This document shows positions 1 through 64,000 of a DNA stretch of 64,000 nucleotides, in pieces. Source of the stretch: Phycisphaerae bacterium (GTDB lineage: Bacteria > Planctomycetota > Phycisphaerae > Tepidisphaerales > Tepidisphaeraceae); assembly GCA_025936175.1 (NCBI GenBank), contig JAICTV010000003.1, positions 1-64,000 of the forward strand, given 5' to 3'. How positions within the stretch are numbered: the stretch's first letter is position 1; each line of letters begins with the position of its first letter. The position numbers and the translations under genes are program-made. The notes beneath the pieces are model-generated. The model was not told the DNA's origin, did no database searches, and saw nothing but the letters and a program-made list of their open reading frames with translations.

Positions 1-2366
1 TCCGGCTGGCTGCCGCCGAAGAGCAGTGGACGGAAGGCGGTGCTGCTGTCGGCGAGGTGGATGTAGCGGACGTTCCCGCCGGGGCCGGTGCTGATGACCG
101 GTCCGCCCGCGTTGAGCGTGCCGAGATCGCCGGTCACGTCGATCAGGTCAATCACTCCGGGCTTGCCGGTGGAGTCGGCGTTGGCCGAGAGGCTGCCGGC
201 GTAGCTGGTGACGCCGAACTGATTCGCCTGCACGACCCCGATGCTGCCGTTGCAGGCCAGGTCCGTGATCAGGTTCGTCGGCGAAACCAGGTACTGAATG
301 TCGCCGCCGATGGTCGTCGGAAGGAACGTGTTGGCGGTGCGGCCGTTCTCGTTGATGAAGGTGACGTTGGCGCCGGCGTCGGTGCCGGTCGAGCGGATCA
401 TCCCGACGCTGCCGGTGATCGCGCCGATGGTCGCGGCAGAGGAGAACGCCAGCGAATTATCGGTGGTGTCAACGCCCTCGGCCTGTCCGAGGCTGATCGC
501 GTCCACCGCGCGCAGGTCCCCGCCGTCCGCCAGCGCGTTGAACCCGTCGTTGAAGAACACCGAGATGATGTAGTCTCCGATGCTCTTGACGGCGCCGAGA
601 TCCCCGTGCTCGACCTCGATGTTGGCGTCGAAACCGGTGATCGAGTGTCGGTGCGCGGTGGTCCCGGAGATGCCGAAGATCGTGTCGTCCACCGCCAGCC
701 CGCCGATGCCGAGGTTGCCAACCCCGGTCATCTGCAACTGGTACGGCTGCTCGATGCCGTTGAGGATCGGCGTGACGGTGAAGGTGGGAGCGCTCTCGCC
801 GACGGCGACGTAGTAGACGCCCGGCTTGGTCGCGGTAAAGCTGAACAGCTCCTGCTGCGCGGGATCGACGTCGCCGGTGATCGCCACATCGCTGCTGACG
901 GCGGAGGCCTCGGTGAACGCGGAGACGTTGCCGAAGTCGGTAGCGATCAAGCGCTCGTCGGGGTCGAACACGCCCACGTGCAGCAGGGACTTGGTCTCGG
1001 GAACGTTGAACCCGTTCTGGTTGTTGATGACGTCGCGGATCTCGGGCGCGATGAGGCGGACGGTGATCTGCTGCCCGCCCATGAGCGGGACGGCGTAGAA
1101 GTCGCCCAGGTCGTTCACGCGGGCGCTGACGCGCTGGTAAAGCCCGTTGAGCTGAATGGTGTTGTCGCCCAGTTGCTTGCTGTTCATCGAGCCGAGGAAC
1201 TGGGCGTGGGTAAAATCGTTGTTGGAAAAGAAGTCCTGGTTGTCGCCGAACTGCCCGTTCTCGAACTCCGTGAAATTGCCCCGGTTGACGGTCGCATCGA
1301 TCTGAACTTCCAGTTCCTGCTGACGGATGCGCAGGCCCTTGTCGGGGTTATTGTTGTGAACGACGGCGGTGGCCAGATAATCGCCGCCGACGCGGATCTG
1401 CCCGACGCGGCCGTGGATGTCGAAGTCGGTGCCGGTCATGTAGGTCGGGCGTTTGCGGTCGTCGTTGGAGTTGCCCAGCGTGTTGGTGCCGACCGAGCCC
1501 CTGACCAGGATGTTGCGGATGTCGCCCTGAACGAAGAAGTTACCCGGGTCCTCCGAAACCGTCTCCGACTGCCCGCCCGCCACGCCCGTGATCAACGCGC
1601 CGCAATAGAACGATTCCATCGATCCCAGCAGCGTCACGTGCCCGGTGACCGTCCCGCCGAAGAGGAAGCGGCCCAGGCTCACGCCCGAAGCGGTGCTCAG
1701 GCCGGAGATGAGGCGATTGTTCGCGGTCACCGGCATCAGCCCCTGGCCGTTGAAGCGCGCGGAGATGACCGGATGATCGGCTTCGTTGTCGATGTCGAGC
1801 GCGGTGTCGCGCGTGCGGGCGCCGAGGATGATGTTGCCCGTCCCGCTCACCATCGCGCGGCCCGGATCGGTGCCGACGAGCGGGAAGTCGATGTTCAGCG
1901 TCACCGCACCGGTGAACGGCGTCATCGGCCGCTGCTTGGCGCTGAACGCCGGCACTTCCGCGACCGAGATGAACGAGTCGATCGAGGCCTGCGCGACGTA
2001 CACGTGGAAGAGATCGCGACCGTCTTCCTGGTTGGCGCCGAGCTTTCCGGTCTTGGGATCGAACGCGGTGGGGGAGACGGCGTCGCCGAGGATCACGTCG
2101 TTGCCGCCGGCGCCGGTGACCGTGTCCCCCTTGGTCACGCGCGCGAAGATGAACTCCGCCGACACGTCGCCGTGTACCGTGATGCGAACGGTCGTCCCGT
2201 GCGCGTCCTTGTATTCAAGGCTCTGCGTCGCCGGAATCGGCGTCAGCGGATTGGTGTCCGTGATGATCGTGTTGAACAGCCAGCGCGATTCCAACTGCTC
2301 GATCAGGTCGGCGCTGCCGCGATGGAGAATGGCCCTGGTGCTGGACTTAGAGCGGCGACGGAACAT
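1..2366 (-). CDS. Large LEPR-XLL-type secreted protein, 3' end outside window
   Basis: An uninterrupted minus-strand frame of 788 codons runs off the left edge. It starts at ATG 2364-2366, preceded by a perfect AGGAGG (2373-2378). Residues about 20-30 read LIEQLESRWLF, a variant of the planctomycete N-terminal motif (NCBI 'LEPR-XLL', Pfam Planc_extracel) found on exported proteins. The rest is beta-rich, Asn/Gly/Thr-rich sequence with repeated segments such as GTGNIILGAR and GDIRNILVRGSVG, resembling the 'beta-strand repeat' exoproteins of this phylum. A PPC-like stretch (DPAQQELFSFTATKPGVYYVAVG) lies near residue 470. No catalytic motif was recognised, so a structural or adhesive role is only a guess. 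The opposite strand is also open, but the Shine-Dalgarno site and N-terminal motif support this strand. Confidence 0.85.
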   Translation of the reverse strand, partial: MFRRRSKSSTRAILHRGSADLIEQLESRWLFNTIITDTNPLTPIPATQSLEYKDAHGTTVRITVHGDVSAEFIFARVTKGDTVTGAGGNDVILGDAVSPTAFDPKTGKLGANQEDGRDLFHVYVAQASIDSFISVAEVPAFSAKQRPMTPFTGAVTLNIDFPLVGTDPGRAMVSGTGNIILGARTRDTALDIDNEADHPVISARFNGQGLMPVTANNRLISGLSTASGVSLGRFLFGGTVTGHVTLLGSMESFYCGALITGVAGGQSETVSEDPGNFFVQGDIRNILVRGSVGTNTLGNSNDDRKRPTYMTGTDFDIHGRVGQIRVGGDYLATAVVHNNNPDKGLRIRQQELEVQIDATVNRGNFTEFENGQFGDNQDFFSNNDFTHAQFLGSMNSKQLGDNTIQLNGLYQRVSARVNDLGDFYAVPLMGGQQITVRLIAPEIRDVINNQNGFNVPETKSLLHVGVFDPDERLIATDFGNVSAFTEASAVSSDVAITGDVDPAQQELFSFTATKPGVYYVAVGESAPTFTVTPILNGIEQPYQLQMTGVGNLGIGGLAVDDTIFGISGTTAHRHSITGFDANIEVEHGDLGAVKSIGDYIISVFFNDGFNALADGGDLRAVDAISLGQAEGVDTTDNSLAFSSAATIGAITGSVGMIRSTGTDAGANVTFINENGRTANTFLPTTIGGDIQYLVSPTNLITDLACNGSIGVVQANQFGVTSYAGSLSANADSTGKPGVIDLIDVTGDLGTLNAGGPVISTGPGGNVRYIHLADSSTAFRPLLFGGSQP

Positions 2367-2888
2367 CGAAAGCCTCCTCAGCAGCGCACGACGACTCGCA
2401 ACGGGCGCTCGCTGCGCTCGCGGCGAACACGCGGTGCTTGTGCTGAACGAATGGACGGAAAACGAGATTCACCTGCGCGAGTGCTGTCACGGACTCGAAT
2501 CGCGAACCGGCCCGTCTGGTGGCAATGTCAGACCACATCCCGCGCCGGGTCTTTGTGTGGGGCCGGCCCGGCATGCGGGCCCGCGCGCTCATCCCTGACG
2601 GGCCTGCTCAAACATGCCGATCTTTCTCGAGCGATGCCCCTTTTTTTCCGCTGGGGGGAACGCCTCGGCGGCCTGAAGTTATCCACACCCGCAAAACCAG
2701 TCAAACAAAGGCCCTGCGGTTGACATCCGGTAATCCAAAGCCACTGGATAGACGGCCCTCGACACCCCGGGGAAACATGCCCCGAGAGCGCGTGTCGATC
2801 GCCCCTCCTGCAGAGCGCACTTCACCCCTCTTAGAGTACCTGAACCGCCACGCGCCGTTTCAAAAATCCTTATCCGAAACGAAGCGGA
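2367..2888. other. Intergenic region, 522 bp, no gene seen
   Basis: The gap lies between the start of the left-edge exoprotein and the end of transaldolase. It should hold the promoter of the exoprotein. It contains a GC-rich palindromic stretch (GGGCCGGCCCGGCATGCGGGCCC, about 2560-2583, with mismatches) and a single TTATCCACA 9-mer at 2679-2687. I see no convincing small ORF or RNA gene. Confidence 0.5.
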
Positions 2889-3944
2889 CTACTTAACCCC
2901 CGCCAACTGCTTGCGCCGCTCGCCGATCTGCTTCTCCAGCGCCTTCTGCGGATCGGCGAACTTTTTAGCGCCTTCCTGCATCAGCACCTTCTCCATCGCC
3001 GGCACATCGACCTTCTGCGCGATCTCGTCCACCACCGCCTGCGGCGGCATCTGATCGACCGTGCGGCGGTACTGCTTGTCGTTCTTCTCGACCGCGTCAT
3101 TGGTTTCCGGCGGATTGGTCTGGATGTCGCTCCCGGCCAAAGCCTCGACGTAATAATCATCACTCTGCCAATCCATCTTTTTGCCGGTCGAGGCGAAGAT
3201 GATCTCCTGCTGCAGCTTTAACCCTTTGTCCTTCCAGAATTCCTGATTCATCTTCCACATTTGCTTGGCATTGACGATGCCGACCTTGCCCTGCGCCTCT
3301 TTGCTCAAGGTCGGCACGTGCTTGGCGGTGTAGACGTCCACGCGCGAGACGAAGATGCTGTAGACGCTCTTGAAATGTTCGAGCCCGGCTTTGCTCCGCT
3401 GCACGCCACGCCAGATCGCGTCGCGGGAGATCTTGTACTGCCGCTCCGTGAAGCAGAGGGTGACGTTGATCGTAATCCCCGCCGCCGCCAGCTCTTCCAG
3501 CGCCGCCAGCCCGCCCTCGGTCGCCGGCACCTTAATCATCCGGTTTTTCCGATCGGTTCCCCATTTCTTACCCAGCTCGATATAGCGTTTGACCTTCTCG
3601 GCCATCGACACCGGCCTGGTTTCATCTTCCAGCAGCGGATCGAGCTCGAAGCTGACGTACCCGTCGTTGCCGCGCGTGCGTTCCCACGCCGGCATGAACG
3701 CCTTCTGTGCGCTGGCGACCAGCTCGTCATCCAGCGCCCAGGCGATGTCGGAATCGGATAGACCCTTGTCGATGAGCTGCGAAATCCGCTCGTCGAATCC
3801 GCCTTTCTCGATGATGCCGGCGATGATGATCGGGTTGGACGTCGCGCCGGTGATGCCTTTGCCGGCGGCCTGCTTGATGATTTGCGGATCGATCGAGTCG
3901 GACCAGACTTTGGTGCCGGTGGCGATGAGGGATTTGAGCGACAT
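2889..3944 (-). CDS. tal: Transaldolase
   Basis: The 351-residue protein is a transaldolase of the classical long form, moving a dihydroxyacetone unit between sugar phosphates in the non-oxidative pentose phosphate pathway (cytosol). Seen directly: the N-terminal ATSNP loop (34-38), the DRKNRMIKVPAT segment whose Lys138 fits the Schiff-base lysine, INVTLCF after it, and FVSRVD near the C-terminal half. An AAGGAG site sits just upstream of the ATG. It is the last gene of a same-strand group (recJ, two small membrane proteins, tal) with 45 nt between it and the preceding gene, so co-transcription is plausible. The length fits stand-alone transaldolase, with no fused glucose-6-phosphate isomerase. 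Confidence 0.93.
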   Translation of the reverse strand: MSLKSLIATGTKVWSDSIDPQIIKQAAGKGITGATSNPIIIAGIIEKGGFDERISQLIDKGLSDSDIAWALDDELVASAQKAFMPAWERTRGNDGYVSFELDPLLEDETRPVSMAEKVKRYIELGKKWGTDRKNRMIKVPATEGGLAALEELAAAGITINVTLCFTERQYKISRDAIWRGVQRSKAGLEHFKSVYSIFVSRVDVYTAKHVPTLSKEAQGKVGIVNAKQMWKMNQEFWKDKGLKLQQEIIFASTGKKMDWQSDDYYVEALAGSDIQTNPPETNDAVEKNDKQYRRTVDQMPPQAVVDEIAQKVDVPAMEKVLMQEGAKKFADPQKALEKQIGERRKQLAGVK

Positions 3945-3989
3945 GCGGATGATCTCCTTCGCGCGTCTGTTCGGCGGCGCGCAGGGATT

Positions 3990-4634
3990 CTATGTCCTCT
4001 GCCCCGCCGAAGCACCGACATTTCCGCATTCCGGGCAGCGCTCGCTGCTCCCGCGCAGGTCGTAGCCGCAGCTCGGGCACAGTCCGTTGTTGCGACGATG
4101 CTTCGTCCGCAGCGCGCGTCGCACCCACGCAAACGGAAGAACGAGGGTCGCGGCCGCGACCAACCACAGCGGAAGCGAAACATATCGATACGACGAGCGC
4201 CAGCCGCCGGCGTATTGCGTCTCGGTGTCGCCGAAACCGAGCCATCCCAGCACGCCGATTAGCTCGCCGCCGGGGGGCGACATGTCGGCGATGTCCGTCA
4301 CGGTCCGCGACCAGTTCGGGTTGTTCACGTACTTTTTCTCGAAATCCTCGTCCCACCGCGACGTCACGTTCAACTGCAACCCGCGGCAGACGATGATCCG
4401 GCCGCGAAAGGTGCTGAAGGATAAACCTTCGCCGTGGCTGATAAAGTTCGCGTCAAACCCTTTTTGCCTGGCGTACTGACGCGCCTCGTCGTCGAGCGGT
4501 CGCTCCGTCCAATTGCTGCGCGAGATCGCGTCGCACACGTGAAAGCTCCGCAGCCACAGCGTCAGCGTCGTCGCGAAGATCAGCGGCGACAGCGCCGCCG
4601 CCACCGTGAAGAGAATTCGCCGCGATCCAGTCAT
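3990..4634 (-). CDS. Membrane protein with C-terminal zinc ribbon
   Basis: A 214-residue protein of unknown function. The N-terminus has a hydrophobic segment (about 7-27), then a soluble part, a second hydrophobic stretch (about 155-175), and a C-terminal CPSCGYDLRG...CPECG zinc ribbon, a tail very common on planctomycete membrane proteins. The frame is open further upstream, but I chose ATG 4632-4634 because it overlaps the stop of the upstream gene as ATGA, the usual coupled arrangement. The neighbouring product has a similar plan (TM, soluble core with IERND/TTR, TM), so the two may be diverged paralogues or partners. Confidence 0.7.
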   Translation of the reverse strand: MTGSRRILFTVAAALSPLIFATTLTLWLRSFHVCDAISRSNWTERPLDDEARQYARQKGFDANFISHGEGLSFSTFRGRIIVCRGLQLNVTSRWDEDFEKKYVNNPNWSRTVTDIADMSPPGGELIGVLGWLGFGDTETQYAGGWRSSYRYVSLPLWLVAAATLVLPFAWVRRALRTKHRRNNGLCPSCGYDLRGSSERCPECGNVGASAGQRT

Positions 4635-5104
4635 CTCCGCGCCGCCCGCGCGGCGCGCAGGGCCCGGCGCCTGCGCCGGATCGGGCCGATGAACGGGATG
4701 ACGCCGAAGCCGGCGATCAGCAGCCAATAGGGGACGACCAGATTCCGCGTCGTCGCGGAAGTGCTTTCCCACACGAACACATCGTTGCGCTCGATCCGTC
4801 GCGTCGGCGTTTGTGATTCCGCTGTCGTCACGGCGAGGCGTGCCGCGATCACGTCCGGATCGAGCTTAAAGAGGTTGAACATTTTGAGGTCTTCCCCCGC
4901 CTGCCAGTGCGGCGCGCCGCGCTCGCGGATCTGGGCGCGCTGCAGCAGGATGCCGGACGGTGCGGAGACGACAAAATAACTGGCGTTCAGTCCGCGCCAG
5001 GCGACCCAGTAGCACCCGGCGACGGTGTGAATCCAAAGCGCGAGGGTGGCAATCAAGCCGAAGATCGCCGCCGCCTTGCCGCCTTCGATCAGCCAGTAGC
5101 GCAC
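4631..5104 (-). CDS. Small two-TM membrane protein
   Basis: A 157-residue protein with two hydrophobic helices (about 10-33 and 125-143) flanking a soluble segment, ending in an Arg/Ala-rich tail (RRRRRALRAARAARR). It starts at GTG 5102-5104 with no clear Shine-Dalgarno site; no better start exists in frame. It lies 50 nt downstream of recJ and overlaps the next gene by ATGA, so it is probably translated as part of the recJ-tal group. No family was recognised. It resembles the next gene in layout but lacks the zinc ribbon. Confidence 0.6.
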   Translation of the reverse strand: MRYWLIEGGKAAAIFGLIATLALWIHTVAGCYWVAWRGLNASYFVVSAPSGILLQRAQIRERGAPHWQAGEDLKMFNLFKLDPDVIAARLAVTTAESQTPTRRIERNDVFVWESTSATTRNLVVPYWLLIAGFGVIPFIGPIRRRRRALRAARAARR

Positions 5105-5154
5105 GCCGACTCATATTCACGGCCGGGCCAGATGCGGGACGCGCACCGCCGCTT

Positions 5155-6948
5155 TTACCCGACGAACTGCAGGTCCTTCACCTCGAGCTCCACCGATGTG
5201 AAGCCGTTGTACTCATTCAACGTCGGCTCGAAGGCGACATCGACACGCACGCCCGGTTGCAGCCGCTCGTACAGCTCCCCCGCGCCGAAGGCGATCGCCT
5301 TGATCGACGTGTTGCCCTGCTTCATGTAGAGCTGCAGGTGATTCCCGGTCTTGCCGACGCGCCGCGGCGGGGCGGCGATCTCGATCCCCTTGCTGCAGAA
5401 GACCGGCTTGCGGTTCCCGTGACCGAACGGACCGAGACGCTTGAGATCAGTGACCAGCGCCGCCGTCACCTGTCGCAGCTCCGCCTCGGCATCGAGCGTC
5501 AGCTCCGGGACGAGCTGCTCGGGCTCGAGGTGTTCGTACGCGTAGCGGCAGATGCAGGAGCGGAACTCATCGAACTTCTCCGGCTTGATCTTCAGTCCCG
5601 CCGCCATCTCGTGTCCGCCGTAGGCTTCGAGGTGCTCGCCGCAGAATTCGAGCGCGCGCGAGAGATGAAACCCCGCGATCGATCGCCCGCTGCCCTGGCC
5701 GATCATGCCTGACCCGTTGTTCTCGTTGAACGCGATCATGATCGTCGGCTTGCAGAAGCGATCGACGATGCGCGACGCGACGATGCCGATCACGCCCGGG
5801 TGCCAACCCTGCGCGCCCAGCACGATCGCGCGGCAGTCGTCGCCGTCCAGCTTCTGCTCTTCGACCTGCTTGATCGCCGCGTCGAGGATGCTCTTCTCCA
5901 TCGCCTGGCGGTCGCGATTGTGCTGCTCGAGATAAGTGGCAATCTGGATGGCGCGATCGCGGTTCGCCTGCGTGAGCATCTCGACTGCCTCGCGCGCGTG
6001 GCCCATGCGTCCGCAGGCATTGAGGCGCGGGGCGAGGAGAAAGCCGACGTGATAGCTGTCGAGCGTCTGCCCCGTCAGCCCAGCCGACTCGATCAACGCC
6101 TGGATGCCGACCAGCTTGCTCGCTTTGACGGCTCCGAGGCCGTACGCGGCGATGATCCGGTTCTCGCCGACCAGCGGCACGACGTCCGCGATCGTCCCCA
6201 GCGCCGTCAGCGCCGTCGCCTCGAGCAGGAACTCGCGAAACTCCGGCGAAACTTTGGGATTGCCGTCGTTGGCGGCGACGCCGACGCCCCAGGCGAGCTT
6301 GAACGCCACGCCCGCGCCGCAGAGCGCGGCATTCGGATACGCGTGCGGGATCGCGTTGTCGTCTTTGCTCAGCCGCGGATGGACGATCGTGTAGCACTGC
6401 GGGAAGGAATCATCGTGCCACTCGTGATGATCGGTGATGATCAGATCGATGCCGCGCTCGAGCGCCACCTTCGCCTGCTCGACGGCGGTCACGCCGCAGT
6501 CCACGCTGACGATCACGTTCGCGCCGCGGTCAATGATCTCACGCAAAGCGGCGGCATTGAGCCCGTAGCCTTCGTCGATGCGGTGGGGGATGTAGTAATC
6601 GACTTCGCCGCCGAGCGTGCGGATCGCGTGCCAGAGGATGCATGTGGCGGTGATGCCGTCGACGTCGTAGTCGCCGTACACCACGATCTTCTCACCCGCC
6701 CGGATCGCCCGCGCGATCCGCTCGGCGGCCTTGGTCAGGTTCGGGATCAGCGCCGGATCGTGAAGGCACTTGAGGCTGGGCTGGAGGAAGTTGAAGCACT
6801 CCTCCGGCTGCGAGATGCCGCGGTTCAACAGCACCTGGGCGATGACCGGCGAGGTGCGCAGCCGCCCGGCAAGCTCGCCCGCGTCGGCGTGTGGCGGGGC
6901 GATGATCCATCGCTTGGGTCGGTGCATCCTGCTGGGGCGGAGTCTCAT
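5155..6948 (-). CDS. recJ: Single-stranded-DNA-specific exonuclease RecJ
   Basis: RecJ degrades single-stranded DNA 5' to 3' in recombination, mismatch and base-excision repair. The 597-residue protein carries the DHH-superfamily metal motifs in order: DYDVDG (93-98), SVDCG (149-152) and TDHHEWHD with DHH at 173-175. GRMGHAREAVEML follows, then the DHHA1 part with EAYGGHEMAAG, and a C-terminal OB-like segment. The length is normal. ATG 6948 is the first in-frame ATG; the alternative ATG at 6927 has a purine stretch too close to use. A candidate promoter lies at 6999-7026. It heads the minus-strand group that ends with tal. Confidence 0.93.
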   Translation of the reverse strand: MRLRPSRMHRPKRWIIAPPHADAGELAGRLRTSPVIAQVLLNRGISQPEECFNFLQPSLKCLHDPALIPNLTKAAERIARAIRAGEKIVVYGDYDVDGITATCILWHAIRTLGGEVDYYIPHRIDEGYGLNAAALREIIDRGANVIVSVDCGVTAVEQAKVALERGIDLIITDHHEWHDDSFPQCYTIVHPRLSKDDNAIPHAYPNAALCGAGVAFKLAWGVGVAANDGNPKVSPEFREFLLEATALTALGTIADVVPLVGENRIIAAYGLGAVKASKLVGIQALIESAGLTGQTLDSYHVGFLLAPRLNACGRMGHAREAVEMLTQANRDRAIQIATYLEQHNRDRQAMEKSILDAAIKQVEEQKLDGDDCRAIVLGAQGWHPGVIGIVASRIVDRFCKPTIMIAFNENNGSGMIGQGSGRSIAGFHLSRALEFCGEHLEAYGGHEMAAGLKIKPEKFDEFRSCICRYAYEHLEPEQLVPELTLDAEAELRQVTAALVTDLKRLGPFGHGNRKPVFCSKGIEIAAPPRRVGKTGNHLQLYMKQGNTSIKAIAFGAGELYERLQPGVRVDVAFEPTLNEYNGFTSVELEVKDLQFVG

Positions 6949-6998
6949 TTCATCCGTGAAAAGAGTGAGTTTTTCAGGTCGATCCCTGACCGCGCGCC

Positions 6999-7026
6999 AT
7001 CATAGCACCGTCGCGAACCCACTCAA
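6999..7026 (-). promoter_or_regulatory. Candidate sigma70-type promoter for recJ
   Basis: On the minus strand TTGAGT (7026-7021), a 16 nt spacer and TATGAT (7004-6999) form a good -35/-10 pair. It lies about 50 bp before the recJ start, in the intergenic space shared with the divergent gene at 7091. Confidence 0.5.
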
Positions 7027-7090
7027 ATCTTGCTCGCGACGAAATGAATTCGCTATCGTTCCGGCGTCATCACATCGAGGGAGGTAGAAA

Positions 7091-7765
7091 GTGCTTCGTT
7101 CTGCCGCTTGCGTCTTCGTGACACTTTTAACAACGACCGCGCTCGCCGCGCCAAAGCTGGTCATCACCGAGATCATGTACGACCCGACGTCCCCGGAATC
7201 GGACGATCAGCAGACCGAGTGGGTCGAGATCCAGAATTGCGGAGACACATCCGTCGACGTGCAGGGAATGCAAATCACCAGCGGGAGTAAGACCAAACCC
7301 CACGATCCCAAGCAGCGCTACGTGCTCCGCTCCGGCACGATCGCACCGGGTGGGTACTTCCTGATCGGCGTCGGCCCGCAATCCGCCTACGCGAACCTCA
7401 ATCTCCCGCCGATGCAGGCGTACTGCGACGAGTGCCACTTCGCCTGGTTCGTCAACGCCGGCGATTCGGTGGCGATCCGCGACGCCAAGGGCAAAGTAAT
7501 CGACGAGGTTGTTTTCAGCTCCGATTCCCCCTGGCCCGCCGTCCGCGCGGGCAGCTCGATCCAGTTCCTGGCGCCGAGCGGCGTCGATCCGCAGCAGGCC
7601 AACGACGACGGGAAGAACTGGATCGCCAGCGGCGCGACCAACAGCGACAGCTTTCCGGGACACGGTCGCGGCACTCCCGGCGCGCCGCCGAAGGCCGGCG
7701 CGACTACGCAACCTTCTCACGCGTCCGCGCGGGCGCCGGCGACTCGTCCGACGGCGCGGCGTTAG
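7091..7765 (+). CDS. Secreted lamin-tail-domain protein
   Basis: A 224-residue protein starting at GTG 7091 behind GGGAGG. It has a clear signal peptide (MLRSAACVFVTLLTTTALAA) and then a lamin-tail-type (LTD) beta fold: KLVITEIMYDP, EWVEIQN, VQGMQI, GYFLIG, GDSVAIRDAKGKVIDEV, W-P and SGVDPQ. LTD domains occur in exported, often nucleic-acid- or surface-binding bacterial proteins. No other catalytic domain is present. The C-terminus is Pro/Ala/Thr-rich. Its last 62 nt overlap, tail to tail, the 3' end of the gene on the other strand (7704-8210). Confidence 0.8.
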   Translation: MLRSAACVFVTLLTTTALAAPKLVITEIMYDPTSPESDDQQTEWVEIQNCGDTSVDVQGMQITSGSKTKPHDPKQRYVLRSGTIAPGGYFLIGVGPQSAYANLNLPPMQAYCDECHFAWFVNAGDSVAIRDAKGKVIDEVVFSSDSPWPAVRAGSSIQFLAPSGVDPQQANDDGKNWIASGATNSDSFPGHGRGTPGAPPKAGATTQPSHASARAPATRPTARR

Positions 7766-8210
7766 CCCCATCGCTTCCGCCGCCGCCGTTGAGCTGCTCA
7801 TCGTGTTTCTGGATCTCCCGCTCTTTGAGATCGATCTCCTTCTCCTTCCGCTCGACCTCCTTCTTCTCACTGGCGATGTCCACCCGCAGGCGTGAATAGA
7901 GGTTCAGGTACGCGTTGGCGACGAAGACCGTCGCGAAGAAGGAGATCACATACCCGCGCCAGTCCGGCAGCAGCAGCTTGAAGTGCGTGATCGCCAGGAA
8001 GAACGCCGTCACCCAGTGGCTGAAGCAGTACTCGCAGGTGAAGAGGTAGAAGAACTTTCGCTTCAGCAGGGTCTGGCAGGTCTGGCTCTGATGCTGGCAC
8101 CACTCGCGCGGCTCGCGGAAGACCTCCTCGAAGACGACCGTCCGCGCGATGCACGCGATAGGGATCGCCAGGATGAGCAGCCAGAAGATTTGTTCGCCGA
8201 CGCCGGGCAC
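7704..8210 (-). CDS. Membrane protein with CEYCFSHW motif
   Basis: A 168-residue protein with hydrophobic helices at about 6-25, 60-78 and 88-105, a CEYCFSHWVT motif reminiscent of the DUF1360 family (CPYCxGFW), then a charged coiled-coil segment (EKKEVERKEKEIDLKEREIQ, about 113-135) and a Gly/Ser/Pro-rich tail. It starts at GTG 8208-8210 with no clear ribosome site; the first helix begins right after. The role is unknown. Its 3' end overlaps that of the convergent lamin-tail gene by 62 bp. Confidence 0.65.
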   Translation of the reverse strand: MPGVGEQIFWLLILAIPIACIARTVVFEEVFREPREWCQHQSQTCQTLLKRKFFYLFTCEYCFSHWVTAFFLAITHFKLLLPDWRGYVISFFATVFVANAYLNLYSRLRVDIASEKKEVERKEKEIDLKEREIQKHDEQLNGGGGSDGANAAPSDESPAPARTREKVA

Positions 8211-8249
8211 GCGGCGGGCAAGCGTGCAAACCTCGCGCCAGCCGATGAT

Positions 8250-8789
8250 TCAGAATCGGAAGCCGATTCCGATCTGGTAGACCACCTGCTGGTCCGATGA
8301 GTTGCTGGTCGTCCCGCCGGCGCCGGCGATGTTGTCTTCGAAGAACTGCCATTCGACGCGGCCGTAGAGGAAGGTCGTGGAGTTGACGAAGTACTTGATG
8401 CCGGCTTCCGGTCCATACTCGAAGCTGTCGGTGACGGTGTCGCCGTAGAAAAAGCCGACGTTCCCGCCGACGAACGGGACGATGCGGCCGTCCTTCCCGA
8501 GCGGAAAGTGCACGTCGAGCGCGAACGCCGTGGACGCATCGGTCGCGGTGCTGTCAGGGACCTTCACGTAGGTGAGCGACTGTCGGACGCCGAGCTCCAG
8601 CCAGTCGGTGACGAAGTACCCGAGCTGTGCGCTTCCGCCGAAAGCAACTTCGTCGAAGTCGTTGTTGTTGGTGCCGAGCGCGCCGAGGGTCAGCTCCCAG
8701 TTCCCGCGTTCGGCCTGCGCCAGCGAGAGGGAAGATGACAGGAGGATGATCGCTGCAACGGCGGTGATATGACGGCTGATGCGCGACAT
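8250..8789 (-). CDS. Outer-membrane beta-barrel protein (paralogue 1)
   Basis: A 179-residue protein with a signal peptide (about 1-24, ending SLSLAQA) and alternating beta-strand sequence ending in aromatic IGIGFRF, as expected for an OmpA/OmpW-like barrel. ATG 8789 was chosen over upstream in-frame codons because AAAGGAG lies just before it and the signal peptide begins there. It is clearly related to the product at 15051-15545: both contain GNWE(L/M)TL, LGYF, ELGVRQ or EIGVRQ, GP-(A/V)G-KYFVNSTTF and end in IGIGF. A DUF (outer membrane beta-barrel) assignment is likely; the ligand is unknown. Confidence 0.8.
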   Translation of the reverse strand: MSRISRHITAVAAIILLSSSLSLAQAERGNWELTLGALGTNNNDFDEVAFGGSAQLGYFVTDWLELGVRQSLTYVKVPDSTATDASTAFALDVHFPLGKDGRIVPFVGGNVGFFYGDTVTDSFEYGPEAGIKYFVNSTTFLYGRVEWQFFEDNIAGAGGTTSNSSDQQVVYQIGIGFRF

Positions 8790-8919
8790 GTGCTTTCTCC
8801 TTTGCCCCCGCAGGCGCGGCGACATGTTACGCACGCGGCGTGCGATCCGTCTCAGGAATTTTCTCCGTGTCGCGAAGTGAGATTGCGGCGCAGAGTGCTT
8901 CACTTTCCGGAGGTGTCGC

Positions 8920-9939
8920 TTGAACACCTGCTGCCGTGGTACACCAACCTGCGAGCCGCTCGAGCCGCGCCGCCTGTTCGCATCGACGCTGCCGCACTTC
9001 GATCACGTCCTGATCGTGATGGAGGAGAACCGCAGCCAGCAGGACATCCTGGGTTCGAACACGATATCGTCGCTGCTCTGGCCGGTCGTCCCACCGAGCC
9101 AGCTCACGCAGGCGCCATACCTCCGTCATCTCGCGTCGCAGGGCGCATCGCTGACGAACATGTTCGCCGAGACGCACCCGAGCCAGCCCAATTACATCGC
9201 GCTGTTCAGCGGATCGACGCAGGGCGTGTCGAGTGACGCGGTGCCGACAAAGCAAATCAGCGCGCCGAGCCTCGGCGGGCAGCTCATCGCCAAAGGTTTG
9301 ACCTTCGCCGGCTTCAGCGAAGACCTGCCGGCCGCGGGGTCGCTCGTCGAAAAGTCCGGCGAGTACGCGCGCAAGCACAACCCGTGGTCGGATTTCACCG
9401 ACGTGCCGCAGGCGACGTCGAACCTGCCGTTCTCCGCCTTTCCCGCGAATGATTTCTCGAAGCTGCCGACGGTCTCGTTCGTCGTGCCGAACCAGAAAAA
9501 CGACATGCACAGCGGCACCGTCAAGGCCGCCGATGACTGGCTCAAGTCGCACATCAATCCCTACGCGCAGTGGGCGCGGACGCACAACAGCCTGCTGATC
9601 GTGACGTGGGACGAAGGCCGCTCGAGCAACAAGATCGCGACGATTTTCTACGGCGCGCACGTGCGCAAGGGGAGCTTCGGCTACGCATCGGACCACTACC
9701 GCGTGCTGCGGACGGTCGAGCAGATGTACGGATTGACTCCGTTAGGAGCTGCCGCGGACAACGCGCCGTTGCGGAAGATCTTCCGCACCACCGCGATGAC
9801 GACATCGAGCACCGCGAGATCGGCGCCGGTCACGACGCCGCGCATCGCGGACACGATCTTCTCCAACTCCGCGATCGCGCCGTCGCTGTGGGAACAGCTC
9901 ATGAACGAGACGTTTGTCGGACCACTTCCGCTTGCGTGA
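8920..9939 (+). CDS. LEPR-XLL phosphoesterase family protein
   Basis: A 339-residue protein beginning at TTG 8920, seven bases after CGGAGGTG, a start supported by the immediately following N-terminal motif CEPLEPRRLFAS. The body matches the phosphoesterase (phospholipase C/acid phosphatase, PF04185) family: HVLIVMEENRS near the N-terminus, then FAETHPSQPNYIALFSG, PTVSFVVPNQKNDMHSG, and LLIVTWDEG with the metal-binding aspartate. It should hydrolyse phosphate esters outside the cytoplasm. The C-terminal 60 residues are low-complexity Ser/Thr/Ala. This is one of seven proteins in the window with the LExR motif, and the only one with a recognised phosphatase core. Confidence 0.85.
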   Translation: MNTCCRGTPTCEPLEPRRLFASTLPHFDHVLIVMEENRSQQDILGSNTISSLLWPVVPPSQLTQAPYLRHLASQGASLTNMFAETHPSQPNYIALFSGSTQGVSSDAVPTKQISAPSLGGQLIAKGLTFAGFSEDLPAAGSLVEKSGEYARKHNPWSDFTDVPQATSNLPFSAFPANDFSKLPTVSFVVPNQKNDMHSGTVKAADDWLKSHINPYAQWARTHNSLLIVTWDEGRSSNKIATIFYGAHVRKGSFGYASDHYRVLRTVEQMYGLTPLGAAADNAPLRKIFRTTAMTTSSTARSAPVTTPRIADTIFSNSAIAPSLWEQLMNETFVGPLPLA

Positions 9940-9945
9940 ACGGTA

Positions 9946-9962
9946 CCGGGGCAGAGCCCCGG
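9946..9962. terminator. GC-rich hairpin between convergent genes
   Basis: CCGGGGC-AGA-GCCCCGG is a perfect 7-bp hairpin just after the phosphoesterase stop and 34 bp before the end of the convergent aldo/keto reductase. It has no T-run, so its role as a terminator is uncertain. Confidence 0.4.
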
Positions 9963-9995
9963 GCATTGCGCTGCGCGGTTCGCGCGCGGGCGCGA

Positions 9996-10982
9996 TCACC
10001 ACGCGTACGCCTTGGGCGCTTCGCCGCCGGGACCGGGCCAGATCGCGTCGATCCTGCTCATCGTCTCGGTTGAGAGTGTGATCTCCGGAACTTTCAGCAT
10101 GCTCGTGAGCTGATCCATCGTCCGCGGCCCGATGATCGGCGCGGTGACGACCGGATTGTGCAGCAGCCACGCCAGCGCCACGTTCGCCGGCGATTCGCCG
10201 ATCTCCTTGCAAAGCCCTTCGAACGCTTCGAGCTTTTTGCGTTTGGCGTTGACGCGCTCTTGGAACTTCTCGTTGCTCCGCCGCCCCTGCGCCTGCTTGG
10301 TCAGCGCGCCGCCGAGCAATCCGCCGGCGAGCGGGCTCCAGGGGATGATGCCCAGCCCGTAATGCCGGCACGCGGGCACGACCTCCAGCTCGATCATCCG
10401 GTTCTCGAGGTTGTAGATGCTCTGCTCAGAAACCAGGCCGAGGAAGCTGCGCCGCAGCGCCGTCTGGTTCGCGGTGGCGATGTCCCACCCGGCGAAGTTG
10501 CTCGAGCCGGCGTAGATCACTTTGCCTTGCGCCACCAATGTCTCGAACGCCTGCCAGATCTCATCGAACGGACAGGCGCGATCGACGTGGTGCATCTGAT
10601 AGAGGTCGATGCGATCGGTCTGCAGTCGCCGCAGACTGTTCTCGCAGGCGCGGATGATCTTGGCGGCCGAAAGTCCGCGCGCCATGTTCGGATCGGGCTT
10701 GTCCGGCAGGTCCATGTCCCCGAAGACTTTGGTCGCGACGATCACCCGCTCGCGCCGCGTGCCGCCTTGCGCGAACCATTTGCCGACGATCTGCTCGGTG
10801 TAGCCTTCGCCGCGTTTCCACCCGTAGACGTCGGCGGTGTCGAAGAAGTTGATGCCGACTTCGAGCGCCTTGTCCATGATGGCGAAGCTGTCCGGCTCGG
10901 TCGTGTGCGGCCCGAAATTCATGGTTCCGAGACACAGCGGGCTGACCTTGACGCCGGAACGGCCGAGATGGCGGTAGTTCAT
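9996..10982 (-). CDS. Aldo/keto reductase
   Basis: A 328-residue NADPH-dependent oxidoreductase of the aldo/keto reductase superfamily (Tas/YghZ-like). Visible: MNYRHLGRSGVKVSPLCLG at the start, FFDTADVYG (catalytic Asp and Tyr), ATKVFGD (Lys), DLYQMHHVD (His), GSSNF, SEQSIYNLENR, PWSPLAGGLL and a C-terminal IIGPRTMDQL cofactor loop. I chose ATG 10982 because the typical family N-terminus begins there; ATG 10994 and a TTG at 11027 are in frame but lack a ribosome site. The substrate cannot be told from the sequence. Confidence 0.88.
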   Translation of the reverse strand: MNYRHLGRSGVKVSPLCLGTMNFGPHTTEPDSFAIMDKALEVGINFFDTADVYGWKRGEGYTEQIVGKWFAQGGTRRERVIVATKVFGDMDLPDKPDPNMARGLSAAKIIRACENSLRRLQTDRIDLYQMHHVDRACPFDEIWQAFETLVAQGKVIYAGSSNFAGWDIATANQTALRRSFLGLVSEQSIYNLENRMIELEVVPACRHYGLGIIPWSPLAGGLLGGALTKQAQGRRSNEKFQERVNAKRKKLEAFEGLCKEIGESPANVALAWLLHNPVVTAPIIGPRTMDQLTSMLKVPEITLSTETMSRIDAIWPGPGGEAPKAYAW

Positions 10983-11133
10983 GGTGGAGCGCATGTTATC
11001 GGTCGCGACGATCTTGAAAAGCGGCAAAATGTCGTCGATCCCGCCACTGGTTTGCGAACACTAACCTCATGCGCCCGTCGCTGTCTTGCCTGATGTTCCC
11101 GCATCATGCGGGCTTTGAAACAGGAGCATGAAC

Positions 11134-11853
11134 ATGAGATCGATGATTTCGACCGCGTTGCCTTCCAGGCGTCTGCTGACCCTGATCGCCGCCGCAACGA
11201 TGAGCGCGCTGCCCGTCGCCGCGATGGCGAAGGACAACCACGACAACGGCCGCCGCGACGACCATCGCGCGCCCGCGGCGCGCGTCGACAGCCGCGAAGC
11301 GTTCCGCCAGTGGAATCACGATGACGACCGCCGCGGCGGCGATGAGCATGATCGCGATGACCACGACGGCGAATACCGCAACCATGACGATCACGATCGT
11401 GACCGCGACGACCACCCGCGCGTCGGCGTGCAGATCGGCGGGCACGATGAAGATCGCGTCTGGGTCGAGCCGGTCTACCGCACCGTTTGCGATCAGGTCT
11501 ACGTGCCGGCGGAGTACCGCACCGTGACCGATCACGTGTGGATCGCGCCGGTGACGCAGAAGGTGAGCGAGCGCGTGTGGATCGAACCGAAGTACGAAGC
11601 GCGTCCGGTCGATCCGTTCGGCCGCATCCACGCGGTCGAGAAGGTGCAAGTGAAGCCGGGCCATTACGAAGACGTCTGCCGCGAGGTCGTCGTCACGCCC
11701 GGCTGCTACCAGGACGTGCAGCGGCAGGAGCTGGTGTGCGACGCGCACTACACGAGCGTCGAACGGCAGGAGCTGCTGACGCCGGGCCACTGGGAAACCC
11801 GCGGCCATGACCGCGACGGCTTCGCGCTGAACCTGCGGCTGCCGATTCGATAA
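11134..11853 (+). CDS. Secreted His/Asp-rich repeat protein
   Basis: A 239-residue exported protein of no recognised family. ATG 11134 is preferred over ATG 11128 because AGGAG (11122-11126) is then 7 nt away rather than 1. A signal peptide ends around PVAAMA; a very charged His/Asp/Arg stretch follows (about 33-95). The second half is made of about eight 13-15-residue units of the type VWVEPVYRTVCD, VYVPAEYRTVTD, VWIAPVTQKVSE, VQVKPGHYEDVCR, VVVTPGCYQDVQR, ELLTPGHWE. The pattern hydrophobic-x-P-x-(Y/H)-x-x-V suggests a short beta repeat. Metal or polyanion binding by the first part is only a guess. Confidence 0.75.
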   Translation: MRSMISTALPSRRLLTLIAAATMSALPVAAMAKDNHDNGRRDDHRAPAARVDSREAFRQWNHDDDRRGGDEHDRDDHDGEYRNHDDHDRDRDDHPRVGVQIGGHDEDRVWVEPVYRTVCDQVYVPAEYRTVTDHVWIAPVTQKVSERVWIEPKYEARPVDPFGRIHAVEKVQVKPGHYEDVCREVVVTPGCYQDVQRQELVCDAHYTSVERQELLTPGHWETRGHDRDGFALNLRLPIR

Positions 11854-11882
11854 TGTCGACGGTCGGCAATGCGCCCGAATGC

Positions 11883-12113
11883 CTATTCGGGCGCGTTGCC
11901 GTGGTAATCGGCGATGAGTGATTCCACGCTGGTGATCTTGTCGATCGGGAAGAGAATCCAATTCTGGTCCGGCGGGTTGATGTTCACCTCGTCACGGAGC
12001 AGAGCGACGTTCTGCGGGTAGAAGACGTCGCAAGAATCGCCGTTCACCAGTTTGATGCGAAACGGTTCGAAGGGTTGTCGGTCGATCAGGTCTTGAAGAT
12101 GGTCTCGAAGCAC
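11883..12113 (-). CDS. Small conserved protein (tandem paralogue B)
   Basis: A 76-residue protein starting at GTG 12113 behind CTGGAGG. It shares the pattern LxxLIxRQPFEPFRIKLVNGD with the 74-residue product just upstream (LxxLLGHRPFQPFAVKLTNGD), then a hydrophobic middle and a IDKITSVE or LDRIDGIE end. Small proteins of this pattern are common and often duplicated in planctomycetes; no function is known to me. The two genes are 21 nt apart and probably co-transcribed. Confidence 0.75.
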   Translation of the reverse strand: MLRDHLQDLIDRQPFEPFRIKLVNGDSCDVFYPQNVALLRDEVNINPPDQNWILFPIDKITSVESLIADYHGNAPE

Positions 12114-12134
12114 GCGGCCTCCAGCACTCGCTCG

Positions 12135-12359
12135 TTATGACGCCGCTCGTTTTGCATCCAGCGGCTCGATGCCATCGATGCGATCGAGTTGGATCCACCG
12201 GAAGCGATTGTTGGACGTGCCGACGATGAAAAGCTGCGGTGTGGCAATCGCCTGCGCAGTTCTCACGATCTCCACGACGTCGCCGTTCGTGAGCTTGACG
12301 GCGAAGGGCTGAAAGGGCCTGTGACCAAGAAGCTCGCGGAGTTGTTCGCGCGTGACCAT
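12135..12359 (-). CDS. Small conserved protein (tandem paralogue A)
   Basis: A 74-residue protein, the upstream member of a tandem duplicated pair with 11883-12113. Both begin with an amphipathic helix and an R-P-F-(E/Q)-P-F-x-(I/V)-K-L-x-N-G-D block and end with an acidic I-(T/D)-x-(V/I)-E segment. ATG 12359 has only a weak AGGCG upstream. Function unknown. Confidence 0.72.
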   Translation of the reverse strand: MVTREQLRELLGHRPFQPFAVKLTNGDVVEIVRTAQAIATPQLFIVGTSNNRFRWIQLDRIDGIEPLDAKRAAS

Positions 12360-12395
12360 GTCGCCTATTGTAAGCTTTTATTCGGCCGCCGTGAT

Positions 12396-12836
12396 CTAAA
12401 ACGTCACCGACGCCGCCGTGCTGGCGCGGATGATCGAACGCGGGCCGAAGCGCTGGCAGTAGAGCCTTCGCAGTTGGTCGAACTTCTGCAGGGTGTCCCA
12501 CGTGCCGTCGTTGAAGATGATGACCACCTTCGACCGCTCCTCGACCGCCTTGCGATCGGCGTTGCGATAGCGGCCCTGCCCATCGATCACCGTGAAGCCG
12601 GTGGGGAAGTAAACGTTCACCGCGTCGTTGACGAACTGGTTCCACTCCTCTTCGCTGACGGGGCTGCCGTCGTCGCGCTGCAGGCCGAAGAACAGCTCCG
12701 TGCGCACGATCGCGTGCGCGTTGGGGTCGGTCAGCGCGGCGGGCGTCGGGTTGTGCGAGCCCGACGCGGCCGGCGTCGATTCGCACCCGATCGCGCACAG
12801 CAACGAAATCCCGAGCAACACAATTGCGGTTCGCAT
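12396..12836 (-). CDS. DUF3574-like lipoprotein
   Basis: A 146-residue predicted lipoprotein: signal helix MRTAIVLLGISLLCAIGC with a lipobox ending at Cys18. The mature part, VRTELFFGLQRDDGSPVSEEEWNQFVNDAVNVYFPTGFTVIDGQGRYR (in pieces), follows the DUF3574 pattern (FG-x5-G-x3-S-x3-W-x2-F-x10-FP-G-T-x4-GQ). Its role is unknown. TAGACT at 12851-12846 lies nine bases before the ATG and there is no Shine-Dalgarno site, so the mRNA may be leaderless. Confidence 0.78.
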   Translation of the reverse strand: MRTAIVLLGISLLCAIGCESTPAASGSHNPTPAALTDPNAHAIVRTELFFGLQRDDGSPVSEEEWNQFVNDAVNVYFPTGFTVIDGQGRYRNADRKAVEERSKVVIIFNDGTWDTLQKFDQLRRLYCQRFGPRSIIRASTAASVTF

Positions 12837-12845
12837 GATCGCGGG

Positions 12846-12851
12846 AGTCTA
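12846..12851 (-). promoter_or_regulatory. -10-like TAGACT close to start of lipoprotein gene
   Basis: TAGACT on the minus strand with nine bases to the ATG at 12836. The transcript would start 2-3 nt before the start codon. No ribosome site is visible. Confidence 0.4.
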
Positions 12852-12911
12852 CCGCCGTCGGCAGCGAACGCCGCGGGCGGCGTCGCGAATCCAACAGCCG
12901 AGGTAAGCCGG

Positions 12912-13331
12912 CTACTTCACGTCGGCTTTGGTGAAGTGGAATCGCACGCCGATCGCTTCGGCGGCGGCGAGCAGGTCCTCGGCGGCCTTGAGGTTCTTGA
13001 GGATCGGCCGCGGCTGCTTGAAGTCGTTGAGCTTCTCGTTCACATACGCGGCCACCTCGCGGACCGTCTTTAGCCCGTCGATCGCCGGGTACCACTGCTC
13101 CGGCGGCAGGCGCATCTTGGACGGATCGAAGCCGTCGGCGCGGAGCTGCGCTTCCAGCGCGGCGCGACTCTCGCTCAGGAAGGACGAGAACTGCGGCACG
13201 TTCTTGCACCGCGCGGCGAAGTCCAGCTTCTCCAGCTCGCGCGCCATCGCCTTGGGCGCGTCCGCCTTGGCGTAAGCCGCCGATGCGCCTTCGATCTCCT
13301 TCTCCAGGGTGATCAGGATCGCCAGTGCCAT
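12912..13331 (-). CDS. Hypothetical helical protein
   Basis: A 139-residue, largely alpha-helical protein of no family I recognise. The N-terminal third is charged and helical ([30 protein letters not shown]), followed by [16 protein letters not shown], a W-containing turn ([18 protein letters not shown]) and a helical end. It appears cytoplasmic, with no signal peptide. ATG 13331 lacks a ribosome site. It is divergent from the radical SAM gene, with 64 bp between the two starts. Confidence 0.65.
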
Positions 13332-13383
13332 CGCCGCATTGGAACCGCAGCATCAGCCCACGGTCAACGGCGCCCGCCGCCGC

Positions 13384-13389
13384 TATGAT
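13384..13389 (+). promoter_or_regulatory. TATGAT -10 box six bases before the radical SAM start
   Basis: TATGAT is followed by six bases and GTG 13396, with no Shine-Dalgarno site. A transcript starting 7 nt after the box would begin at the GTG itself, which is the geometry of a leaderless mRNA. Confidence 0.45.
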
Positions 13390-13395
13390 GATGCC

Positions 13396-14991
13396 GTGGC
13401 CGACATCGTCCTGACCACGCTCAATGCCAGGTACGCGCACGCGTCGTTCGCCCTGCGCTACCTGATGGCCAACCTGCCGCACGAGCTGCGCGCCTGCGCC
13501 TGCATGCTGGAATTCGACATCTCGCAGCGCAGCGCCGACGTGCTGGAGAAGATCCTCGCGCAACGGCCGAAGATCGTCGGCGTCGGCGTGTACATCTGGA
13601 ACGCGGCGGAGTCGGCGCGGCTCGTCGCCGATTTGAAGCGCGTCGCGCCGCAGACGATCGTCATCCTCGGCGGCCCGGAGGTGAGTTACGAAACGGAGCA
13701 GCAACCGGTCGTTCGCGACGCGGATTTCGTGATCACGGGTGAAGGGGATGTCGCGTTCGCTGAGCTGTGCGGGAAGCTGCTGCGCGGAACGCGACCGCTG
13801 CAGAAGATCATTGCTGCGGAACTTCCGGAGTTCGCGCCGTCTTCCACGGCGAAAGCCCCGGGATTGCAAGCCCGCGGCTTTGAAAGCGCGCGAACGATCA
13901 CGCTTCCTTACGCGCTTTACAGCGACGAAGACCTCCGTCACCGCGTCGTCTACGTCGAAGCCTCGCGCGGGTGTCCGTTCAAGTGCGAGTTCTGTCTCTC
14001 CTCGCTTGATGTGCCGGTGCGCAATGTTCCGCTCGACGATTTCCTCGGCCACATGCAGTCGCTGCTCGACCGCGGGCTGCGGCAATTCAAGTTCGTCGAT
14101 CGCACCTTCAACCTGAACCTGAACGTCAGCCGCTCGATTCTCCAGTTCTTCCTCGACCGCTGCGAGACCGGATTGTTCCTCCATTTCGAGATGATCCCCG
14201 ACCGGTTGCCCGAGGCGCTGCGCGGGACGATCGCGAGATTTCCCGCCGGCGCGCTGCAGTTCGAAGTCGGCGTGCAGACGTTCAACGACCAGGTCGCCGC
14301 GCGGATCAGCCGGCGGCAGGACAACGCGAAACTGGCCGATAATCTGACATTCCTGCGCGAGAAAACGGGCGTGCACGTGCACGCGGATCTGATCGTCGGG
14401 CTTCCGGGGGAAGACATCGCGAGCTTCGGCCGCGGGTTCGATCGACTGGTCGCGCTGCGGCCGCAGGAGATCCAGGTCGGCATGCTCAAGCGGCTGCGCG
14501 GCACGCCGATCGTGCGTCACGATGTCGAGTGGGAGATGATCTATTCCCCGCACGCGCCGTACGAAGTGCTCGCGACGAAGGTGATCGACTTCCCGACGAT
14601 GCAGCGCCTGCGGCGCTTCGCGCGCTACTGGGACCTGATCGCTAACAGCGGCAATTTCCTTCGGACCACGCCGGTCCTCTGGGAAGGGGAGGGGCACTCG
14701 CCGTTCGAAGAGTTCATGAAACTGTCCGACTGGCTCTTCGACCGCACCGGCCGCCGGCACGCGATCGCGCTGCGGCAGCTCGTCGAGCTGGTGTTCGAGT
14801 ATCTCACAACGCGACAGGGCAAAGATCCGGCGGCGGTGGGAGGGGCGCTGGGCGAAGATTACCAGCGCGGCGGGCGCAGCGATGTGCCGCCGGCGCTCAA
14901 GCCGTACGTCTCCCCCGGGCCGCGACATGTTTCCCCTTCGTCGATCCCCTCACGCCAGGCGAGGCATCTGCAAGCTACAAAAGGCGAGTGA
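13396..14991 (+). CDS. B12-binding domain radical SAM protein
   Basis: A 531-residue radical SAM enzyme with an N-terminal cobalamin-binding-type fold (1-140, with VILGGPEV and VITGEGD) and a C-terminal CPFKCEFC cluster motif (Cys193, 197, 200) that would bind the 4Fe-4S centre. FVDRTFNLN and a C-terminal extension (TRQ, SD-W-F) resemble the DUF4080 group, probable methyltransferases or related enzymes of unknown substrate. I chose GTG 13396: the frame is open to 13309, but that would overlap the divergent gene. Between the two domains (about residues 150-166) an Ala/Gly/Leu stretch is encoded by a palindrome at 13852-13881 that looks inserted. Confidence 0.85.
13852..13881 (+). repeat. In-frame palindromic element inside the radical SAM gene
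   Basis: AAAGCCCCGGG (13852-13862) and CCCGCGGCTTT (13871-13881) form an inverted repeat with one mismatch. It encodes [11 protein letters not shown], at the junction between the B12 and SAM domains, where an extra loop would be tolerated. Confidence 0.6.
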
Positions 14992-15017
14992 CCCGGGCTT
15001 TCACCCGGGTCACTCGC
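14984..15017 (-). terminator. Perfect 14-bp hairpin, terminator of the minus-strand barrel gene
   Basis: GCGAGTGACCCGGG (14984-14997) and CCCGGGTCACTCGC (15004-15017) with a six-base loop. On the minus strand it is followed by CTTTTG, 34 bases after the stop of the beta-barrel gene at 15051. The stop codon of the convergent radical SAM gene lies inside the left arm. Confidence 0.65.
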
Positions 15018-15050
15018 GGCTGGTCTATTCAATTGTCGCTTCGGCGGTGA

Positions 15051-15545
15051 TCACCACTTGAAGCCGATGCCGAGGCTGTAGAAGAACGCGCCGTCGTCGA
15101 GGCCTTCCTCGAGGTTGAACTCGTACGCGGCGGAGGCTTCGATGAACGTCGTGCTGTTCACGAAGTACTTGACGCCGACCTCCGGACCCGCGATCCAGCT
15201 ATCGCTCACGTTGTCACCGTAAACGTAGCCGGCGTTGACGCCGACGAACGGCTGCCAGCGATCGAGGTCGAAGTGGTAGTCCAGCGCGGCGCGGGTGTCA
15301 CCCGACCAGGCCGAACCACCATCCGCGTACACCAGGCCCTGACGCACGCCGATCTCGAGTTCCTTGGTCAGGAAGTACCCGAGGCTGACGTTGACCGACA
15401 GGTCGACGGTCCGGAAATCCTGGTCATTGCTGCCCGACCCGGACAAGGTCATTTCCCAGTTTCCGGCTTCGAACTGGGCGTGGGCAACCGCCGGGAGCAG
15501 GAACAACGCCAGCACCGGCACGACGAGATACAGCTTCCGCAACAT
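15051..15545 (-). CDS. Outer-membrane beta-barrel protein (paralogue 2)
   Basis: A 164-residue barrel-type protein with signal peptide MLRKLYLVVPVLALFLLPAVAHA. The start is fixed by AAGGAGGTAAACATG, the best ribosome site in the window. The mature protein alternates short beta strands, contains GNWEMTL, LGYFLTKELEIGVRQ, PFVGVNAGYVYGDN, GPEVGVKYFVNSTTF and ends in SLGIGFKW with a C-terminal aromatic residue, as for outer-membrane barrels. It is a paralogue of 8250-8789. The strong site suggests high expression. Confidence 0.85.
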   Translation of the reverse strand: MLRKLYLVVPVLALFLLPAVAHAQFEAGNWEMTLSGSGSNDQDFRTVDLSVNVSLGYFLTKELEIGVRQGLVYADGGSAWSGDTRAALDYHFDLDRWQPFVGVNAGYVYGDNVSDSWIAGPEVGVKYFVNSTTFIEASAAYEFNLEEGLDDGAFFYSLGIGFKW

Positions 15546-15925
15546 GTTTACCTCCTTCGTTGGAAAGCGAAACCCCGCGCGGTTAAGTGCGGGACGGGCA
15601 CATGCCCCGGGCCGTTGCGGTAGTGGCCCGCGCGAATGGGACGGTCGGAACGCGTCCGACCCTGAGATCCATCCCTTCGCGATTGCGATATCAGAACGAC
15701 TGACACCGCGGTAGCAGCGACCGTTTGCGTCGGGGGCACACTCTTCCCCGTCGGCGGGCACTGCGTTGGACGAAAAATAGAATCGGCTAACAAACGCCAC
15801 AATCGTGAATTTACATCGATCGATCCGCGTTTAACGAATATCCGGACCGCAGGGATCAGGCCTTTTATGAGACGTTCGCTCTCAAACCCTTTCTCCTCCA
15901 AGAGTTAAAGTATTTCATAGCCTTG

Positions 15926-16750
15926 CTAGATCCCCGACCCCACGCCGGATGCTGCCCGCGCGACAGCATTGATAAAGAGCTTGAGCCCCGCCCCATCGCC
16001 AGTCATCTTTTTGCCCTTCCCCGGCGACGACGACCAAGCTGGGTGATGTAGGAAAGAGACGTAACGCTCCGGGTGCGGCATGAGCCCGAGCACCAGACCG
16101 CTCGCGTCGCAGACCCCCGCGATGTCGTCGACGCTGCCGTTGGGATTGTCCGGAAAACGCCCCTGCGGGCTCGATCCGTCCGGCCTGGAGTACACGAGCG
16201 CCACCTGATCGTTGTCCCACAGCGCGCGGCGGACGGATTCGTCCGCGGGGACGAATTTGCCTTCGCCGTGCGCGATCGGCAGCTCCAGCGGATCGATTCC
16301 GGCCGTCCACACGCACTTGTTGCTGCGCGGCGATAAATGAACCCAGCGATCAACGAAGCGGCCGCAGTCATTATGGGTCAGCGTCGCGGACTGCCCGCCC
16401 GCGTCCGCGCGCCCGCCGATCGCGCCGGGCAGCAGGTCCGTCTTCACCAAAACCTGAAACCCGTTGCAGATGCCGATAACCGGCTTGCCGTCGTCGATGA
16501 ACTTGCGCAGCGCATCGCGGAGGTGATGTGTGATCTGATTGGCGAAGATCCGCCCCGCCGCGATGTCGTCGCCGTAGCTGAATCCCCCGGGGATCGCCAG
16601 AAGCTGATAGTCATCGAGCACGCCCGGCGATTGCAGAATGCGATTGAGATGAACGCGCTCGGCGGTCGCGCCGGCGAGCTCGAAGGCGAACGCCGTCTCC
16701 TGATCGCAGTTGGTGCCGGCGGTGCGAAGGACCAGGGTCTTGGGTCGCAT
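15926..16750 (-). CDS. purQ: Phosphoribosylformylglycinamidine synthase subunit PurQ
   Basis: A 274-residue class I glutamine amidotransferase that supplies ammonia to PurL in purine synthesis (formylglycinamide ribotide to the amidine). Visible: VLRTAGTNCDQET at the start, PGGFSYGDD (oxyanion region), VIGICNGFQVL with nucleophile Cys95, and MPHPERY with His227 and Glu229 completing the triad. The frame is open another 100 codons upstream, but ATG 16750 gives the family length and the typical MRPKTLVLR start. TAAGCT lies seven bases upstream, suggesting a leaderless message. No purL or purS is next to it. Confidence 0.93.
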   Translation of the reverse strand: MRPKTLVLRTAGTNCDQETAFAFELAGATAERVHLNRILQSPGVLDDYQLLAIPGGFSYGDDIAAGRIFANQITHHLRDALRKFIDDGKPVIGICNGFQVLVKTDLLPGAIGGRADAGGQSATLTHNDCGRFVDRWVHLSPRSNKCVWTAGIDPLELPIAHGEGKFVPADESVRRALWDNDQVALVYSRPDGSSPQGRFPDNPNGSVDDIAGVCDASGLVLGLMPHPERYVSFLHHPAWSSSPGKGKKMTGDGAGLKLFINAVARAASGVGSGI

Positions 16751-16757
16751 GATTCGT

Positions 16758-16763
16758 AGCTTA
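16758..16763 (-). promoter_or_regulatory. -10-like TAAGCT close to purQ start
   Basis: TAAGCT on the minus strand ends seven bases before the purQ ATG, with no Shine-Dalgarno site between. It is weak as a hexamer, but it fits the spacing seen at other genes in the window. Confidence 0.3.
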
Positions 16764-16812
16764 GGCACGCCCGCTGCGCAGGCAACGTTGCGGCCGACCG
16801 CGCGGGCACGAT

Positions 16813-17115
16813 GGGTTCGTTTTGCAATGTGCGCGCGGTCGGAAACGCGATGAATCCCGGATTTCAAGTCGGAAACGCAGTTTTGCTTTGGCTTGGTTTG
16901 GGTTCGTTTCCCGCCGCGCGCGGGAGTGTGCCGGTGGGTTCGTATTGCGCATTCGAGCGCGGGGTCGGGTGCATTGGGGCGTTCCCGGCGGTTCGAAGAC
17001 CGCCGCGCGGATTGTTGCCAACGGCTTGGAATGGCAATCGCATGGCCCGTGCTCATGGCGCAACGTCCCCCTATCTATCCCGCCGAATTGCACGAATGTG
17101 ATCACGAAAGTGCAA
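16813..17115 (+). repeat. Intergenic 'GGGTTCGTTTTGCA' element, copy 1
   Basis: A repeat about 300 bp long, also present at 22543-22845 in the same orientation. It has three iterations of GGGTTCGTTTTGCA-like sequence (16813, 16900, 16936), a shared CATTCGAGCGCG, and a final 28-base palindrome (17088-17115, TTGCACGAATG-TGATCA-CGAAAGTGCAA). Its shadow translation on the other strand gives peptides of the KTNPI/KRTQ type often annotated as short proteins in planctomycetes. The rest of the gap 16751-17230 holds no gene. Confidence 0.7.
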
Positions 17116-17230
17116 TGCGCGACTTGCGCGCGAGGCGGCGCCGTGGGCGTCATCGCGTGCGGCGGCGGCGCGGTCGGCGCGTCAGCAGCGATGCGGCGGC
17201 GCGATCGTCGCCGTTAGAGCGACGACACGC

Positions 17231-18454
17231 TCAAGCGGCCTGTGGGATCGACTTCACGCGCGGCGCCACGCCGGCCATGACTCGGCGCTCGGGCATCCGC
17301 AAGTACTTCCTGATCTCCGCCGCCTGCGCGCCGATCTTCTTCGCGTCGCCCCAATGCTCGCGCAATTGCAGAAGGTGCGACAGCCCGCAGTCGCCGAAGA
17401 TCTTCGAGAGCTGCGGGTCGTCGGCCAGGTCGCTGTTGACGTAGGTGTCGAGCTGGTCGAGGCCGAGGTACTCGATGTCGCGGCTCTGCGCGGCGAGCCG
17501 CTTCCTGAGCGCGCGGTGCTGCGGCGTGCCGGTCATCGTCAGGAAGAGGAACGACTTGACCAGCACGCAGTCGTCGACCACGTCGGCGACGAAGTAGCCG
17601 AGCGGGCCGACCGGATGCTTGCAGGCGATCCAGATCTTTCCGTCGCTTCCGCGCGTGATTTCCGGCGAGCCGAGCGAGCTGACCATCATCAGGTGCGCGA
17701 TCGACTGATGCGCGGCGCTCAAGCGTTCGGTGAGGCGGCGAAAGACGTGACGCTGGACGAAGACCGGCAGGTGCGGGCGAGCGTCCGGCAGGTCGAGCAG
17801 TTGCGGCGCGTATTCCAGCCAGACGAAGCCGCAGTTGCTGAAGAATCCCCCGGCGCGATGGGCCGGACGGGGCTTGCCGTCGAGCTTGAACTCGCGCGCC
17901 TTGGGCCTGGCGGCGTGAACGACGAGCCGGTGGCGGCACCCGTGGTTGACGCTCTCGACATAACACAAGTTGGAATCGAGCCGCGAGCAGCATTGAGAGA
18001 TGTAGAACTGCTGCGCGTGCATCGCATCAAAGATCGCGTCGATGATCTGCGCGGGCGTCAGATCGAGGATGGGCTTGAGCGCCGCGGCGGCGCGGGCGTC
18101 GAGCTTGCCCGCGGTCTGCAGCGCATACGCGGCGCTCCAGAACGAACGCAGCGGGCCCGCGAAATCCGCGACGCAGATCTGGCGATCGGTCCCGGGCACG
18201 GGAAGCATGCCCTTGGCCAGCCATTCCTCCAGATACCCCGCCGCCGCGCGGCAGGCTTCGACGCCGGCCGCGCCCGGGTCGAGCTCGATCGTGATGCCGG
18301 GGGAACGAACGTCGTACACGATGTGCCGCAGGCGCTCGGGCAGGGTGCGGATGACCGACGGATCGATGCCGAGCTTGTCGAGCAGGGCGAGCAGTCGTTG
18401 GCGTGAACGGAGCTGGCGGTCGCGATCTTTGGAGCCTTTGCGCAGGGTTCGCAT
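17231..18454 (-). CDS. Hypothetical protein, 407 residues
   Basis: A cytoplasmic-looking protein I do not recognise. The N-terminus is very basic (RKGSKDRDRQLRSRQR), followed by LLALLDKLGIDPSVIRTLP and helical segments. Cys/His residues cluster around QCCSRLDSNLCYVESVNHGCRHR (pieces, about 155-185), which might bind metal. A later conserved-looking part reads DDCVLVKSFLFLTMTGTPQ and GLDQLDTYVNSDLADDPQ. The frame is open far beyond the start, antisense to the next gene; I took ATG 18454 because it begins the plausible protein and leaves room for the divergent promoter. It is flanked by the two copies of the 300-bp repeat. Confidence 0.7.
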   Translation of the reverse strand: MRTLRKGSKDRDRQLRSRQRLLALLDKLGIDPSVIRTLPERLRHIVYDVRSPGITIELDPGAAGVEACRAAAGYLEEWLAKGMLPVPGTDRQICVADFAGPLRSFWSAAYALQTAGKLDARAAAALKPILDLTPAQIIDAIFDAMHAQQFYISQCCSRLDSNLCYVESVNHGCRHRLVVHAARPKAREFKLDGKPRPAHRAGGFFSNCGFVWLEYAPQLLDLPDARPHLPVFVQRHVFRRLTERLSAAHQSIAHLMMVSSLGSPEITRGSDGKIWIACKHPVGPLGYFVADVVDDCVLVKSFLFLTMTGTPQHRALRKRLAAQSRDIEYLGLDQLDTYVNSDLADDPQLSKIFGDCGLSHLLQLREHWGDAKKIGAQAAEIRKYLRMPERRVMAGVAPRVKSIPQAA

Positions 18455-18616
18455 ACCGAGAAATTCGCCAAAATGGACTCTTCGGCTGCAAAAAACGTAT
18501 CGATGAGGGGCCGCGCGCGGGAAAGTCAGGGCGCGTGACGAAACTTTGGGGTAGACTCTTTCATAATCTGCCGGGGAGGGATGGTCCGGGGAGCGTTGGA
18601 GAGAGGGTCGTTCAAG
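18455..18616. promoter_or_regulatory. Divergent promoter region before the exoprotein block
   Basis: 162 bp between the divergent starts. On the plus strand TTTGGGGTAGACT (TAGACT near 18551-18556) and a nearby CATAAT are -10 candidates for the large amidase gene. TAGACT is also found before the lipoprotein at 12836. No clear -35 box. Confidence 0.3.
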
Positions 18617-21600
18617 ATGTCGAAGCGAAAGTGTCGGGCCGCCCGCCTCGAGCGGCTGGAGGATCGTCGTCTGCTCTCGGTGGGCGTTCAGCCCGCCGGG
18701 CCGCTCGCCGGGCATGTGCTGTACACGCAGGGGGGCCACGGAATCTATTGGAAGTCCACCGCTTTCAGTTACATGCGCCCCAATTCCTACGGCCTGATCG
18801 AGGACCTGGGCAATCAGGACATGCTCGAGAACTACGCGCAGTACGTCCTCAATGCCGGCGGGACGATGGTCTCGATGCGCCCGGTGGGGCATCAGACCAA
18901 CGAAGCCGTCGTCGATAACGCGCAGGCGTACACCGCCGGCGCGGGTGGGTTTCAGGTTGTTTCCGGCACGTGGACGAACAACACCTCTTCGACGCCCTAC
19001 TGGTCCAATAATAACGGCAACGACAGCGTTCATTTCGTCACGGCGGCGACCAGCGCGACGGAGACGGCGGTGGCGCGATTCGTTCCCAACATTCCGGCCG
19101 GCGGCTTTTATCCGGTCTACGCCTGGTGGAATCCCGGGACCAACAACGCCGCCACGAATGACCGCGTCGCGGATCAAACGTTCCGCATCAACTACTCCGG
19201 CGGCTCGTACGAAGTCCGCGTCGCGGCGAACAAGGTGGGCGACGGCTGGGTCTACCTCGGCAACTATTACTTCGCCGCCGGCGTCAATCCCGCCAGCGGA
19301 AGCGTCGAAGTCTCCAACAAATCCGCCACCACCGGCAACAAGGTCGTCGCCGATGCGATTCGGTTCGGCAACGGCATGGGAGACTGGACGGACAACGGCG
19401 TGCACCCGGTCTCCGGCCAGGCCCGCGAAGACGAGCCGGCGCTGTACTGGTGCTACGACGAACGCGGCTGGACCGGGTCGAATGCGCGCGTCGCGCAGAG
19501 CGTCGTCGATAACGGCAGCACGTCCGATGAGATGACCCGGAACTTCAGCGCCTGCGATCGTTACGCGGTCTACATGAACAACGAAAGCGTCGGCAACGCG
19601 ACCGACCGCGTCTGGATCAGCTTCCACACCAACGCCAGCGGCTCGGCTTCGACCGGCGGGAAGGCGCGCGGCACGTACGGGCTGATCAACGACCCGCCGA
19701 CGACCAATCAGGCATGGCTCGCCGACGCCGCGGGCGGGACGTTCCACAGCGAGATGAGCGCGCTCGATTCGGTACACGAGTTCGCGTGGGGCTATCCCGG
19801 CGCCAACACGTTTACCGGCGGGTATTCGGAGATCAGCAAGAACGTGATCGGGACCGAATTCGATGCGACGATCATCGAGGTCGCTTTCCATGACAACGCG
19901 ACGGATTCGGCGCTGCTGAGAAGTCCGGCCGTCCGGCTGGATGCCGGGCGGACCGCATACCACGTGGCGATGAAGTATTTCGCCAATTTCGATCCGAGCG
20001 GATTCACCAATACAACCTGGGCGCCGGAGCCGGCGAGCGACGTGCGCGCCACGACCAACGCGGGCGGCCAAGTAACGATCTCGTGGAGCGCCGGCCCAAG
20101 CTCGAGTGGCGCCACCGGCCCGTACGGCAATGCCGCCACCGGCTACCTCGTGCAGACCTCGACCAACGGCTACGGCTTCGATGGCGGAACCAGCGTCGCG
20201 GGGACGAGTTTCACGTTCAGTGGTCTCTCCACAACCGCGCCGACCTATTTCCGCGTCGTGGCGGTCAACCCCGGCGGCGTCTCGGTGCCGTCTGCCGTGG
20301 TCGTCGCCAAGCCGCAGAGCGGGCGGCCGGCGCCGGTCCTGATCGTCAACAATTACAGCCGGCTCGACGAAGCCTTCGATCAGACCCAAAACACGATCCT
20401 GGGCCTGGCCTACCGCACGCGGACGCGCTATCAGAACACGTTCGACTACGACGTGCTCGTCGCGGGCGCCGTCTCCCATTTCGACTCCTCCCTCGACATC
20501 GAATCGTGCACCGACAAGGCGATCGCCAGCGGCGAAATCAACCTCTCCAATTACGCGGCGGTCATCTGGTACAGCGGCGAGAACGCCAAGGCCACCTACG
20601 GCAACGGCACGACCGCCGGCACCACGTTCACCAGCGTCACGCAACCCCTGGTCACGGCGTATCTCAACGGTGGCGGCAAGCTGTTCGTCAGCGGCGCGGA
20701 GATCGGGCACGAGCTGGTCGGCGACGGTTACGGCCCGAGCTTCTACGGCGCCACGCTCAAGAGCAGCTACGTCGCCGACGCCGCCGGGACATACACCGCC
20801 GCGGGCGCTTCCGGCAAAATCTTCGACGGCATCGCGCTGTCGTTCGACGACGGCACGGGCGGCGCCTACAACGTCAGCAACCCGGACGTGCTCGGCGCCG
20901 CGGGGGGATCGTCGATCGCGATGAACTACACCGGCGCCGGCAGCGGCGGCGCGGCGATCCAGTACAGCAACGGCAACTCGCGCCTCGTCAACATGGGCTT
21001 GCCCTTCGAGACGATCACCACCGCCGCCGGTCGCAACGCCGTCATGGCGGCCGTGCTCAACTTCTTCAACATCGTCGGCACGCTGAGCGTCTCGGGGTTC
21101 GTCTACCAGGACAACAACGGCAACAACGTCAAGGACGCCGGCGAGAACGGCTTCAACGGGCGAACCGTCTGGAGTGACACGAACAACAACGGCGCGCTCG
21201 ATGCCGGCGAGTCCAGCACGACCACCGACGCCGGCGGCGCCTACACGTTGGCCGGGTTGCCGCCGGGGTCGTATAACGTCCGCGCGGCCTTGGGGACCGG
21301 CTATATCCGCACCGGCTCGGCGAGCGTCGTCGTCAACCTCAGCGGATCGAACGGCTCGGCCAGCTTCGGCCAGTTCCCCGTCATCTACAACGGCGGCGCG
21401 GGCGCGAGCGCGGACACCTACACGCTGAGGCTCGATCCGGCGAGCAACACCATGGTGCAGATCATCGAATCGCTGGGCGGCGGGGGCGCGACGACCTACG
21501 AGATCGACAAGTCGCTGCTCTCGACGCTGCTCTTTAACCCCGGCAACGGCGACGACACGCTCGTGATCGACTACACGAGCGGCTCGCCGATCCCCAACAA

Positions 21601-22483
21601 CGGCATCACCTTCGCCGGCGGCGGGAACAACGACACGCTCACCCTCACCGGCTCCGACAACGCCGCCGACAACGTTACCGTCGCCGACGGCAGCATCACC
21701 GCCGGCGGCACGATCGCGTGGAGCTTCGTCGAGGCGATCAACGTCAACACCGGCGGCGGGGACGACACCTTCACGTACGCCGGGCCCGTCGGCGTGCCGG
21801 TCAATTTCACCGGCGGGACGAGCACGAACTTCGACACGATGAACGTGACCGGCGGGACATTCACGTTCGCATCGGATGCGTCGGCGGGGACGACCAACCT
21901 CCAGCTCAACGTCTCCGCCGGCGCCGGCGTGATGTTCAACGCGACTCAGCATCTGCGCGGCTTGTCCGTCGATGGCGCCGTCACACTGAGCGGCGGCGGG
22001 GCGAAGGTGATCGTCACGAAGAACCTCGCCGTGGCGGGCACGCTCAACTTGTCCGACAACGATCTCGTTTACGACTATTCCGGCGCCACGCCGTACGACG
22101 CCGTCTTCGCGCTGATCGCGACGGGGCGCAACGGCGGGTCGTGGGACGGCGCCAGCGGCATCCGCACCAGCAACGCGTCGGCCGACCTCACCGGCCTGGC
22201 GATCGCCGAAGCATCCGATGCGCTGGGCCTGAGCGGCGCGCAGACCGCAGGCTTCGACGGTCAGAGCGTTGACGCGACGGCGCTGCTGATCAAGTTCACG
22301 TACGTCGGCGACGCGAACCTGGACGGGATGATCAACGGGGACGACTACTTCCAGATCGACAGCGCGTTCCCGCAGCAGGCGCACGGATATTTGAGCGGCG
22401 ACTTCAACTACGACGGGCTTATTAACGGAGACGATTACTTCCTGATCGACTCGAATTTCCCGCAACAGGGACCGCCGCTGTAG
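18617..22483 (+). CDS. Exported amidase with golvesin-like insert, FN3, SdrD-B and dockerin domains
   Basis: A 1288-residue exoprotein. LERLEDRRLLS (11-21) marks it for export. A zinc amidase_3 (N-acetylmuramoyl-L-alanine amidase) fold is split: the first part has GGHG (His41) and QDMLENYAQYV (Glu71); a golvesin C-terminal-like domain (about 106-250; FVPNIPAGGFYPVYAWW, GWVYLGNYYFAAG) is inserted; the second part has VWISFHTNA (His337) and IIEVAFHDN (Glu421). Then come a fibronectin III domain (468-565), a GATase/ThuA-like domain (573-828; VIWYSGENAK, LFVSGAEIGHELVG), an SdrD-B repeat (825-905), a beta-rich module and a C-terminal dockerin pair. It probably cleaves peptidoglycan-like or glycopeptide amide bonds. 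ATG 18617 gives the motif its usual position. Confidence 0.85.
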   Translation: MSKRKCRAARLERLEDRRLLSVGVQPAGPLAGHVLYTQGGHGIYWKSTAFSYMRPNSYGLIEDLGNQDMLENYAQYVLNAGGTMVSMRPVGHQTNEAVVDNAQAYTAGAGGFQVVSGTWTNNTSSTPYWSNNNGNDSVHFVTAATSATETAVARFVPNIPAGGFYPVYAWWNPGTNNAATNDRVADQTFRINYSGGSYEVRVAANKVGDGWVYLGNYYFAAGVNPASGSVEVSNKSATTGNKVVADAIRFGNGMGDWTDNGVHPVSGQAREDEPALYWCYDERGWTGSNARVAQSVVDNGSTSDEMTRNFSACDRYAVYMNNESVGNATDRVWISFHTNASGSASTGGKARGTYGLINDPPTTNQAWLADAAGGTFHSEMSALDSVHEFAWGYPGANTFTGGYSEISKNVIGTEFDATIIEVAFHDNATDSALLRSPAVRLDAGRTAYHVAMKYFANFDPSGFTNTTWAPEPASDVRATTNAGGQVTISWSAGPSSSGATGPYGNAATGYLVQTSTNGYGFDGGTSVAGTSFTFSGLSTTAPTYFRVVAVNPGGVSVPSAVVVAKPQSGRPAPVLIVNNYSRLDEAFDQTQNTILGLAYRTRTRYQNTFDYDVLVAGAVSHFDSSLDIESCTDKAIASGEINLSNYAAVIWYSGENAKATYGNGTTAGTTFTSVTQPLVTAYLNGGGKLFVSGAEIGHELVGDGYGPSFYGATLKSSYVADAAGTYTAAGASGKIFDGIALSFDDGTGGAYNVSNPDVLGAAGGSSIAMNYTGAGSGGAAIQYSNGNSRLVNMGLPFETITTAAGRNAVMAAVLNFFNIVGTLSVSGFVYQDNNGNNVKDAGENGFNGRTVWSDTNNNGALDAGESSTTTDAGGAYTLAGLPPGSYNVRAALGTGYIRTGSASVVVNLSGSNGSASFGQFPVIYNGGAGASADTYTLRLDPASNTMVQIIESLGGGGATTYEIDKSLLSTLLFNPGNGDDTLVIDYTSGSPIPNNGITFAGGGNNDTLTLTGSDNAADNVTVADGSITAGGTIAWSFVEAINVNTGGGDDTFTYAGPVGVPVNFTGGTSTNFDTMNVTGGTFTFASDASAGTTNLQLNVSAGAGVMFNATQHLRGLSVDGAVTLSGGGAKVIVTKNLAVAGTLNLSDNDLVYDYSGATPYDAVFALIATGRNGGSWDGASGIRTSNASADLTGLAIAEASDALGLSGAQTAGFDGQSVDATALLIKFTYVGDANLDGMINGDDYFQIDSAFPQQAHGYLSGDFNYDGLINGDDYFLIDSNFPQQGPPL

Positions 22484-22542
22484 CTTCGCGCGGTTCGCCG
22501 CATCCCTCCCGCGCCCGTGCCCGCGCGCCGCCACGCGACGAT

Positions 22543-22845
22543 GGGTTCGTTTTGTAATCCGAGGCGCGTCCGAATCCCCTCCTTTCTGCGTTTTCAAGCC
22601 GCCAACGCGGTTTTTCGCTGGCTTCGATTGGGTTCGTTTTGCACGGGCGACCGACGGCACATTCGAGCGCGCGCCCCAATGCGCCGTTGGCTTCGTTCCG
22701 CACATTCGCGACGCTACTGAAGATTTCTGAACAAAACTGAACATGCCTGAACGTGACTGGACCGCCGCTTGCGCGATGGCGTGATCAAAGAACACGTCCT
22801 CCCCTCATCCCTCACGATTGCACAAACGTGATCACGAACGTGCAA
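22543..22845 (+). repeat. Intergenic 'GGGTTCGTTTTGCA' element, copy 2
   Basis: The second copy of the repeat at 16813-17115, direct orientation. It has GGGTTCGTTTTG-type units at 22543, 22630 and 22689 (the last GGCTTCGTTCCGCA), a shared CATTCGAGCGCG and the terminal palindrome TTGCACAAACG-TGATCA-CGAACGTGCAA (22818-22845). The surrounding gap 22484-23056 shows no gene. Confidence 0.7.
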
Positions 22846-23056
22846 TTCGCGGGATTTTTTCTGCGGATGATCTGCAGGCGACACTGCGCACGCGTTTTTT
22901 TTCGCGGGAACCTTTCCCGCGTGGCGGCATGGTGGATGTCATGGTTGCGTCAACGCGCGGCGGCTTCGCACGCGCCCGTTTTTCTCGACCCATTGCGATC
23001 AACGCGTAGGATTATTTCTTGATCGATGAGAACTACGCCGGGCAGGAGGCGGCGCT

Positions 23057-23950
23057 ATGATCAATTGCCTGAAAAACAAGCTCGCGCAGGTGGCGGCGCC
23101 GGTCGTGGCGGGGTTGGTGGCAGGGGTCGCGGCGCACGCGGCTCGGGCGGATCTCGTCTACGTCACCGTGCCGGCGGAGAACGCGGTGTATCGCTACAGC
23201 GCGCCCAACAGCGGCGGCGTGTTCGCCGGCACCGGGATGAACAACCCGCACGGCATCGCGCTGGACGCGGCGGGGAACGTCTTTGTCGCCAACAGCGGGA
23301 ACAACACGATTGTCAAGTTCACGCCCGAGGGCGCCCGATCGGTCTTTGTCAGCAACGGCCTGAATGCGCCGTGGGGGATGGCATGCGATTCGGCGAGCGA
23401 TCTCTTTGTCGCCAGCCGGAACGATAACGCCGTCGTGAAGTTCACGCCCGCCGGCGTCGCGTCGGTGTTTGCCACCGCGGCGGCGGGTCTAAGCGATCCG
23501 AGAGGGCTCGCGTTCGACGCCGACGGCAACTTGTACGTTTCGAATCACGGCAATAACTCGGTGCGCAAGTTCACGCCCGCGGGCGTCGGCTCGATCTTCG
23601 CGAACACAAACGTGACGGAGCCGGGCGGGCTGGCATTCGACAGTCTCGGAAACCTGTATGTGGCGAACGCGAACAATTCGCCGGTGGAAAAGTTCACGCC
23701 GGACGGCGTCGGCACCCGCCTGAACACGAGTACGAACGCGGTGGGACTCGCCGTCGACAGCCAGGACAACCTGTTCGCGAGTTACTTTCTCAATGTCGAT
23801 CGCTACGCGCCGGACGGGACGCGGACCCGATACACCGATGTCGGCGGCGGGTTCGTCGCAACGCAGGTCCCCGAGCCGGCGGGGGCGGCGGCGGTGGCCG
23901 GACTCTCTGCTGCGGCGGTATCGACACGTCGCCGTCGCCGCTCGCCGTAG
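23057..23950 (+). CDS. Secreted NHL/SMP-30-like propeller with PEP-CTERM anchor
   Basis: A 297-residue exported protein. ATG 23057 follows AGGAGG by seven bases. A signal peptide ends around HAARA. Six or so beta-propeller repeats follow, each with a pattern like GIALDAAGNVFVANSGNNTIVKFTPEG and GLAFDADGNLYVSNHGNNSVRKFTPAG, as in NHL and gluconolactonase-like proteins. The C-terminus QVPEPAGAAAVAGLSAAAVSTRRRRR is a PEP-CTERM sorting signal: PEP motif, hydrophobic helix, arginine cluster, recognised by exosortase for cell-surface attachment. It is the only protein in the window with this signal and it sits inside the LEPR-XLL block. Confidence 0.85.
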   Translation: MINCLKNKLAQVAAPVVAGLVAGVAAHAARADLVYVTVPAENAVYRYSAPNSGGVFAGTGMNNPHGIALDAAGNVFVANSGNNTIVKFTPEGARSVFVSNGLNAPWGMACDSASDLFVASRNDNAVVKFTPAGVASVFATAAAGLSDPRGLAFDADGNLYVSNHGNNSVRKFTPAGVGSIFANTNVTEPGGLAFDSLGNLYVANANNSPVEKFTPDGVGTRLNTSTNAVGLAVDSQDNLFASYFLNVDRYAPDGTRTRYTDVGGGFVATQVPEPAGAAAVAGLSAAAVSTRRRRRSP

Positions 23951-24136
23951 TTTGCCCGCCTTCACGAGAATCGTCGCAACCATTTGCTATTCGCGCCACC
24001 CGCACATCTCGGGCGTGGCGGACGGTGGATTCGATGTGGTAAACTCGTGGGGCACACGGCCGTACCGCGTCCTTTGTCCGCGGAGGGGCAGGACGCAGGG
24101 GCGTTGTGCTCGTGCCTGTTTGTGGGGTCAGTTCGG

Positions 24137-27100
24137 ATGGGGATTTTTTCGACAGTCCAATCGCCAGCGCGCTCGCTTCCTCCTCGTCGTCATCGCGGCC
24201 GCGGTGGGCGCGGGCGGATCGGGGGCGCGCTGCGGGAGGCGCTGGAACTGCTGGAGCGGCGGACGCTGCTCGCGTGGTCGCCTTCGGTGTCGCTGGTCGC
24301 GGACGTGAACACCGCGACCAACAACGCCACGCCGGGGCCGTTCGTGAGCGCTTCGGGGAGCGTGCTCTTTGGCGCGACCGATGGGATTAACGGGCGCGAG
24401 CTGTGGAAGAGCGACGGCACCGCGGCCGGCACGGTGATGGTCAAGGACATCAACCCGCTGGGCTCATCGAGCCCGGCGGCACTGAGCTCGATCTCCGCGG
24501 GCACCACGCTCTTCTTCGCCGATGACGGGACGCACGGCATCGAGCTGTGGAAGACGGACGGCACCGCGGCGGGGACGCAACTGGTCAAGGACATCAATCC
24601 CGGCAGCGGCATATCGGTGCGTTTGCCGAACCCGGCGGGCGGGCCGCAGCCCACGCCGGTCATCGTCGCGCTGGGCGGCGTGGGTTACTTCGAGGCCAGC
24701 GACGGGATCAGCGGCTACGCGCTGTGGCGGAGCGACGGGACGGAAGAGGGGACGTACCAGGTCAAGGACATCAATCCGTCCACCGCGACATCGTCGAGTG
24801 CGCCGGGCGTGACGTCGCTGAAGGTGTTCAACAACGCGATCTTCTTCGTCGCGGATGACGGCTCGGCGGGAGCGGAAGTCTGGCGCAGCGATGGGACAAA
24901 TGCGGGCACGCAGATCCTCAAGGACATCGCGCCCGGCGTCGGATCGTCGTCGCCGGCGCGGCTGACCGTGTCCGGATCCAACCTGTTCTTTGCCGCCACC
25001 GATCAAACCGCGTTCGGCAACGAGCTGTGGAAGAGCGACGGGACGACGACCGGCACCGTGATGGTGAAGGACATCAATCCGGGCGGCAACTCCTCGACGC
25101 CGCAGAACCTGTGCGACGTGAACGGCACGCTCTTCTTCCAGGCGGGCGACGGGGTCAACGGCTCGGAACTGTGGAAGAGCGACGGGAGCGGCGGGGGGAC
25201 GACGCTGGTCAAGGACATCGTCGCCGGCGCGACGTCGCCGAAGATGGACAGCTTCACCAACGTCGGGGGGACGCTGTTCCTGGCGGTCAGCGCCAACGGC
25301 GTGGACGGGCGCGAGCTGTGGAAGAGCGACGGGACGGGCGCGGGGACGGCGGAGGTCAAAGACATCGTTCCCGGCAGCGGCAGCGGTGTGCCCAGCTCGC
25401 CGAATTTCACGTCGTTCAACAACAAGCTGTACTTCGCCGGCACCGACGGCGCCGCCGACGGCATCGAGCTGTGGACCAGCGACGGCACGGCGGCGGGCAC
25501 GGTGATGGTCAAGGACATCAGCCTCGGCGCGGGCAACGGCTCGCCGGCGAACTTGTACGTCGCCGGTTCGACGCTGCTGTTCTCCGCGACCGATGTCGCC
25601 ACCGGCTCGGAGCTGTGGACGAGCGACGGGACGACCGGCGGCACGGCGCAGGTCAAGGACATCAACGCGTCGACGGCGACCGGCTCGCCGTTCGGCATGA
25701 CGGAGATCAACCGCCACATCGTCTTCTCCGCGCTCGATCCGGTGCACGGGCGCGAAGTCTGGTCCACCGATGGGACGGCGGCTGGGACGATTCTTCTCGC
25801 CGACACCAATCCCGGGATCGCCAGCGGGATGTCTTCGTTCGCGCCGGCGAAGCTCGGGTCGTACCTCTACTTCCCCGCCGGGTCCGGGACCACGCAGCTC
25901 TGGCGGACGGACGGGACGGTGGCGGGAACCGGCATCGTCACGACGTTCGACTTCAGCGTGACACACGTCGCGAACGTCGGCGGCGCGCTGCTCTTCTGGA
26001 CCGGCACCAGCGCGACAGGGATCGAGTTGTACAAGAGCGACGGCACCGCCGGCGGGACGGGCATCGTCGCCGATCTCGTCCCGGGCGCGGCCAGCTCTTC
26101 GCCGCAGAGCGATTTCACCGTCATCGGCGGGGTCGGCTACTTTGCGTCCAACACTTCCGCCGCGGGCACGGAGCTGTGGCGCACCGACGGCGCCGCCGGG
26201 GGAACGGCTCTGCTCAAGGACATCAACGCGGGCGGGGGTTCGTCGTATCCCGGCAGTTTCTTCGCGTTCGGCGGGCAACTGCTGTTCAGCGCGACGACGC
26301 CGGCCGAGGGGCCGGAGCTGTGGCGCAGCGACGGCACGCCCGCCGGCACGGTCCTGGTGAAGGACATCACGCCGGGGGCGTTCGGCTCCTCGCCGTCTCA
26401 GTTCGCGCAGCTCGGCGGCAGCGTCCTCTTCTACGCCGCCGGCGAGTTGTGGGGCACCGACGGGACATCCGACGGGACGCAGCTTGTCAAAGAGATCGAT
26501 CCGGGTCCGCAGTTCGGCAACCCGGCGGGGCTGACGACCTGGAACGGCGCCGTCTACTTCTCCGCGCAGCACGACCTGACTGATTCGGAGCTGTGGAAGA
26601 GCGACGGCACCGGCGCGGGCACCGTGCGCGTGAAGGACATCTACGCCGGCAGCGGCTCGTCCGGCCCGCAGAATTTCGTCGCGATGGATGATGCGATCTA
26701 CTTCCAGGCGACCGATGCGGGCGGCGGGGCGGAACTGTGGAAGAGCGACGGAACCGACGCCGGCACCGTGCGCGTCGCCGACATCTGGCCGGGCAGCACG
26801 GGCTCGACGCCGCTGCGGCCGGCGCGCTGCGGCTCGACGCTCTATTTCCAGGCGAGCGATCCGACGATCGGCGGCGAGTTGTATCGCGTCGGGCCGCCGG
26901 AAGTGTCGAACGTGCGCGCGGTCGGGGTCGGCAAGCTGCTGGTCGAAGGCACCGCGGGCGATGACGCGTTCGGCATCGGCTCCGATGCCAGCGAGCTGCA
27001 GATCGTCATCTACGTCAACGGCGTCGAGACGACCCTGAGCTATCCCGTCGGCTCGATCACGCAGGTCACTTTCGAAGGCTACGGCGGGAACGACACGCTC

Positions 27101-27820
27101 GGCACCGTCGGCACCGGCGTCGCCAGCGTCTACTTCCACGGCGGAAGCGGCAACGACACGATCGACGTCAGCAGCGGCACGTTCACTTTTCCCGAAGACG
27201 CGCGCATCGGCAACGACTCGCTCGGCGTCGAGATCGAGCAGGGCGCGCACGTCGTCTTCAATGCGTCGCAGCACCTGCATCATCTCGTGCTCGACGGCGA
27301 CGCGACGCTGACGGCGGGCGGCGAGAAGGTGATCGTGCTCGACGGCGGCATTGCGGGCGATCACCGCCTCGATCTCAACGACGGCGATCTGATCTTCGAC
27401 TATCCCGACGGCGATGCTTCCCCGCTCGCGCAGCTCGAGCAGCTCGTCGCGTTCGGGCGGACGCCGGGCGGCACGTGGACGGGTGATGGCATCGCCTCGA
27501 GCGTCGCGGGAACCGACAGCGGCAAGTACGCGCTCGGCATCGCCGAAGCGTCCGACGTGCTCGGCCTGGCGCCCGGTCAGACGGGCGTGTTCGGCGGCGA
27601 AACCGTCGATGCCAGCGCGATCCTGATCAAGTTCACCTGCGCCGGGGATGCGAACCTCGATGGCGTAATCAACGGCGACGATTACTTCCAGATCGATTCG
27701 GCCTTTCCGCAGGCGTCGCACGGGTGGTGGAACGGTGATTTCAATTACGACGGGGTCGTCAACGGGGATGATTACTTCCTGATCGACAGCAATTTCCCCG
27801 CCCAGGGCCCGCCCCTGTGA
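24137..27820 (+). CDS. ELWxxDGTxxGT repeat exoprotein with dockerin
   Basis: A 1227-residue exported protein. ALELLERRTLLAW near residue 37 is the LEPR-XLL-type motif. The central part has 17 copies of an about 50-residue unit whose core is ELWKSDGTAAGTVMVKDI (TIGR04534-type ELWxxDGTxxGT repeat), which probably folds into beta-propeller blades. From about residue 930 follow a beta-rich region and the module shared with 18617 and 27895 products (ASQHLHHLVLDGDATLTAGGEKV, GRTPGG-W, ASDVLGLAPGQTGVFGGETVD), ending in a dockerin pair (GDANLDGVINGDDYFQIDS, GDFNYDGVVNGDDYFLIDS). ATG 24137 is a choice; no strong ribosome site is visible and the frame is open upstream. Confidence 0.82.
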   Translation: MGIFSTVQSPARSLPPRRHRGRGGRGRIGGALREALELLERRTLLAWSPSVSLVADVNTATNNATPGPFVSASGSVLFGATDGINGRELWKSDGTAAGTVMVKDINPLGSSSPAALSSISAGTTLFFADDGTHGIELWKTDGTAAGTQLVKDINPGSGISVRLPNPAGGPQPTPVIVALGGVGYFEASDGISGYALWRSDGTEEGTYQVKDINPSTATSSSAPGVTSLKVFNNAIFFVADDGSAGAEVWRSDGTNAGTQILKDIAPGVGSSSPARLTVSGSNLFFAATDQTAFGNELWKSDGTTTGTVMVKDINPGGNSSTPQNLCDVNGTLFFQAGDGVNGSELWKSDGSGGGTTLVKDIVAGATSPKMDSFTNVGGTLFLAVSANGVDGRELWKSDGTGAGTAEVKDIVPGSGSGVPSSPNFTSFNNKLYFAGTDGAADGIELWTSDGTAAGTVMVKDISLGAGNGSPANLYVAGSTLLFSATDVATGSELWTSDGTTGGTAQVKDINASTATGSPFGMTEINRHIVFSALDPVHGREVWSTDGTAAGTILLADTNPGIASGMSSFAPAKLGSYLYFPAGSGTTQLWRTDGTVAGTGIVTTFDFSVTHVANVGGALLFWTGTSATGIELYKSDGTAGGTGIVADLVPGAASSSPQSDFTVIGGVGYFASNTSAAGTELWRTDGAAGGTALLKDINAGGGSSYPGSFFAFGGQLLFSATTPAEGPELWRSDGTPAGTVLVKDITPGAFGSSPSQFAQLGGSVLFYAAGELWGTDGTSDGTQLVKEIDPGPQFGNPAGLTTWNGAVYFSAQHDLTDSELWKSDGTGAGTVRVKDIYAGSGSSGPQNFVAMDDAIYFQATDAGGGAELWKSDGTDAGTVRVADIWPGSTGSTPLRPARCGSTLYFQASDPTIGGELYRVGPPEVSNVRAVGVGKLLVEGTAGDDAFGIGSDASELQIVIYVNGVETTLSYPVGSITQVTFEGYGGNDTLGTVGTGVASVYFHGGSGNDTIDVSSGTFTFPEDARIGNDSLGVEIEQGAHVVFNASQHLHHLVLDGDATLTAGGEKVIVLDGGIAGDHRLDLNDGDLIFDYPDGDASPLAQLEQLVAFGRTPGGTWTGDGIASSVAGTDSGKYALGIAEASDVLGLAPGQTGVFGGETVDASAILIKFTCAGDANLDGVINGDDYFQIDSAFPQASHGWWNGDFNYDGVVNGDDYFLIDSNFPAQGPPL

Positions 27821-27894
27821 CAACTTTTCCTTTCGTTTCCGCCTGCCGGGCGTGATACCTTCTGCGGGTTTGCGGCAAGTGGGGCGGAGGGCTT

Positions 27895-30800
27895 ATGCAC
27901 TCGTCATCCAAAGCACGTCGTGGCTCGCGCTTGCGCGGGCGGGGGACTGAATGGATCTTTAACGCGGTCGATGCGCTGGAAGCGCGGATGATGCTGTGCG
28001 ACAGCGGCTGTCTTGATGAGTCGAAGCTCGCGCCGCAATCGACGGTGCCCGTCGCCGCCACTTTGCTCGCGCCCGCGCCCGCGCTCACGCTCACGCTCAC
28101 GCTCACGCCGGCGCCCACGCTCGCTCCGGTCTCTCCCAAGACCTCGGAGGAAGAGGTCAAGGTCGATGACAAGGAGGCGAAGTTCCACGGCAACAAGAAC
28201 AAGCTGCCGAAGGTGCAGGCGCCGCTCTCCAAAGCGGACACCGATACATCGTTCACCAACCTCGCGGGCTTCGGCGCCGGCACGAACGTCAACATCTCCA
28301 AGCGCACCGGCTACCAGGGCGAAGGGACGATCGCGATCGATCCGACCAACCCGAATCGCCTGTTCGCCGCGTCGAACCTCGCGGGCTCGGGGCTCTTCGC
28401 CGCGTACAGCACCGATGCCGGGCAGACGTGGACGACGCGCACGATGGCCAGCGGCTCGGACGGGCTGCCGGTCGCCTGCTGCGACGCCAGCAGCTCGTGG
28501 GACCAGTTCGGCAACCTCTTCGTCGGCTACATCCAGACGAACGTCAACCCGGCCAAGACGGTGCTGGTGCGCTCGAGCGACGGCGGGCAGACGTTCTCGC
28601 TGGTGACGACGTTCAGCGCGTCCGATCAGCCGACGGTGACGACGGGGCCGGGCAACGTCGCCGGCAGCGGGAGCGTGTGGCTGTCGTGGGTGAGCAACAC
28701 CGGCAACCAGCTCGTCGCCTCGGGCGCGCAGGTGACCGCATTGGGGACGATCGGTTCGTTCATCTCGCCCGAGTCCACGCCGAGCACTACCGGGAACTTC
28801 GGCGACATCGCCATCGGTCCCGGCGGCGCGGTGATGGTGACGTACCAGGACAACACCGGCGGGCAGGGCTTGTCGAACCTCCGCGTCAACGTGGATTCCG
28901 ACGGCGTGGGAGCGAACGGCTTCGCCGCGACGGTCACGCCGACGACCACCAACGTCGGCGGGTTCGACTTCATCCCCGCGCAGTCGCGGCGGAGCGTGGA
29001 TGCGGAGGCGGGGCTGGCGTGGGACCACTCCGGCGGGCCGCACAACGGCCGCGTCTATCTCATGTACACCAGCGAGTCGCCGGACGAGAGCAACGACATG
29101 GACATCAACGTCCGCATCAGCGACAACAACGGCGCGACCTGGTCGGCGCCCGTGCGCGTCAACGACGACGCGACGACCCGCACGCAGATGCTCCCGCGCA
29201 TCGCGCTCGATCAGAGCAGCGGCAACGTCGCGATCACCTGGCTGGATGCGCGCAACGACGCGGGCGCCGGCGGCGCGGGCGACACCAACGGCGTCGCCAA
29301 CGACGACGTGCAGCTCTGGGGAACCCTCAGCACCGATTCCGGGACGACCTGGCAGCCGAACATGCAGATCAGCGCCGGCACCTCGCGCGCCGGGGCGCAG
29401 AGCAACTCCAACGACTTCGGCGATTACACAGGGCTGGCGTTCGTCGGCGGCGCGTTCTATCCGATCTGGCCGGACAACAGCACGGCGCTGGGCGGCAATC
29501 CCGACCTGCCGAACTTCGACATGGCGACGGCGCGGCTGACGGTCGGGCCGTCGGTGCCCACCAACGACAACTTCGCCAGCCGGATCAATCTCGGCAACAG
29601 CACCAGCGCGAGCACCGCGGGATCGAACGCCAACGGCACGAAGGAATCGGGCGAGCCGAACATCGCGGGCAACGCCGGCGGGTCGTCGGTCTGGTGGAGC
29701 TGGACCGCGCCCACCAGCCAGAGCTACGTCATCACCACCGCGGGCAGCAATTTCAACACGCTGCTGGGCGTCTACACCGGCTCGGCGGTGAACTCGCTGA
29801 CGCAAACAATCGCCAACGATGACGAGAACAACCCGAGCATCCTCACCAGCCGCGTGACCTTCAACGCCGTCGCGGGCACGACCTATCAGATCGCCGTTGA
29901 CGGCTTCAACGGCGCCACCGGCAACATCGCGCTGGGGATCAGCCTCGCGCAGCACACGATCTCCGGCGCCGTTTTCGTGGATCGCAACAGCAACGGCGTG
30001 ATCGACAGCGGCGAGCCGCTGCCGGGCGGGCGCAGCGTCTTCCTCGACACTAACAATGACGGCAGCTTCCAGTCCGGCAGTTCATCGCCGTCTTCTACCG
30101 ACGTGCCAAAGAACATCGCGGACCTGAGCACCGTCACGTCGAACCTGATCGTCAGCGGGTTCGGCGGAGCGGTCACGGATGTGAACGTCACGCTGAACAT
30201 CACGCACACCTTCGACTCGGACTTGACGGTCTTCCTCATCAGCCCGACCGGCACGCGCGTGCAGCTCTTCGCCGGCGTCGGCGGCAGCGGCGACAACTTC
30301 ACCAACACCACGCTCGACGACGAAGCCGCCGGCTCCATCACCACCGGCACCGCGCCGTTCGGCGGATCGTTCAAACCGCAGGGATTGCTCTCGGGCGTAG
30401 ACGGGCAGTCGCCTAACGGGACGTGGCAGCTCGAAGTGAACGACACGGCATCCGGCGACGTCGGGACACTCAACAGTTGGTCGCTGGCGATCGGCTTCGC
30501 GGAGCCTTCGACGACCACCAACGGCAGCGGGGCGTACACGTTCAGCGGCTTGCCGAGCGGGACCTACAACATCCGCCAGGTGCAGGTCGCGGGCTTTTTG
30601 CAGACCTCGCCCTCGCCCTCGACGGCGGCGCGGACGATCGTCGCGCAGCTCGGGCAGCCGACGACGGGACAGAACTTCGGCAACTTCCCGCTCAGCTTCG
30701 CGGGCTCGGTCAACAACGATACGTACGCGCTCTCGACGCTGGTCGGCGGGACGACGCTGCAGATCCTCGAGACGCTGGGCGCTTCGCCGCTCGTCACCTA

Positions 30801-31830
30801 TCAGATCCCCAAGGCGACCTTGGGCAGCAGCACGCTCACCTTCACCGGCAACACGGGCGATGACGCGTTTGCGCTCGATTACACCAACGGCGCGCCGCTG
30901 CCGACCAACGGCATCACGATCAACGGCAGCGGCCAGACCACCGCCGACACGCTGACCATCACCGGCAGCGCCGCGGGCGATGCGCTGTCGATCGGGACCG
31001 GCGGCATCACCTTCGGCTCGACGATCAGCTACTCCGGTATCGAGACGATCATGATCAACACTGCCGGCGGCGACGATACGCTCACGCAATCGTCGCAGCC
31101 CGGCGGGACGCTGGTCTTCAACGGCGGCGCGAGCACGACCGCCGACACGCTGACGATCAATGCCGGCTCGATCGCGTTCAACAGTGACGCGGGCATCGGC
31201 ACGACGGCGCTGAACCTGAACGTCAACGCGGCCGGCACGTCCGCGACGTTCAACGCGACGCAGCACCTGAACAACCTCAGCATCGTCAGCGGCGCCAATG
31301 CTGATATGTCCGCCAACGGCTCGCGCGTACTCGTCACCAGCGGTTTGACGATCGTCGGCAGCGCTCAGCTCAACCTGCGCGACAACGACATGATCGTGAA
31401 GTACACGGCGAGCAGCCCGCTGGGCACGTGGAACGGCACGGCGTACACCGGCATCACCGGCCTGCTCGCCAGCGGCAACAACAACGGCGCGTGGAACGGC
31501 GCTGGCATCGCCACGACCTCCGCCGGCGGTGATCTGACCGGCCTTGCCGTCGGAGAATCTGCCGACATCTTCGGCCTCGGCGGCACGCAGACCGCCAGCT
31601 TCGACGGCGAAACGGTCGATTCCAAGGCCGTCCTCGTGAAGTTCACCTACACCGGCGACGCGAACCTCGACGGCGTGATCAACGGCGATGATTATTTCCA
31701 GGTGGACTCGGCGTTCCCGCAAGGTTTGCACGGCTATTTCAACGGCGATTTCAACTACGACGGCGTGATCAACGGGGACGACTACTTCCTGATCGACAGC
31801 AACTTTCCCGCGCAGACGGGAGCGCTTTAA
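27895..31830 (+). CDS. Sialidase-like exoprotein with P-domain inserted in SdrD-B repeat, dockerin
   Basis: A 1311-residue exported protein. GGAGG precedes ATG 27895. VDALEARMMLCD (about 25-36) is the export motif variant. BNR/sialidase-type Asp boxes follow (STDAGQTWTTR, SSDGGQTFS, SDNNGATWSAP, STDSGTTWQPN) in a propeller at about 95-560, then a PPC-like domain (about 553-685). An SdrD-B repeat begins at about 688 (SGAVFVDRNSNGVIDSGE), is interrupted by a proprotein-convertase P-domain (about 730-868: VNVTLNITHTFDSDLTVFLISPTGT, NGTWQLEVND), and resumes with EPSTTTNGSGAYTFSGLP. The shared beta module and dockerin pair end it. The substrate is unknown; the boxes suggest a carbohydrate or structural role. 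Confidence 0.83.
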   Translation: MHSSSKARRGSRLRGRGTEWIFNAVDALEARMMLCDSGCLDESKLAPQSTVPVAATLLAPAPALTLTLTLTPAPTLAPVSPKTSEEEVKVDDKEAKFHGNKNKLPKVQAPLSKADTDTSFTNLAGFGAGTNVNISKRTGYQGEGTIAIDPTNPNRLFAASNLAGSGLFAAYSTDAGQTWTTRTMASGSDGLPVACCDASSSWDQFGNLFVGYIQTNVNPAKTVLVRSSDGGQTFSLVTTFSASDQPTVTTGPGNVAGSGSVWLSWVSNTGNQLVASGAQVTALGTIGSFISPESTPSTTGNFGDIAIGPGGAVMVTYQDNTGGQGLSNLRVNVDSDGVGANGFAATVTPTTTNVGGFDFIPAQSRRSVDAEAGLAWDHSGGPHNGRVYLMYTSESPDESNDMDINVRISDNNGATWSAPVRVNDDATTRTQMLPRIALDQSSGNVAITWLDARNDAGAGGAGDTNGVANDDVQLWGTLSTDSGTTWQPNMQISAGTSRAGAQSNSNDFGDYTGLAFVGGAFYPIWPDNSTALGGNPDLPNFDMATARLTVGPSVPTNDNFASRINLGNSTSASTAGSNANGTKESGEPNIAGNAGGSSVWWSWTAPTSQSYVITTAGSNFNTLLGVYTGSAVNSLTQTIANDDENNPSILTSRVTFNAVAGTTYQIAVDGFNGATGNIALGISLAQHTISGAVFVDRNSNGVIDSGEPLPGGRSVFLDTNNDGSFQSGSSSPSSTDVPKNIADLSTVTSNLIVSGFGGAVTDVNVTLNITHTFDSDLTVFLISPTGTRVQLFAGVGGSGDNFTNTTLDDEAAGSITTGTAPFGGSFKPQGLLSGVDGQSPNGTWQLEVNDTASGDVGTLNSWSLAIGFAEPSTTTNGSGAYTFSGLPSGTYNIRQVQVAGFLQTSPSPSTAARTIVAQLGQPTTGQNFGNFPLSFAGSVNNDTYALSTLVGGTTLQILETLGASPLVTYQIPKATLGSSTLTFTGNTGDDAFALDYTNGAPLPTNGITINGSGQTTADTLTITGSAAGDALSIGTGGITFGSTISYSGIETIMINTAGGDDTLTQSSQPGGTLVFNGGASTTADTLTINAGSIAFNSDAGIGTTALNLNVNAAGTSATFNATQHLNNLSIVSGANADMSANGSRVLVTSGLTIVGSAQLNLRDNDMIVKYTASSPLGTWNGTAYTGITGLLASGNNNGAWNGAGIATTSAGGDLTGLAVGESADIFGLGGTQTASFDGETVDSKAVLVKFTYTGDANLDGVINGDDYFQVDSAFPQGLHGYFNGDFNYDGVINGDDYFLIDSNFPAQTGAL

Positions 31831-31907
31831 ACCCAGCGAACTCGGCTAAACTGCGCAGTTCGCGGCGATTTTCGCGAAACTTTTCGCAGCGGATGACGTT
31901 TTTCTCG

Positions 31908-31935
31908 TTGAGCGCCTCGGGGAGCGGTCTATAAT
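31908..31935 (+). promoter_or_regulatory. Candidate promoter of the first SdrD-B gene
   Basis: TTGAGC (31908-31913), 16 bases, TATAAT (31930-31935), the best -35/-10 pair in the exoprotein block. It implies a 5' leader of about 140 nt before GTG 32086. Confidence 0.5.
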
Positions 31936-32067
31936 CCGCCGCTCTTGTCTCGCCGCCGCGGGGAGGGCCGTCTTCATCGAACGGAACCCGGGGCGGCACA
32001 CAGCGCTTTTTGCGAACATCGCGGGCTTGGACGTCGTTCTTCCTGTTACGTCTTCGTGTCGTTCTCC

Positions 32068-32085
32068 GGAGAGTGAGGTTTCCCA
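32068..32085 (+). promoter_or_regulatory. Duplicated ribosome-binding leader
   Basis: GGAGAGTGAGGTTTCCCA precedes GTG 32086. The same GGAGAGTGAGGTTT precedes GTG 33867 in the paralogue, so the leader was copied with the gene. GTGAGG is 7 nt from the start. Confidence 0.6.
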
Positions 32086-33693
32086 GTGAACAAGCGTTCC
32101 CCTGTCGCCGTCGGCCGTGCCGTCTCGTCATTTTTCGAGCCCCTTGAAAACCGCCAACTGCTGAGCCTGGTCGTCGATCTTCGCCTCCCCGGTGGCGCCA
32201 AGAGCGCCAACGTCTCCAGCGTCGGGCAGGTCATCAACATGGAGATCTGGGCGACCGCAAAGGGCTCCAACTCCAGCGGCTCCGATGAAGGTTTGCAGAT
32301 CGTGGATGGCTCGCTGCTCAGCACCAACGTCAGCGGCGGCGCCGCCAGCGGGACGCTAAAGGCCACCCTCGTCTCGCCGTTTAACGCATTAGGATCGACC
32401 ACCGGCCAGCAGAAGGACCTCGACGGCGACGGCGATCTGGACGTCGGCTCCAACGACAACACCAGCGCCACCAACTTCCTCTTCGCGCGCTCCGCGGCGA
32501 TCACCACCAACGGCAGCGTGAGCGGATCGAGCCAGGCGTGGAAGATCGGCACCGCGACCTTCACCGTGACGTCGCTCAAGAGCACGAGCGGCCAGACGAA
32601 CCTCGTCTGGCGGGTGCGCGACGCCAAGCAAGGCGCGCTCTGGCGCGAGGACGGCTCGAACATCTACAAGAACGGCGACACGGGCTCGTATTCCGGCGGC
32701 GCGGCGCTGGTGCTCAAGCGCGGCGGGACGTCGACCGGAGGCTCCATCTCCGGCACCGTCTTCAACGACGCGAACAAGAACAACAGCAAGGACTCGAGCG
32801 AGTCGGGCATCGGCGGCGTCACCGTCTTCATCGACAAGAACAAGAACGGCAGCAAGGACTCGGGCGAACCCAGCACGACCACCGACAGCGCCGGCGGCTA
32901 CTTCTTCGGCGGGCTGGCGTCGGGAGGCTATCGCGTCAAGCAGCTCTCCAAGAGCGGCTTCAAGATCACCTCGCCCTCCAGCGGCTATTACGATCTGTCG
33001 CTCTCGACCAACCAGAACATCAGCGGCAAGAACTTCGCCAATCAGTCCACGACCACCACCGTCAAGGGCTCGATCGCCGGCAATGTCTGGGTCGATGTCA
33101 ACGGCAACACCAAGAAGGACACCGGCGACAACGCCAAGTCGGGCGTCAAGGTCTATATCGACAAGAACAAGAACGGGAAGTTCGACACCGGCGAGACTAC
33201 CGCCACCACCGACTCCAAGGGCAACTACAAGTTCTCCAACCTTTCGGCCGGCAGCTATCGCATCAGCGTCAGCCAGTCCGGCTACCGCGTGAGCACCCCG
33301 ACGGCGCTCTACTCCGACATCACCGTCGGCAGCGGCAGCAACGTCACGGGCAAGAACTTCGGCATCACGCAGAAGGTTCTGATCAGCGGGCGGCTGTGGG
33401 TGGACAAGGACAACGACGGAAAGTTCGACACCGGCGAATCGGCGCTCTCCGGCTGGCAGGTCTACATCGACAAGAACAAGAACGGCAAGCTGGACGCTGG
33501 CGAGAACGTCGTCACCACGGATTCCAGCGGCAACTACAGCTTCAAGATGCTGTCGGCGGGTTCGTACCGCGTGCGCGTGGTGCAGAAGACCGGCTACACC
33601 CGCATCTCGCCGTCGAGCGGGTACTACGACCTGAACAACCTGGGCAACGGGTCGGTGCAGAAGGACAAGAACTTCCGGTACAAGAAACCGTAA
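32086..33693 (+). CDS. SdrD-B repeat exoprotein (paralogue 1)
   Basis: A 535-residue exported protein beginning at GTG 32086. FEPLENRQLLSL (about 16-27) is the LEPR-XLL motif. A beta-rich domain of about 150 residues (28-180; VDLRLPGGAKSANVSSVGQ, EIWATAKG, DEGLQI, DLDGDGDLDVGS, FLFARS) matches the next gene. Then three SdrD-B-type repeats (SGTVFNDANKNNSKDSSESG, GNVWVDVNGNTKKDTGD, GRLWVDKDNDGKFDTGES, each followed by FIDKNKNG/YIDKNKNG and a TTTDSxGxYxF part). These resemble calcium-binding prealbumin-like modules of surface proteins. It has no dockerin or PEP-CTERM. A terminator follows at 33734-33755. Confidence 0.85.
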   Translation: MNKRSPVAVGRAVSSFFEPLENRQLLSLVVDLRLPGGAKSANVSSVGQVINMEIWATAKGSNSSGSDEGLQIVDGSLLSTNVSGGAASGTLKATLVSPFNALGSTTGQQKDLDGDGDLDVGSNDNTSATNFLFARSAAITTNGSVSGSSQAWKIGTATFTVTSLKSTSGQTNLVWRVRDAKQGALWREDGSNIYKNGDTGSYSGGAALVLKRGGTSTGGSISGTVFNDANKNNSKDSSESGIGGVTVFIDKNKNGSKDSGEPSTTTDSAGGYFFGGLASGGYRVKQLSKSGFKITSPSSGYYDLSLSTNQNISGKNFANQSTTTTVKGSIAGNVWVDVNGNTKKDTGDNAKSGVKVYIDKNKNGKFDTGETTATTDSKGNYKFSNLSAGSYRISVSQSGYRVSTPTALYSDITVGSGSNVTGKNFGITQKVLISGRLWVDKDNDGKFDTGESALSGWQVYIDKNKNGKLDAGENVVTTDSSGNYSFKMLSAGSYRVRVVQKTGYTRISPSSGYYDLNNLGNGSVQKDKNFRYKKP

Positions 33694-33733
33694 AGATCGC
33701 GCGGCGGTCGCGAATTGAGCAACGAGGAAGGAG

Positions 33734-33772
33734 CCCCGTGCGGCAGAGCGCGGGGTTTCTTTCGTTTTACTT
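33734..33772 (+). terminator. Terminator after SdrD-B paralogue 1
   Basis: CCCCGTGC (33734-33741), six-base loop, GCGCGGGG (33748-33755), then TTTCTTTCGTTTT. It lies 40 bases after the stop codon. Confidence 0.7.
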
Positions 33773-33806
33773 TGAAACATCGCATGCGGCGTAAACTTAC
33801 TATATT
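33772..33806 (+). promoter_or_regulatory. Possible promoter of SdrD-B paralogue 2
   Basis: TTGAAA (33772-33777) with TAAACT (33792) or TATATT (33801-33806) as -10. Neither spacing is ideal. It is an AT-rich island right after the terminator of the upstream paralogue. Confidence 0.3.
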
Positions 33807-33866
33807 GTTGTGACCACCGGGCCTCAGTGCCGTTCTTTCACGTCTTTTTGGAGAGTGAGGTTTTTC

Positions 33867-35108
33867 GTGTCCAAGTCCTTCGTTGAACCGCTCGAATCGC
33901 GCCGGCTCCTTAGCGGCTCCGTTGTCGTCGACACCCGCCTCGTCGGCGGCGGGGCCACCGCCACCGTGAGCTCCGTCGGCCAGAAAATCGATTTCGAGGT
34001 CTGGGCCACCGTCACCGGCAGCGACGCCGACAACACGAACGAAGGCCTGCAGATCGCCATCGGATCGCTGCTCTCCAGTAATGTGGCGGGCGGCTCGGCG
34101 AGCGGGACGATCAGCTCCACCGTCCCAGCTCCTTTCAACGCCAACGGATCACAAAACGGTTCGCAGGTTGACCTCGACGGCGACGGCGATCTGGACGTCG
34201 GGAGCAACAACAACGCCAGCGCTTCCGGGTTCGTCTTCGCGCGGTCCGCTTCGATGACGACCAGCGGCACCCCCGTGACCGGCGGGCAATCCTTCAAGAT
34301 CGCGACCGGAAGTTTCACCGTCGGGTCGCTTCTCAACGGCGTTTCAACCGTGCTGTCGTTCCGTCCGCGCGTGGGAGACGGGACCGTGTTCGAGGCCGAC
34401 GGCACCACCACGAGCAATCTCGCCGCGGGCACCGTTTGGGCCACCGGCGCGGGCATCACGCTCAAGCGTCCCGGTGCCGCCTCCATTCAGGGACGCGTCT
34501 TTAACGACAAGAACGCCAACGGCATCTTCGACGGCGCCGACACCGGCATCGACGGGTTCCGCGTGTTCCTGGATGAGAATGCCAACGGCACGCTCGACAC
34601 CGGCGAGATCTCCAAGCCGGTGAGCACCACCGGCACGTACACCTTCAGCAGCGTCCCCAGCGGGATCTATCGCGTGCGCGAAGTCTTCCGCGAAGGCTGG
34701 CGGCAGACGTTCCCCGCGCTGGGCTATTACCAGGTCACCCTCGCCTACGGCGCCGCCGCCAGGAGCCAGTCCTTCGCCAACACCGACACGGTGCTCATCA
34801 AGGGCAACGTCTTCATGGACGCCAACGTCAATCACAAGAAGGACGCCCTGGAGCCGGGCCTCAGCGGGTGGATGCTCTACATCGATCACAACAACGACGG
34901 CATCCTCAATAAGGGCGACGACTGGGCGCTGTCGGATGCGAAGGGGAACTACCGCTTCTTCAACCTCCCGGCCGGGACGTACGTCGTGCGCATCGTGCAG
35001 CAGGCGGGTTACCGGCAGACGGCGCCGGCGGGCGGATCGCACACCATCACGCTCGCCGCCGGCGGGACGGTCAGCAACAAGTATTTCGGGGAGAAGCGGC
35101 TTAAGTAG
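33867..35108 (+). CDS. SdrD-B repeat exoprotein (paralogue 2)
   Basis: A 413-residue exported protein. GTG 33867 was chosen because it sits behind the same GGAGAGTGAGG leader as the upstream paralogue and puts FVEPLESRRLLSG at residue 5-17. The N-terminal beta domain (VVDTRLVGGGATATVSSVGQ, DFEVWATVTG, NEGLQIAIGSLLSSN, VDLDGDGDLDVGS, FVFARSAS) is homologous to that of 32086-33693. Two SdrD-B-like repeats follow (GRVFNDKNANGIFDGADTG, GNVFMDANVNHKKDALEPG), one fewer than the paralogue. No anchor or dockerin is present. It ends the exoprotein block. Confidence 0.85.
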   Translation: MSKSFVEPLESRRLLSGSVVVDTRLVGGGATATVSSVGQKIDFEVWATVTGSDADNTNEGLQIAIGSLLSSNVAGGSASGTISSTVPAPFNANGSQNGSQVDLDGDGDLDVGSNNNASASGFVFARSASMTTSGTPVTGGQSFKIATGSFTVGSLLNGVSTVLSFRPRVGDGTVFEADGTTTSNLAAGTVWATGAGITLKRPGAASIQGRVFNDKNANGIFDGADTGIDGFRVFLDENANGTLDTGEISKPVSTTGTYTFSSVPSGIYRVREVFREGWRQTFPALGYYQVTLAYGAAARSQSFANTDTVLIKGNVFMDANVNHKKDALEPGLSGWMLYIDHNNDGILNKGDDWALSDAKGNYRFFNLPAGTYVVRIVQQAGYRQTAPAGGSHTITLAAGGTVSNKYFGEKRLK

Positions 35109-35143
35109 ATTGAGGATTGAAACCCGACGATAAGGCGGGCATT

Positions 35144-35437
35144 TCAATCGTCAGTTCGCCGCGGCTCAATCTTCGCCATGCGAAGAAACGTTTCGACGCA
35201 GGCGTCGATGTGCTCGGACGACCAGCAGCAGTCGGCGAGCGGCGTGCCGTCGCGCGTGATTCCCCAGCCCCCGTCGCTAAAGCGCACCATGGCCAGCTCG
35301 GCGCTGTCGTCCGGCAGGCGCGCAATCAGCGTAATCGCGGCAATTCGTCGCTCAAAAAACGCGCACACGTTCCGCTCCGCGGAAAAGCACCGCACCGCCG
35401 GAATTGTCTGATCCTTCGATTCCCGCGCGCGTGCCAC
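35144..35437 (-). CDS. Small hypothetical protein
   Basis: A 97-residue protein of unknown function, GTG start at 35437. Its middle (CAFFERRIAAITLIARLPDD, FSDGGWGITRDGTPLADCCWSSEHIDACVETFLRM) looks like a compact alpha/beta domain, and the codons have the high-GC third positions expected of coding DNA here. It overlaps nothing and is convergent with the exoprotein block. No ribosome site was noted. Confidence 0.5.
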   Translation of the reverse strand: MARARESKDQTIPAVRCFSAERNVCAFFERRIAAITLIARLPDDSAELAMVRFSDGGWGITRDGTPLADCCWSSEHIDACVETFLRMAKIEPRRTDD

Positions 35438-35674
35438 TCGAGCGTGGAAGTGAATCGCCCGTCATCCAGCCTGCGCGCCCCGGCGGGCGCGCGGCTTTTG
35501 CTTACGATCGGGAAGGTTTATCCCGCCGGCGGCCGTCTTTGCAAGATCGTCCGAAAAACCTGATTGGTTCGGGGAGATCGTGTCGCGGTTGCGTGATGCC
35601 GGCGACGAAACCCCGCCCGCTTGTCGCTGCGGTCCCCGCCGGGCGCGGAAACGGATTCTCCCGTGCCTCTCGGT

Positions 35675-35680
35675 TATGAT
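35675..35680 (+). promoter_or_regulatory. TATGAT -10 box nine bases before the YmdB-type start
   Basis: TATGAT followed by nine bases and ATG 35690, with no ribosome site. A leaderless or 2-3-base-leader mRNA is likely. Confidence 0.4.
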
Positions 35681-35689
35681 CCTCCGCTC

Positions 35690-36547
35690 ATGCCGCTGCG
35701 CGTTTTGTGTCTCGGAGACATCGTCGGCCGCCCGGGCCGGCAGGTCGTCAGCCAAAAGCTCGCCGCGCTGGTGCGCGAGCGGCAGGTGGATTTGGTGATC
35801 GCCAACGCCGAGAACATCGCCGGCGGGAGCGGGATCACGCAGAACCTGTTCAACAAGATCCGCGCGTACGGGATCGACGTCGTCACGCTGGGGGATCACA
35901 TTTACAAGAAGGCGGACATCGTCCCGACGCTGCAGGCGAGCGAGCGGATCGTCCGTCCGGCGAACCTCTCGTCGCAGGCGGCGGGGCGGATGTACACCTG
36001 CGTCACCACCAACAGCGGCACGAGCGTCTGCGTCTTCTCGCTGATCGGCCGCATCTATATGAACCTGCCGGCGGACGATCCTTTCGCCGCCGCCGATCGA
36101 ATTCTCGCGCAGATCCCCGGCAACGTGCGCGTGTGCGTCTGCGATTTTCACGCCGAGGCCACCAGCGAGAAGGTGGCGATGGGACACTGGCTCGACGGCC
36201 GCGCGTCGGTGATCTTCGGCACGCACACGCACGTTCCGACGGCGGACGCGAAGATCCTGCCCGGGGGCAGCGCCTTCATCAGCGACGTGGGGATGTGCGG
36301 CCCGTACGACTCGGTGCTGGGCCGGCGGAAGGACCGCGTGCTGAAGTTCATGACGACCAACATGCCGGTGCCCTTCGACGTGGCGACGGGGGACGTGCGG
36401 ATGTGCGGGCTCCTGGCAGAAGTCGATCCGGAGACGGGGCGCGCGCTCTCGGTCGAGCGGATCGAAGTGAAGGGCGACAACGCGGATCAGGCGTACGACG
36501 CCGATGACAAGGCGCCGAATCAGAACGCGAATGCGAATCGGGAGTGA
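35690..36547 (+). CDS. YmdB-family metallophosphoesterase
   Basis: A 285-residue protein of the TIGR00282/YmdB family, dinuclear-metal phosphodiesterases acting on 2',3'- or 3',5'-cyclic nucleotides. Metal-binding motifs in order: LCLGDIVG, IANAENIAGGSG, VVTLGDHIYKK, CDFHAEATSEK and FGTHTHVPTAD, then GMCGPYDSVLG. The length is normal. ATG 35690 starts MPLRVLCLGD; the frame is open further upstream but the family begins here. The C-terminal 25 residues are Asp/Asn-rich. It is cytosolic; in Bacillus the homologue influences RNA levels and motility-biofilm choice, a family fact not testable here. Confidence 0.9.
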   Translation: MPLRVLCLGDIVGRPGRQVVSQKLAALVRERQVDLVIANAENIAGGSGITQNLFNKIRAYGIDVVTLGDHIYKKADIVPTLQASERIVRPANLSSQAAGRMYTCVTTNSGTSVCVFSLIGRIYMNLPADDPFAAADRILAQIPGNVRVCVCDFHAEATSEKVAMGHWLDGRASVIFGTHTHVPTADAKILPGGSAFISDVGMCGPYDSVLGRRKDRVLKFMTTNMPVPFDVATGDVRMCGLLAEVDPETGRALSVERIEVKGDNADQAYDADDKAPNQNANANRE

Positions 36548-36570
36548 ACATCAACCGTCTCCCGCGCGCG

Positions 36571-36624
36571 AAAAAACCCGGCTCCTCCGCTGCGCTACAC
36601 CCCGGGGCAGTTCAGCGGAGGAGC
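36571..36624 (-). terminator. Terminator of HEAT-repeat gene
   Basis: On the minus strand GCTCCTCCGCTG (36624-36613), 20-base loop, CAGCGGAGGAGC (36592-36581), CGGG, then TTTTTT. The left arm overlaps the end of the HEAT-repeat gene. Confidence 0.6.
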
Positions 36625-37865
36625 GGGGATGCTTCGGCGCCCGCGCGCGGGAACCGCTTCTGTTCGCGCTGCCACCACTGCCGCCACCACGCGCCGTCGT
36701 GTGATTCGTCGTAGCGCACGCCGGTCAGCTTCGACAACCCGAAGTAACCGACGCCGTAGACGGTGTTGTAGGTGTTGTCGGCGGCGATCGTCTCGATCAT
36801 CGGGGGGATGGCGCGGGGGTCGCCGATTTCTCCCAGCGCCGTCGCGAAATCCCAGCCGTTCCCGTTTTTGTCGCGCGTGGATTCGCGCAGGGCAGCGAGC
36901 AGCGGATCGACCGCCCAGGCGTTGCCCTTGCGGCCGAGCAGGCGCGCGGCGGCGGAGCGGACCTCGGCGTGTGGGGAGTCGAGCAGCGGGAGGATGGTCT
37001 GGCGGAGGTACTGCTCGTCCGGCCGCACGCCGGCGATGATCGCCTGGGCGGCGCGGACGATGTCCGCATCGTCGGGATGCCGCTTGAGCCACTCCGCCGC
37101 GAGATCGAGCGCGCCGGCGTCGCGTGCCGCCTGCGCGGCGGAGGGATTGGTCTCCAGTCCGCGTGCGGCGTCGCCGATGAAGCGCGCCTGACGCTTGAGG
37201 CCCTCGCCGCTCGACTGCTTGGCGCGCTCGATCCACCCGCGCGCGGCGTCGGCGACGACGGCCGCGAGCGCTTTCCCCTGCGTCTGCTTCCGCCATTGCG
37301 GATATGTCGAGCTGTCTTCGGAAAAATCGACGAACGCGTACTCGCGCAGGTAGTTCGAAGCCCACTCGCGCACGCGCGGGGACGGGTCGTTCATCCCCAG
37401 ATCCAGCACGTCCAGCACGCGCGGATGGTTGGCGAACACGAACGCCTTGAGGAGCTGCTGCCGCGCCTCGAACGCGCCGATGCGCGACCAGTTGTCGCCA
37501 AGGGTCTTCACGGCGACGTCGGGATCGGCGGCGGCGAGCTCGTTGCCGAGCGCGAGCGCGGCGCGCCAGTCGTCGGGGAGGGCAAGGAGCTTGCCGGAGA
37601 AGCTCTGATCGCGCGCGGCGACGGGTTGACTCGCCGGCGGGGCATCGGAAGCAAAAGTCGTGTGAGCGTCGGGCGGTCCCGGGCGCGGCCGCGCCGACCA
37701 GACGACCGCGGCGAAGGCGCCAGCGGCGGCGATCACGATCAGGACGATCGCCATCGTTTTGCGGCGCCGCTTCGACTGATCCTGCTTGAGCGACCGCAAG
37801 AGCAGATCGTCCGCGCGGCGCATCGCATCGTTCAAACGCCCTTCTTCGTCATTGCGTGCAGTCAT
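36612..37865 (-). CDS. HEAT-repeat protein with single TM segment
   Basis: A 417-residue protein. The N-terminus (1-36) is charged and cytosolic (RNDEEGRLNDAMRRADDLLLRSLKQDQSKRRRKT), followed by a TM helix (about 38-58). The rest contains several helical HEAT-like repeats (WRAALALGNELAAADPDVAVKTLGDNW, PRVLDVLDLGMNDPSPRVREWASNYL, PHAEVRSAAARLLGRKGNAWAVDPLLAALRE, WDFATALGEIGDPRAIPPMIETI). Single-TM protein with extracytoplasmic HEAT repeats probably binds protein partners. It begins 8 nt after the DUF2089 stop, with AGGTG before the ATG, so the two genes form an operon, DUF2089 first. Confidence 0.8.
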   Translation of the reverse strand: MTARNDEEGRLNDAMRRADDLLLRSLKQDQSKRRRKTMAIVLIVIAAAGAFAAVVWSARPRPGPPDAHTTFASDAPPASQPVAARDQSFSGKLLALPDDWRAALALGNELAAADPDVAVKTLGDNWSRIGAFEARQQLLKAFVFANHPRVLDVLDLGMNDPSPRVREWASNYLREYAFVDFSEDSSTYPQWRKQTQGKALAAVVADAARGWIERAKQSSGEGLKRQARFIGDAARGLETNPSAAQAARDAGALDLAAEWLKRHPDDADIVRAAQAIIAGVRPDEQYLRQTILPLLDSPHAEVRSAAARLLGRKGNAWAVDPLLAALRESTRDKNGNGWDFATALGEIGDPRAIPPMIETIAADNTYNTVYGVGYFGLSKLTGVRYDESHDGAWWRQWWQREQKRFPRAGAEASPLLR

Positions 37866-37873
37866 CGCGGCAC

Positions 37874-38245
37874 CTATTGGATTTGCTTGATGAGCTTCGC
37901 CGCGGTCTCGGCGTTGCTCTTTCCCGGATCGACGGCATCCAGCACGGTTCCCTGCACGCGGCGGGTCTTGGCGATCTCGCCGCGAAGGGCTTCGATCACC
38001 TTGTCCAGCCGCGAGCGCAGCGTCGGGTAAGAGACGCCAACCTGTTCGGCGAGCTCTTTCAGATTTCCGCCGGCGAGGACGAACATCTCGATGAACTTCT
38101 GATGCTCGACCGGCAGGCTGCCCAGGCGCGACATGGGGAAGGTCGCATCGACGGAGATCTCGCAGTGGTCGCAGGTCATCCGGGTCACGGCCATGGGGCC
38201 GCCGCAGTAAGGGCAGTCCTGGTTAACGGGGCGGATGTCGGACAT
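37874..38245 (-). CDS. DUF2089 zinc-ribbon/HTH regulator-like protein
   Basis: A 123-residue DUF2089 protein: an N-terminal zinc ribbon (CPYCGGPM...CDHC, about 10-30), a linker, and a helix-turn-helix-like part (LKELAEQVGVSYPTLRSRLDKVIEAL, about 65-92) resembling sigma-70 region 4. It is probably a small DNA- or RNA-polymerase-associated regulator. ATG 38245 is preferred to TTG 38248. GATAAT lies 13 bases upstream. It is followed after 8 nt by the membrane-bound HEAT protein, a possible partner. Confidence 0.85.
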   Translation of the reverse strand: MSDIRPVNQDCPYCGGPMAVTRMTCDHCEISVDATFPMSRLGSLPVEHQKFIEMFVLAGGNLKELAEQVGVSYPTLRSRLDKVIEALRGEIAKTRRVQGTVLDAVDPGKSNAETAAKLIKQIQ

Positions 38246-38258
38246 CAATAAAATTGAG

Positions 38259-38285
38259 ATTATCGATCACAAAAATGAATTTCAA
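38259..38285 (-). promoter_or_regulatory. Candidate promoter of the DUF2089/HEAT operon
   Basis: On the minus strand TTGAAA (38285-38280), 15-base spacer, GATAAT (38264-38259), 13 bases to the ATG. The leader would be about 6 nt with no ribosome site. The region is strikingly AT-rich compared with its surroundings. Confidence 0.45.
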
Positions 38286-38310
38286 GGAAAAAGTGACGTC
38301 ATCAGTGGGA

Positions 38311-38338
38311 AAAAAGAAACCCGGCACAGGGTGCCGGG
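38311..38338 (-). terminator. Terminator of RTX/PKD exoprotein gene
   Basis: On the minus strand CCCGGCAC (38338-38331), three-base loop, GTGCCGGG (38327-38320), then TTTCTTTTTT. A textbook intrinsic terminator, 30 bases after the stop at 38368. Confidence 0.8.
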
Positions 38339-38367
38339 CTTCTTCACTTCGCGATGTGGATTCGGTT

Positions 38368-40596
38368 TCACGCGAGCAGGTCGACGTCGAGCGACGTCTC
38401 GCTGCTCTTGAGGTCCGTGATGACGTCGGCGGTGGCGCCGTCGGCGTTGATGATGAACAGGTCCTGCCCGGACGTGCCGCTGAGCGTGTCGGAAGCGCCG
38501 TCATCGAACGCCGTGATGTCCGGCGTGATGAAGACGTTGCCGTTGAGACGCGCCGCGGCGCCGCTGCCGTTCTGGATGTTGGCGACGCGATCGGCGTAGG
38601 AGTGGCTGCTGTTCCACTCCGCCATCACCTGTCCGAGCGCCGCCGTGTCGTTGTCGTAGGAGGTGGTGCCGCCGACGAGGATGTCGTCGTCGGCGAAACC
38701 GACGAGGGTGTCGGCGCCGCCGCCACCGATGAGCAGGTCGCGGCCCTGCATTCCGTAGATCGTGTCGTTGCCGCTGCCGCCGACGATGATGTCGTCGCCT
38801 GCGCCGGCATGAACCGAGTCGGCGCCCGCGCCGCCGTAGATGACGACCCCGGTCGTGACGCTCGAGCCGATGTTGATCACGTCATTGCCGTCGCCGGCGA
38901 GGATGACGATCTGGCCGGAGCCGTTGTAGGTCGTGTTGGTTGCGCCGACGGAGACGACGAGGTTGCCGCTGCCGTCCTTGGTGACCGAGATCGAATCAAC
39001 GCCGTTGGATCCGCCGACGTAGAGGTTGCCACCCTGCACGGCGGTCGCGGTGATGGCGACGGCGAAGGTGGCGCTGGCGGAAGCGCCGGCGGCGTCCTTG
39101 ACGGTCATGGTGACGGTGTAGTTTCCGCTCGCGGCGTAGGCGTGGGCGACGTTGAGCGCGTCGGCATCGGTGGTCGGATGGAAGGCGATGACGTTGCCGT
39201 CGCCGAAGTCCCAGCTCACGGTGTGCGTGTCGCCGGCGTCGGGATCGACGAAGCTGCCGGCGAAGGAGAGCGATTGCAGCCGCACGCCGGAGGCGGCGCC
39301 GTTGATGGCGGCGTCGCTGGGGGCGGTGTTGGTGGGAGCGGTCTGATCGCGATAGACGTAGACGCTGCCCGCGTCGGTGCCATTGCTGTTGTCGGTGGTG
39401 AACGCCGAGACGAGGAAGCCGTCATTGACGGGGGCGGCAAGGGTGCCGAAGTCGCCGGCGTTGACGTCTGATGCCGGATCCGCTTCCGGATTCTCCAGGG
39501 TGCTGACGAGAGCGCCGGAACCGATGTCGTAGACGTACGCCGCGCCGCTCTGGAACCCGTCGGCGGGGTTGCCGTCCTGATCGAACGCGGTGACGGTGAT
39601 GTTGCCCTGATCGCCGATCATCAGGTCGCCGCCGCTGACGGCCAGCCCGGTGCCGAACCCGCCGAAGCTGAAGCGATCCTGCGGCAGGGAGATCGTTTTG
39701 AGGACGTTTCCGGTGGCGGCGTCGAACTGATAGACCGCGCCGGTCTGCAAGAGCAGGCTGCCGGCGGGGGCGCCGGGATCGCTGACAAAGACGGTGCCGC
39801 TGGAGGCGGCAAGGCTGGCGCCGAAACTGACGCCGCCGGGCGGAGAGTGCAGCGTGTTCACCAGGTTGCCTGCGCCGTCCACCACTTCGACGACCGTTTC
39901 GCCGCCGACGCTGGCCGACGCGTAGATGTACGTCCCATCGCTGTCGAGCGCCGCGCCGAAATGATCGAGCGTCGAGGCGTTATTGTCCGGGTTGAAGTAG
40001 ATCTGCGCCTCAGTCAGGCTCGGGCTGTCCAGGTCGTAACGATAGATCGCGCCGTTGCCGGTGTTGGTTCCGGCGTCGTCGGTCTGCACGAGCAGGTCGT
40101 TGCCGTACGCGGCGAGGCGTTCGCCGAAAGTCGCATTCCCCGGCAGCACGAACGTCTTTTCGGGAACGTCGTCACTGGCGTCGTCGTAGACGAAGACGTG
40201 GTTGGTGCCGTCGACCGGTTCGGATTCGGCGATGACGATCTTCCCGCCGACGAAGGCGACGGCGATGCCGAAGCGCGAATCCTGCGGGACGCCGACGATC
40301 GGATTGGTGAAAGTCTCAAGGGGCTGTCCGGCGCCGGAGCCGGTGTCGATCAGCTCGACCTTCCCGCCGCCGGTGATGTTGGTGCCGTCACCGGGCGAGG
40401 AGACCAGCGCGAGGTTGCCGTCGGTGGCGACGCCGCGGCCGAAGTTCTGGAACGCGCCACCCCCGTCCGTGTCGATCAGCGTGTTCGTGAGTTGATAGCC
40501 GGCGCTGAGCAGTCGACGCATCTCCAGCGTCTGCATTTCGACAGCGGCGGCGAGCCGCGCGGAACGTCCGCGGGCGTTAGGGGTGCGAGCGGTCAC
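38368..40596 (-). CDS. Exoprotein with FG-GAP-like propeller, PKD and RTX repeats
   Basis: A 742-residue exported protein. GTG 40596 is fixed by AAAGGAG seven bases upstream; an N-terminal basic stretch with EMQTLEMRRLLSAG is the LEPR-XLL-type motif. Residues about 35-430 are beta-propeller repeats (FGRGVATDGNLALVSSPGD, FGIAVAFVGGKIVIAES, FGAALDSDGTYIYASA, FGASLAASSGTVFVSDP, FGTGLAVSGGDLMIGD). A PKD domain (about 455-550; VSWDFGDGNVIAFHP, YTVTMTVKDAAG) follows, then calcium-binding GGxGxD RTX repeats (GGAGADSVHAGAGDDIIVGG, GNDTIYGMQGRD) to the end. RTX tails are usually exported calcium-dependent modules. A clear terminator follows. Confidence 0.85.
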   Translation of the reverse strand: MTARTPNARGRSARLAAAVEMQTLEMRRLLSAGYQLTNTLIDTDGGGAFQNFGRGVATDGNLALVSSPGDGTNITGGGKVELIDTGSGAGQPLETFTNPIVGVPQDSRFGIAVAFVGGKIVIAESEPVDGTNHVFVYDDASDDVPEKTFVLPGNATFGERLAAYGNDLLVQTDDAGTNTGNGAIYRYDLDSPSLTEAQIYFNPDNNASTLDHFGAALDSDGTYIYASASVGGETVVEVVDGAGNLVNTLHSPPGGVSFGASLAASSGTVFVSDPGAPAGSLLLQTGAVYQFDAATGNVLKTISLPQDRFSFGGFGTGLAVSGGDLMIGDQGNITVTAFDQDGNPADGFQSGAAYVYDIGSGALVSTLENPEADPASDVNAGDFGTLAAPVNDGFLVSAFTTDNSNGTDAGSVYVYRDQTAPTNTAPSDAAINGAASGVRLQSLSFAGSFVDPDAGDTHTVSWDFGDGNVIAFHPTTDADALNVAHAYAASGNYTVTMTVKDAAGASASATFAVAITATAVQGGNLYVGGSNGVDSISVTKDGSGNLVVSVGATNTTYNGSGQIVILAGDGNDVINIGSSVTTGVVIYGGAGADSVHAGAGDDIIVGGSGNDTIYGMQGRDLLIGGGGADTLVGFADDDILVGGTTSYDNDTAALGQVMAEWNSSHSYADRVANIQNGSGAAARLNGNVFITPDITAFDDGASDTLSGTSGQDLFIINADGATADVITDLKSSETSLDVDLLA

Positions 40597-40989
40597 AGGA
40601 CATCTCCTTTCGCGTCGCGCGCGGGCGCATCGATCAAAGCGCAAAACGACCGCGCGGACGTCACGACAGACGTGCGTCATCTGGCGAGAACTGCTACGGC
40701 GAAACAAATAGACGCGGCCCTTAGTGCCCTGCGGGAAGCGTCACTTCTCCCTAGAATTCTCCAAGCCACCTCCCACGGCGGCGTGGGGCAGATCATGCCA
40801 CGAATTCTCTGGAAAACAAAGGGAAAACAACAATTGTGACATCCAATAACTAATTCGTTTGTGAGGCCGGTAACTTGAGCGGGTGGGGCGGCCGCGCGGA
40901 TGTGCACTTCAACAGCAAACTTAAGAAAATCGGCGCTTTCCGGCAGGTCGTTGGCCTGTGCGGGGCTTTGCCTTTAAGGTTTTGTCACC
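40597..40989. other. Intergenic region between divergent exoprotein and ribH
   Basis: 393 bp. Besides the exoprotein ribosome site, it contains an AT-rich stretch (GGAAAACAAAGGGAAAACAAC, about 40811-40832, seen here in part) probably carrying the ribH promoter. I looked for an FMN riboswitch pattern before ribH and did not see one. No small gene was recognised. Confidence 0.4.
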
Positions 40990-41466
40990 ATGAGCTCCAA
41001 GTTTCCGGGATTCGAGCCGGCGGACTTGCCGGAATCGGCGCGCGTCGCGGTCGTCGCGGCGCGGTTCAACGCCGAGGTCGTCGACGAGCTGCTCAACGGC
41101 TGCCTGCGCCGGCTGCACGAGATGGACATCGACGGCTCGCGCGTGGACATCCATCGCGTGCCGGGCGCGTTCGAGCTTCCGGTCGCCGCCAAGATGTTGG
41201 CGCGCACCAAGCGATACTCTTCGGTCATCTGTCTCGGCTGCATCGTGCGCGGGGACACGCCGCACTTCGATTACGTCGCCGGCGAGGCCGCGCGCGGGAT
41301 TCAGGACGTCGCGCTGTCGGAGATGCTGCCGGTGATCTTCGGCGTGCTGACGGTGAACACGGACCAGCAGGCGTGGGACCGAATCGGCGGGAAGCACCAC
41401 TACGGGGAGCGAGCCGCCGAGGCGGCGGCGGAGATGATGGCGCTGAGCCTGCGGATCAAGCGATGA
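40990..41466 (+). CDS. ribH: 6,7-dimethyl-8-ribityllumazine synthase
   Basis: Penultimate enzyme of riboflavin synthesis, condensing the pyrimidinedione with dihydroxybutanone phosphate. The 158-residue protein has the family motifs: VAARFNAEVV (substrate-binding region), VPGAFELPVAAK, CLGCIVRGDTPHFDYV (with the catalytic His), and PVIFGVLTVNTDQQA. Length is normal for the icosahedral or pentameric enzyme. TTAAGG lies 11 bases before the ATG. The stop overlaps the nusB start as ATGA, the classical ribH-nusB arrangement. Confidence 0.94.
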   Translation: MSSKFPGFEPADLPESARVAVVAARFNAEVVDELLNGCLRRLHEMDIDGSRVDIHRVPGAFELPVAAKMLARTKRYSSVICLGCIVRGDTPHFDYVAGEAARGIQDVALSEMLPVIFGVLTVNTDQQAWDRIGGKHHYGERAAEAAAEMMALSLRIKR

Positions 41467-41906
41467 GTTCTCCGTCGTCTCATGCCGGCAGTCGAAGGCG
41501 CGCCCGCGAGCTGGCGATGCAGGTGCTGTTCTTGTGGGACACCAATGCGCAGAGTGATCCGCTGCTCGCCGCCCAGGTTGCGTCGGAGAACGCCGGCATC
41601 GACGACGAGACGCGGCGGTCGGGCCTGGACATGGCCAACGCCGCGTGGGAGCAGCGCGAATCGTCCGATGCGTGGGTACAGCGCCTCGCGCCGCAGTGGC
41701 CGCCGCACCGTCAGCCGGGCGTCGATCGCAGCATCCTGCGCCTGGGGGTGTGGGAGCTGACCAGCGGCAGGACGCCGCCCAAGATCGTCATCGATGAGGC
41801 CATCGAGCTGGCCAAGAGCTTTTCCACCGAGCAAAGCCCCGCGTTCATCAACGGCGTGCTGGACGCGGTGCTGAAGGAACACCAACAGCTCACGGGCAAC
41901 AGCTAA
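41463..41906 (+). CDS. nusB: Transcription antitermination factor NusB
   Basis: A 147-residue NusB, which with NusE (S10) binds boxA RNA in rRNA antitermination. Seen: RRRARELAMQVLFLWDTN at the N-terminus, a helical body, DRSILRLGVWEL and TPPKIVIDEAIELAKSFSTEQSPAFINGVLDAVLK at the C-terminus, all family hallmarks. ATG 41463 overlaps the ribH stop (ATGA), so translation is coupled. Confidence 0.93.
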   Translation: MSSPSSHAGSRRRARELAMQVLFLWDTNAQSDPLLAAQVASENAGIDDETRRSGLDMANAAWEQRESSDAWVQRLAPQWPPHRQPGVDRSILRLGVWELTSGRTPPKIVIDEAIELAKSFSTEQSPAFINGVLDAVLKEHQQLTGNS

Positions 41907-41946
41907 AGCGGTGCGCGCTCGGGTATAGCGCGCGGGCCGACACTTA

Positions 41947-42039
41947 TGTCATGCTGGGGTACTCCGAAGCATCTGTGTTCCACGGTGAGCCGCTTCCGGT
42001 TCGCAGCCAGATGCTTCGCGGAGTACCGCTCAGGGTGAC
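41947..42039 (+). repeat. Palindromic repeat family, copy A
   Basis: TGTCATGCTGGGGTACTCCG...AAGCATCTG (41947-41975) and its degenerate inverse (about 42008-42039) flank a 32-base loop. The right arm carries CG insertions (TTCGCGGAGTACCGCTCAGGGTGAC) like those in copy E. Confidence 0.75.
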
Positions 42040-42094
42040 GGCCCACCGACGCTGCATGCGAACGCGCGCCGCTCTAGTTGCAGCAGTTGGAGAC

Positions 42095-42173
42095 CATGTC
42101 ATCCCGAGGTACTCCGAGGGATCTCGGCGGCGACTGGTGTCCGAGATCCCTCGGAGTACCTCGGGATGACATG
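42095..42173 (+). repeat. Palindromic repeat family, copy B (perfect)
   Basis: Two 33-base arms (42095-42127 and 42141-42173), beginning CATGTCATCCCGAGGTACTC, are perfect inverted copies around a 13-base loop. The right arm overlaps the assigned start codon of the next gene. Confidence 0.85.
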
Positions 42174-43656
42174 GTCGCGACAACGCACTTTCGCGCTGAT
42201 GCTTCTGCCCGTCGCCATCGGCGCGGCGCGACTTCGCTCCTATCACGAGCCGCTCGAGTGGGACACCGGCACGTACACCGCGATCGCGCGGCAGATGCTC
42301 GACGGCAAGCGGCTCTACCAGGACGCGTGGGACATCAAACCGCCGGCGATCTTCGTCACGTATGCGGCGGCGCAGGCGCTGGTCGGCGACGGGCCGGCGC
42401 ACGTGTACCTGCTGAGCGTGATCGCGGCCGTCGTGACGATGATCGGCGTGTACCGCGCGAGCGGCGTCTGGGGCGCGGTCTTCTGGGCGGCGATGTGTCT
42501 GGAGCCGCGGACCGATGCGAACCTGCCGAACACGGAAGTCTTCATCAACGCCGCGACGTCGTGGACCTTCGCGCTGTGGTTATGCGACAACGATAAGCTT
42601 TCGCGCTCGCGCAGGATGCGGTCGATCCTGATCGGACTGTTGATCGCGCTCGCGACGCTCTACAAGCACGTCGCGATCGTCCCCGCCGCGAGTGTTGCGA
42701 TTGCCGAAATCCTCTGGCCGCCGATTGCGTCTTCGCGCAAGTCTGTCCTGAAGGGCATCGCGATCATTGCGACGATCGTGATCGCCGCGTGGACGCTCGT
42801 CTTCGCGTACTTCGCGCTCACGGGCCGCGGCTGGCTGATCTGGCAGACGCTCGTCGTCGCTCCGCGAGCGTACTCCGGCGGGATCGCCGCAAACCTCGCC
42901 GCGTCGCTCGCGGCGTCGAACGCGTTTCCGCGATTGCTGTACTTCACGATCCCGGCGATTGCGCTGGCGATCATCGGCGTGTGGGGGACGTCGCCGCGGC
43001 GGAGACGACTGCTGATTGCGCTCGCGATCGGGACGCAGGTGGCCGTCGCGCTCCCGGGCGGGTTTGCCAATCACTACTGCCAGCTCTGGTTCGTCCCGCT
43101 CGCGATCGGCGCCGGCTGGGGCGCGGGCGCGCTGGCGAAGATCGAATCGATCCGCCGCCGCTGGCTCGCCGTCGCCGTCTCATCCCTCGCCGCGATTGCC
43201 GTCCTCTTTCCGCAGCTCTCCTGGTACGCGCTCGACGGGCCGAACTGGGCGTGGCGCAAGCGCGGCGCGATGTTTCAATGGGCGAACGAGGCGGTGGTCG
43301 ATGCCGATCACCTGCTGCGTCCCGACGAGACGTTTTTCACCTGGTCCGACGAGGCGTGGGCGTATCCGCTGGCGCACCGTTCGCCGCCGGCGACGATGCT
43401 CTGGAAAGCCCACGCCACAGCCGGCCCGATGGCGGGCTGGTTGACGCAGAAATCCCTGGCGGAACTCGAGGCCCGCGCGCCGGAGCTGGTGCTGTCATGG
43501 GGCGACGCCGCGCCGATCGATCATCCGATCGCGCGATGGATCCTGGACCGGTACGATCGCCTGCCCGATCCGAAGCGAAGGCACTTTCCCTTCGTCTTCT
43601 ACGTGCTCCGCGGCGGCGCATTGCAGGGTCGGCTGTCATCCGCATCGCTGGATTGA
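42166..43656 (+). CDS. GT39-like polytopic glycosyltransferase/membrane protein
   Basis: A 496-residue protein with about ten hydrophobic helices. YHEPLEWDTGTYTAIARQMLDGKRLYQDAWDIKPPAIF (in pieces) is the exposed loop pattern of GT39/ArnT-PMT-type glycosyltransferases: an acidic pair, then G-x-x-L/P-Y-x-D-x-W-D-x-KPP. It probably transfers a sugar from a polyprenyl carrier. ATG 42166 lies inside the right arm of repeat copy B, without a ribosome site; ATG 42199 (MLLPVAIG) is a real alternative that would leave the repeat wholly outside. Confidence 0.78.
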   Translation: MTWSRQRTFALMLLPVAIGAARLRSYHEPLEWDTGTYTAIARQMLDGKRLYQDAWDIKPPAIFVTYAAAQALVGDGPAHVYLLSVIAAVVTMIGVYRASGVWGAVFWAAMCLEPRTDANLPNTEVFINAATSWTFALWLCDNDKLSRSRRMRSILIGLLIALATLYKHVAIVPAASVAIAEILWPPIASSRKSVLKGIAIIATIVIAAWTLVFAYFALTGRGWLIWQTLVVAPRAYSGGIAANLAASLAASNAFPRLLYFTIPAIALAIIGVWGTSPRRRRLLIALAIGTQVAVALPGGFANHYCQLWFVPLAIGAGWGAGALAKIESIRRRWLAVAVSSLAAIAVLFPQLSWYALDGPNWAWRKRGAMFQWANEAVVDADHLLRPDETFFTWSDEAWAYPLAHRSPPATMLWKAHATAGPMAGWLTQKSLAELEARAPELVLSWGDAAPIDHPIARWILDRYDRLPDPKRRHFPFVFYVLRGGALQGRLSSASLD

Positions 43657-43689
43657 AGTGCCCGCTCACCTATACTTCACCCGACGCAC

Positions 43690-44652
43690 ATGGCCTTCTT
43701 CTCCAAAACGCTCGACAAGCTCAAAGGGGCGCTGCGCAAGACCGCGGCGGTGCTCAACACCGACGTGCGCACGCTGTTCATCCCCGGTCGGCAGATCGAC
43801 GACGCGTTTTTGAACGACACCGAGGAGAAGCTGATCCGCGCGGACCTGGGGGTGGCCAACGTCACGCGCATCATCGCCGAGATCCGCGACCGCTGGCGGC
43901 TGGGGAAGATCCGCAACCAGGACGAGGCGGGACAGATCTTCCGCGACGAGCTGGTGAGCGGATGGGGCGATCCGTCGTCGCGCGAGCTCAAGTTCGCCGC
44001 GCGCGGGCCGACCGTCGTCATGGTCGCCGGCGTCAACGGCGCGGGAAAGACGACGTCGATTGCCAAGCTCGCGTGGCTGCTGAAGAACCAGATGAACAAG
44101 AAGGTGATGGTCTGCGCCTCCGACACGTTCCGCGCGGCGGCGGTGGATCAGCTCACGATCTGGGCGGATCGCATCGGCGTGGACATCGTCAAGCACAAGA
44201 GCGGCGCCGATCCGGCGGCGGTCGCATACGACGCGTGCGAGGCGGCCAGGACGCGCGGGATCGACGTGCTCATCGTCGATACGGCGGGACGATTGCACAC
44301 GCAGGATCACCTGATGCGCGAGCTGACGAAGATCCGCGACGTCGTCTCCAAGCGCATCGAAGGCGCGCCGCACGAGGTGTTGCTCGTGCTCGATGCGACG
44401 ACGGGGCAAAACGCGATCCTGCAGGCGCAAAACTTCTCCAAGGCTGTCAACGTCACCGGCATCGTCCTCGCGAAGCTGGACGGAACGGCCAAGGGGGGCG
44501 TCGTGCTCGCGATCAAGAATCAGCTCAACATCCCGGTGAAATTCATCGGGCTGGGGGAAACGCCGCAGGACATCGAGACGTTCGATCCGCAGCGCTTTGT
44601 CGACGCGCTGTTCGGAGAGAGCGCCGCGCCGGCGGAAGTGAAAGCGGGATGA
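43690..44652 (+). CDS. ftsY: Signal recognition particle receptor FtsY
   Basis: The 320-residue SRP receptor GTPase that brings ribosome-nascent chain complexes to the SecYEG translocon. Seen: a helical N domain (1-100), G1 GVNGAGKTT (114-122), DTFRAAA (145-151), G3 DTAGR (197-201), G4 as LAKLDGTAKGG, and GLGET near the end. The acidic A domain found in E. coli is missing, as in many species. TATACT is 13 bases before the ATG and no ribosome site is visible, so a very short leader is likely. Confidence 0.93.
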   Translation: MAFFSKTLDKLKGALRKTAAVLNTDVRTLFIPGRQIDDAFLNDTEEKLIRADLGVANVTRIIAEIRDRWRLGKIRNQDEAGQIFRDELVSGWGDPSSRELKFAARGPTVVMVAGVNGAGKTTSIAKLAWLLKNQMNKKVMVCASDTFRAAAVDQLTIWADRIGVDIVKHKSGADPAAVAYDACEAARTRGIDVLIVDTAGRLHTQDHLMRELTKIRDVVSKRIEGAPHEVLLVLDATTGQNAILQAQNFSKAVNVTGIVLAKLDGTAKGGVVLAIKNQLNIPVKFIGLGETPQDIETFDPQRFVDALFGESAAPAEVKAG

Positions 44653-44755
44653 CGGTTTTTCGATCGCAGCGGCGGGCTTTGAGCTGCGCGCCCGCAGGCG
44701 CGCCTGACGCGCCGTCACTTGCTAGCGCGCGCGCGACCGGTTACACGCTTGACGC

Positions 44756-45922
44756 GTGAAACGCGTCGTCTGGCCGGCTTACTTTGCCGAAAGCCTTTCC
44801 TCGATCGGCAGCACGCTGCTGGGCGTCGGGATCTTCTTCTACACCGAGCACTACTTCCGCTGGACCGCGCAGCAGAACTTCCTGCTCGCCTCGGGACAGG
44901 GCCTCTGCTACGTCGCCGGATCGCTGGCGGCGGATCGGATCGTGTCGCGCCACGGACGCCGGCCGGCGCTGGTCGCGATCTTTCTGCTGACAACACTCAT
45001 CCCGCTGATCGCGCTGCTCTCGCCGCGACCACAGCTTCTGGTCCCGGTTCTGATGGTCTACACGTTCGTGATCGCGACCAACTGGCCGGTGCTCGAGAGC
45101 CTCGTCACCAGCGGCGCGGACGCGCACGCGATGTCCAAACGCGTCGCCGTCTACAACCTCACCTGGTCCGGCACCAACGCCGTCACCTTCGCCGCTTGTG
45201 GAACCGTCATCGCGCGCTGGCCGGCGGGAATGTTCATCCTGCCGGGCGCCGCGCACCTGCTCTCCGCCGCGATCATCTTCGTCAATCGCGGCATCGATCC
45301 GAACGACGCTCGGACCGTGCCTTCGGAGCATGCGGCGGCGGAGCGGGAGCTTGTGGCCCGGCGGACGCTGGCGATGTGGCTGGCGCGGATCTCGCTCCCG
45401 GCGACGTACGTCGTCGTCTACGGCCTGAGCGCGATGATGCCGTCGCTGCCGGTCATGCGGCCGCTGACGACGTCGATGGCCACGCTCGTCGCCAGCATCT
45501 GGATGATCGCGCGATGGCTCGCCTTCGTGATCCTGGGCGCGACGATCTGGTGGCACACGCGCCCGCGCATCCTCCTGCTCGCCGGCGTGATGATGCTGTT
45601 CGCCTTCATCGGCGTGGCGATGATCCCGCGCCTGCCTGCGATGATCGCCTGCCAGGTGCTGCTGGGCGTGACCCTGGGAATCATCTATGCCGGCTCGCTC
45701 TACTTCGGCATGGTGCTGAGCGAAGGGAGCACCGAGCACGGCGGATATCACGAGGCGCTGATCGGCCTGGGCTCGGTGCTGGGCCCCGGCGCCGCGGCGC
45801 TGGCGCAATGGCAGTGGCCGGGCGATTTGCGCGCGGGCGTGATCGCGGTCTCCTGCGTCATCTCCGTAACGCTGGTCGCCGCCGGCGTCGTTTCCGTGCG
45901 ATTCGGGCGAAAAAGCGGGTGA
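44756..45922 (+). CDS. MFS transporter
   Basis: A 388-residue polytopic protein with about 12 hydrophobic helices of the major facilitator pattern, including the loop DRIVSRHGRRPALVA after helix 2 (the usual G-x-x-x-D-R-x-G-R-R motif). The substrate is unknown. GTG 44756 is the first start; no ribosome site. It stands 100 bp after ftsY on the same strand, perhaps separately transcribed. Confidence 0.85.
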   Translation: MKRVVWPAYFAESLSSIGSTLLGVGIFFYTEHYFRWTAQQNFLLASGQGLCYVAGSLAADRIVSRHGRRPALVAIFLLTTLIPLIALLSPRPQLLVPVLMVYTFVIATNWPVLESLVTSGADAHAMSKRVAVYNLTWSGTNAVTFAACGTVIARWPAGMFILPGAAHLLSAAIIFVNRGIDPNDARTVPSEHAAAERELVARRTLAMWLARISLPATYVVVYGLSAMMPSLPVMRPLTTSMATLVASIWMIARWLAFVILGATIWWHTRPRILLLAGVMMLFAFIGVAMIPRLPAMIACQVLLGVTLGIIYAGSLYFGMVLSEGSTEHGGYHEALIGLGSVLGPGAAALAQWQWPGDLRAGVIAVSCVISVTLVAAGVVSVRFGRKSG

Positions 45923-46000
45923 AAAGCGCCTCACCCGCGGCAGTTAAAGGTGTCTTGCCGCAAGGGGAAGTTCGCCGTTCCGTCGTCGCCGTCGTCGCGG

Positions 46001-46006
46001 TAGATT
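46001..46006 (+). promoter_or_regulatory. TAGATT -10-like box six bases before the M48 start
   Basis: TAGATT, then TTTTCC and ATG 46013. No ribosome site. The spacing matches a leaderless mRNA. Confidence 0.4.
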
Positions 46007-46012
46007 TTTTCC

Positions 46013-47167
46013 ATGGATTCGAAAACCAAACCTTCAGCCCCAACACCCATGCGAATGCTCAAATTCTCTATCGTTCCACTGCTCGTTGCGTTCGGCCTGA
46101 TGAGCGGCGGGTGCGCGACGGACAAAACCGTCGTCGCGCAGGCCGATCAGATGAACACACAGCTCAAGCCCGCGGAACTGAGCGACGCGGAGCTGTCGAG
46201 CTATCTCCAGCAGGTCGGCGACCGGATCATCGGCTCGGCCAAGGAGCTCGACGCGCAGGGTTACGGCCCCAAGAGCCACAAATCCGGCGGCGACAATTCG
46301 TGGATGTTCGGCAAGAACATGGAGTTCCACTTCGTCAACTCCAAGACCGTCAACGCCTTCACGACCGGCGGCGATCACATGTACGTCTACAACGCGCTGT
46401 TCCAGATGTGCAAGGACGAGGAGGAGCTGGCGGCGGTGATGAGCCACGAGTACGGGCACGTCTACGCGCGACACGTGGCCAAGGGAATGAACCGGCAGTA
46501 CGCGGCGCTCGCCGGGGCGGCGGCGCTGGCGGGCGCGGGGTACGTCGCGGGCGGGAAGGAGAACGGCGCGCAGTACGCCGGACTCGGGTTCGCCGCCGGA
46601 TCGGCCGGCGGTCAGTTCCTCAACATGGGCTTCACCCGCGGCGACGAGGCGGAGGCCGATCACCTCGGCTTCGACTTCTACACCCACGCCGGCTGGGACC
46701 CCAACCAGTTCTCGCAGTTCTTCAAGGACATGATCGCCGCCGGATACGACAAGACGCCGGCGATGCTGAGCGATCACCCGACGCTGGCCAGTCGCGTGCA
46801 GACGGTGGACGGGTACGTGAAGGCGCTCCCGCCGCAGGCCGCTTCATGGCGGAAACCGCCGATCGCCGATGCGGCCAAGTTCAAGGAACTCCAGCAGAAG
46901 GCCGCGGCGCTGGCCAAGACGCAGCCCGATGATTCCAAGCTCGCCAACAGCCAGCAATTGCTCGCGGCGTTGCCGCGGAGCTGCATCATTCCCTATACAA
47001 CGCAGGACGAGGTGCAGGCGCGGCAGGCGATCCAGCAGAAGGCGGAGCAGCAGCAACAGCAGCCGGCCGGGTCTTCGTCGTCGAAGAAGAAGAAACACCA
47101 TGATGACACTTCCGCCTCGGCGACGCCGGCGGCGGGAAATCAGGTGATTTCTTCTCCGACGCAGTAG
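46013..47167 (+). CDS. M48-family metalloprotease lipoprotein
   Basis: A 384-residue lipoprotein (lipobox ending at Cys34, GLMSGGC) with a zinc protease fold: VMSHEYGHVYARH gives H145, E146, H149, and DEAEADHLG gives the third ligand Glu214. It resembles BepA/LoiP-type periplasmic proteases involved in outer-membrane protein quality control. Residues 157-205 contain an Ala/Gly-rich segment. The C-terminal 100 residues are Gln-, Lys-, Ser-rich and low in complexity. TAGATT is only six bases before the ATG. Confidence 0.88.
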   Translation: MDSKTKPSAPTPMRMLKFSIVPLLVAFGLMSGGCATDKTVVAQADQMNTQLKPAELSDAELSSYLQQVGDRIIGSAKELDAQGYGPKSHKSGGDNSWMFGKNMEFHFVNSKTVNAFTTGGDHMYVYNALFQMCKDEEELAAVMSHEYGHVYARHVAKGMNRQYAALAGAAALAGAGYVAGGKENGAQYAGLGFAAGSAGGQFLNMGFTRGDEAEADHLGFDFYTHAGWDPNQFSQFFKDMIAAGYDKTPAMLSDHPTLASRVQTVDGYVKALPPQAASWRKPPIADAAKFKELQQKAAALAKTQPDDSKLANSQQLLAALPRSCIIPYTTQDEVQARQAIQQKAEQQQQQPAGSSSSKKKKHHDDTSASATPAAGNQVISSPTQ

Positions 47168-47591
47168 TAAGCGCGATCGCCCTCCGCGACTTCGCGATCA
47201 TTTTCACGAGCCGTTTTTCGCTTCCGTCGCGCGCCGTGCGCGCGGCAGAATGACGCGCGATGGGAGCCGCTTGTCCGCAGCTTTCCGTCGCAGCCGTTGT
47301 TCTCCTGTGGGGGCGTTCCACCAGCCGATTCGACCGGAGCGAGCCGCGCGGCGGACAGGCTGTTTATCCGCCATCATCTTCTCATCTCCATCATGGTCGC
47401 CACGCGCGCGTGCGATCCGTCCGGGCTGAGAGCGGAGGTGTCCCACCGCCCGATGTGATGGACGTGTTTCTCGTGTGGTGAACGAATCATTGGTTTTCCT
47501 CGCGTTGCCATGGACCTTGCGCTGACGCCGCCAGGCGTATTCCCGTGCGCACCGGTACTCCATGCGCCGCGAGGATGATGGAGGTTCCGCC
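47168..47591. other. Intergenic region, 424 bp
   Basis: Between the M48 lipoprotein and the next membrane protein. It ends with GGAGG (47579-47583), the ribosome site of the downstream gene. I see no clear small gene, RNA or repeat in the remainder. Confidence 0.35.
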
Positions 47592-48884
47592 ATGACGGAC
47601 CAACCTGTTCCCGCGCCCCCTGAGTTTCCGTCTCCCGAGGTTTCTGAAGTTGTCCCGCCCGCGCGACCCAATCCCCCAAGGGTCTCGCTCTCGAAACTGA
47701 TCGTCGATTACAACCCCTTCTACCTGCTCAGCGCCGCCTGCATGCTCTTCGGGATTTTCGCGCTCAACGACTCGCTCGACTGGAGCCCGATCCCGCTGAA
47801 AAAGCTGCTGACGATGATCGTCACGCTCAACGTGTACGAGCTGGCGGTGATCGGCCTGGCGGTCTTCCTGCTCAAGCGCAACATCCGACGCGACGCGCTG
47901 CTGCTGCTGATCGTCGAGGCGTTTTTCCTCGTTGACGTGGGCTTCTTGAACATGGAGATCTTCACCGTCAGCGCCAAGGTCGGCTTGCTGGTGAATGCGT
48001 TCGTGCTGGCGGCGGCGGTGTTCAAGGTGGCGCTGGTGTTCCGCGCGGCGCGGATCCCGCTCGCCGATCCGCGCTTCGTCTTCGTGACGATGCAGCTCGC
48101 GATCCTCTTCGCCGTCCCGGGGATCTTCGCCATCATCGCGCAGCATCGAAACGATTTCCTTCCGCCGCTGGCGGTGCTCGGCGGGTGGTGGCTCGCGGGG
48201 GTGCTGCCGGTGGCGTACACGATGACGGTCGGCACCGTCGACATCTTCCGCCGCTCACCGACGCAAGCGCCGGCGGCGATCTCGACGATCGTCTCGCGCG
48301 TCCTGCTCGTGCTGCCGATGCTGTCGCTGATCGCGCACCTGTGCCTGGCCAATTGGGTGTACAAGGTGACGTTCCACCCGCTCAACTTCGCGCCGCTGCT
48401 GCTCGGGTGCGCCGTCATGATCGGGCACGCCGACCAGCACATCGCCACGCTCGCCTGGCGGATGCGGATGCAGCTCGTGCTGCCGTTCGTGGCGATCGCG
48501 CTGTCGTCGATCCGGTTCCCGCGCGACATGATCTTCCCGTTCATGTCGTTCGACGTCTCACCACTGCGCGTGGCGCTGGTCGTGGCGGGAATCGTCTACC
48601 TCGACGGGCTGTACCTGCATCGTCACGCGTACTTCGCGTGGGCGGCGGGCCTGTGCTTCGCCTTCGCCGGCATGGGACACAGCGTCGCCTCGATCAATGA
48701 CAACTCCGTCCGCATGGCGAGGTCGTCGGCGGATGTGTTTGATCGGTTGGCACCGAAAACTCTTGCGGAGTGGGGCATGCTCTCGATCGTCGCATCGTTC
48801 GTGTTGCTGGGATTGGGCGCGATTATCAGTTTGCTCAAGCGACCTGCTCCGGTCGTCGAGGAGGTGAACTCCGACGCGGGATGA
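47592..48884 (+). CDS. Large polytopic membrane protein
   Basis: A 430-residue protein with about ten hydrophobic helices after a Pro-rich cytosolic N-terminus (about 1-45). GGAGG eight bases before ATG 47592 sets the start. FGIFALNDSLDW, LNVYELAVIGLAVFLLKR and DDRFVF-type loops do not match a family I can name with confidence. It may be a transport, signalling or biogenesis membrane protein. The convergent gene ends 76 bp beyond, with a large nested hairpin between. Confidence 0.75.
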   Translation: MTDQPVPAPPEFPSPEVSEVVPPARPNPPRVSLSKLIVDYNPFYLLSAACMLFGIFALNDSLDWSPIPLKKLLTMIVTLNVYELAVIGLAVFLLKRNIRRDALLLLIVEAFFLVDVGFLNMEIFTVSAKVGLLVNAFVLAAAVFKVALVFRAARIPLADPRFVFVTMQLAILFAVPGIFAIIAQHRNDFLPPLAVLGGWWLAGVLPVAYTMTVGTVDIFRRSPTQAPAAISTIVSRVLLVLPMLSLIAHLCLANWVYKVTFHPLNFAPLLLGCAVMIGHADQHIATLAWRMRMQLVLPFVAIALSSIRFPRDMIFPFMSFDVSPLRVALVVAGIVYLDGLYLHRHAYFAWAAGLCFAFAGMGHSVASINDNSVRMARSSADVFDRLAPKTLAEWGMLSIVASFVLLGLGAIISLLKRPAPVVEEVNSDAG

Positions 48885-48892
48885 TGTAACCA

Positions 48893-48967
48893 CATAGCCC
48901 GCCGTTTACGGCGGGGTCTTTCGCGTTTCGGCGCGAAAGACAAATGCCGCGAGCGGCGGGCTATGTG
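48893..48967. terminator. Nested 75-bp palindrome between convergent genes
   Basis: Outer arms CACATAGCCCGCCG (about 48893-48907) and CGGCGGGCTATGTG (about 48953-48967), inner arms GTCTTTCGCG and CGCGAAAGAC (about 48915-48943). The right outer arm overlaps the end of the minus-strand gene at 48961. It probably terminates both transcripts. Confidence 0.6.
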
Positions 48968-49614
48968 GGCGCCGGCAGGTGAGCCACGAGCTGCTCCGCC
49001 AGCGCCGTCATCCGGCCGAACTCGATCCCGTCGAACGGGCGCGTCGAGAAATCCAGCACCAGGTGCGACCCGGCGAGCAGCAGACCGATGTCGGGCGGCA
49101 GCAGCGCGCGCATCTGGCTCTTCGACAGCACGCGCGCGGCCTTGGAATCGGTGCCGAAGACGACGAAGCGCTCGGTCTCCCCCATCCGCGGGTAGCTCGA
49201 GAGCGAGAACAGATCGAGCAGGCTCCCCGCCGCCAGCGCGGGCCGCAACCCCGTCGGCGGCCAGGCGGTCTGCAAATCGCGCACGAGGACGTGCCAGCGT
49301 GGCGTTTCGATCGCGCTGCCGGCCGCGGTGTGAAGCTGCATCAGCTTCGTGTTGCTGTTCGCCACGCACAGCGTCACGCGCGCGCCCGGCATCTGCGCGA
49401 ACGGCTCCGGCGGCGCCGGCTCCTTCTCCAGGTTCGATAACCGAAATCCGCGCTCGCGGCTGAAGTCCAATAACGCGCGGTAACCGCGGTTGCTCGTCCA
49501 CCGCCGAACCTGCCAGACGAAGACAACGACCGATACCACCAGCACTGTCAGGAGTGAAAGCAGCACCACCCAGGAGAAACCGACCCCAGGGACGTTGTCT
49601 GCACTCATCGGCAT
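48961..49614 (-). CDS. Single-TM hypothetical protein
   Basis: A 217-residue protein with one N-terminal TM helix (about 14-36) and a soluble remainder (RGYRALLDFSRERGFRLSNLE; WHVLVRDLQTAWP; RFVVFGTDSKAARVLSKSQMRALLPPDIGLLLAGSHLVLDF). Family unrecognised; similar planctomycete proteins with one TM and a cytosolic or surface domain are common. Two in-frame ATGs (49614 and 49608) are possible; neither has a ribosome site. The stop lies within a hairpin. Confidence 0.65.
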   Translation of the reverse strand: MPMSADNVPGVGFSWVVLLSLLTVLVVSVVVFVWQVRRWTSNRGYRALLDFSRERGFRLSNLEKEPAPPEPFAQMPGARVTLCVANSNTKLMQLHTAAGSAIETPRWHVLVRDLQTAWPPTGLRPALAAGSLLDLFSLSSYPRMGETERFVVFGTDSKAARVLSKSQMRALLPPDIGLLLAGSHLVLDFSTRPFDGIEFGRMTALAEQLVAHLPAPT

Positions 49615-49679
49615 CGCGCAGCGCCATGTTACGCGAGTTGCATCGAGGCTGCGCCTGATGTGTGCATGCGACGGCGTCG

Positions 49680-50111
49680 ATGGTCGATGTACTCCTGCGG
49701 ATGCCCGACTACTCAGCGATCGTCGATCGGATGAAGCAGGCGCACGACGTGCGCGTCCGCAAGTGGCGCCGCTCGATGAGCGGCTGCGCGTGGCGCGTCT
49801 ACTATCACGACGGGCGCGTGATCAACTGGATCGAATCTCCCGTCCCGCGCACGCCGATCTCGCTGGCTATCTTTCTGCACGAGATCGGGCATCACGTGAT
49901 CGGCTTCGACCGCTACAAGCGCCGCTGCGAGGAGGAGTACCACGCGTGGGTGTGGGCCATCCGCAGGATGCGCGAGCTGGGAGTGGAGCCGGACGCGAAG
50001 GTGCGTCGGCGCTTTGAGCTTTCGATGCAGTACGCGGTGGGGAAGGCGATGCGGCGGGGGATCAAGGCGCTTCCTGAAGCGCTCGAGCAGTTCGTTCCGC
50101 AAGCTGCGTGA
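49680..50111 (+). CDS. Small HEIGHH zinc-motif protein
   Basis: A 143-residue protein with FLHEIGHHVIGFDRYKRRCEEEYHAWVWAI: an HExxH zinc-binding motif followed by a glutamate region, as in small ImmA/IrrE-type metallopeptidases or SprT-like proteins, though the rest is not a clear match. It is cytosolic and basic. Start uncertain: GTG 49662, ATG 49680 or ATG 49701; I chose 49680. It is divergent from 48961-49614. Confidence 0.65.
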   Translation: MVDVLLRMPDYSAIVDRMKQAHDVRVRKWRRSMSGCAWRVYYHDGRVINWIESPVPRTPISLAIFLHEIGHHVIGFDRYKRRCEEEYHAWVWAIRRMRELGVEPDAKVRRRFELSMQYAVGKAMRRGIKALPEALEQFVPQAA

Positions 50112-50137
50112 TTTCTTTGCGACCCGCGTCGCACAAA

Positions 50138-50177
50138 GCCCGGGTCTTTGACCCGGGACCCGGCACGAAGTGCCGGG
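50138..50177. terminator. Two tandem hairpins between convergent genes
   Basis: GCCCGGGTC-TTT-GACCCGGGA (50138-50158) is followed at once by CCCGGCAC-GAA-GTGCCGGG (50159-50177). Together they separate the HEIGHH gene and the 2-oxoacid oxidoreductase gene, which end here from both sides. Confidence 0.6.
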
Positions 50178-50208
50178 CGTTGCGCTGCGCCTGTCGCGAC
50201 CGACCTGG

Positions 50209-53200
50209 TCAGACCCCCGCGGGCGTTCGAAACGCATCCAGCACGTTCTTCCGCACGTTCAGTTCGACTTTCGGCAATCCCGCGCCCAGTTCCGCTTCCA
50301 CCGACTGCCTGGTCGCATCCATCTTCGGATAGCGCACCTCGCGATACCCGCTGACCTGCTCCGGAGACTTGAGCACGCGCAGCGCCTGCTCATAACCGTT
50401 TGCCGCGAGCGAGACGCGATCGAGCAGGCCGATGTACCAGTCGCAGAACGCGACCTCGCGCTTGTGCCACCCGGGCAGCTTGCGCCACCACTTCATCTTG
50501 CGCACGAGGTTGAGCTGCCAGTCGCTGGTCGTCATCTTGAAGCGAACGCGCCACTTGCCGAGGTTGAACTCGGGGCTGGTGTGGTGGCGATAGACGATGC
50601 GGTCGCCGTTGGATTCGTCCACGTTGTACTTGGCGATGTCGCGCACCTTCTTCTCGTAGCGCGTCAGCAGGTACGCGACGTACGGCTCGTCCTTGATCAG
50701 CATCACCTTCGCCAGGTTCCAGATCACGGCGTGCGTGACGGCGAGCTTCTTCTCGGCCGCACCCTCAGACCCGCTGTCGCGCTTGTACACGCCGCGGACC
50801 AGGTCCATGTAGCGCTTGGCGTAATGGAAATCCTGGTACTGCATCAGGTCGTAGAGGCGGATGGCCAGGTCGTACTTCTGGGCGTCGGAGAGGTCGCGCA
50901 TGACCTTCATCGCGGTGTCCACGAGGCGCTCGAAATCCTCGCCCCACTTTCGGCCGCGGAGCTTGGTTTTGCGGAGGATGCGGCTCTTGTTGGTGACGAG
51001 CTGCTGCCACGTCTCGGGCTCGGGCTTGATCGGCAGGGCCCGCGGCTCGAGCGCGATCTTGCGGCCGATGTTGAACGCCTTGAGGTTCTTGCGGTGCTCG
51101 CGGCTGATCGAGTCCTTGATCGCCCACGCGATCGAGTGCGCGCTCACCGGGATGAGCCCGAGCTGGTACGCCACGCCGACCATCATGATGTTGACGTAGA
51201 GCTTTGAGCCCAGGCGCTCTTCGCAGATCTTGGAAAGGTCTTTCGCGAAGGAGTGCTCGACCTTGCAGTGCTCGAACACCTCGTCGCGCAGCTCTTCGGG
51301 GGAAAAGTCGTCCCTGCCGAGCAGGGCGTAGACGGTGGGTTGCTTGTGGAGGTTGAGGACCGCGGTCGTGTAGCCCTTGTGCGCGACGCGGAACTGCTCG
51401 CGGGGATCGGTCGCGCGCGCGGCTTCGAGGATGTCGACACCGAGGAGCAGGTCCGCTTTTCCGTAGGGAATCGATCCGGTGACTTGCGGGCCGTCCGGCC
51501 CTTCGCTTCGCTCGGGACCGGCGTCTTTGACGAACGTCATCTGCGAATAGACGCCGCCGGTGCGGATCGCCAAGCCCTTCTTGTCCTGGAAGAGGACGCG
51601 ATAGCCTTCCTTGTGACCGGCGCGCACGAGGATCGCGCCGACGACGCCGATTCCCATCCCGCCCACGCCCGCGAGGTGGCAGCGCCACGTGCTGCCGGCG
51701 CGCATGTCGTGGATCGCCTTCGGTTCGGGCAGACGATCGAGGTGCATGTTCGGCAGTGAATAGCGCTTGCGCTTGCTGCGGACGATCTTGATCTGCTCGA
51801 AGCTCGGGCAGGGCTTGACGCTGGTGCCGTAGTCGTTGCTCGTGCGGACGCGCTCGCACGCGCCGTCGTTGACGCACCACGTCAGGTCGGTGTCGATCTT
51901 CTTGCCGTAGTCGGTGTCGACGACGGTCAGGCCGGGGCAGGCGGTCGCCTTGGTGCACTCGCGGCAGTCCTCGCACACCTCCGGCGTGATGTTCATGTGC
52001 GTCTTTTCCGGCAGGTATCCCTTCTCCTTGATCGTCTTGCGCTCGGCGCGCATGACGGTGCGGTTGTGCGTGATGCCGCACTCCTTGTCCGCGATGATGA
52101 TCTTCACGCCGTCGGAGAGGATCGTTTCTTCCAGCGCCTTCTTGTACCCCTCGCGGTCCTCCGGCGTCATCTTGAGGATCTTGATCGGCGAGTGCGCCGC
52201 CATCCCGCGGACGATTTTTTCGATGTCCTGGATGTAGTGCTTGTTGCCGAGCAGGTCGTCGGCAAGGCCCGCGTGCTCCTGGTGGCCGGTCATCGCGGTC
52301 GTGCCGTTCTCCAGGATGATGTAGGTGATGTCCTGCGCGGCCTTGATCGAGTTGGAGATCGCGAGCTGGCCGGAGTGGAAGAACGTGCCATCGCCCATGA
52401 AGACGATCTGCTTGTTGGTGATGAACGGGTCGATCCCCGATCCCGTCGCGCCGCCGAGGCCCATGCCGCTGTAGTTGTGCATGAGCTGCTCCGTCGGGGC
52501 AAACATGAGCATCGTGTAGCACCCGGTGTCGCCGTGCGCGACCATGTCCACCGGCGCGCGGTTGTGTACGCGCTTCATGTACTCCGGGTCTGCGAAGTTC
52601 TTGCGGACCTCGAGCAGGACGGACGAGCTGTCGCGATGCGGGCACCCGGGGCAGAACGTGGGCGTGCGCGAGACGATCTTGTCGGTGATGACCTGGAGCT
52701 TCGGTTTGCTCGCTTCGCGCAACCGCTGCATTTCCGCGGTCAAACGCCCGTTTCGCTGCTCGGCGGGGATCTCGTCGGTGGACTTGATCAGCGGGATGAG
52801 CTTCTGCGCGAGGACGGAGTAGTTCAGGCCGCGCGTGTCCGGAATCCCATCGACATTCCCGGGGAACTTCTTTCCGAACAGCCGCGAGACGACGTCGCGC
52901 GCGTCTTCGTGGGACAACTGCTTGAACGCGGCATCGCGGATGTTCTTCTCGAGGAAGCTGCGGCGCTCTTCGATCACGATCATCGTCTTGCAGAGCTTGG
53001 AGAACTCCGCGACCAGCGGCGCGTCCGCGGGGTAGCTCATCCCCATGTTGAGGATCGGGAACATCCCCGCGAGTCCGAGCTCGAAGAGGACGTGCTCGAG
53101 ATACGGACGACCCATTCCGGTCGTGATGAAACCGATGGGCGCGGGAGCGTCACCGGGCTTGCCACTGAAGGGGCAAGCGCGCGTAGCGGGATAGATCCGG

Positions 53201-53946
53201 TTGATCCCGATCTCCCGCGCGCGGTCCATCGTGATGCGGTAGCGCTCGTCGGTCTGCAGTTCCTTGCGCCACGTGCGCGGGGGGAGCAGCACCATCTTTT
53301 CCAGCGGGATCGACGCGGTGTCGATCGTGATCTTGTCCTTCGTGTTCAGCGTCGGAAACTGATTCGGATAGCACTCAACGGTCCCGCCGCCGTCGGCGTG
53401 CGCGACCGTCACGATGTAGCCGATGTACAGCCCGGCCGCCTGCGACAGCTTGAATGAAAGGTTGATCCAGTCCTTCAGCTCCTGCAGCGTCCCCGGCTCG
53501 ACGACCGGCATGCGCAGGTGCTCGAAGAGGAATCGGCTGTCGGCGGGCACCTGGGTCGATTCGCACCACGGGTCTTCGCCGCTGATGACGACCACGCCGC
53601 CCTGCGGGTGCGACCCGGCGAGCGTGCCCAGCGCCAGCGCATCGGACGCGACGTGCACGCCGACCGATTTCATCGTCACGATCGACTTGATCGGCGCCAT
53701 CTGCGAGCCGTTGGCCGAAGCGACGCCCAGGGCTTCATTGTTCGCCTGGTACGCGCGGACGCCGTGCGATTTGAGCAAGTCTTTGAGATCGCCCAGGACG
53801 TCGAAGAACCCGGCGACGGGAGAGCCGGGGTAGCCGGTCATGAGACCGACGCCGCCCTCGGTTTCGAGGGCGCCTTTGACGAGGGCTTCGTTTCCAATGA
53901 AGACGGCGCGGCCGGAGGAGGCCAGGAAGCGCGGATCGGTTGCCAT
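50209..53946 (-). CDS. Indolepyruvate ferredoxin oxidoreductase-type 2-oxoacid oxidoreductase (alpha-beta fusion)
   Basis: A 1245-residue single-chain enzyme that oxidatively decarboxylates a 2-oxoacid (indolepyruvate or another arylpyruvate is the usual family role) with thiamine diphosphate and ferredoxin. Seen: N-terminal pyrimidine-binding domain (GLMTGYPGSPVAGFFDVL, YQANNEALG), TPP domain with VFMGDGTFFHSGQLA and ILENGTTAMTG, a ferredoxin-like domain (CEDCRECTKATACPG...CVNDGACERV...CPSF), a gamma/IorB domain (LAGVGGMGIGVVGAIL), and a C-terminal about 290-residue extension (DUF6537-like). ATG 53946 was preferred to TTG/ATG upstream by AAGGA and the family start. The insertion AGPERSEGPDGP near residue 810 is encoded by a palindrome. 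Confidence 0.87.
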   Translation of the reverse strand: MATDPRFLASSGRAVFIGNEALVKGALETEGGVGLMTGYPGSPVAGFFDVLGDLKDLLKSHGVRAYQANNEALGVASANGSQMAPIKSIVTMKSVGVHVASDALALGTLAGSHPQGGVVVISGEDPWCESTQVPADSRFLFEHLRMPVVEPGTLQELKDWINLSFKLSQAAGLYIGYIVTVAHADGGGTVECYPNQFPTLNTKDKITIDTASIPLEKMVLLPPRTWRKELQTDERYRITMDRAREIGINRIYPATRACPFSGKPGDAPAPIGFITTGMGRPYLEHVLFELGLAGMFPILNMGMSYPADAPLVAEFSKLCKTMIVIEERRSFLEKNIRDAAFKQLSHEDARDVVSRLFGKKFPGNVDGIPDTRGLNYSVLAQKLIPLIKSTDEIPAEQRNGRLTAEMQRLREASKPKLQVITDKIVSRTPTFCPGCPHRDSSSVLLEVRKNFADPEYMKRVHNRAPVDMVAHGDTGCYTMLMFAPTEQLMHNYSGMGLGGATGSGIDPFITNKQIVFMGDGTFFHSGQLAISNSIKAAQDITYIILENGTTAMTGHQEHAGLADDLLGNKHYIQDIEKIVRGMAAHSPIKILKMTPEDREGYKKALEETILSDGVKIIIADKECGITHNRTVMRAERKTIKEKGYLPEKTHMNITPEVCEDCRECTKATACPGLTVVDTDYGKKIDTDLTWCVNDGACERVRTSNDYGTSVKPCPSFEQIKIVRSKRKRYSLPNMHLDRLPEPKAIHDMRAGSTWRCHLAGVGGMGIGVVGAILVRAGHKEGYRVLFQDKKGLAIRTGGVYSQMTFVKDAGPERSEGPDGPQVTGSIPYGKADLLLGVDILEAARATDPREQFRVAHKGYTTAVLNLHKQPTVYALLGRDDFSPEELRDEVFEHCKVEHSFAKDLSKICEERLGSKLYVNIMMVGVAYQLGLIPVSAHSIAWAIKDSISREHRKNLKAFNIGRKIALEPRALPIKPEPETWQQLVTNKSRILRKTKLRGRKWGEDFERLVDTAMKVMRDLSDAQKYDLAIRLYDLMQYQDFHYAKRYMDLVRGVYKRDSGSEGAAEKKLAVTHAVIWNLAKVMLIKDEPYVAYLLTRYEKKVRDIAKYNVDESNGDRIVYRHHTSPEFNLGKWRVRFKMTTSDWQLNLVRKMKWWRKLPGWHKREVAFCDWYIGLLDRVSLAANGYEQALRVLKSPEQVSGYREVRYPKMDATRQSVEAELGAGLPKVELNVRKNVLDAFRTPAGV
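51495..51521 (-). repeat. In-frame palindromic element inside the oxidoreductase gene
   Basis: CCGGCCC and GGGACCGG arms around TTCGCTTCGCTC. It encodes the AGPERSEGPDGP segment in the IorB-like part. The GAGCGAAGCGAAGG core is a known intergenic repeat sequence in several bacterial groups. Confidence 0.6.
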
Positions 53947-53972
53947 TTCAGTCTGTCCTTCCGCGAGGAAGA

Positions 53973-54049
53973 ATTGAGTCATTGGGCGATCGCGTCATTT
54001 GAGCCATTGAAACAATGGCGCGATGACTCAATCACTCAATCGCTCAATG
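53973..54049. repeat. Imperfect palindrome upstream of the oxidoreductase gene
   Basis: ATTGAGTCATTGGGCGATCG... (53973-54009) and its degenerate inverse (54013-54049) meet at a three-base loop (AAA). It contains repeated TCAAT/ATTGA motifs. It lies 27 bp before the start codon at 53946, so it may affect that gene. Confidence 0.55.
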
Positions 54050-54345
54050 CTTCGCGACGTGGCTTACGGCCCTAGGTTCCTGTTTACCGCACGGCCGCAG
54101 GAGACGTCGTTTTGCACCGCGAGCTAGAGACTCTTGGCCTCGCGCGGGAGACGCCAATGGCGTGGCCGCCGGGGCCGAAAAGAGCGAAACACCATTCCTT
54201 ATCGGTCCAATTTGACCAGGAAGGGGAGAGAGATCATACCCCGCGGAACCGTCGCGACCAAGGGTGCTCGCTAAGTTGCGCAGGGACAGGAGACTACGAC
54301 GGCGGCGGGCGAGGGTTCGTATGGTCGTGGCCGGTGATTGTTGAA

Positions 54346-54405
54346 TGTGGATTGTTGATTGTTGCGTGGAGGCGGAATCGACGCTTCAACAATCGACAAC
54401 CCACA
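54346..54405. repeat. ATTGTTG-type inverted repeat
   Basis: TGTGGATTGTTGATTGTTG (54346-54364) and CAACAATCGACAACCCACA (54387-54405) pair with two mismatches. Similar TTGATTGTTGAATG repeats occur as intergenic elements in many bacteria. Confidence 0.5.
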
Positions 54406-54704
54406 ATCGTTCCATCCCTCAAACTTTGACGTCCGCTAACCCCAACGTCCGCGTGCGAACTGTGTCCGATAACATCGCGTAGGACTATCGAATACCCGCT
54501 ACATTCTCGCCAATTGACCTGGAAATAAATCTCGTTTGCTCCTGCCCGGATTGTTTTGGAAATACACACAAGCCTTGCCGCTTGGCAGGCCGATGAGAGA
54601 GGCGGGTTGAGGCCCACGGACGTAAAGGGCCGGATGTTCGAGGGCGGCACGCGCGCGGCCAGGGATGTATGCCCGCGCGGGGCCGGTTGTTCCGGAGGCA
54701 TCGG

Positions 54705-54806
54705 ATGCAAGGTCTTCTCGCATCGATTTTCGCGCAGGTCGCCGAGCTCGGCGTCTTTTTTGCCGCCGCCGCCGCGTTGGTTGCCGGGGCGTTGGCGCTG
54801 CGCTAA
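54705..54806 (+). CDS. 33-residue hydrophobic small protein or leader peptide
   Basis: ATG 54705 lies six bases after GGAGG (54694-54698), a strong ribosome site. The ORF encodes MQGLLASIFAQVAELGVFFA and ends AALVAGALALR, with an uninterrupted hydrophobic stretch of about 17 residues that could form a membrane helix. It is followed by a structured region and a terminator, before the sulfite dehydrogenase genes. It could be a small membrane protein or a leader peptide; no related peptide is known to me. The ribosome site is the main evidence for translation. Confidence 0.5.
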   Translation: MQGLLASIFAQVAELGVFFAAAAALVAGALALR

Positions 54807-54850
54807 GCCGTGGCCGGGTTTTTTGTTCGGTTGAAGATCGCCTCGTGATC

Positions 54851-54990
54851 GTCTCTGAGGCGGATCCTCGTCTGGCGAAGCTCCGGTAGAACGTCGCAAT
54901 CCGCTTCTGACGTTTTGATCGGCGCGAGGTCCGAGAGACATTACGGGTGAAATAAAAAAAGTCCTCCGCATTTGTTGCGGGGGACTTTTT
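54851..54990 (+). ncRNA. Structured leader/ncRNA ending in terminator, upstream of sulfite dehydrogenase
   Basis: An outer helix GTCTCT/AGAGAC (54851-54856 with 54934-54939) encloses a 9-bp helix GAGGCGGAT/ATCCGCTTC (54857-54865 with 54899-54907, one GU pair). Then GTCCTCCGCA (54961-54970) and TGCGGGGGAC (54976-54985), followed by TTTTT, form a terminator that fits the plus strand best (GU pair instead of a mismatch). The stop of transcription would be 30 bases before ATG 55021, which fits either an sRNA or a conditional terminator. No known riboswitch class was recognised. Confidence 0.45.
54961..54990 (+). terminator. Strong intrinsic terminator before sulfite dehydrogenase genes
   Basis: A 10-bp stem with a five-base loop followed by five T. 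A seven-base A-run in front also makes it usable on the minus strand, but there one pair is lost. Confidence 0.7.
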
Positions 54991-55004
54991 GTTTGCGCGA
55001 TCGT

Positions 55005-55010
55005 TACACT
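55005..55010 (+). promoter_or_regulatory. -10-like TACACT before the sulfite dehydrogenase gene
   Basis: TACACT, ten bases, ATG 55021. This promoter would lie after the terminator at 54961-54990, giving the gene an independent, nearly leaderless transcript. Confidence 0.35.
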
Positions 55011-55020
55011 TTGACGCGCA

Positions 55021-56247
55021 ATGCACCTCATCGATCGACGAACGTTTCTCAAAATCAGCGGACTGACCGGAGCGGGAATAGTGGCGCCGCGCGTTGTGTT
55101 CGCGGCGGATGCCACGAGCGCGGCAGCCGACAGGCCGCAAGCGGCTCCCTGGCGGTCGCGGCTCGTCAAGTTTCCCGAGAAGACGGAGATGATCCTGCTG
55201 ACGGATCGCCCGCCGCAGCTCGAGACCCCGCTCAAATACTTCAAGCAGGACCTGACGCCCAACGAAGCGTTCTTCGTGCGCTGGCATCTGTCGGGGATAC
55301 CGACCTCGGTCGATCTGGGCACGTTCCGATTATCGGTCGGCGGGCATGTCGAGAAGCCGCTGAGCCTGAGCGTCGCTGACTTAAAGAAGAACTTCGAGCC
55401 GGTGTCGCTGGTCGCGGTGGGGCAGTGCTCGGGCAACTCGCGGAGTTTCTTCCAGCCGCGCGTCGCCGGCGGACAGTGGGCCAACGGCGCGATGGGTTGC
55501 GCGAAGTGGACCGGTGTGCGTCTCAAAGATCTTCTCGAGCGCGCCGGCGTGAAGAGCGGCGCGGTTGACGTCCGTTTCGCCGGCCTCGATGAGCCGCCGC
55601 TACCGGACACCGCCAAGTTCGTCAAATCGCTCGATCTCCAGCATGCCGCCGACGGCGAAGTGATGGTCGCCTACGCGATGAACGATGCGGACCTGCCGAT
55701 GCTCAACGGCTATCCGCTGCGGTTGATCGTTCCCGGCTGGTTCGCGACCTACTGGGTCAAATCGCTGAACCAGATCAACGTCCTGCCGGAGAAGTTCAAA
55801 GGCTTCTGGATGGACAAGGCGTATCGCATCCCCAAAGCCGACAATCACAACGAATCGCCGCAGCGGCTTGCGACGGAGACGATCCCGATCAACAGGCACA
55901 CGCTGCGATCGATCTTCGTCACGCCGCCGAACGTCGCGGCCTTGGCGGACAAGCCAATTGAGGTCGAGGGTCTTGCCTTCGACGACGGCACCGGTGTAAC
56001 GAAGGTCGAACTCTCGTCCGACGGCGGAAAGAGCTGGAACGAAACGAAGTTCGTCGGCGATGACATGGGCAAATACGCCTGGCGACGATGGAAGACGAGC
56101 TGGACGCCGCCGGCGCCGGGATCGTTCACGCTCATGTGCTGCGCGACGAACAAGGCGGGCGTGATGCAGACGACCGCGCCGCAGTGGAACCGCAGCGGCT
56201 ATCAGCGCAACGTGATCGAGCAGATCCAGGTGGAGGTGCGGGCGTGA
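55021..56247 (+). CDS. Sulfite-oxidase-family molybdenum enzyme (SorA-like)
   Basis: A 408-residue enzyme exported by the Tat pathway (RRTFLK at 6-11). The molybdopterin domain has GQCSGNSRSFF with the molybdenum-ligating Cys136, and AMNDADLPMLNGYPLRLIVPGWF; the C-terminal dimerisation domain contains VEGLAFDDGTGVTKVELSSDGGKSWNE (in pieces). It should oxidise sulfite to sulfate in the periplasm and pass electrons to the cytochrome encoded by the overlapping next gene, as in SorAB; another substrate of the same family is possible. It may be transcribed from a promoter just after the leader's terminator. Confidence 0.87.
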   Translation: MHLIDRRTFLKISGLTGAGIVAPRVVFAADATSAAADRPQAAPWRSRLVKFPEKTEMILLTDRPPQLETPLKYFKQDLTPNEAFFVRWHLSGIPTSVDLGTFRLSVGGHVEKPLSLSVADLKKNFEPVSLVAVGQCSGNSRSFFQPRVAGGQWANGAMGCAKWTGVRLKDLLERAGVKSGAVDVRFAGLDEPPLPDTAKFVKSLDLQHAADGEVMVAYAMNDADLPMLNGYPLRLIVPGWFATYWVKSLNQINVLPEKFKGFWMDKAYRIPKADNHNESPQRLATETIPINRHTLRSIFVTPPNVAALADKPIEVEGLAFDDGTGVTKVELSSDGGKSWNETKFVGDDMGKYAWRRWKTSWTPPAPGSFTLMCCATNKAGVMQTTAPQWNRSGYQRNVIEQIQVEVRA

Positions 56248-57140
56248 AGCGAATCGCACTCCTGGTCATCGTTCTCGCTGCGTCGATCGCGCAGGCGCAG
56301 GTCAAATCGATCGAGCTTCCGAAGTATCAGCCGTACCTCCCGCCGGGCCCCGGCCGCGAGCTGTTCGCGACCTCGTGCCTCTCGTGTCACGCGACCCGCT
56401 ACATCACCATGCAGCCGGTGATGACGCAGGGAAAGTGGGAGGAGAGCGTCAGGAAGATGATCAAGACCTACGGCGCGCCGATCAGCGAGGAGCTCGTGCC
56501 GGAAATCGCGCAGTATCTCGTCGCGTTCCAACAGGCCCCGCTCGATCCGCTCTCGCGCGTGACGGCGAATCCGGAGCCGAAGATTTCCTTCGACCCGAAC
56601 GCTGGCGACGCTGGCAAGGGAAAAGCGGTCTACGCGCGGGCGTGCGCGTCGTGTCACGGGACGGAAGGCAAAGGCGACGGCCCGGCGATGGCGAACCTGT
56701 TGCCGGTCGCGACGAACTTGACGGCCGGCCGTTTCGCGCGATCGGCGGTCGTCCGCGCGATCACGCACGGCGTGCCGGGGACGTCGATGCCGGCGTTTCC
56801 GTCGCTCTCTGCGGGCGACGTCCAGGACGTCGTCGCTTGCGTGACGCAGATGGGCGGTGCGACCGAACCGACGATCGTCTCCGATCAGGCGAAGCTGCTC
56901 TTCACGCAGAACTGCGCGAGCTGTCACGGAAACGACGGCCGTGGCGACGGTTTCAACGCGTCCACTCTGCCGCGCGCGCCGACGAACTTCAGCCAGCGCG
57001 AACCGGCGACCGAACAGGCGCTCAAGGCGATCACCGACGGCGTCGCGGGCACGCCGATGCCGTCGTGGAAGGCGAAATTGGCCGACCCCCAGCGGAAGCT
57101 GCTGGCGGATTACGTCCGCACGCTTTACCACGGCGACTAA
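56244..57140 (+). CDS. Secreted cytochrome c with three heme sites (SorB-like)
   Basis: A 298-residue exported protein starting at GTG 56244, which overlaps the previous stop (GTGA) and follows GGAGGTG. A signal peptide ends around QAQA. CLSCH, CASCH and CASCH are three CxxCH heme-binding motifs, so three cytochrome c-like domains. It probably accepts electrons from the sulfite dehydrogenase-like enzyme and passes them to a terminal oxidase or cytochrome; usual SorB subunits have one heme, so three heme domains are unusual. Confidence 0.88.
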   Translation: MKRIALLVIVLAASIAQAQVKSIELPKYQPYLPPGPGRELFATSCLSCHATRYITMQPVMTQGKWEESVRKMIKTYGAPISEELVPEIAQYLVAFQQAPLDPLSRVTANPEPKISFDPNAGDAGKGKAVYARACASCHGTEGKGDGPAMANLLPVATNLTAGRFARSAVVRAITHGVPGTSMPAFPSLSAGDVQDVVACVTQMGGATEPTIVSDQAKLLFTQNCASCHGNDGRGDGFNASTLPRAPTNFSQREPATEQALKAITDGVAGTPMPSWKAKLADPQRKLLADYVRTLYHGD

Positions 57141-57161
57141 CCCACTCACCGCCCACCATAA

Positions 57162-57390
57162 CTTGTCATCCCGAGGTACTCCGAGGGATCTCGGACAGGC
57201 TCGTCTCAATCCTCTCCCGTAGGGGCGAGGCCTGCCTCGCCCGCATTTGCGAGTCGCGCATTTCCCGCCAAACTCGAAGAGCGCGACGCCTGCGTCGCTC
57301 CGACAGAATCCGGCGAATCACGGGGTTGAGACAGAGCCTCCCGGAGACGAGTGGCCCGCGAGATCCCTCGGAGTACCTCGGGATGACAAG
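57162..57390 (+). repeat. Palindromic repeat family, copy C with a 164-base loop
   Basis: Arms at 57162-57194 and 57359-57390, nearly identical to copy B, but 164 bases apart. The loop contains two other palindromes: GGGGCGAGGC-CTGCC-TCGCCC (about 57222-57242) and GAGCGCGACGCCTGCGTCGCTC (about 57279-57300). Confidence 0.75.
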
Positions 57391-57485
57391 GGCGGCTTTG
57401 CGGGCTTGGTGGACAGTCGCCAGCGACTAAACCTCTGCCGCCCGCGTCGCACTCACCTTCCAACTTCAACGATCGGAGTGCATCC

Positions 57486-57824
57486 ATGCAGGCTTCGAAA
57501 CGGGCCGGGGTCGGGTTGGTTGTGGTGATGACGGCGGTTCTGACCGGCGTCGCGCTGGCGCAGCCGCGCGGCGGCGGGGGAGGTGGCGGCGGACAACACG
57601 GCCCGCCGCCGGGCGGGGGGCAGGGCCAGGGGCAGCAGCACGGACAAGGCGGCGGGGGCGGCGGTGGCAACGGTCCCACCAGCCGGCCGAGTCCCGATCA
57701 ACTCTTCGATCGCGCGGACACGGATCACAACGGCGTGCTGTCGCGCGAGGAGTTCAAGGCGTTCCTCGCCCATCGTCCGCCGTCCCCGCAGCGACCGCCG
57801 CAGGGGTCGGGGGATAACAGTTGA
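57486..57824 (+). CDS. Small secreted EF-hand protein
   Basis: A 112-residue exported protein. GGAG precedes the ATG by about eight bases. A signal peptide ends at VALAQ; a long Gly/Gln/His-rich stretch (about 27-62) follows, then one EF-hand calcium-binding loop (FDRADTDHNGVLSREEFKAFL, about 74-94) and a Pro-rich tail. Such short EF-hand proteins are common in planctomycetes; function unknown. Confidence 0.75.
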   Translation: MQASKRAGVGLVVVMTAVLTGVALAQPRGGGGGGGGQHGPPPGGGQGQGQQHGQGGGGGGGNGPTSRPSPDQLFDRADTDHNGVLSREEFKAFLAHRPPSPQRPPQGSGDNS

Positions 57825-57865
57825 CCCTGAGGCAAACGGCCGAAAGATTCTGCGAGCTTTTCCGC

Positions 57866-57940
57866 AACGTCATGCTGAGAGGGTTTTTATTTACATGGCC
57901 GGGAACGCTGCAAGGCGTGTCACCCTGAGAGCATGTCTAC
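57866..57940 (+). repeat. Degenerate half copies of the palindromic repeat
   Basis: AACGTCATGCTGAGAGG (about 57868-57884) and GTGTCACCCTGAGAGCATG (about 57917-57935) match the left end of the repeat arms without a matching right arm. They precede the complete copy D. Confidence 0.5.
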
Positions 57941-57958
57941 ACAGCGCGACGTGCGAGC

Positions 57959-58032
57959 GTTGTCATGCTGAGGTACTCCGAAGCATCTGCCTTCGCGCAC
58001 GCAGATGCTTCGGAGTACCTCAGCATGACAAC
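57959..58032 (+). repeat. Palindromic repeat family, copy D (perfect)
   Basis: Two 32-base arms (57959-57990 and 58001-58032) beginning GTTGTCATGCTGAGGTACTC are perfect inverses around a ten-base loop. Compared with copy B, changes (CC to GC, AGGGATCTCGG to AAGCATCTGC) occur in both arms together. Confidence 0.85.
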
Positions 58033-58080
58033 TCGTAGACGATTAGCCTTCTTCCTTCGAGTGAGATCGAATCCGTTTCA

Positions 58081-60486
58081 TCACGCCGCGGCCGCCGCGC
58101 TGGCGGGGACGTCGACACCGGTCTCCGGTCCCCTCGGCCGAATCCGCGGCATCAGCACCGCCGACAGCGCGTAGTACGCGAACGCGACGAGCAGCAGATA
58201 ATTGAACCCGATCATCAGCGAGAGCTGCTCACTCAATCCGCCGAGGATGATCCCCGCGACGTTGGATCCGAAATCCAGATCCGGCTGTTTCGATTCGCGG
58301 AAGCTGGTCGCGAAGATCACGCCGGCGAAGAAGACGGGGACAAACACGACAGCGCAGGAAGCGATTGTTCGCATCGTCGGCGCGAGCGACAGGAACCAGT
58401 CCATCGGCACCAGCGCGTTCACCAGCAGTGAAACGGCCAGCAGCGCGTAGTACGGCCAGAGGTTCCGCGGCTTGATCGCCAGCACGAAGAGGTTGGCGAT
58501 CAGGATCATGATGAGGATCGCGAAGAAGACGATCGAGTTGACGATCCACGTCGAGCCGAAGAGCAGCGCCATGTGGACGACGCCCTTGGTCTCCAGCAGC
58601 ATGAACCCCGCGCCGAGGAAGAACATCTGCCCGCTCGGCCGCCCGCGCAGGCTCCCGCCGCGGCTGAAGAAGACCGGCCACGCGAAGGCGAGCAGGATGA
58701 TCAGCGCCAAGCCCGCCATCATCACCATGCCGCGGAGGTTGTGGTCGGGGATGCGCTTCTCGCGGAGATAAAGCTGCGGCCAGTTGTCCTGGGGCTGAAG
58801 CGCCAGCGCCGCGTACGCCGCCTTCACTTCCGGATCCGACACGTTCGCCGGCTGCGTCGTCACGACCTTCGCCGGTCCGATCTTTCGCCACTGCTCATCG
58901 CCCCCCGGCATGGCCGCGACGTCGTCGGCAAAGCCGTTCACGCTCTCGTTGCGCGCCGGCTGATAGTTCGCCCAGAAGAACTTTTTCTTCTCGAACGTCG
59001 AGCGGATGCGTTCCACCGCCGCCGGATCGGTGCTGACGATGACGAACGTGATGTGATTCGCCTGGTTGTGCTCGGGCCGGATCTCGTCCTGATACGGCAG
59101 CGAGATGACGATCGGCTCGACGTTGAAGACCTGCCTGGCCATGTCGCGGATGCGGCCGACGACCCATCCCTGGCGGTAATAGTTGTAGGTGCAGAACACG
59201 CCGCCGGGTTTGAGCTTGCTCTTGACGTCCTCGAACGCCTGCTTGGTGAAGAGGAAGTTTTCCAGGCGGATGCTCGAGTAGCCTGAGTGCAGCACGAGCG
59301 AATCGACCAGCGCGTAAATCGCCAGGTCATACTTGCCGCTCGTCTTCCGGGCGAAGCTGCGGCCGTCGTCGAGGTGAATGCTGACGCGGGGATCGTCGTA
59401 GGGATGATCCGGATGATCCCAGCGCCCGATCTGGTTGATCATCGGATCGATCTCGACCGCGTCGACGTGCTTGGCGCCGTAGTGCAGGGCGGCGGAGACG
59501 TCGTTGCCGCTCCCGGCGCCGATGATCATCACGTCTTCGAACGCCTTCCCGCCGGAATCGCGGTTGAGCAGGTGCGGCAGCGAGTAGGCGGACCCTTCCT
59601 CCTGCACCTTAAGCATCCGCTGGTGCGCGATGTTGTTGGTGTCGATGTCGCCGGTCTGCGGGATGTAGGCGATCTTGTAGTAGGGCGACCAGAAGAGCTG
59701 CCCCTGCTGCCCGACGCCGAAGGCGCTCAGCGCGACGAGGAACATGATCGCCATCGCGCCGAAGACCTGCAGCGGGTTCCAGCGGCCGACGAAATAGAGC
59801 AGCAGCACGACGATGACGATGAACCAGTTGTGCGGTGAGAGCTGGCGATAGCTCATCGCCGCGAAGACGGCGATGCCGGTCAGGCTGCCGAGCACGTCGA
59901 TCGTATAGGCGGCGACGCGGTTGGGGATGGCGTCGAACGCCCGGCCCATCGTCTGCCCGAGCCCGACGAAGGTGACGGCGATGAGCGTGAAGAACACGCC
60001 GCCCACCACTTCGATCGGAATGATGTAGAACTTGCTCGGGTCCTTGGGGCGATACTCGGTGCCGAAGTAAACGAGCTGCGGCGATTTCTGCTGGTTGCCG
60101 ACCGTGATGGAGAGCTTGCTGTCGGGGCGGTTGTAGAGGTTGAAGACGATCAGCGCCAGCGCGATCGTGAGCATCGTCAGCGGGATCACCCAGCGGATGA
60201 AATTCTGACGGCGCGACGCGGTCAGCAGGCCGACGCTCATGCCGAGAAAGCACGCCAGCAGCACGATGTTGGTGAAGAACGTCAGGAAAACGACGGTGCT
60301 CCCGAACCAGCGGATCGACGCCAGCTCGAAGAACAGGATCAGAAAGCTGATCAGGAACAGATCGAGATAAGGACGGCGCGGGAGCTGTGGCCCGGGCTTC
60401 TCAGCCGCCGGCTCAGCGCCTTTCGCCTCGTCCTGAGGCACGTCGATCACGGGAAGCGCGGAATGTTCGGTGGTCGATGTCGTCAT
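58081..60486 (-). CDS. Spermidine-synthase-like polytopic membrane protein
   Basis: An 801-residue protein: two groups of hydrophobic helices (about 45-270 and 605-790) flank a soluble Rossmann-like methyltransferase/spermidine synthase-type domain (about 290-560: VMIIGAGSGNDVSAALHYGAKHVDAVEIDPMI, HLDDGRSFARKTSGKYDLAIYALVDSLV). Membrane-bound spermidine synthase-like proteins of this layout occur in many bacteria, with no firm function; polyamine transfer is not established. ATG 60486 begins MTTSTTEHS; longer frames run antisense into the next gene. It is divergent from the macro-domain gene. Confidence 0.8.
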   Translation of the reverse strand: MTTSTTEHSALPVIDVPQDEAKGAEPAAEKPGPQLPRRPYLDLFLISFLILFFELASIRWFGSTVVFLTFFTNIVLLACFLGMSVGLLTASRRQNFIRWVIPLTMLTIALALIVFNLYNRPDSKLSITVGNQQKSPQLVYFGTEYRPKDPSKFYIIPIEVVGGVFFTLIAVTFVGLGQTMGRAFDAIPNRVAAYTIDVLGSLTGIAVFAAMSYRQLSPHNWFIVIVVLLLYFVGRWNPLQVFGAMAIMFLVALSAFGVGQQGQLFWSPYYKIAYIPQTGDIDTNNIAHQRMLKVQEEGSAYSLPHLLNRDSGGKAFEDVMIIGAGSGNDVSAALHYGAKHVDAVEIDPMINQIGRWDHPDHPYDDPRVSIHLDDGRSFARKTSGKYDLAIYALVDSLVLHSGYSSIRLENFLFTKQAFEDVKSKLKPGGVFCTYNYYRQGWVVGRIRDMARQVFNVEPIVISLPYQDEIRPEHNQANHITFVIVSTDPAAVERIRSTFEKKKFFWANYQPARNESVNGFADDVAAMPGGDEQWRKIGPAKVVTTQPANVSDPEVKAAYAALALQPQDNWPQLYLREKRIPDHNLRGMVMMAGLALIILLAFAWPVFFSRGGSLRGRPSGQMFFLGAGFMLLETKGVVHMALLFGSTWIVNSIVFFAILIMILIANLFVLAIKPRNLWPYYALLAVSLLVNALVPMDWFLSLAPTMRTIASCAVVFVPVFFAGVIFATSFRESKQPDLDFGSNVAGIILGGLSEQLSLMIGFNYLLLVAFAYYALSAVLMPRIRPRGPETGVDVPASAAAAA

Positions 60487-60543
60487 GACGCGCGGGATTG
60501 TAATGACCTGGCATAAAATGAGCGATCCGCGGGAGGCCACCAA

Positions 60544-61065
60544 ATGCCGATCAAGATCGAAGTGCTCGACGCCGACATCACCACGCTGCATGTGGACGCG
60601 ATCGTCAACGCCGCCAACGAATCGCTGCTCGGCGGTGGGGGCGTGGACGGCGCGATCCATCGCGCGGCGGGTCCGAAGCTGCTCGAAGAGTGCCGCACGA
60701 TCGGCGGCTGCCCGACGGGTGAAGCGCGCCTCACCCGGGGCTACGACCTGCCGGCCAAATTCGTCATCCACACCGTCGGCCCCGTCTGGGACGGCGGCGG
60801 TTATGGCGAGGACGACCTGCTCGCCGCGTGCTATCGGCACAGCCTTTCGCTGGCGCTGCGGCACAAGGTCCGCACGATCGCCTTCCCGGCGATCAGCACC
60901 GGCGTGTACGGATTCCCGATGGACCGCGCCGCGCGGATCGCGGCGAACGAAACCTATCGCTTTCTCGAAACGTACCCGGAGTTCGATCGCGTGATCTTCT
61001 GCTGCTTCGGCGCCGACGCGACGCGGGTGTACTGCGAAGCGGTGCAGCGGGTGTACGAGAGATGA
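60544..61065 (+). CDS. Macro-domain ADP-ribose-binding hydrolase
   Basis: A 173-residue macro domain, probably an O-acetyl-ADP-ribose deacetylase or ADP-ribosyl-glutamate hydrolase. Seen: [24 protein letters not shown] (ADP-ribose-binding loops), [30 protein letters not shown] and a C-terminal [16 protein letters not shown]. The length fits a single macro domain. GGGAGG lies seven bases before the ATG. It is cytosolic; a stand-alone gene without a partner toxin in view. Confidence 0.9.
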
Positions 61066-61162
61066 GCGTAAACCAAGACATCCCCGAGCGTCGCTCCGCT
61101 ACGCCCCGGGGCGTAGCGCATCCAAGCGCGGGGATTCCTCGTGCGCGCCAGCGGAACCCCCT

Positions 61163-61170
61163 CGTATAGT
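61163..61170 (+). promoter_or_regulatory. TATAGT -10-like box about seven bases before the DUF72 start
   Basis: TATAGT followed by CAAATTC and the ATG of the DUF72 gene, with no ribosome site. Position within this window approximate by one or two bases. Confidence 0.4.
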
Positions 61171-61177
61171 CAAATTC

Positions 61178-62194
61178 ATGTCGCGACAGCAGACGCGCAT
61201 CGGAATCTCCGGTTGGACCTACGGCCCCTGGCGCGGCGTGTTCTATCCGAAGGACCTGCCCCAAAAACGCGAGCTCGAATACGCCTCGCGACAATTCAAT
61301 TCCATCGAGATCAACGGATCGTTCTATTCGCTCCAGCGGCCCGGCAGCTATCGCGCGTGGCACGACGCGACGCCCGAGGACTTCGTCTTCTCCGTCAAAG
61401 GCGGGCGGTTCATCACGCACATGAAGAAGTTGAAGGACGTTGAAACCCCGCTGGCGAATTTCCTCGCGTCGGGTCTGCTCGCGCTGAATGAAAAACTCGG
61501 CCCGCTGCTCTGGCAGTTCCCGCCCGGCTTCGCGTTCAACGAAGAGCGCTTCGCGCATTTCTTCGAGCTGCTGCCGACGAACACGCGCGAGGCGGCGGAG
61601 ATCGCGAAGCGGCACGATGACCGGATGAAGGGCCGCGCGTGGACGAAGATCGACGCGAACCGTCGCATGCGCCACTGCGTCGAGGTGCGGCATCACAGCT
61701 TCAAGGACGAGCGCTTCGTCAAGCTCTGCCGCCGGCACAAGATCGCCATCGTTTTCGCCGACACCGCCGGCAAGTGGCCTTACATGGAGGACGTCACGGC
61801 GGATTTCATCTACGTCAGACTGCACGGCGACGAGGAGCTTTACGTCAGCGGTTATACCGACGCCGCGCTGGACTGGTGGGCGAAGCGCGTCGAGCAGTGG
61901 CGCACCGGATGCGAACCGGAAGATGCGATGCGCGTTGGATCAGGAGCCGCGAAGAAGTGCAAATCGCGCGACGTCTATGTCTACTTCGACAACGACGCGA
62001 AAGTGAAGGCGCCGTTCGATGCGAAGAATTTAGCCGCCCGGCTCGCCGGGCGCGACGAGCGACTATCCGCACCCAACGATGCCGGAGAACCCGCGCGTGC
62101 GAGCTGGCCCGATATCGCCCGTCGTCCGCGCGCCGCGCAACGCTCGATCACTTCCCCGGCACCAGCTCGTAAAACCCGACGCCGTCCCGCTTGA
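61178..62194 (+). CDS. DUF72 family protein
   Basis: A 338-residue member of the DUF72 (YecE-like) TIM-barrel family: GISGWTYGPWRGVFYPKDLPQKRELEYASRQFNSIEINGSFY (in pieces), LLWQFPPGF, VEVRHHSF and YVYFDNDA near the C-terminus. A function related to nucleotide or tRNA metabolism has been suggested for the family but is unproven. The C-terminal 45 residues are a basic tail (RRPRAAQRS...RKTRRRPA). The last 47 nt overlap the 3' end of the convergent small gene. Confidence 0.87.
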   Translation: MSRQQTRIGISGWTYGPWRGVFYPKDLPQKRELEYASRQFNSIEINGSFYSLQRPGSYRAWHDATPEDFVFSVKGGRFITHMKKLKDVETPLANFLASGLLALNEKLGPLLWQFPPGFAFNEERFAHFFELLPTNTREAAEIAKRHDDRMKGRAWTKIDANRRMRHCVEVRHHSFKDERFVKLCRRHKIAIVFADTAGKWPYMEDVTADFIYVRLHGDEELYVSGYTDAALDWWAKRVEQWRTGCEPEDAMRVGSGAAKKCKSRDVYVYFDNDAKVKAPFDAKNLAARLAGRDERLSAPNDAGEPARASWPDIARRPRAAQRSITSPAPARKTRRRPA

Positions 62195-62384
62195 GATACC
62201 CCTTCTCCGCCAGCTCCTCCCAGATCTCCTTCCCGAATCCCGCCGGCGGCTGAATCGAGATGACCTTGGACTTGGCCCCCGTGAGCGGGCTGTGGCCGAG
62301 CTTGGAATCGTCGTCGAGCTGCGTGAGCTTCAAACGCTTCTTGAACGCCTTGAGCGCTTTGCGGAGGTCTTCTTCGGTGGACAT
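62148..62384 (-). CDS. Small hypothetical protein
   Basis: A 78-residue cytosolic protein (MSTEEDLRKALKAFKKRLKL, then a GAKSKVISIQPPAGFGKEIW segment and a YLKRDGVGFYELVPGK end). I start it at ATG 62384; the frame is open further upstream, but that part is the translation of repeat copy E. Similar small proteins are conserved in planctomycetes; function unknown. It overlaps the 3' end of the DUF72 gene. Confidence 0.65.
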   Translation of the reverse strand: MSTEEDLRKALKAFKKRLKLTQLDDDSKLGHSPLTGAKSKVISIQPPAGFGKEIWEELAEKGYLKRDGVGFYELVPGK

Positions 62385-62437
62385 GCGAGAGATTTTATCG
62401 GACGACAGCTCGCTGTCATGTGCCAGGCTACGGCAGA

Positions 62438-62516
62438 TGTCATCACGAGGTACTCCGAGGGATCTCGGCGCCACGATGCGTCCGAGATCCCTCGCGGAGT
62501 ACCGCTCGGGATGACA
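62438..62516 (+). repeat. Palindromic repeat family, copy E
   Basis: Left arm TGTCATCACGAGGTACTCCG...ATCTCGG (62438-62468) and right arm 62482-62516, which contains CG insertions (CTCGCGGAGTACCGCTCGGG) as in copy A. Loop of 13 bases. It lies upstream of the small gene at 62148-62384. Confidence 0.8.
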
Positions 62517-62769
62517 ATAGCGCCGCGCCCGCGTCAGTGGCAGCCGGTCGTAGACCAATTTCAGATCGCGACTTCAACTGATTTTCGAAGGTTTTCGGAC
62601 GTTCTGGCGAATCTCGCGCCGGCAAAAAGCGCATCGCGTGCATAGACGTGCGCGCTTTCGTCGCGCCGCGCGCGATTTGGTTTGACGCGCACCGGCACGG
62701 TTCAAAGCCCGTGCTAGTGTTCATCCACCAAACGCTTCTTCACCAACAGCGAAAAGAGAGGACACGAAA

Positions 62770-62958
62770 ATGCAGCTCGTCGAATTCATCCGCCACACGT
62801 TTCCGTTCCTGTACTGGTCGGCCGGTTTCGTCGCCTGCCTGGTCGTCGTGATGATCGCCTCGGCGGTGCTGTACACGATCACCCGCTGGCCGGCGTGGAT
62901 CTTCACGGGCCTCGCCGCGGCGATTTACTGCATCCCGTTCTTCTTCTATCAATACTAG
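62770..62958 (+). CDS. Small two-TM membrane protein
   Basis: A 62-residue protein made mostly of two hydrophobic segments (about 15-37 and 42-60), ending FFYQY. GAGAGG lies about nine bases before ATG 62770. Family unknown; a real small membrane protein is likely because of the clear ribosome site and hydrophobic design. It is convergent with the oxidoreductase gene. Confidence 0.7.
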   Translation: MQLVEFIRHTFPFLYWSAGFVACLVVVMIASAVLYTITRWPAWIFTGLAAAIYCIPFFFYQY

Positions 62959-62970
62959 CGCTGACCGCGC

Positions 62971-63049
62971 TTGCCGATTTGCGATTCGCAATTTGCGATT
63001 TGAAGAGATGGCTCCCTCTTCAATCGCAAATTGCAAATCGGCAATTGCA
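62971..63049. repeat. AATTTGCGATT-type inverted repeat between convergent genes
   Basis: Left arm TTGCCGATTTGCGATTCGCA... (62971-63007) and right arm CTCTTCAATCGCAAATTGCA... (63016-63044); the left has an eight-base insertion. Probably serves as a bidirectional terminator; resembles the element at 54346-54405 in style. Confidence 0.5.
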
Positions 63050-63054
63050 AATGA

Positions 63055-64000
63055 TCACAGCGTCCAGCCGGATCGATACTCGCGCTTCACGTACCTCTGC
63101 GCTTCCTTGTCGTTGGTCACCTGCATCGCCTTGTGATCCCACTCGATCCGCCGGCCCGTGCGGACGGCGAGATTGCCGAGCAGCACCATCTCCGTGAGCG
63201 GGCCGGAGTGATCGAAGTTTGAAGCGGGCGTCGGGCCGCCCTGGATCGCCTCGAGCCACTCGGCGTGATGGCCGATCGAGCGCGGCAGCGTCTTCTCCGG
63301 CGGCTTGTGCGACTTCTGCTGATCGTCATCCACGAAGAACGGATCCTTCAGATACCCGCACGCCAGCGTCCCTTTCTCGCCGACGAAGATCGTCCCGTTG
63401 TTCTCATCGCCGGGGAAGGGCTTGCCCTTCATCAGCGTGTGCGGCGGCAGAAGACCGCCGTCGTACCAGAAGACTTTCACCGGCGGGCGGCCGTTGAGCA
63501 CGGGGAATTCCCATTTGATGACCGACCAGTGCGGCGGCGAATCGACGGTCTTCCCGTCGCTGAACGCCGTCACGACTGCCGGATTCGACAGGTTCAGCGC
63601 CCAGTGCGCCGTGTTCATCAGGTGACACGCCATGTCGCCCAGCGCGCCAGTCCCGAAATCCCACCAACCGCGCCACTTGAACGGCAGATACGCCGGGTTG
63701 TACGGCCGGTACGGGGCCGGGCCGAGCCACTGGTCCCACTTGATGTTGAACGGGATCGGCGGCTGATCGGTCGGGGCGATCAGGCCCTGCGGCCAGATCG
63801 GGCGGTTGGTGTAGACGTGAACTTCCTTGATGTTCCCCGCGGCGCCGCTCTTCACGTACTCGACCTGCCGGCGTGAGCCCTCGACCGCCGCCCCCTGGGT
63901 GCCCATCTGCGTCTTGACGCCGTACTTCCGCGCCGCCTCGGTGAGGGTGCGCGCCTCGTGGATGTCGTACGTCATCGGCTTTTCGCAGTAGACGTGCTTC
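63055..64000 (-). CDS. Gfo/Idh/MocA family oxidoreductase, 5' end outside window
   Basis: The frame is open through 64000 without a start. At the edge KHVYCEKPM carries the EKP motif whose Lys is catalytic in the Gfo/Idh/MocA dehydrogenases. TQMGTQGAAVEGSRRQVEYVKSGAAGNIKEVHVYTNRP and the C-terminal alpha/beta domain follow: WDFGTGALGDMACHLMNTAHWAL, GTIFVGEKGTLACGYL, HHAEWLEAIQGG, TEMVLLGNLAVRTGRRIEWD. Numerous members in planctomycetes act on sugars or myo-inositol-like polyols. The substrate here is unknown; about 310 C-terminal residues are visible. Confidence 0.9.
   Translation of the reverse strand, partial: KHVYCEKPMTYDIHEARTLTEAARKYGVKTQMGTQGAAVEGSRRQVEYVKSGAAGNIKEVHVYTNRPIWPQGLIAPTDQPPIPFNIKWDQWLGPAPYRPYNPAYLPFKWRGWWDFGTGALGDMACHLMNTAHWALNLSNPAVVTAFSDGKTVDSPPHWSVIKWEFPVLNGRPPVKVFWYDGGLLPPHTLMKGKPFPGDENNGTIFVGEKGTLACGYLKDPFFVDDDQQKSHKPPEKTLPRSIGHHAEWLEAIQGGPTPASNFDHSGPLTEMVLLGNLAVRTGRRIEWDHKAMQVTNDKEAQRYVKREYRSGWTL

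Follow-up and report, generated by a model that had tools for sequence, protein, structure and literature searches.

The window analysed here is a stretch of 64,000 nucleotides from a Phycisphaerae bacterium of the family Tepidisphaeraceae (contig JAICTV010000003.1, positions 1 to 64,000). Its segment from 18617 to 35108 carries the genes for proteins A to E, with one further gene between A and B, all on the forward (+) strand:

18617..22483 (+): protein A, with a LEPR-XLL-type N-terminus, a Golvesin_C domain, an SdrD_B-like repeat, weak fn3 and amidase matches, a C-terminal β module and a dockerin-like tail at the stop
18656..18676 (+): LEPR-XLL-type motif of A (LEDRRLL), read from the sequence
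22271..22480 (+): dockerin-like tail of A, with its first half (D1-20) at 22310-22369 and its second half at 22400-22459
23057..23950 (+): NHL-repeat β-propeller protein between A and B, with a PEP-CTERM-like C-terminal end and without a tail
24137..27820 (+): protein B, with 18 ELWxxDGT repeats, the C-terminal β module and a tail
24251-24271 (+): LEPR-XLL-type motif of B
27608..27817 (+): dockerin-like tail of B
27895..31830 (+): protein C, with a BNR/Asp-box region, a PPC-like region, a P-domain, an SdrD_B-like region, the C-terminal β module and then a tail
27976-27996 (+): LEPR-XLL-type motif of C
31033..31617 (+): C-terminal β module of C, common to A and B
31618..31827 (+): dockerin-like tail of C
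32086..33693 (+): protein D, with an N-domain and SdrD_B repeats, without a tail
32143-32163 (+): LEPR-XLL-type motif of D
32164..32721 (+): N-domain of D, proposed in a preliminary description of this DNA as a candidate partner of the tails
33810..35108 (+): protein E, with an N-domain and SdrD_B repeats, without a tail
33891-33911 (+): LEPR-XLL-type motif of E
33912..34469 (+): N-domain of E

Proteins A, B and C resemble one another in their C-terminal region, with 55% identity over 249 residues between A and B, 49% over 448 residues between A and C and 43% over 304 residues between B and C (E ≤ 6e-59 for all pairs). The region includes the β module followed by the duplicated calcium-loop tail, in agreement with the preliminary description in both position and content. 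A model of the β module of C is of low confidence overall (pLDDT 53), its best part being the first ~125 residues, which form short regular strands; a comparison of the module with the PDB returned no match at E ≤ 1e-3. Proteins D and E, correctly described as paralogues lacking the tail, are 46% identical over 415 residues. Identity in the N-domain (~186 residues) is 51-52%. SdrD_B repeats come next, of which D has three stretches and E has two.

The tails of A, B and C are 70 residues long and 77-81% identical, and both of their repeats conform to the ligand pattern D-x-N-x-D-G-x-x-x-x-x-D. The strict pattern is matched by both repeats in 158 of 165 tails, the other seven having been missed by the pattern used to find the halves. 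When the tail profile was searched against solved structures, all nine matches at E ≤ 1 were dockerins or dockerin-bearing scaffoldins, the best with an E-value of 1.1e-4. The curated cut-off of the Pfam Dockerin_1 model (PF00404) is not reached in the window (B scores 14.7 bits against 22.9; A and C are not listed), and is passed by one of the 78 tails in the genome (G000:C378, 28 bits). The kinship to dockerins stated at the outset rests on the profile search of solved structures, and not on the Pfam cut-off. At the level of sequence, the data support the view that the tails are dockerin relatives.

Full tails number 78 in the 5.5-Mb assembly (G000). On this count, a local cluster or in-cluster pair was rejected, and the block at 18617-35108 is nothing exceptional. 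In 45 of the 78, the tail is followed by a PEP-CTERM signal (a VPEP-type end, a hydrophobic stretch and a basic C-terminus). Nearly all of the other 33, which include one cut by a contig end, end at the stop codon, usually in proteins with an N-terminal LEPR-XLL motif. The two features are mutually exclusive: among 59 complete ORFs (a count that leaves out 19 of the 78 tail ORFs, which run off the fetched stretch), 21 have the LEPR motif without PEP-CTERM (class I), 35 have PEP-CTERM without LEPR (class II), three have neither and none has both (Fisher p 3.9e-13). Six other genomes gave 24 ORFs with PEP-CTERM only, 19 with LEPR only, none with both and 12 with neither (n = 55, one gene being entered twice through overlapping loci), the last class including seven proteins from genome G121 only because the tail match overran the PEP motif. 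The genome contains three loci matching exosortase TIGR02602, one of them above cut-off; hence, class II proteins combine the signal with an exosortase in the same genome. A literature search found no paper linking "dockerin" with "PEP-CTERM". Inspection by eye revealed no obvious hydrophobic signal peptide in the LEPR-XLL proteins.

The position of the tail, which in the proteins examined always adjoins either the C-terminus or PEP-CTERM, might suggest a signal for sorting or secretion, recognised by machinery for export or surface attachment rather than by a scaffold. The high uniformity of the tail within a genome and the apparent lack of a signal peptide in LEPR-XLL proteins would fit such a role. 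We consider it improbable, nonetheless: the same tail is found where a classical-looking signal peptide is paired with PEP-CTERM, hence is not confined to a single route of export, and many LEPR-XLL exoproteins encoded near tail genes, D and E among them, do without it.

In a set of seven genomes, 139 of 140 tails have their best match within their own genome. Residues are numbered here within each half. Positions 17 and 18 we take to be recognition determinants of dockerins and, judging from known dockerin structures, positions 10, 11, 17 and 18 are all presumably exposed. Positions 10 and 11 are presented as established specificity determinants in PMC8063739. At these four positions, the two halves agree in 69% of comparisons within a genome, whereas the same half agrees in 12-13% between genomes (0 of 5000 permutations), in a sample of 30 genomes, 23 of which contribute a single tail each, namely the one that best matches the tails of the window. 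The opposite is seen at positions 2 and 4, where agreement between the halves of a genome is 2% but agreement from genome to genome is 67% for half 1 and 45% for half 2. Residues 10-11 are identical in both halves in 16 of the 30 genomes, with 13 different dipeptides; symmetry at the four positions is perfect in 14 genomes and slight or absent (≤ 25%) in eight. Within G000, the four positions are conserved to 93-100% in both halves (76 tails), like calcium ligands, and class I and class II tails have the same code, which in A reads GD/DS in the first half and the second half alike. The tails thus display what distinguishes dual-binding dockerins, namely the same recognition residues in both halves and lineage-specific ones.

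Recent gene conversion between halves does not explain these data, as codon similarity at identical residues is no higher within a gene (0.647 between halves) than between genes (0.645) in G000, with similar values in six other genomes. An older conversion, its traces at silent sites since erased by drift, is conceivable as the source of the symmetry. Since the code is symmetric and genome-specific at the recognition positions and bears no sign of recent conversion, the tails appear to carry a species-specific docking code pointing to a receptor.

Symmetry of this kind could also be of internal origin. Helix positions 13, 14, 16 and 20 match the recognition positions in their degree of symmetry (75% within and 24-27% between genomes), and intramolecular packing could produce the same effect. 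The tail would then serve the β module as a structural cap, stabilised by calcium and devoid of any partner, its halves being alike by mutual packing and its copies by recent spread of a cassette through duplication and shuffling. The clustering of tails by genome and the failure to find a cohesin (see below) are consistent with such a cap, and the 45 tails with their own PEP-CTERM signal would not need docking for retention. On the other hand, positions 10, 11, 17 and 18, which we take to be exposed, are near-invariant in 76 tails on unrelated proteins, and recent spread alone would be expected to yield neither 13 symmetric dipeptides nor the persistence of old half-specific residues at positions 2 and 4. 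On balance, we regard the structural cap as rather unlikely, while taking it seriously.

The interpretation that we favor, and to which we assign an even chance, is that the tails are two-faced, calcium-dependent dockerins, borne by a large exoproteome and docking to one shared receptor per genome. About 78 otherwise unrelated secreted proteins would end in such a module. They would be exported by either of two routes, one involving the N-terminal LEPR-XLL motif, the other a classical-looking signal peptide and a C-terminal PEP-CTERM signal recognised by an exosortase. Provided that the PEP-CTERM signal is removed on sorting, as is established for such signals, the same dockerin would lie at or close to the end of mature proteins of both classes. 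Because the recognition residues are common to all tails of a genome and to both faces, the tails would dock in either orientation, most likely to a single receptor of the genome. This receptor would presumably be located at the cell surface.

The preliminary description had noted that no classical cohesin was visible, and this holds genome-wide: the Pfam cohesin family (PF00963) has no member in the genome at E ≤ 10, a planctomycete cohesin alignment gave no match there at E ≤ 1, and Pfam detected no cohesin in 10 tail-less exoprotein frames taken from a set of 17. Cohesins show no correlation with tails in a survey of 397 genomes, being present in 14 of 84 genomes with tails and in 56 of 313 others (p 0.87). 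A Pfam cohesin as the partner therefore has no support. No scaffoldin with cohesins, the hallmark of a cellulosome, was found in the assembly, which is 86% complete; the receptor could therefore be missing from it. With two faces, one code, 78 copies and no receptor found, one may imagine that the tails bind each other, identical faces engaging in homotypic contacts that knit the exoproteins into a receptor-less network. However, we know of no dockerin that works solely through tail-tail contacts, and a network of this sort seems to us the faintest of prospects.

Proteins D and E adjoin tail genes in the window, and the preliminary description had put forward their N-domain as a candidate partner of the tails, in effect a cohesin-like receptor. 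The N-domain is often the ectodomain of PEP-CTERM proteins, and such copies of it could be held at the surface. Furthermore, all four genomes with a clear N-domain are tail-rich (Fisher p 6.7e-5, a value that ignores relatedness) in class-wide searches that scored the best 15 candidates (tails) or the best 8 (N-domain) per genome. In profile-profile alignment (hhalign), the N-domain scores 22.9 against cohesin, above all controls tried (≤ 17.1 in 200 of 200 column shuffles, ≤ 15.4 with other profiles), at a probability of 7.5% over 31 columns. Yet, it matches nothing in Pfam, cohesin included, nor any solved structure at E ≤ 10. Distribution argues against the pairing as well. Two scans of genome_contigs with the N-domain found no relative. 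A two-sequence AlphaFold2 model (pLDDT 41) has ~11 strands in a topology that is not reliable, and so speaks neither for nor against the nine-stranded jelly-roll β sandwich of cohesins. The genome has four copies of the N-domain for 78 tails, copies reside on PEP-CTERM proteins, and N-domain and tail occur on one chain in two genomes (G000:C56 and G055:C281). Among 20 tail-rich genomes in which every candidate was scored, the N-domain is clear in four; 14 have no match at E ≤ 0.01 and two have only short weak ones, so that the expected co-occurrence breaks down in 16 of the 20; for most of the group, this is an outcome that the preliminary description had itself named as refuting its proposal. 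The N-domain is thus an unlikely partner of the tails, with very little probability left for a cohesin-like receptor in D and E, and makes most sense as a further ectodomain. What endures from the earlier proposal is the notion of a surface assembly held by dockerins, which is a fair idea given that the tails appear to be dockerin relatives with code-like recognition positions.

More tentatively, planctomycetes may run a cohesin-less docking system in which dozens of exoproteins per genome, delivered by two routes, carry a two-faced code private to that genome, read by a new class of receptor. Were docking confirmed, it would explain how a big planctomycete exoproteome could be gathered, make the search for the receptor a concrete task and supply orthogonal protein tags in large numbers. 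It would also bear on whether the two-fold symmetry of dockerins reflects function or is a relic of gene duplication, a question presented as open for the cellulosome field in PMC8063739. The tails constitute a natural experiment outside cellulosomes, with halves that retain old differences where recognition is not affected and change together at recognition positions in many genomes. If this more tentative reading is true, the tight symmetry of the code, seen in 13 variants or more, would mean that selection maintains dual-face binding, which would then be no relic of duplication.

Like cellulosomal dockerins (PF00404; type I/II, from Clostridium and Bacteroides cellulosolvens), the tails have a duplicated D-x-N-x-D-G...D loop plus helix. 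They also share the two-fold symmetry, with residues 10 and 11 varying by lineage, that is described for dual-binding dockerins (PMC8063739; PMC5301203). They differ in having a shorter linker (mostly 29-30 residues from D1 to D1', vs 33 in the best solved dockerin match), in preceding PEP-CTERM or ending LEPR-XLL proteins, in occurring in a genome without a detected cohesin and, as far as seen, in showing no cellulase enrichment among the proteins that bear them. As for cohesin (PF00963), the N-domain is likewise β-rich, one strand pair aligning with the "GxLAxxxF" region, but has no significant sequence or profile match to it. Dockerin proteins of planctomycetes also figure in the "Planctosome" of the freshwater Nemodlikiaceae, where they are proposed to assemble into a surface complex other than a cellulosome, in a model that PMC6461901 bases on peptidases and a protein with a recognised cohesin; here, in contrast, no cohesin was found and the tail is present on 78 proteins. 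Finally, PEP-CTERM/exosortase sorting (TIGR02595, PF07589; TIGR02602) is represented by the signal-bearing tails and the three exosortase-like loci. The arrangement departs from plain PEP-CTERM sorting in that the dockerin forms an extra module ahead of the signal, and in that the LEPR-XLL proteins carry the dockerin without the signal.

As the preliminary description had claimed, a β module and a duplicated calcium-loop tail form the C-terminus of all three exoproteins A, B and C, whereas the neighbouring D and E have no tail and resemble each other at the N-terminus. Their shared N-terminal domain (N-domain) is about 186 residues long and is followed by SdrD_B repeats. The window proteins show LEPR-XLL-type motifs and weak Planc_extracel matches, by which the source is probably a planctomycete. 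Their contig (C269) belongs to a 5.53 Mb assembly, G000, made of 384 contigs and 86% complete. Two other LEPR-XLL exoproteins of the window are tail-less:

8920-9939, plus strand, phosphoesterase-family protein (PF04185)
38368-40707, minus strand, PKD and RTX-repeat protein

At the sequence level, the tail of A, B and C is a relative of dockerins. Searched against all solved structures, a profile of the three tails matched nine sequences at E ≤ 1, all nine being dockerins or dockerin-bearing scaffoldins; with Pfam's own dockerin model, B falls under the cut-off and A and C are unlisted. What we observe directly are the tails, their architectures and their genome-specific code (below); calcium binding, docking and a receptor are inferred. 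A 170-aa protein from another contig (L001, C317), unlike the exoproteins, has one membrane segment and ends in a classical Pfam dockerin pair.

The tail profile found 85 places in G000 at E ≤ 0.01, and the stretches around them yielded 78 full tails (at least 85 bits). A PEP-CTERM-type end follows 45 of the 78 (class II); in the other 33 (class I) at most five residues separate the tail from the end of the frame, which in one case is a contig end cutting the frame short. Among 59 complete tail ORFs, 35 have PEP-CTERM without LEPR-XLL, 21 the converse, none both and three neither (two short frames of 259 and 141 aa and one with a variant motif). Six other genomes gave 24 PEP-CTERM only, 19 LEPR-XLL only, 12 neither and none both (55 ORFs). 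No tail protein in this set bears both signals, a hint that export or attachment may take either of two routes. G000 has three exosortase-like loci, one of them above cut-off. Its same-strand arrays of tail genes, ten in C256 (L120, L121) and eight in C123 (L125), differ, with tails at the stop in one and PEP-CTERM ends in the other. LEPR-XLL proteins of another genome, G055 (L146, L147, L177, L181, L182, L178), end in a common motif like GILSQLFSTEPVL, C-terminal of the tail, which may be a further signal for sorting or attachment at the C-terminus; their counterparts in G163 have Lys/Ala-rich C-terminal stretches. "Dockerin" and "PEP-CTERM" were not found together in any paper searched.

No cohesin was detected in G000 at E ≤ 10 (within the 86% assembled), nor did an alignment of planctomycete cohesins match it at E ≤ 1. 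Among 397 genomes of the class, tails occur in 84, cohesins in 70 and both in 14 (p 0.87); cohesin is present in four of the 20 tail-rich genomes. The G055 cohesin lies on a protein that also bears a tail. In G068, a 497-aa protein (L151, C97) has a Pfam cohesin directly followed by a C-terminal dockerin-like pair.

The N-domain was proposed earlier as partner of the tails. Among the 20 tail-rich genomes, where all candidates were scored, it is clear in four (G000, G055, G121, G163), weak in two and absent from 14. Class-wide, with the best eight candidates per genome scored, it appears in 9 of 397 genomes with a three-sequence profile and in 10 with a nine-sequence profile, several via short weak matches only. 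It is found on stand-alone PEP-CTERM proteins (L036, L048, L040, L047, L049, L174), on an autotransporter-like protein (L039), together with a tail on a 2948-aa protein (G055, C281), and with both tail and PEP-CTERM on a 1337-aa frame that runs off its contig (G000, C56). The N-domain therefore reads as one ectodomain among many. Its structure model (pLDDT 41) is too unreliable to interpret. Profile comparison with 19 planctomycete cohesins gave a probability of 7.5% over 31 columns; since this score exceeds all of 200 column shuffles as well as the control profiles (SdrD_B, β module, tail), a distant cohesin-like sandwich is possible.

Tails are genome-specific, 139 of 140 having their best match within their own genome. 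We compared the two halves of 158 tails from 30 genomes, of which 23 contributed a single tail each and seven contributed 9-76; residue numbers start at the first calcium ligand. Because positions 2 and 4 agree between genomes (67% for first halves, 45% for second halves) and not between the two halves of one genome (2%), the duplication is old. At positions 10, 11, 17 and 18 (the code), halves agree 69% within a genome versus 12-13% between genomes; none of 5000 permutations reached 69%. Halves are identical at all four positions in 14 of the 30 genomes and at 10-11 in 16 (13 different dipeptides); agreement at the code is 25% or less in eight. Code symmetry is alike with a Pfam cohesin (0.72, 8 genomes) and without (0.68, 22 genomes); tail-rich genomes score a little higher (0.81, n=17) than the others (0.54, n=13; p 0.05). 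Where residues are identical, their codons show no greater similarity between the two halves of a gene than across genes. The G000 code is the same in class I and class II tails.

The pattern is the expected trace of a partner common to all of a genome's tails and read in two orientations. Two points speak against this reading: helix positions 13, 14, 16 and 20 are as symmetric as the code, so that packing constraint may contribute, and such a partner was looked for in G000 and none was found. None of the titles and abstract openings listed in the literature searches mentions a symmetric code in planctomycete dockerins. In the parts of the sources drawn on here, a cohesin/dockerin complex ("planctosome") is proposed for Nemodlikiaceae (PMC6461901), positions 10 and 11 are established determinants of dockerin specificity (PMC8063739), and dual binding is accompanied by sequence symmetry of the halves (PMC8063739; PMC5301203).

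Follow-up and report, generated by a model that had tools for sequence, protein, structure and literature searches.

The window, that is, the whole stretch of 64,000 nucleotides that was analyzed from contig JAICTV010000003.1 (Phycisphaerae bacterium, draft assembly), carries on its plus strand a 33-codon ORF (54705-54806) within a gap of about 1 kb. The first-pass annotation of this DNA had seen no other gene in the gap, and none was recognized between 53983 and 55020. The GGAGG-N6-ATG start that it had described was also present, with GGAGG at 54694-54698, six intervening nucleotides and the ATG at 54705. Two tandem boxes and a leader with GGA-containing hairpins lie upstream of the ORF, and an imperfect hairpin and an intrinsic terminator lie downstream of it, all on the plus strand. 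At the start of the gene for a 1257-residue 2-oxoacid:ferredoxin oxidoreductase there is a palindrome (53973-54032) with 25-nt arms that are 76% complementary and contain ATTGAGTCATT / ACTCAAT units.

After the gap, two plus-strand genes encode a SorA-like sulfite dehydrogenase catalytic subunit (55021-56247; PF00174 and PF03404) and a c-type cytochrome subunit (56244-57140) with an N-terminal SorB-like region and further haem c domains matching cytochrome c families. The NCBIfam scores were 524 bits for SorA (NF052245, cut-off 600) and 86.9 bits for SorB (NF052246, cut-off 93); judged by these scores, the pair is SorAB-like and does not belong to the strict SorA and SorB families. Compared to the 80-residue SorB model, the cytochrome subunit is longer by about 200 residues, in which two more cytochrome c domains occur, and by its domain content it is a fused multi-haem partner. 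A short protein that is rich in glycine and proline and has a single EF-hand motif is encoded after the sor genes (57486-57824). A strong SorA match was found in 5 of the 198 relatives searched, the window's genome included. When the whole stretch was searched at the DNA level in the 198 relatives, only short GC-rich matches within coding genes were obtained.

Conservation and coding character of the 33-codon ORF

The product of the ORF is MQGLLASIFAQVAELGVFFAAAAALVAGALALR. The maximum 19-residue Kyte-Doolittle mean of its hydrophobic stretch was 2.09, and insertion of the protein into the membrane as a single helix is predicted. When the 33-residue protein was used as a single query, homologues in genomes of the same family were recovered at E values of 2.7e-6 to 1e-3 with 56-65% identity. 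A profile search extended the homologues to 17 genomes plus one tentative genome (G003) of the 26 in the window's Phycisphaerae family, and no convincing homologue was found in the remainder of about 400 genomes of the class and 392 genomes of the phylum. No relatives were found in viral contigs. Members that were weak in the single-sequence search had independent support from the RNA leader (G002, G015, G018 and G009), from the upstream boxes (G005, G018 and G021) or from the gene neighbourhood (G013 and G014). Five near-complete genomes of the family did not contain the ORF, indicating that it is dispensable in some lineages.

The substitutions among homologues followed the reading frame. 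Comparison of the ORF in the window with that of G020 revealed 10, 5 and 25 differences at codon positions 1, 2 and 3, respectively, and 18 codons with synonymous changes only. The mean pairwise BLOSUM score was 56 in frame, and it fell to 2 and -1 when the alternative forward frames were read. In G020 an in-frame stop codon lies two codons upstream of the aligned ATG, and the start of the ORF is therefore fixed. On this codon-level evidence, the substitutions are judged to be clearly coding and the ORF to be a real, unannotated small-protein gene. This agrees with the earlier suggestion of a translated ORF with a potential membrane helix, and the lack of ORF conservation in relatives that had been named as grounds for abandoning that suggestion was not observed. 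Searches with 18 members of the family gave only chance-level matches in Pfam and NCBIfam; as far as these two libraries extend, the small-protein family appears to be undescribed. A terminator-like stem followed by a T run (CGCCGAGCTCGGCG-TCTTTTTT, plus strand) occurs inside the ORF at 54740-54761 and may be a by-product of encoding AELGVFF.

Gene neighbourhood of the ORF family

The ORF precedes pstB in five genomes (G002, G005, G009, G014 and G015). In four of these (G002, G009, G014 and G015) a second shared gene comes after pstB; it clusters with phoU from G013, the genome in which the ORF itself precedes phoU. In G001, G007, G013 and G020 the ORF follows one 410-residue gene whose protein had no Pfam match and which we take to be RMD1-like. 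The flanking genes varied in the remaining ORF-bearing genomes. In several genomes an AT-rich GTTAAGATTTGATAA-like sequence was found between the ORF and pstB, suggesting that pstB has its own promoter. This sequence, which sits 15-75 nt after the ORF stop codon in L072, L077 and others, is possibly a Pho-type operator. Taken as a whole, the neighbourhoods describe what appears to be a free-standing gene with a bias in location toward phosphate genes; the putative link to phosphate is entirely one of gene neighbourhood. Small DUF1127 proteins act on PhoR and phosphate uptake (PMC12501420). The 33-residue protein resembles them in having fewer than 50 residues and in its location before pstB-phoU in five genomes and before phoU in one. 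In contrast to them, it had no DUF1127 match and is a predicted hydrophobic single helix.

Tandem boxes upstream of the leader

Upstream of the leader, box 1 (GTCCGCTAA, 54431-54439) has one mismatch to GTCCGATAA, and box 2 (54464-54472) is an exact copy of it. Two copies of GTCCGATAA with at most one mismatch each were present in 9-10 genomes of the family, including the window, at a spacing of 31-33 bp and about 200-275 bp upstream of the ATG. The strict pattern GTCCNATAA-N18-28-GTCCNATAA occurred once in each of six family genomes, always before the ORF (6/6), and the reversed-pattern control gave no matches in the family genomes. In other families of the class, pairs were at chance level (6 hits in about 371 genomes compared to about 7 for the reversed-pattern control), with unrelated genes downstream. 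The boxes are probably the sites of a transcription factor, and direct repeats about three helical turns apart suggest that it would bind cooperatively. A reading of GTCCGATAA as a sigma-28 -10 element was dropped after inspection by eye, as no TAAA was present at the right spacing, and a promoter scan of the region yielded no full sigma-70 match.

Two side observations were made on other repeats. In G079 and G094 (L186 and L187), which belong to another Phycisphaerae family, the pair GTCCCATAA-N26-GTCCTATAA with conserved flanks precedes the gene for a 410-residue protein, and this may reflect either chance or a related regulon. An inverted repeat with 23-nt arms, a 27-nt loop and GATTGTTGA-like units is located at 54336-54408; short partial copies of it are scattered over about a dozen further sites of the genome, and it therefore looks like a dispersed palindromic repeat.

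GGA hairpins in the leader RNA

The informative RNA was found to lie upstream of the ORF (54585-54704) and not downstream of it. Hairpin 1 (54611-54631, GGCCC-ACGGACGTAAA-GGGCC) carries a CsrA-type GGA (54618-54620) in a loop of the ACRGGAYGU type that is shared with relatives, and a CGATG element (54591-54595) that recurs 15-30 nt upstream of hairpin 1 was recognized in a visual alignment of the leaders. A further hairpin (54652-54679) displays the GGA at 54663-54665 in the loop CAGGGATGTAT (54660-54670) and occupies the place of a covarying GGA-triloop hairpin in relatives. In the full-leader ensemble, the GGA was in a hairpin loop in 95% of structures for this second loop and in about 12% for the loop of hairpin 1 (ACGGACGT, 54616-54623), whose GGA was base-paired most of the time. 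The Shine-Dalgarno sequence CCGGAGG (54692-54698) is also a GGA site, and a GGAGG-type Shine-Dalgarno sequence is present in most relatives. A further GGA overlaps the start codon (54703-54705), and the final 90 nt of the leader in the window contain five GGA sites.

The enrichment of these features was evident across the family. The motif A.GGA[CT]G occurred 10 times in the 130 nt that precede the ATG across 18 genomes compared to 1.7 in shuffled sequences, and 9 times compared to 0.6 expected from control leaders. The number of GGA in hairpin loops was 13.1 compared to 4.5 +/- 1.8 in shuffles when one genome per genus was used, and 0.82 per leader compared to 0.15 in a control set of 131 leaders taken at the same loci. 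Two hairpins recur in the leaders, one of the form CCC-ACRGGAYGU...-GGG and the other a six-pair stem with a GGA triloop. In nine sequences of the latter, two-sided changes were found in 6/6 pairs and 87% of the cells pair, in an alignment hand-trimmed around the triloop, which favours that structure (slid controls were 26-52% paired). The covariation score was 0.764 compared to 0.277, and 0/500 shuffles reached 0.764. A covariance model built from six leaders gave ORF leaders as its best hits in the family, including those of G001, G019 and G020, which were outside the model. Hits of the model away from the ORF (G015:C208 and G002:C465 were checked) lay inside or antisense to long ORFs and were set aside as chance. 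The leader in the window diverges from the others (R1 scored only 14.3 bits). Clear GGA hairpins were absent from the leaders of G013, G014, G021 and G003, indicating that conservation of the ORF is not always accompanied by conservation of the leader.

The leaders of relatives also share a conserved CCGGYC just after hairpin 2, and neither this nor the CGATG before hairpin 1 is explained by CsrA binding. No Rfam family matched the flagged stretch, also at relaxed thresholds, where Thr_leader, ctRNA and miRNA hits were generic hairpin matches far below their gathering scores. A resemblance of 54624-54655 to the sulfatase motif KGxxxEGGTR, seen with a sulfatase-like gene in L007, was rejected as it is a similarity of only 32 bp in the window with no gene.

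A proposed CsrA-type mode of translational control

CsrA preferentially recognizes the consensus RUACARGGAUGU with its GGA in hairpin loops and competes with ribosomes at the Shine-Dalgarno sequence (PMC4347634). The leaders show the corresponding features: GGA in an A(N)GGA context is found in hairpin loops, with one strong and one weak site in the window, and further sites lie in the Shine-Dalgarno sequence (54694-54696) and run into the ATG (54703-54705). The csrA gene scored above the cut-off in 26/26 genomes of the family, and the copy in the source genome keeps its RNA-contact segment, with MLVLSRQ and VHRKEVY intact. This copy lies beside an ORF that is presumably flgA-like. The ACRGGAYGU loops, the GGA at the Shine-Dalgarno sequence and the presence of csrA in every family genome led us to propose that control is most likely exerted through repression of translation by CsrA. 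As csrA is universal in the family, its co-occurrence with the leader cannot discriminate.

We favour, with a probability of roughly 0.62, the reading that 54430-54990 is one free-standing monocistronic unit composed of the boxes, a CsrA-type leader, the ORF for the small membrane protein and the terminator, and that it is under translational control by CsrA. In such a unit, a transcription factor would bind the two GTCCGATAA boxes in the upstream control region. The 5' leader of the transcript, roughly 100 nt in length, would contain several CsrA-type GGA sites, of which two lie in hairpins, one in the Shine-Dalgarno sequence and one over the start codon. CsrA dimers would bridge the hairpin sites and the ribosome-binding site and thereby repress translation, and production of the small protein would be restricted to a particular physiological state in which CsrA is titrated away. 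Both the binding of CsrA to the leader and the direction of control are inferred here from the arrangement of sites. The predicted unit is like CsrA/RsmA-repressed mRNA leaders in that its loops are of the ACRGGAYGU type, its stems covary, GGA is present at the Shine-Dalgarno sequence and by the start codon, and every genome has csrA. It is unlike them in its Planctomycetota host, in the undescribed 33-residue predicted membrane protein and in the extra conserved CGATG and CCGGYC.

The same small-protein gene might be controlled through hairpins that are not CsrA sites and are instead bound by another protein or a ligand, or that serve as a standby or mRNA-stability element. The two conserved motifs that flank the hairpins and the uninformative presence of csrA are in keeping with such a function. 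In contrast, the GGA in the loop is the invariant part of the hairpins while their stems covary freely, ACRGGAYGU is the published CsrA consensus, and the GGA at the Shine-Dalgarno sequence completes the usual pattern. We consider this alternative unlikely, though with a real share of the probability.

It is improbable, to a greater degree, that the transcript is a dual-function RNA in Planctomycetota whose leader would sequester CsrA in the manner of CsrB or RsmZ, while the protein encoded by its ORF would be tied to phosphate uptake through the pstB-phoU neighbourhood and its expression driven by a dedicated tandem-box promoter. The number of GGA sites in the window leader and the unique tandem boxes, which suggest one dedicated and strongly controlled promoter, would fit this idea. 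CsrB/CsrC/RsmX/Y/Z sponges and TwoAYGGAY (RF01731) share with the window RNA the CsrA-type GGA-loop hairpins and a short RNA ending in a terminator. In contrast, the window RNA has fewer sites and carries a conserved ORF, and the Rfam sponge families (CsrB/RsmZ type and TwoAYGGAY) did not match it. Typical CsrA sponges carry more than the 2 to 4 strong sites found per RNA here. Moreover, the sites overlap the Shine-Dalgarno sequence, as in ordinary repressed mRNAs, and coding constraint acts on the ORF. TwoAYGGAY has been predicted to be a CsrA-binding sRNA from outside Gammaproteobacteria, which at that time were the only group in which this class of sRNA was known (PMC4333381). A precedent for a peptide-coding sRNA is SR1/SR1P of Bacillus subtilis, a dual-function RNA with a 39-residue peptide (PMC8501984); the window RNA is like it in being short, in its small ORF and in a putative link to CsrA, and unlike it in that no sequence relation was shown and SR1P is not known to be a membrane protein.

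Relationship of the unit to the downstream sor genes

An intrinsic terminator (54956-54990) with a 15-bp stem, a 5-nt loop, an A run before it and a T run after it ends 30 nt upstream of the sorA ATG on the same strand, as the first-pass annotation had reported; it could act in both directions. The two nested helices that had been placed at 54851-54939 correspond to a real imperfect hairpin, which would form the 3' part of the presumed transcript and is wider than had been described (54838-54950; MFE -49.0 compared to -40.0 +/- 3.7 in shuffles, z -2.4). The fold of 54810-54995 as a whole was also stronger than shuffles, with a z of -4.6 that was driven partly by the terminator stem.

These features had led to the idea that the ORF and helices form a leader, attenuator or riboswitch that decides read-through of the terminator into sorA, possibly by sensing sulfite or the molybdenum cofactor. 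The position of the terminator and the strength of the fold agree with this idea. The comparison with relatives speaks against it. The ORF adjoins sor genes in the window only and is unlinked to them in every relative, and the hairpin at 54838-54950, which is unique in its own genome, was without an equivalent downstream of the ORF in relatives, the very lack of helix conservation that had been foreseen as damaging to it. Terminator-like hairpins after the ORF were found in G022, G001 and G019, and a weaker one in G014. Conversely, the regions upstream of SorA orthologues of the family (L023, L020 and L022) had neither the helices nor a comparable terminator and did not resemble the window, and no riboswitch family in Rfam matched, even at relaxed thresholds. 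A role in sor regulation through sulfite or molybdenum sensing thus becomes very improbable, and it is highly probable (about nine chances in ten) that the unit represents a genuine small-protein gene that is distinct from sor.

In the favoured reading, with CsrA acting on a free-standing unit, the transcript would end at the terminator and the sor genes would be transcribed separately from a start after it. The sorA ATG has no Shine-Dalgarno sequence and the hexamer TACACT (55005-55010), a possible -10 element judged from sequence, ends 10 nt upstream; a separate, nearly leaderless start from an independent sor promoter after the terminator is therefore possible. For this putative promoter, too, the scan gave no full sigma-70 consensus. 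Type I toxins are short and hydrophobic and have a structured leader that blocks translation, and the peptide resembles them in its size, hydrophobicity and leader, yet such a toxin is scarcely to be expected here, since searches gave one strong locus per genome, in recurrent chromosomal neighbourhoods, confined to one family and with none in viral contigs.

Significance

The present analysis disposes of a misleading lead toward a riboswitch for sulfite or molybdenum and contributes a small-protein family that is undescribed and is taken to be real on the grounds of its codon-level conservation. The tandem GTCCGATAA pair provides a unique promoter signature for finding the regulator. No study of CsrA targets in Planctomycetota turned up in a literature search. 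The findings point to a conserved candidate leader of the CsrA type in this phylum, and the leader would offer a concrete small RNA on which the action of CsrA in Planctomycetota may be tested.
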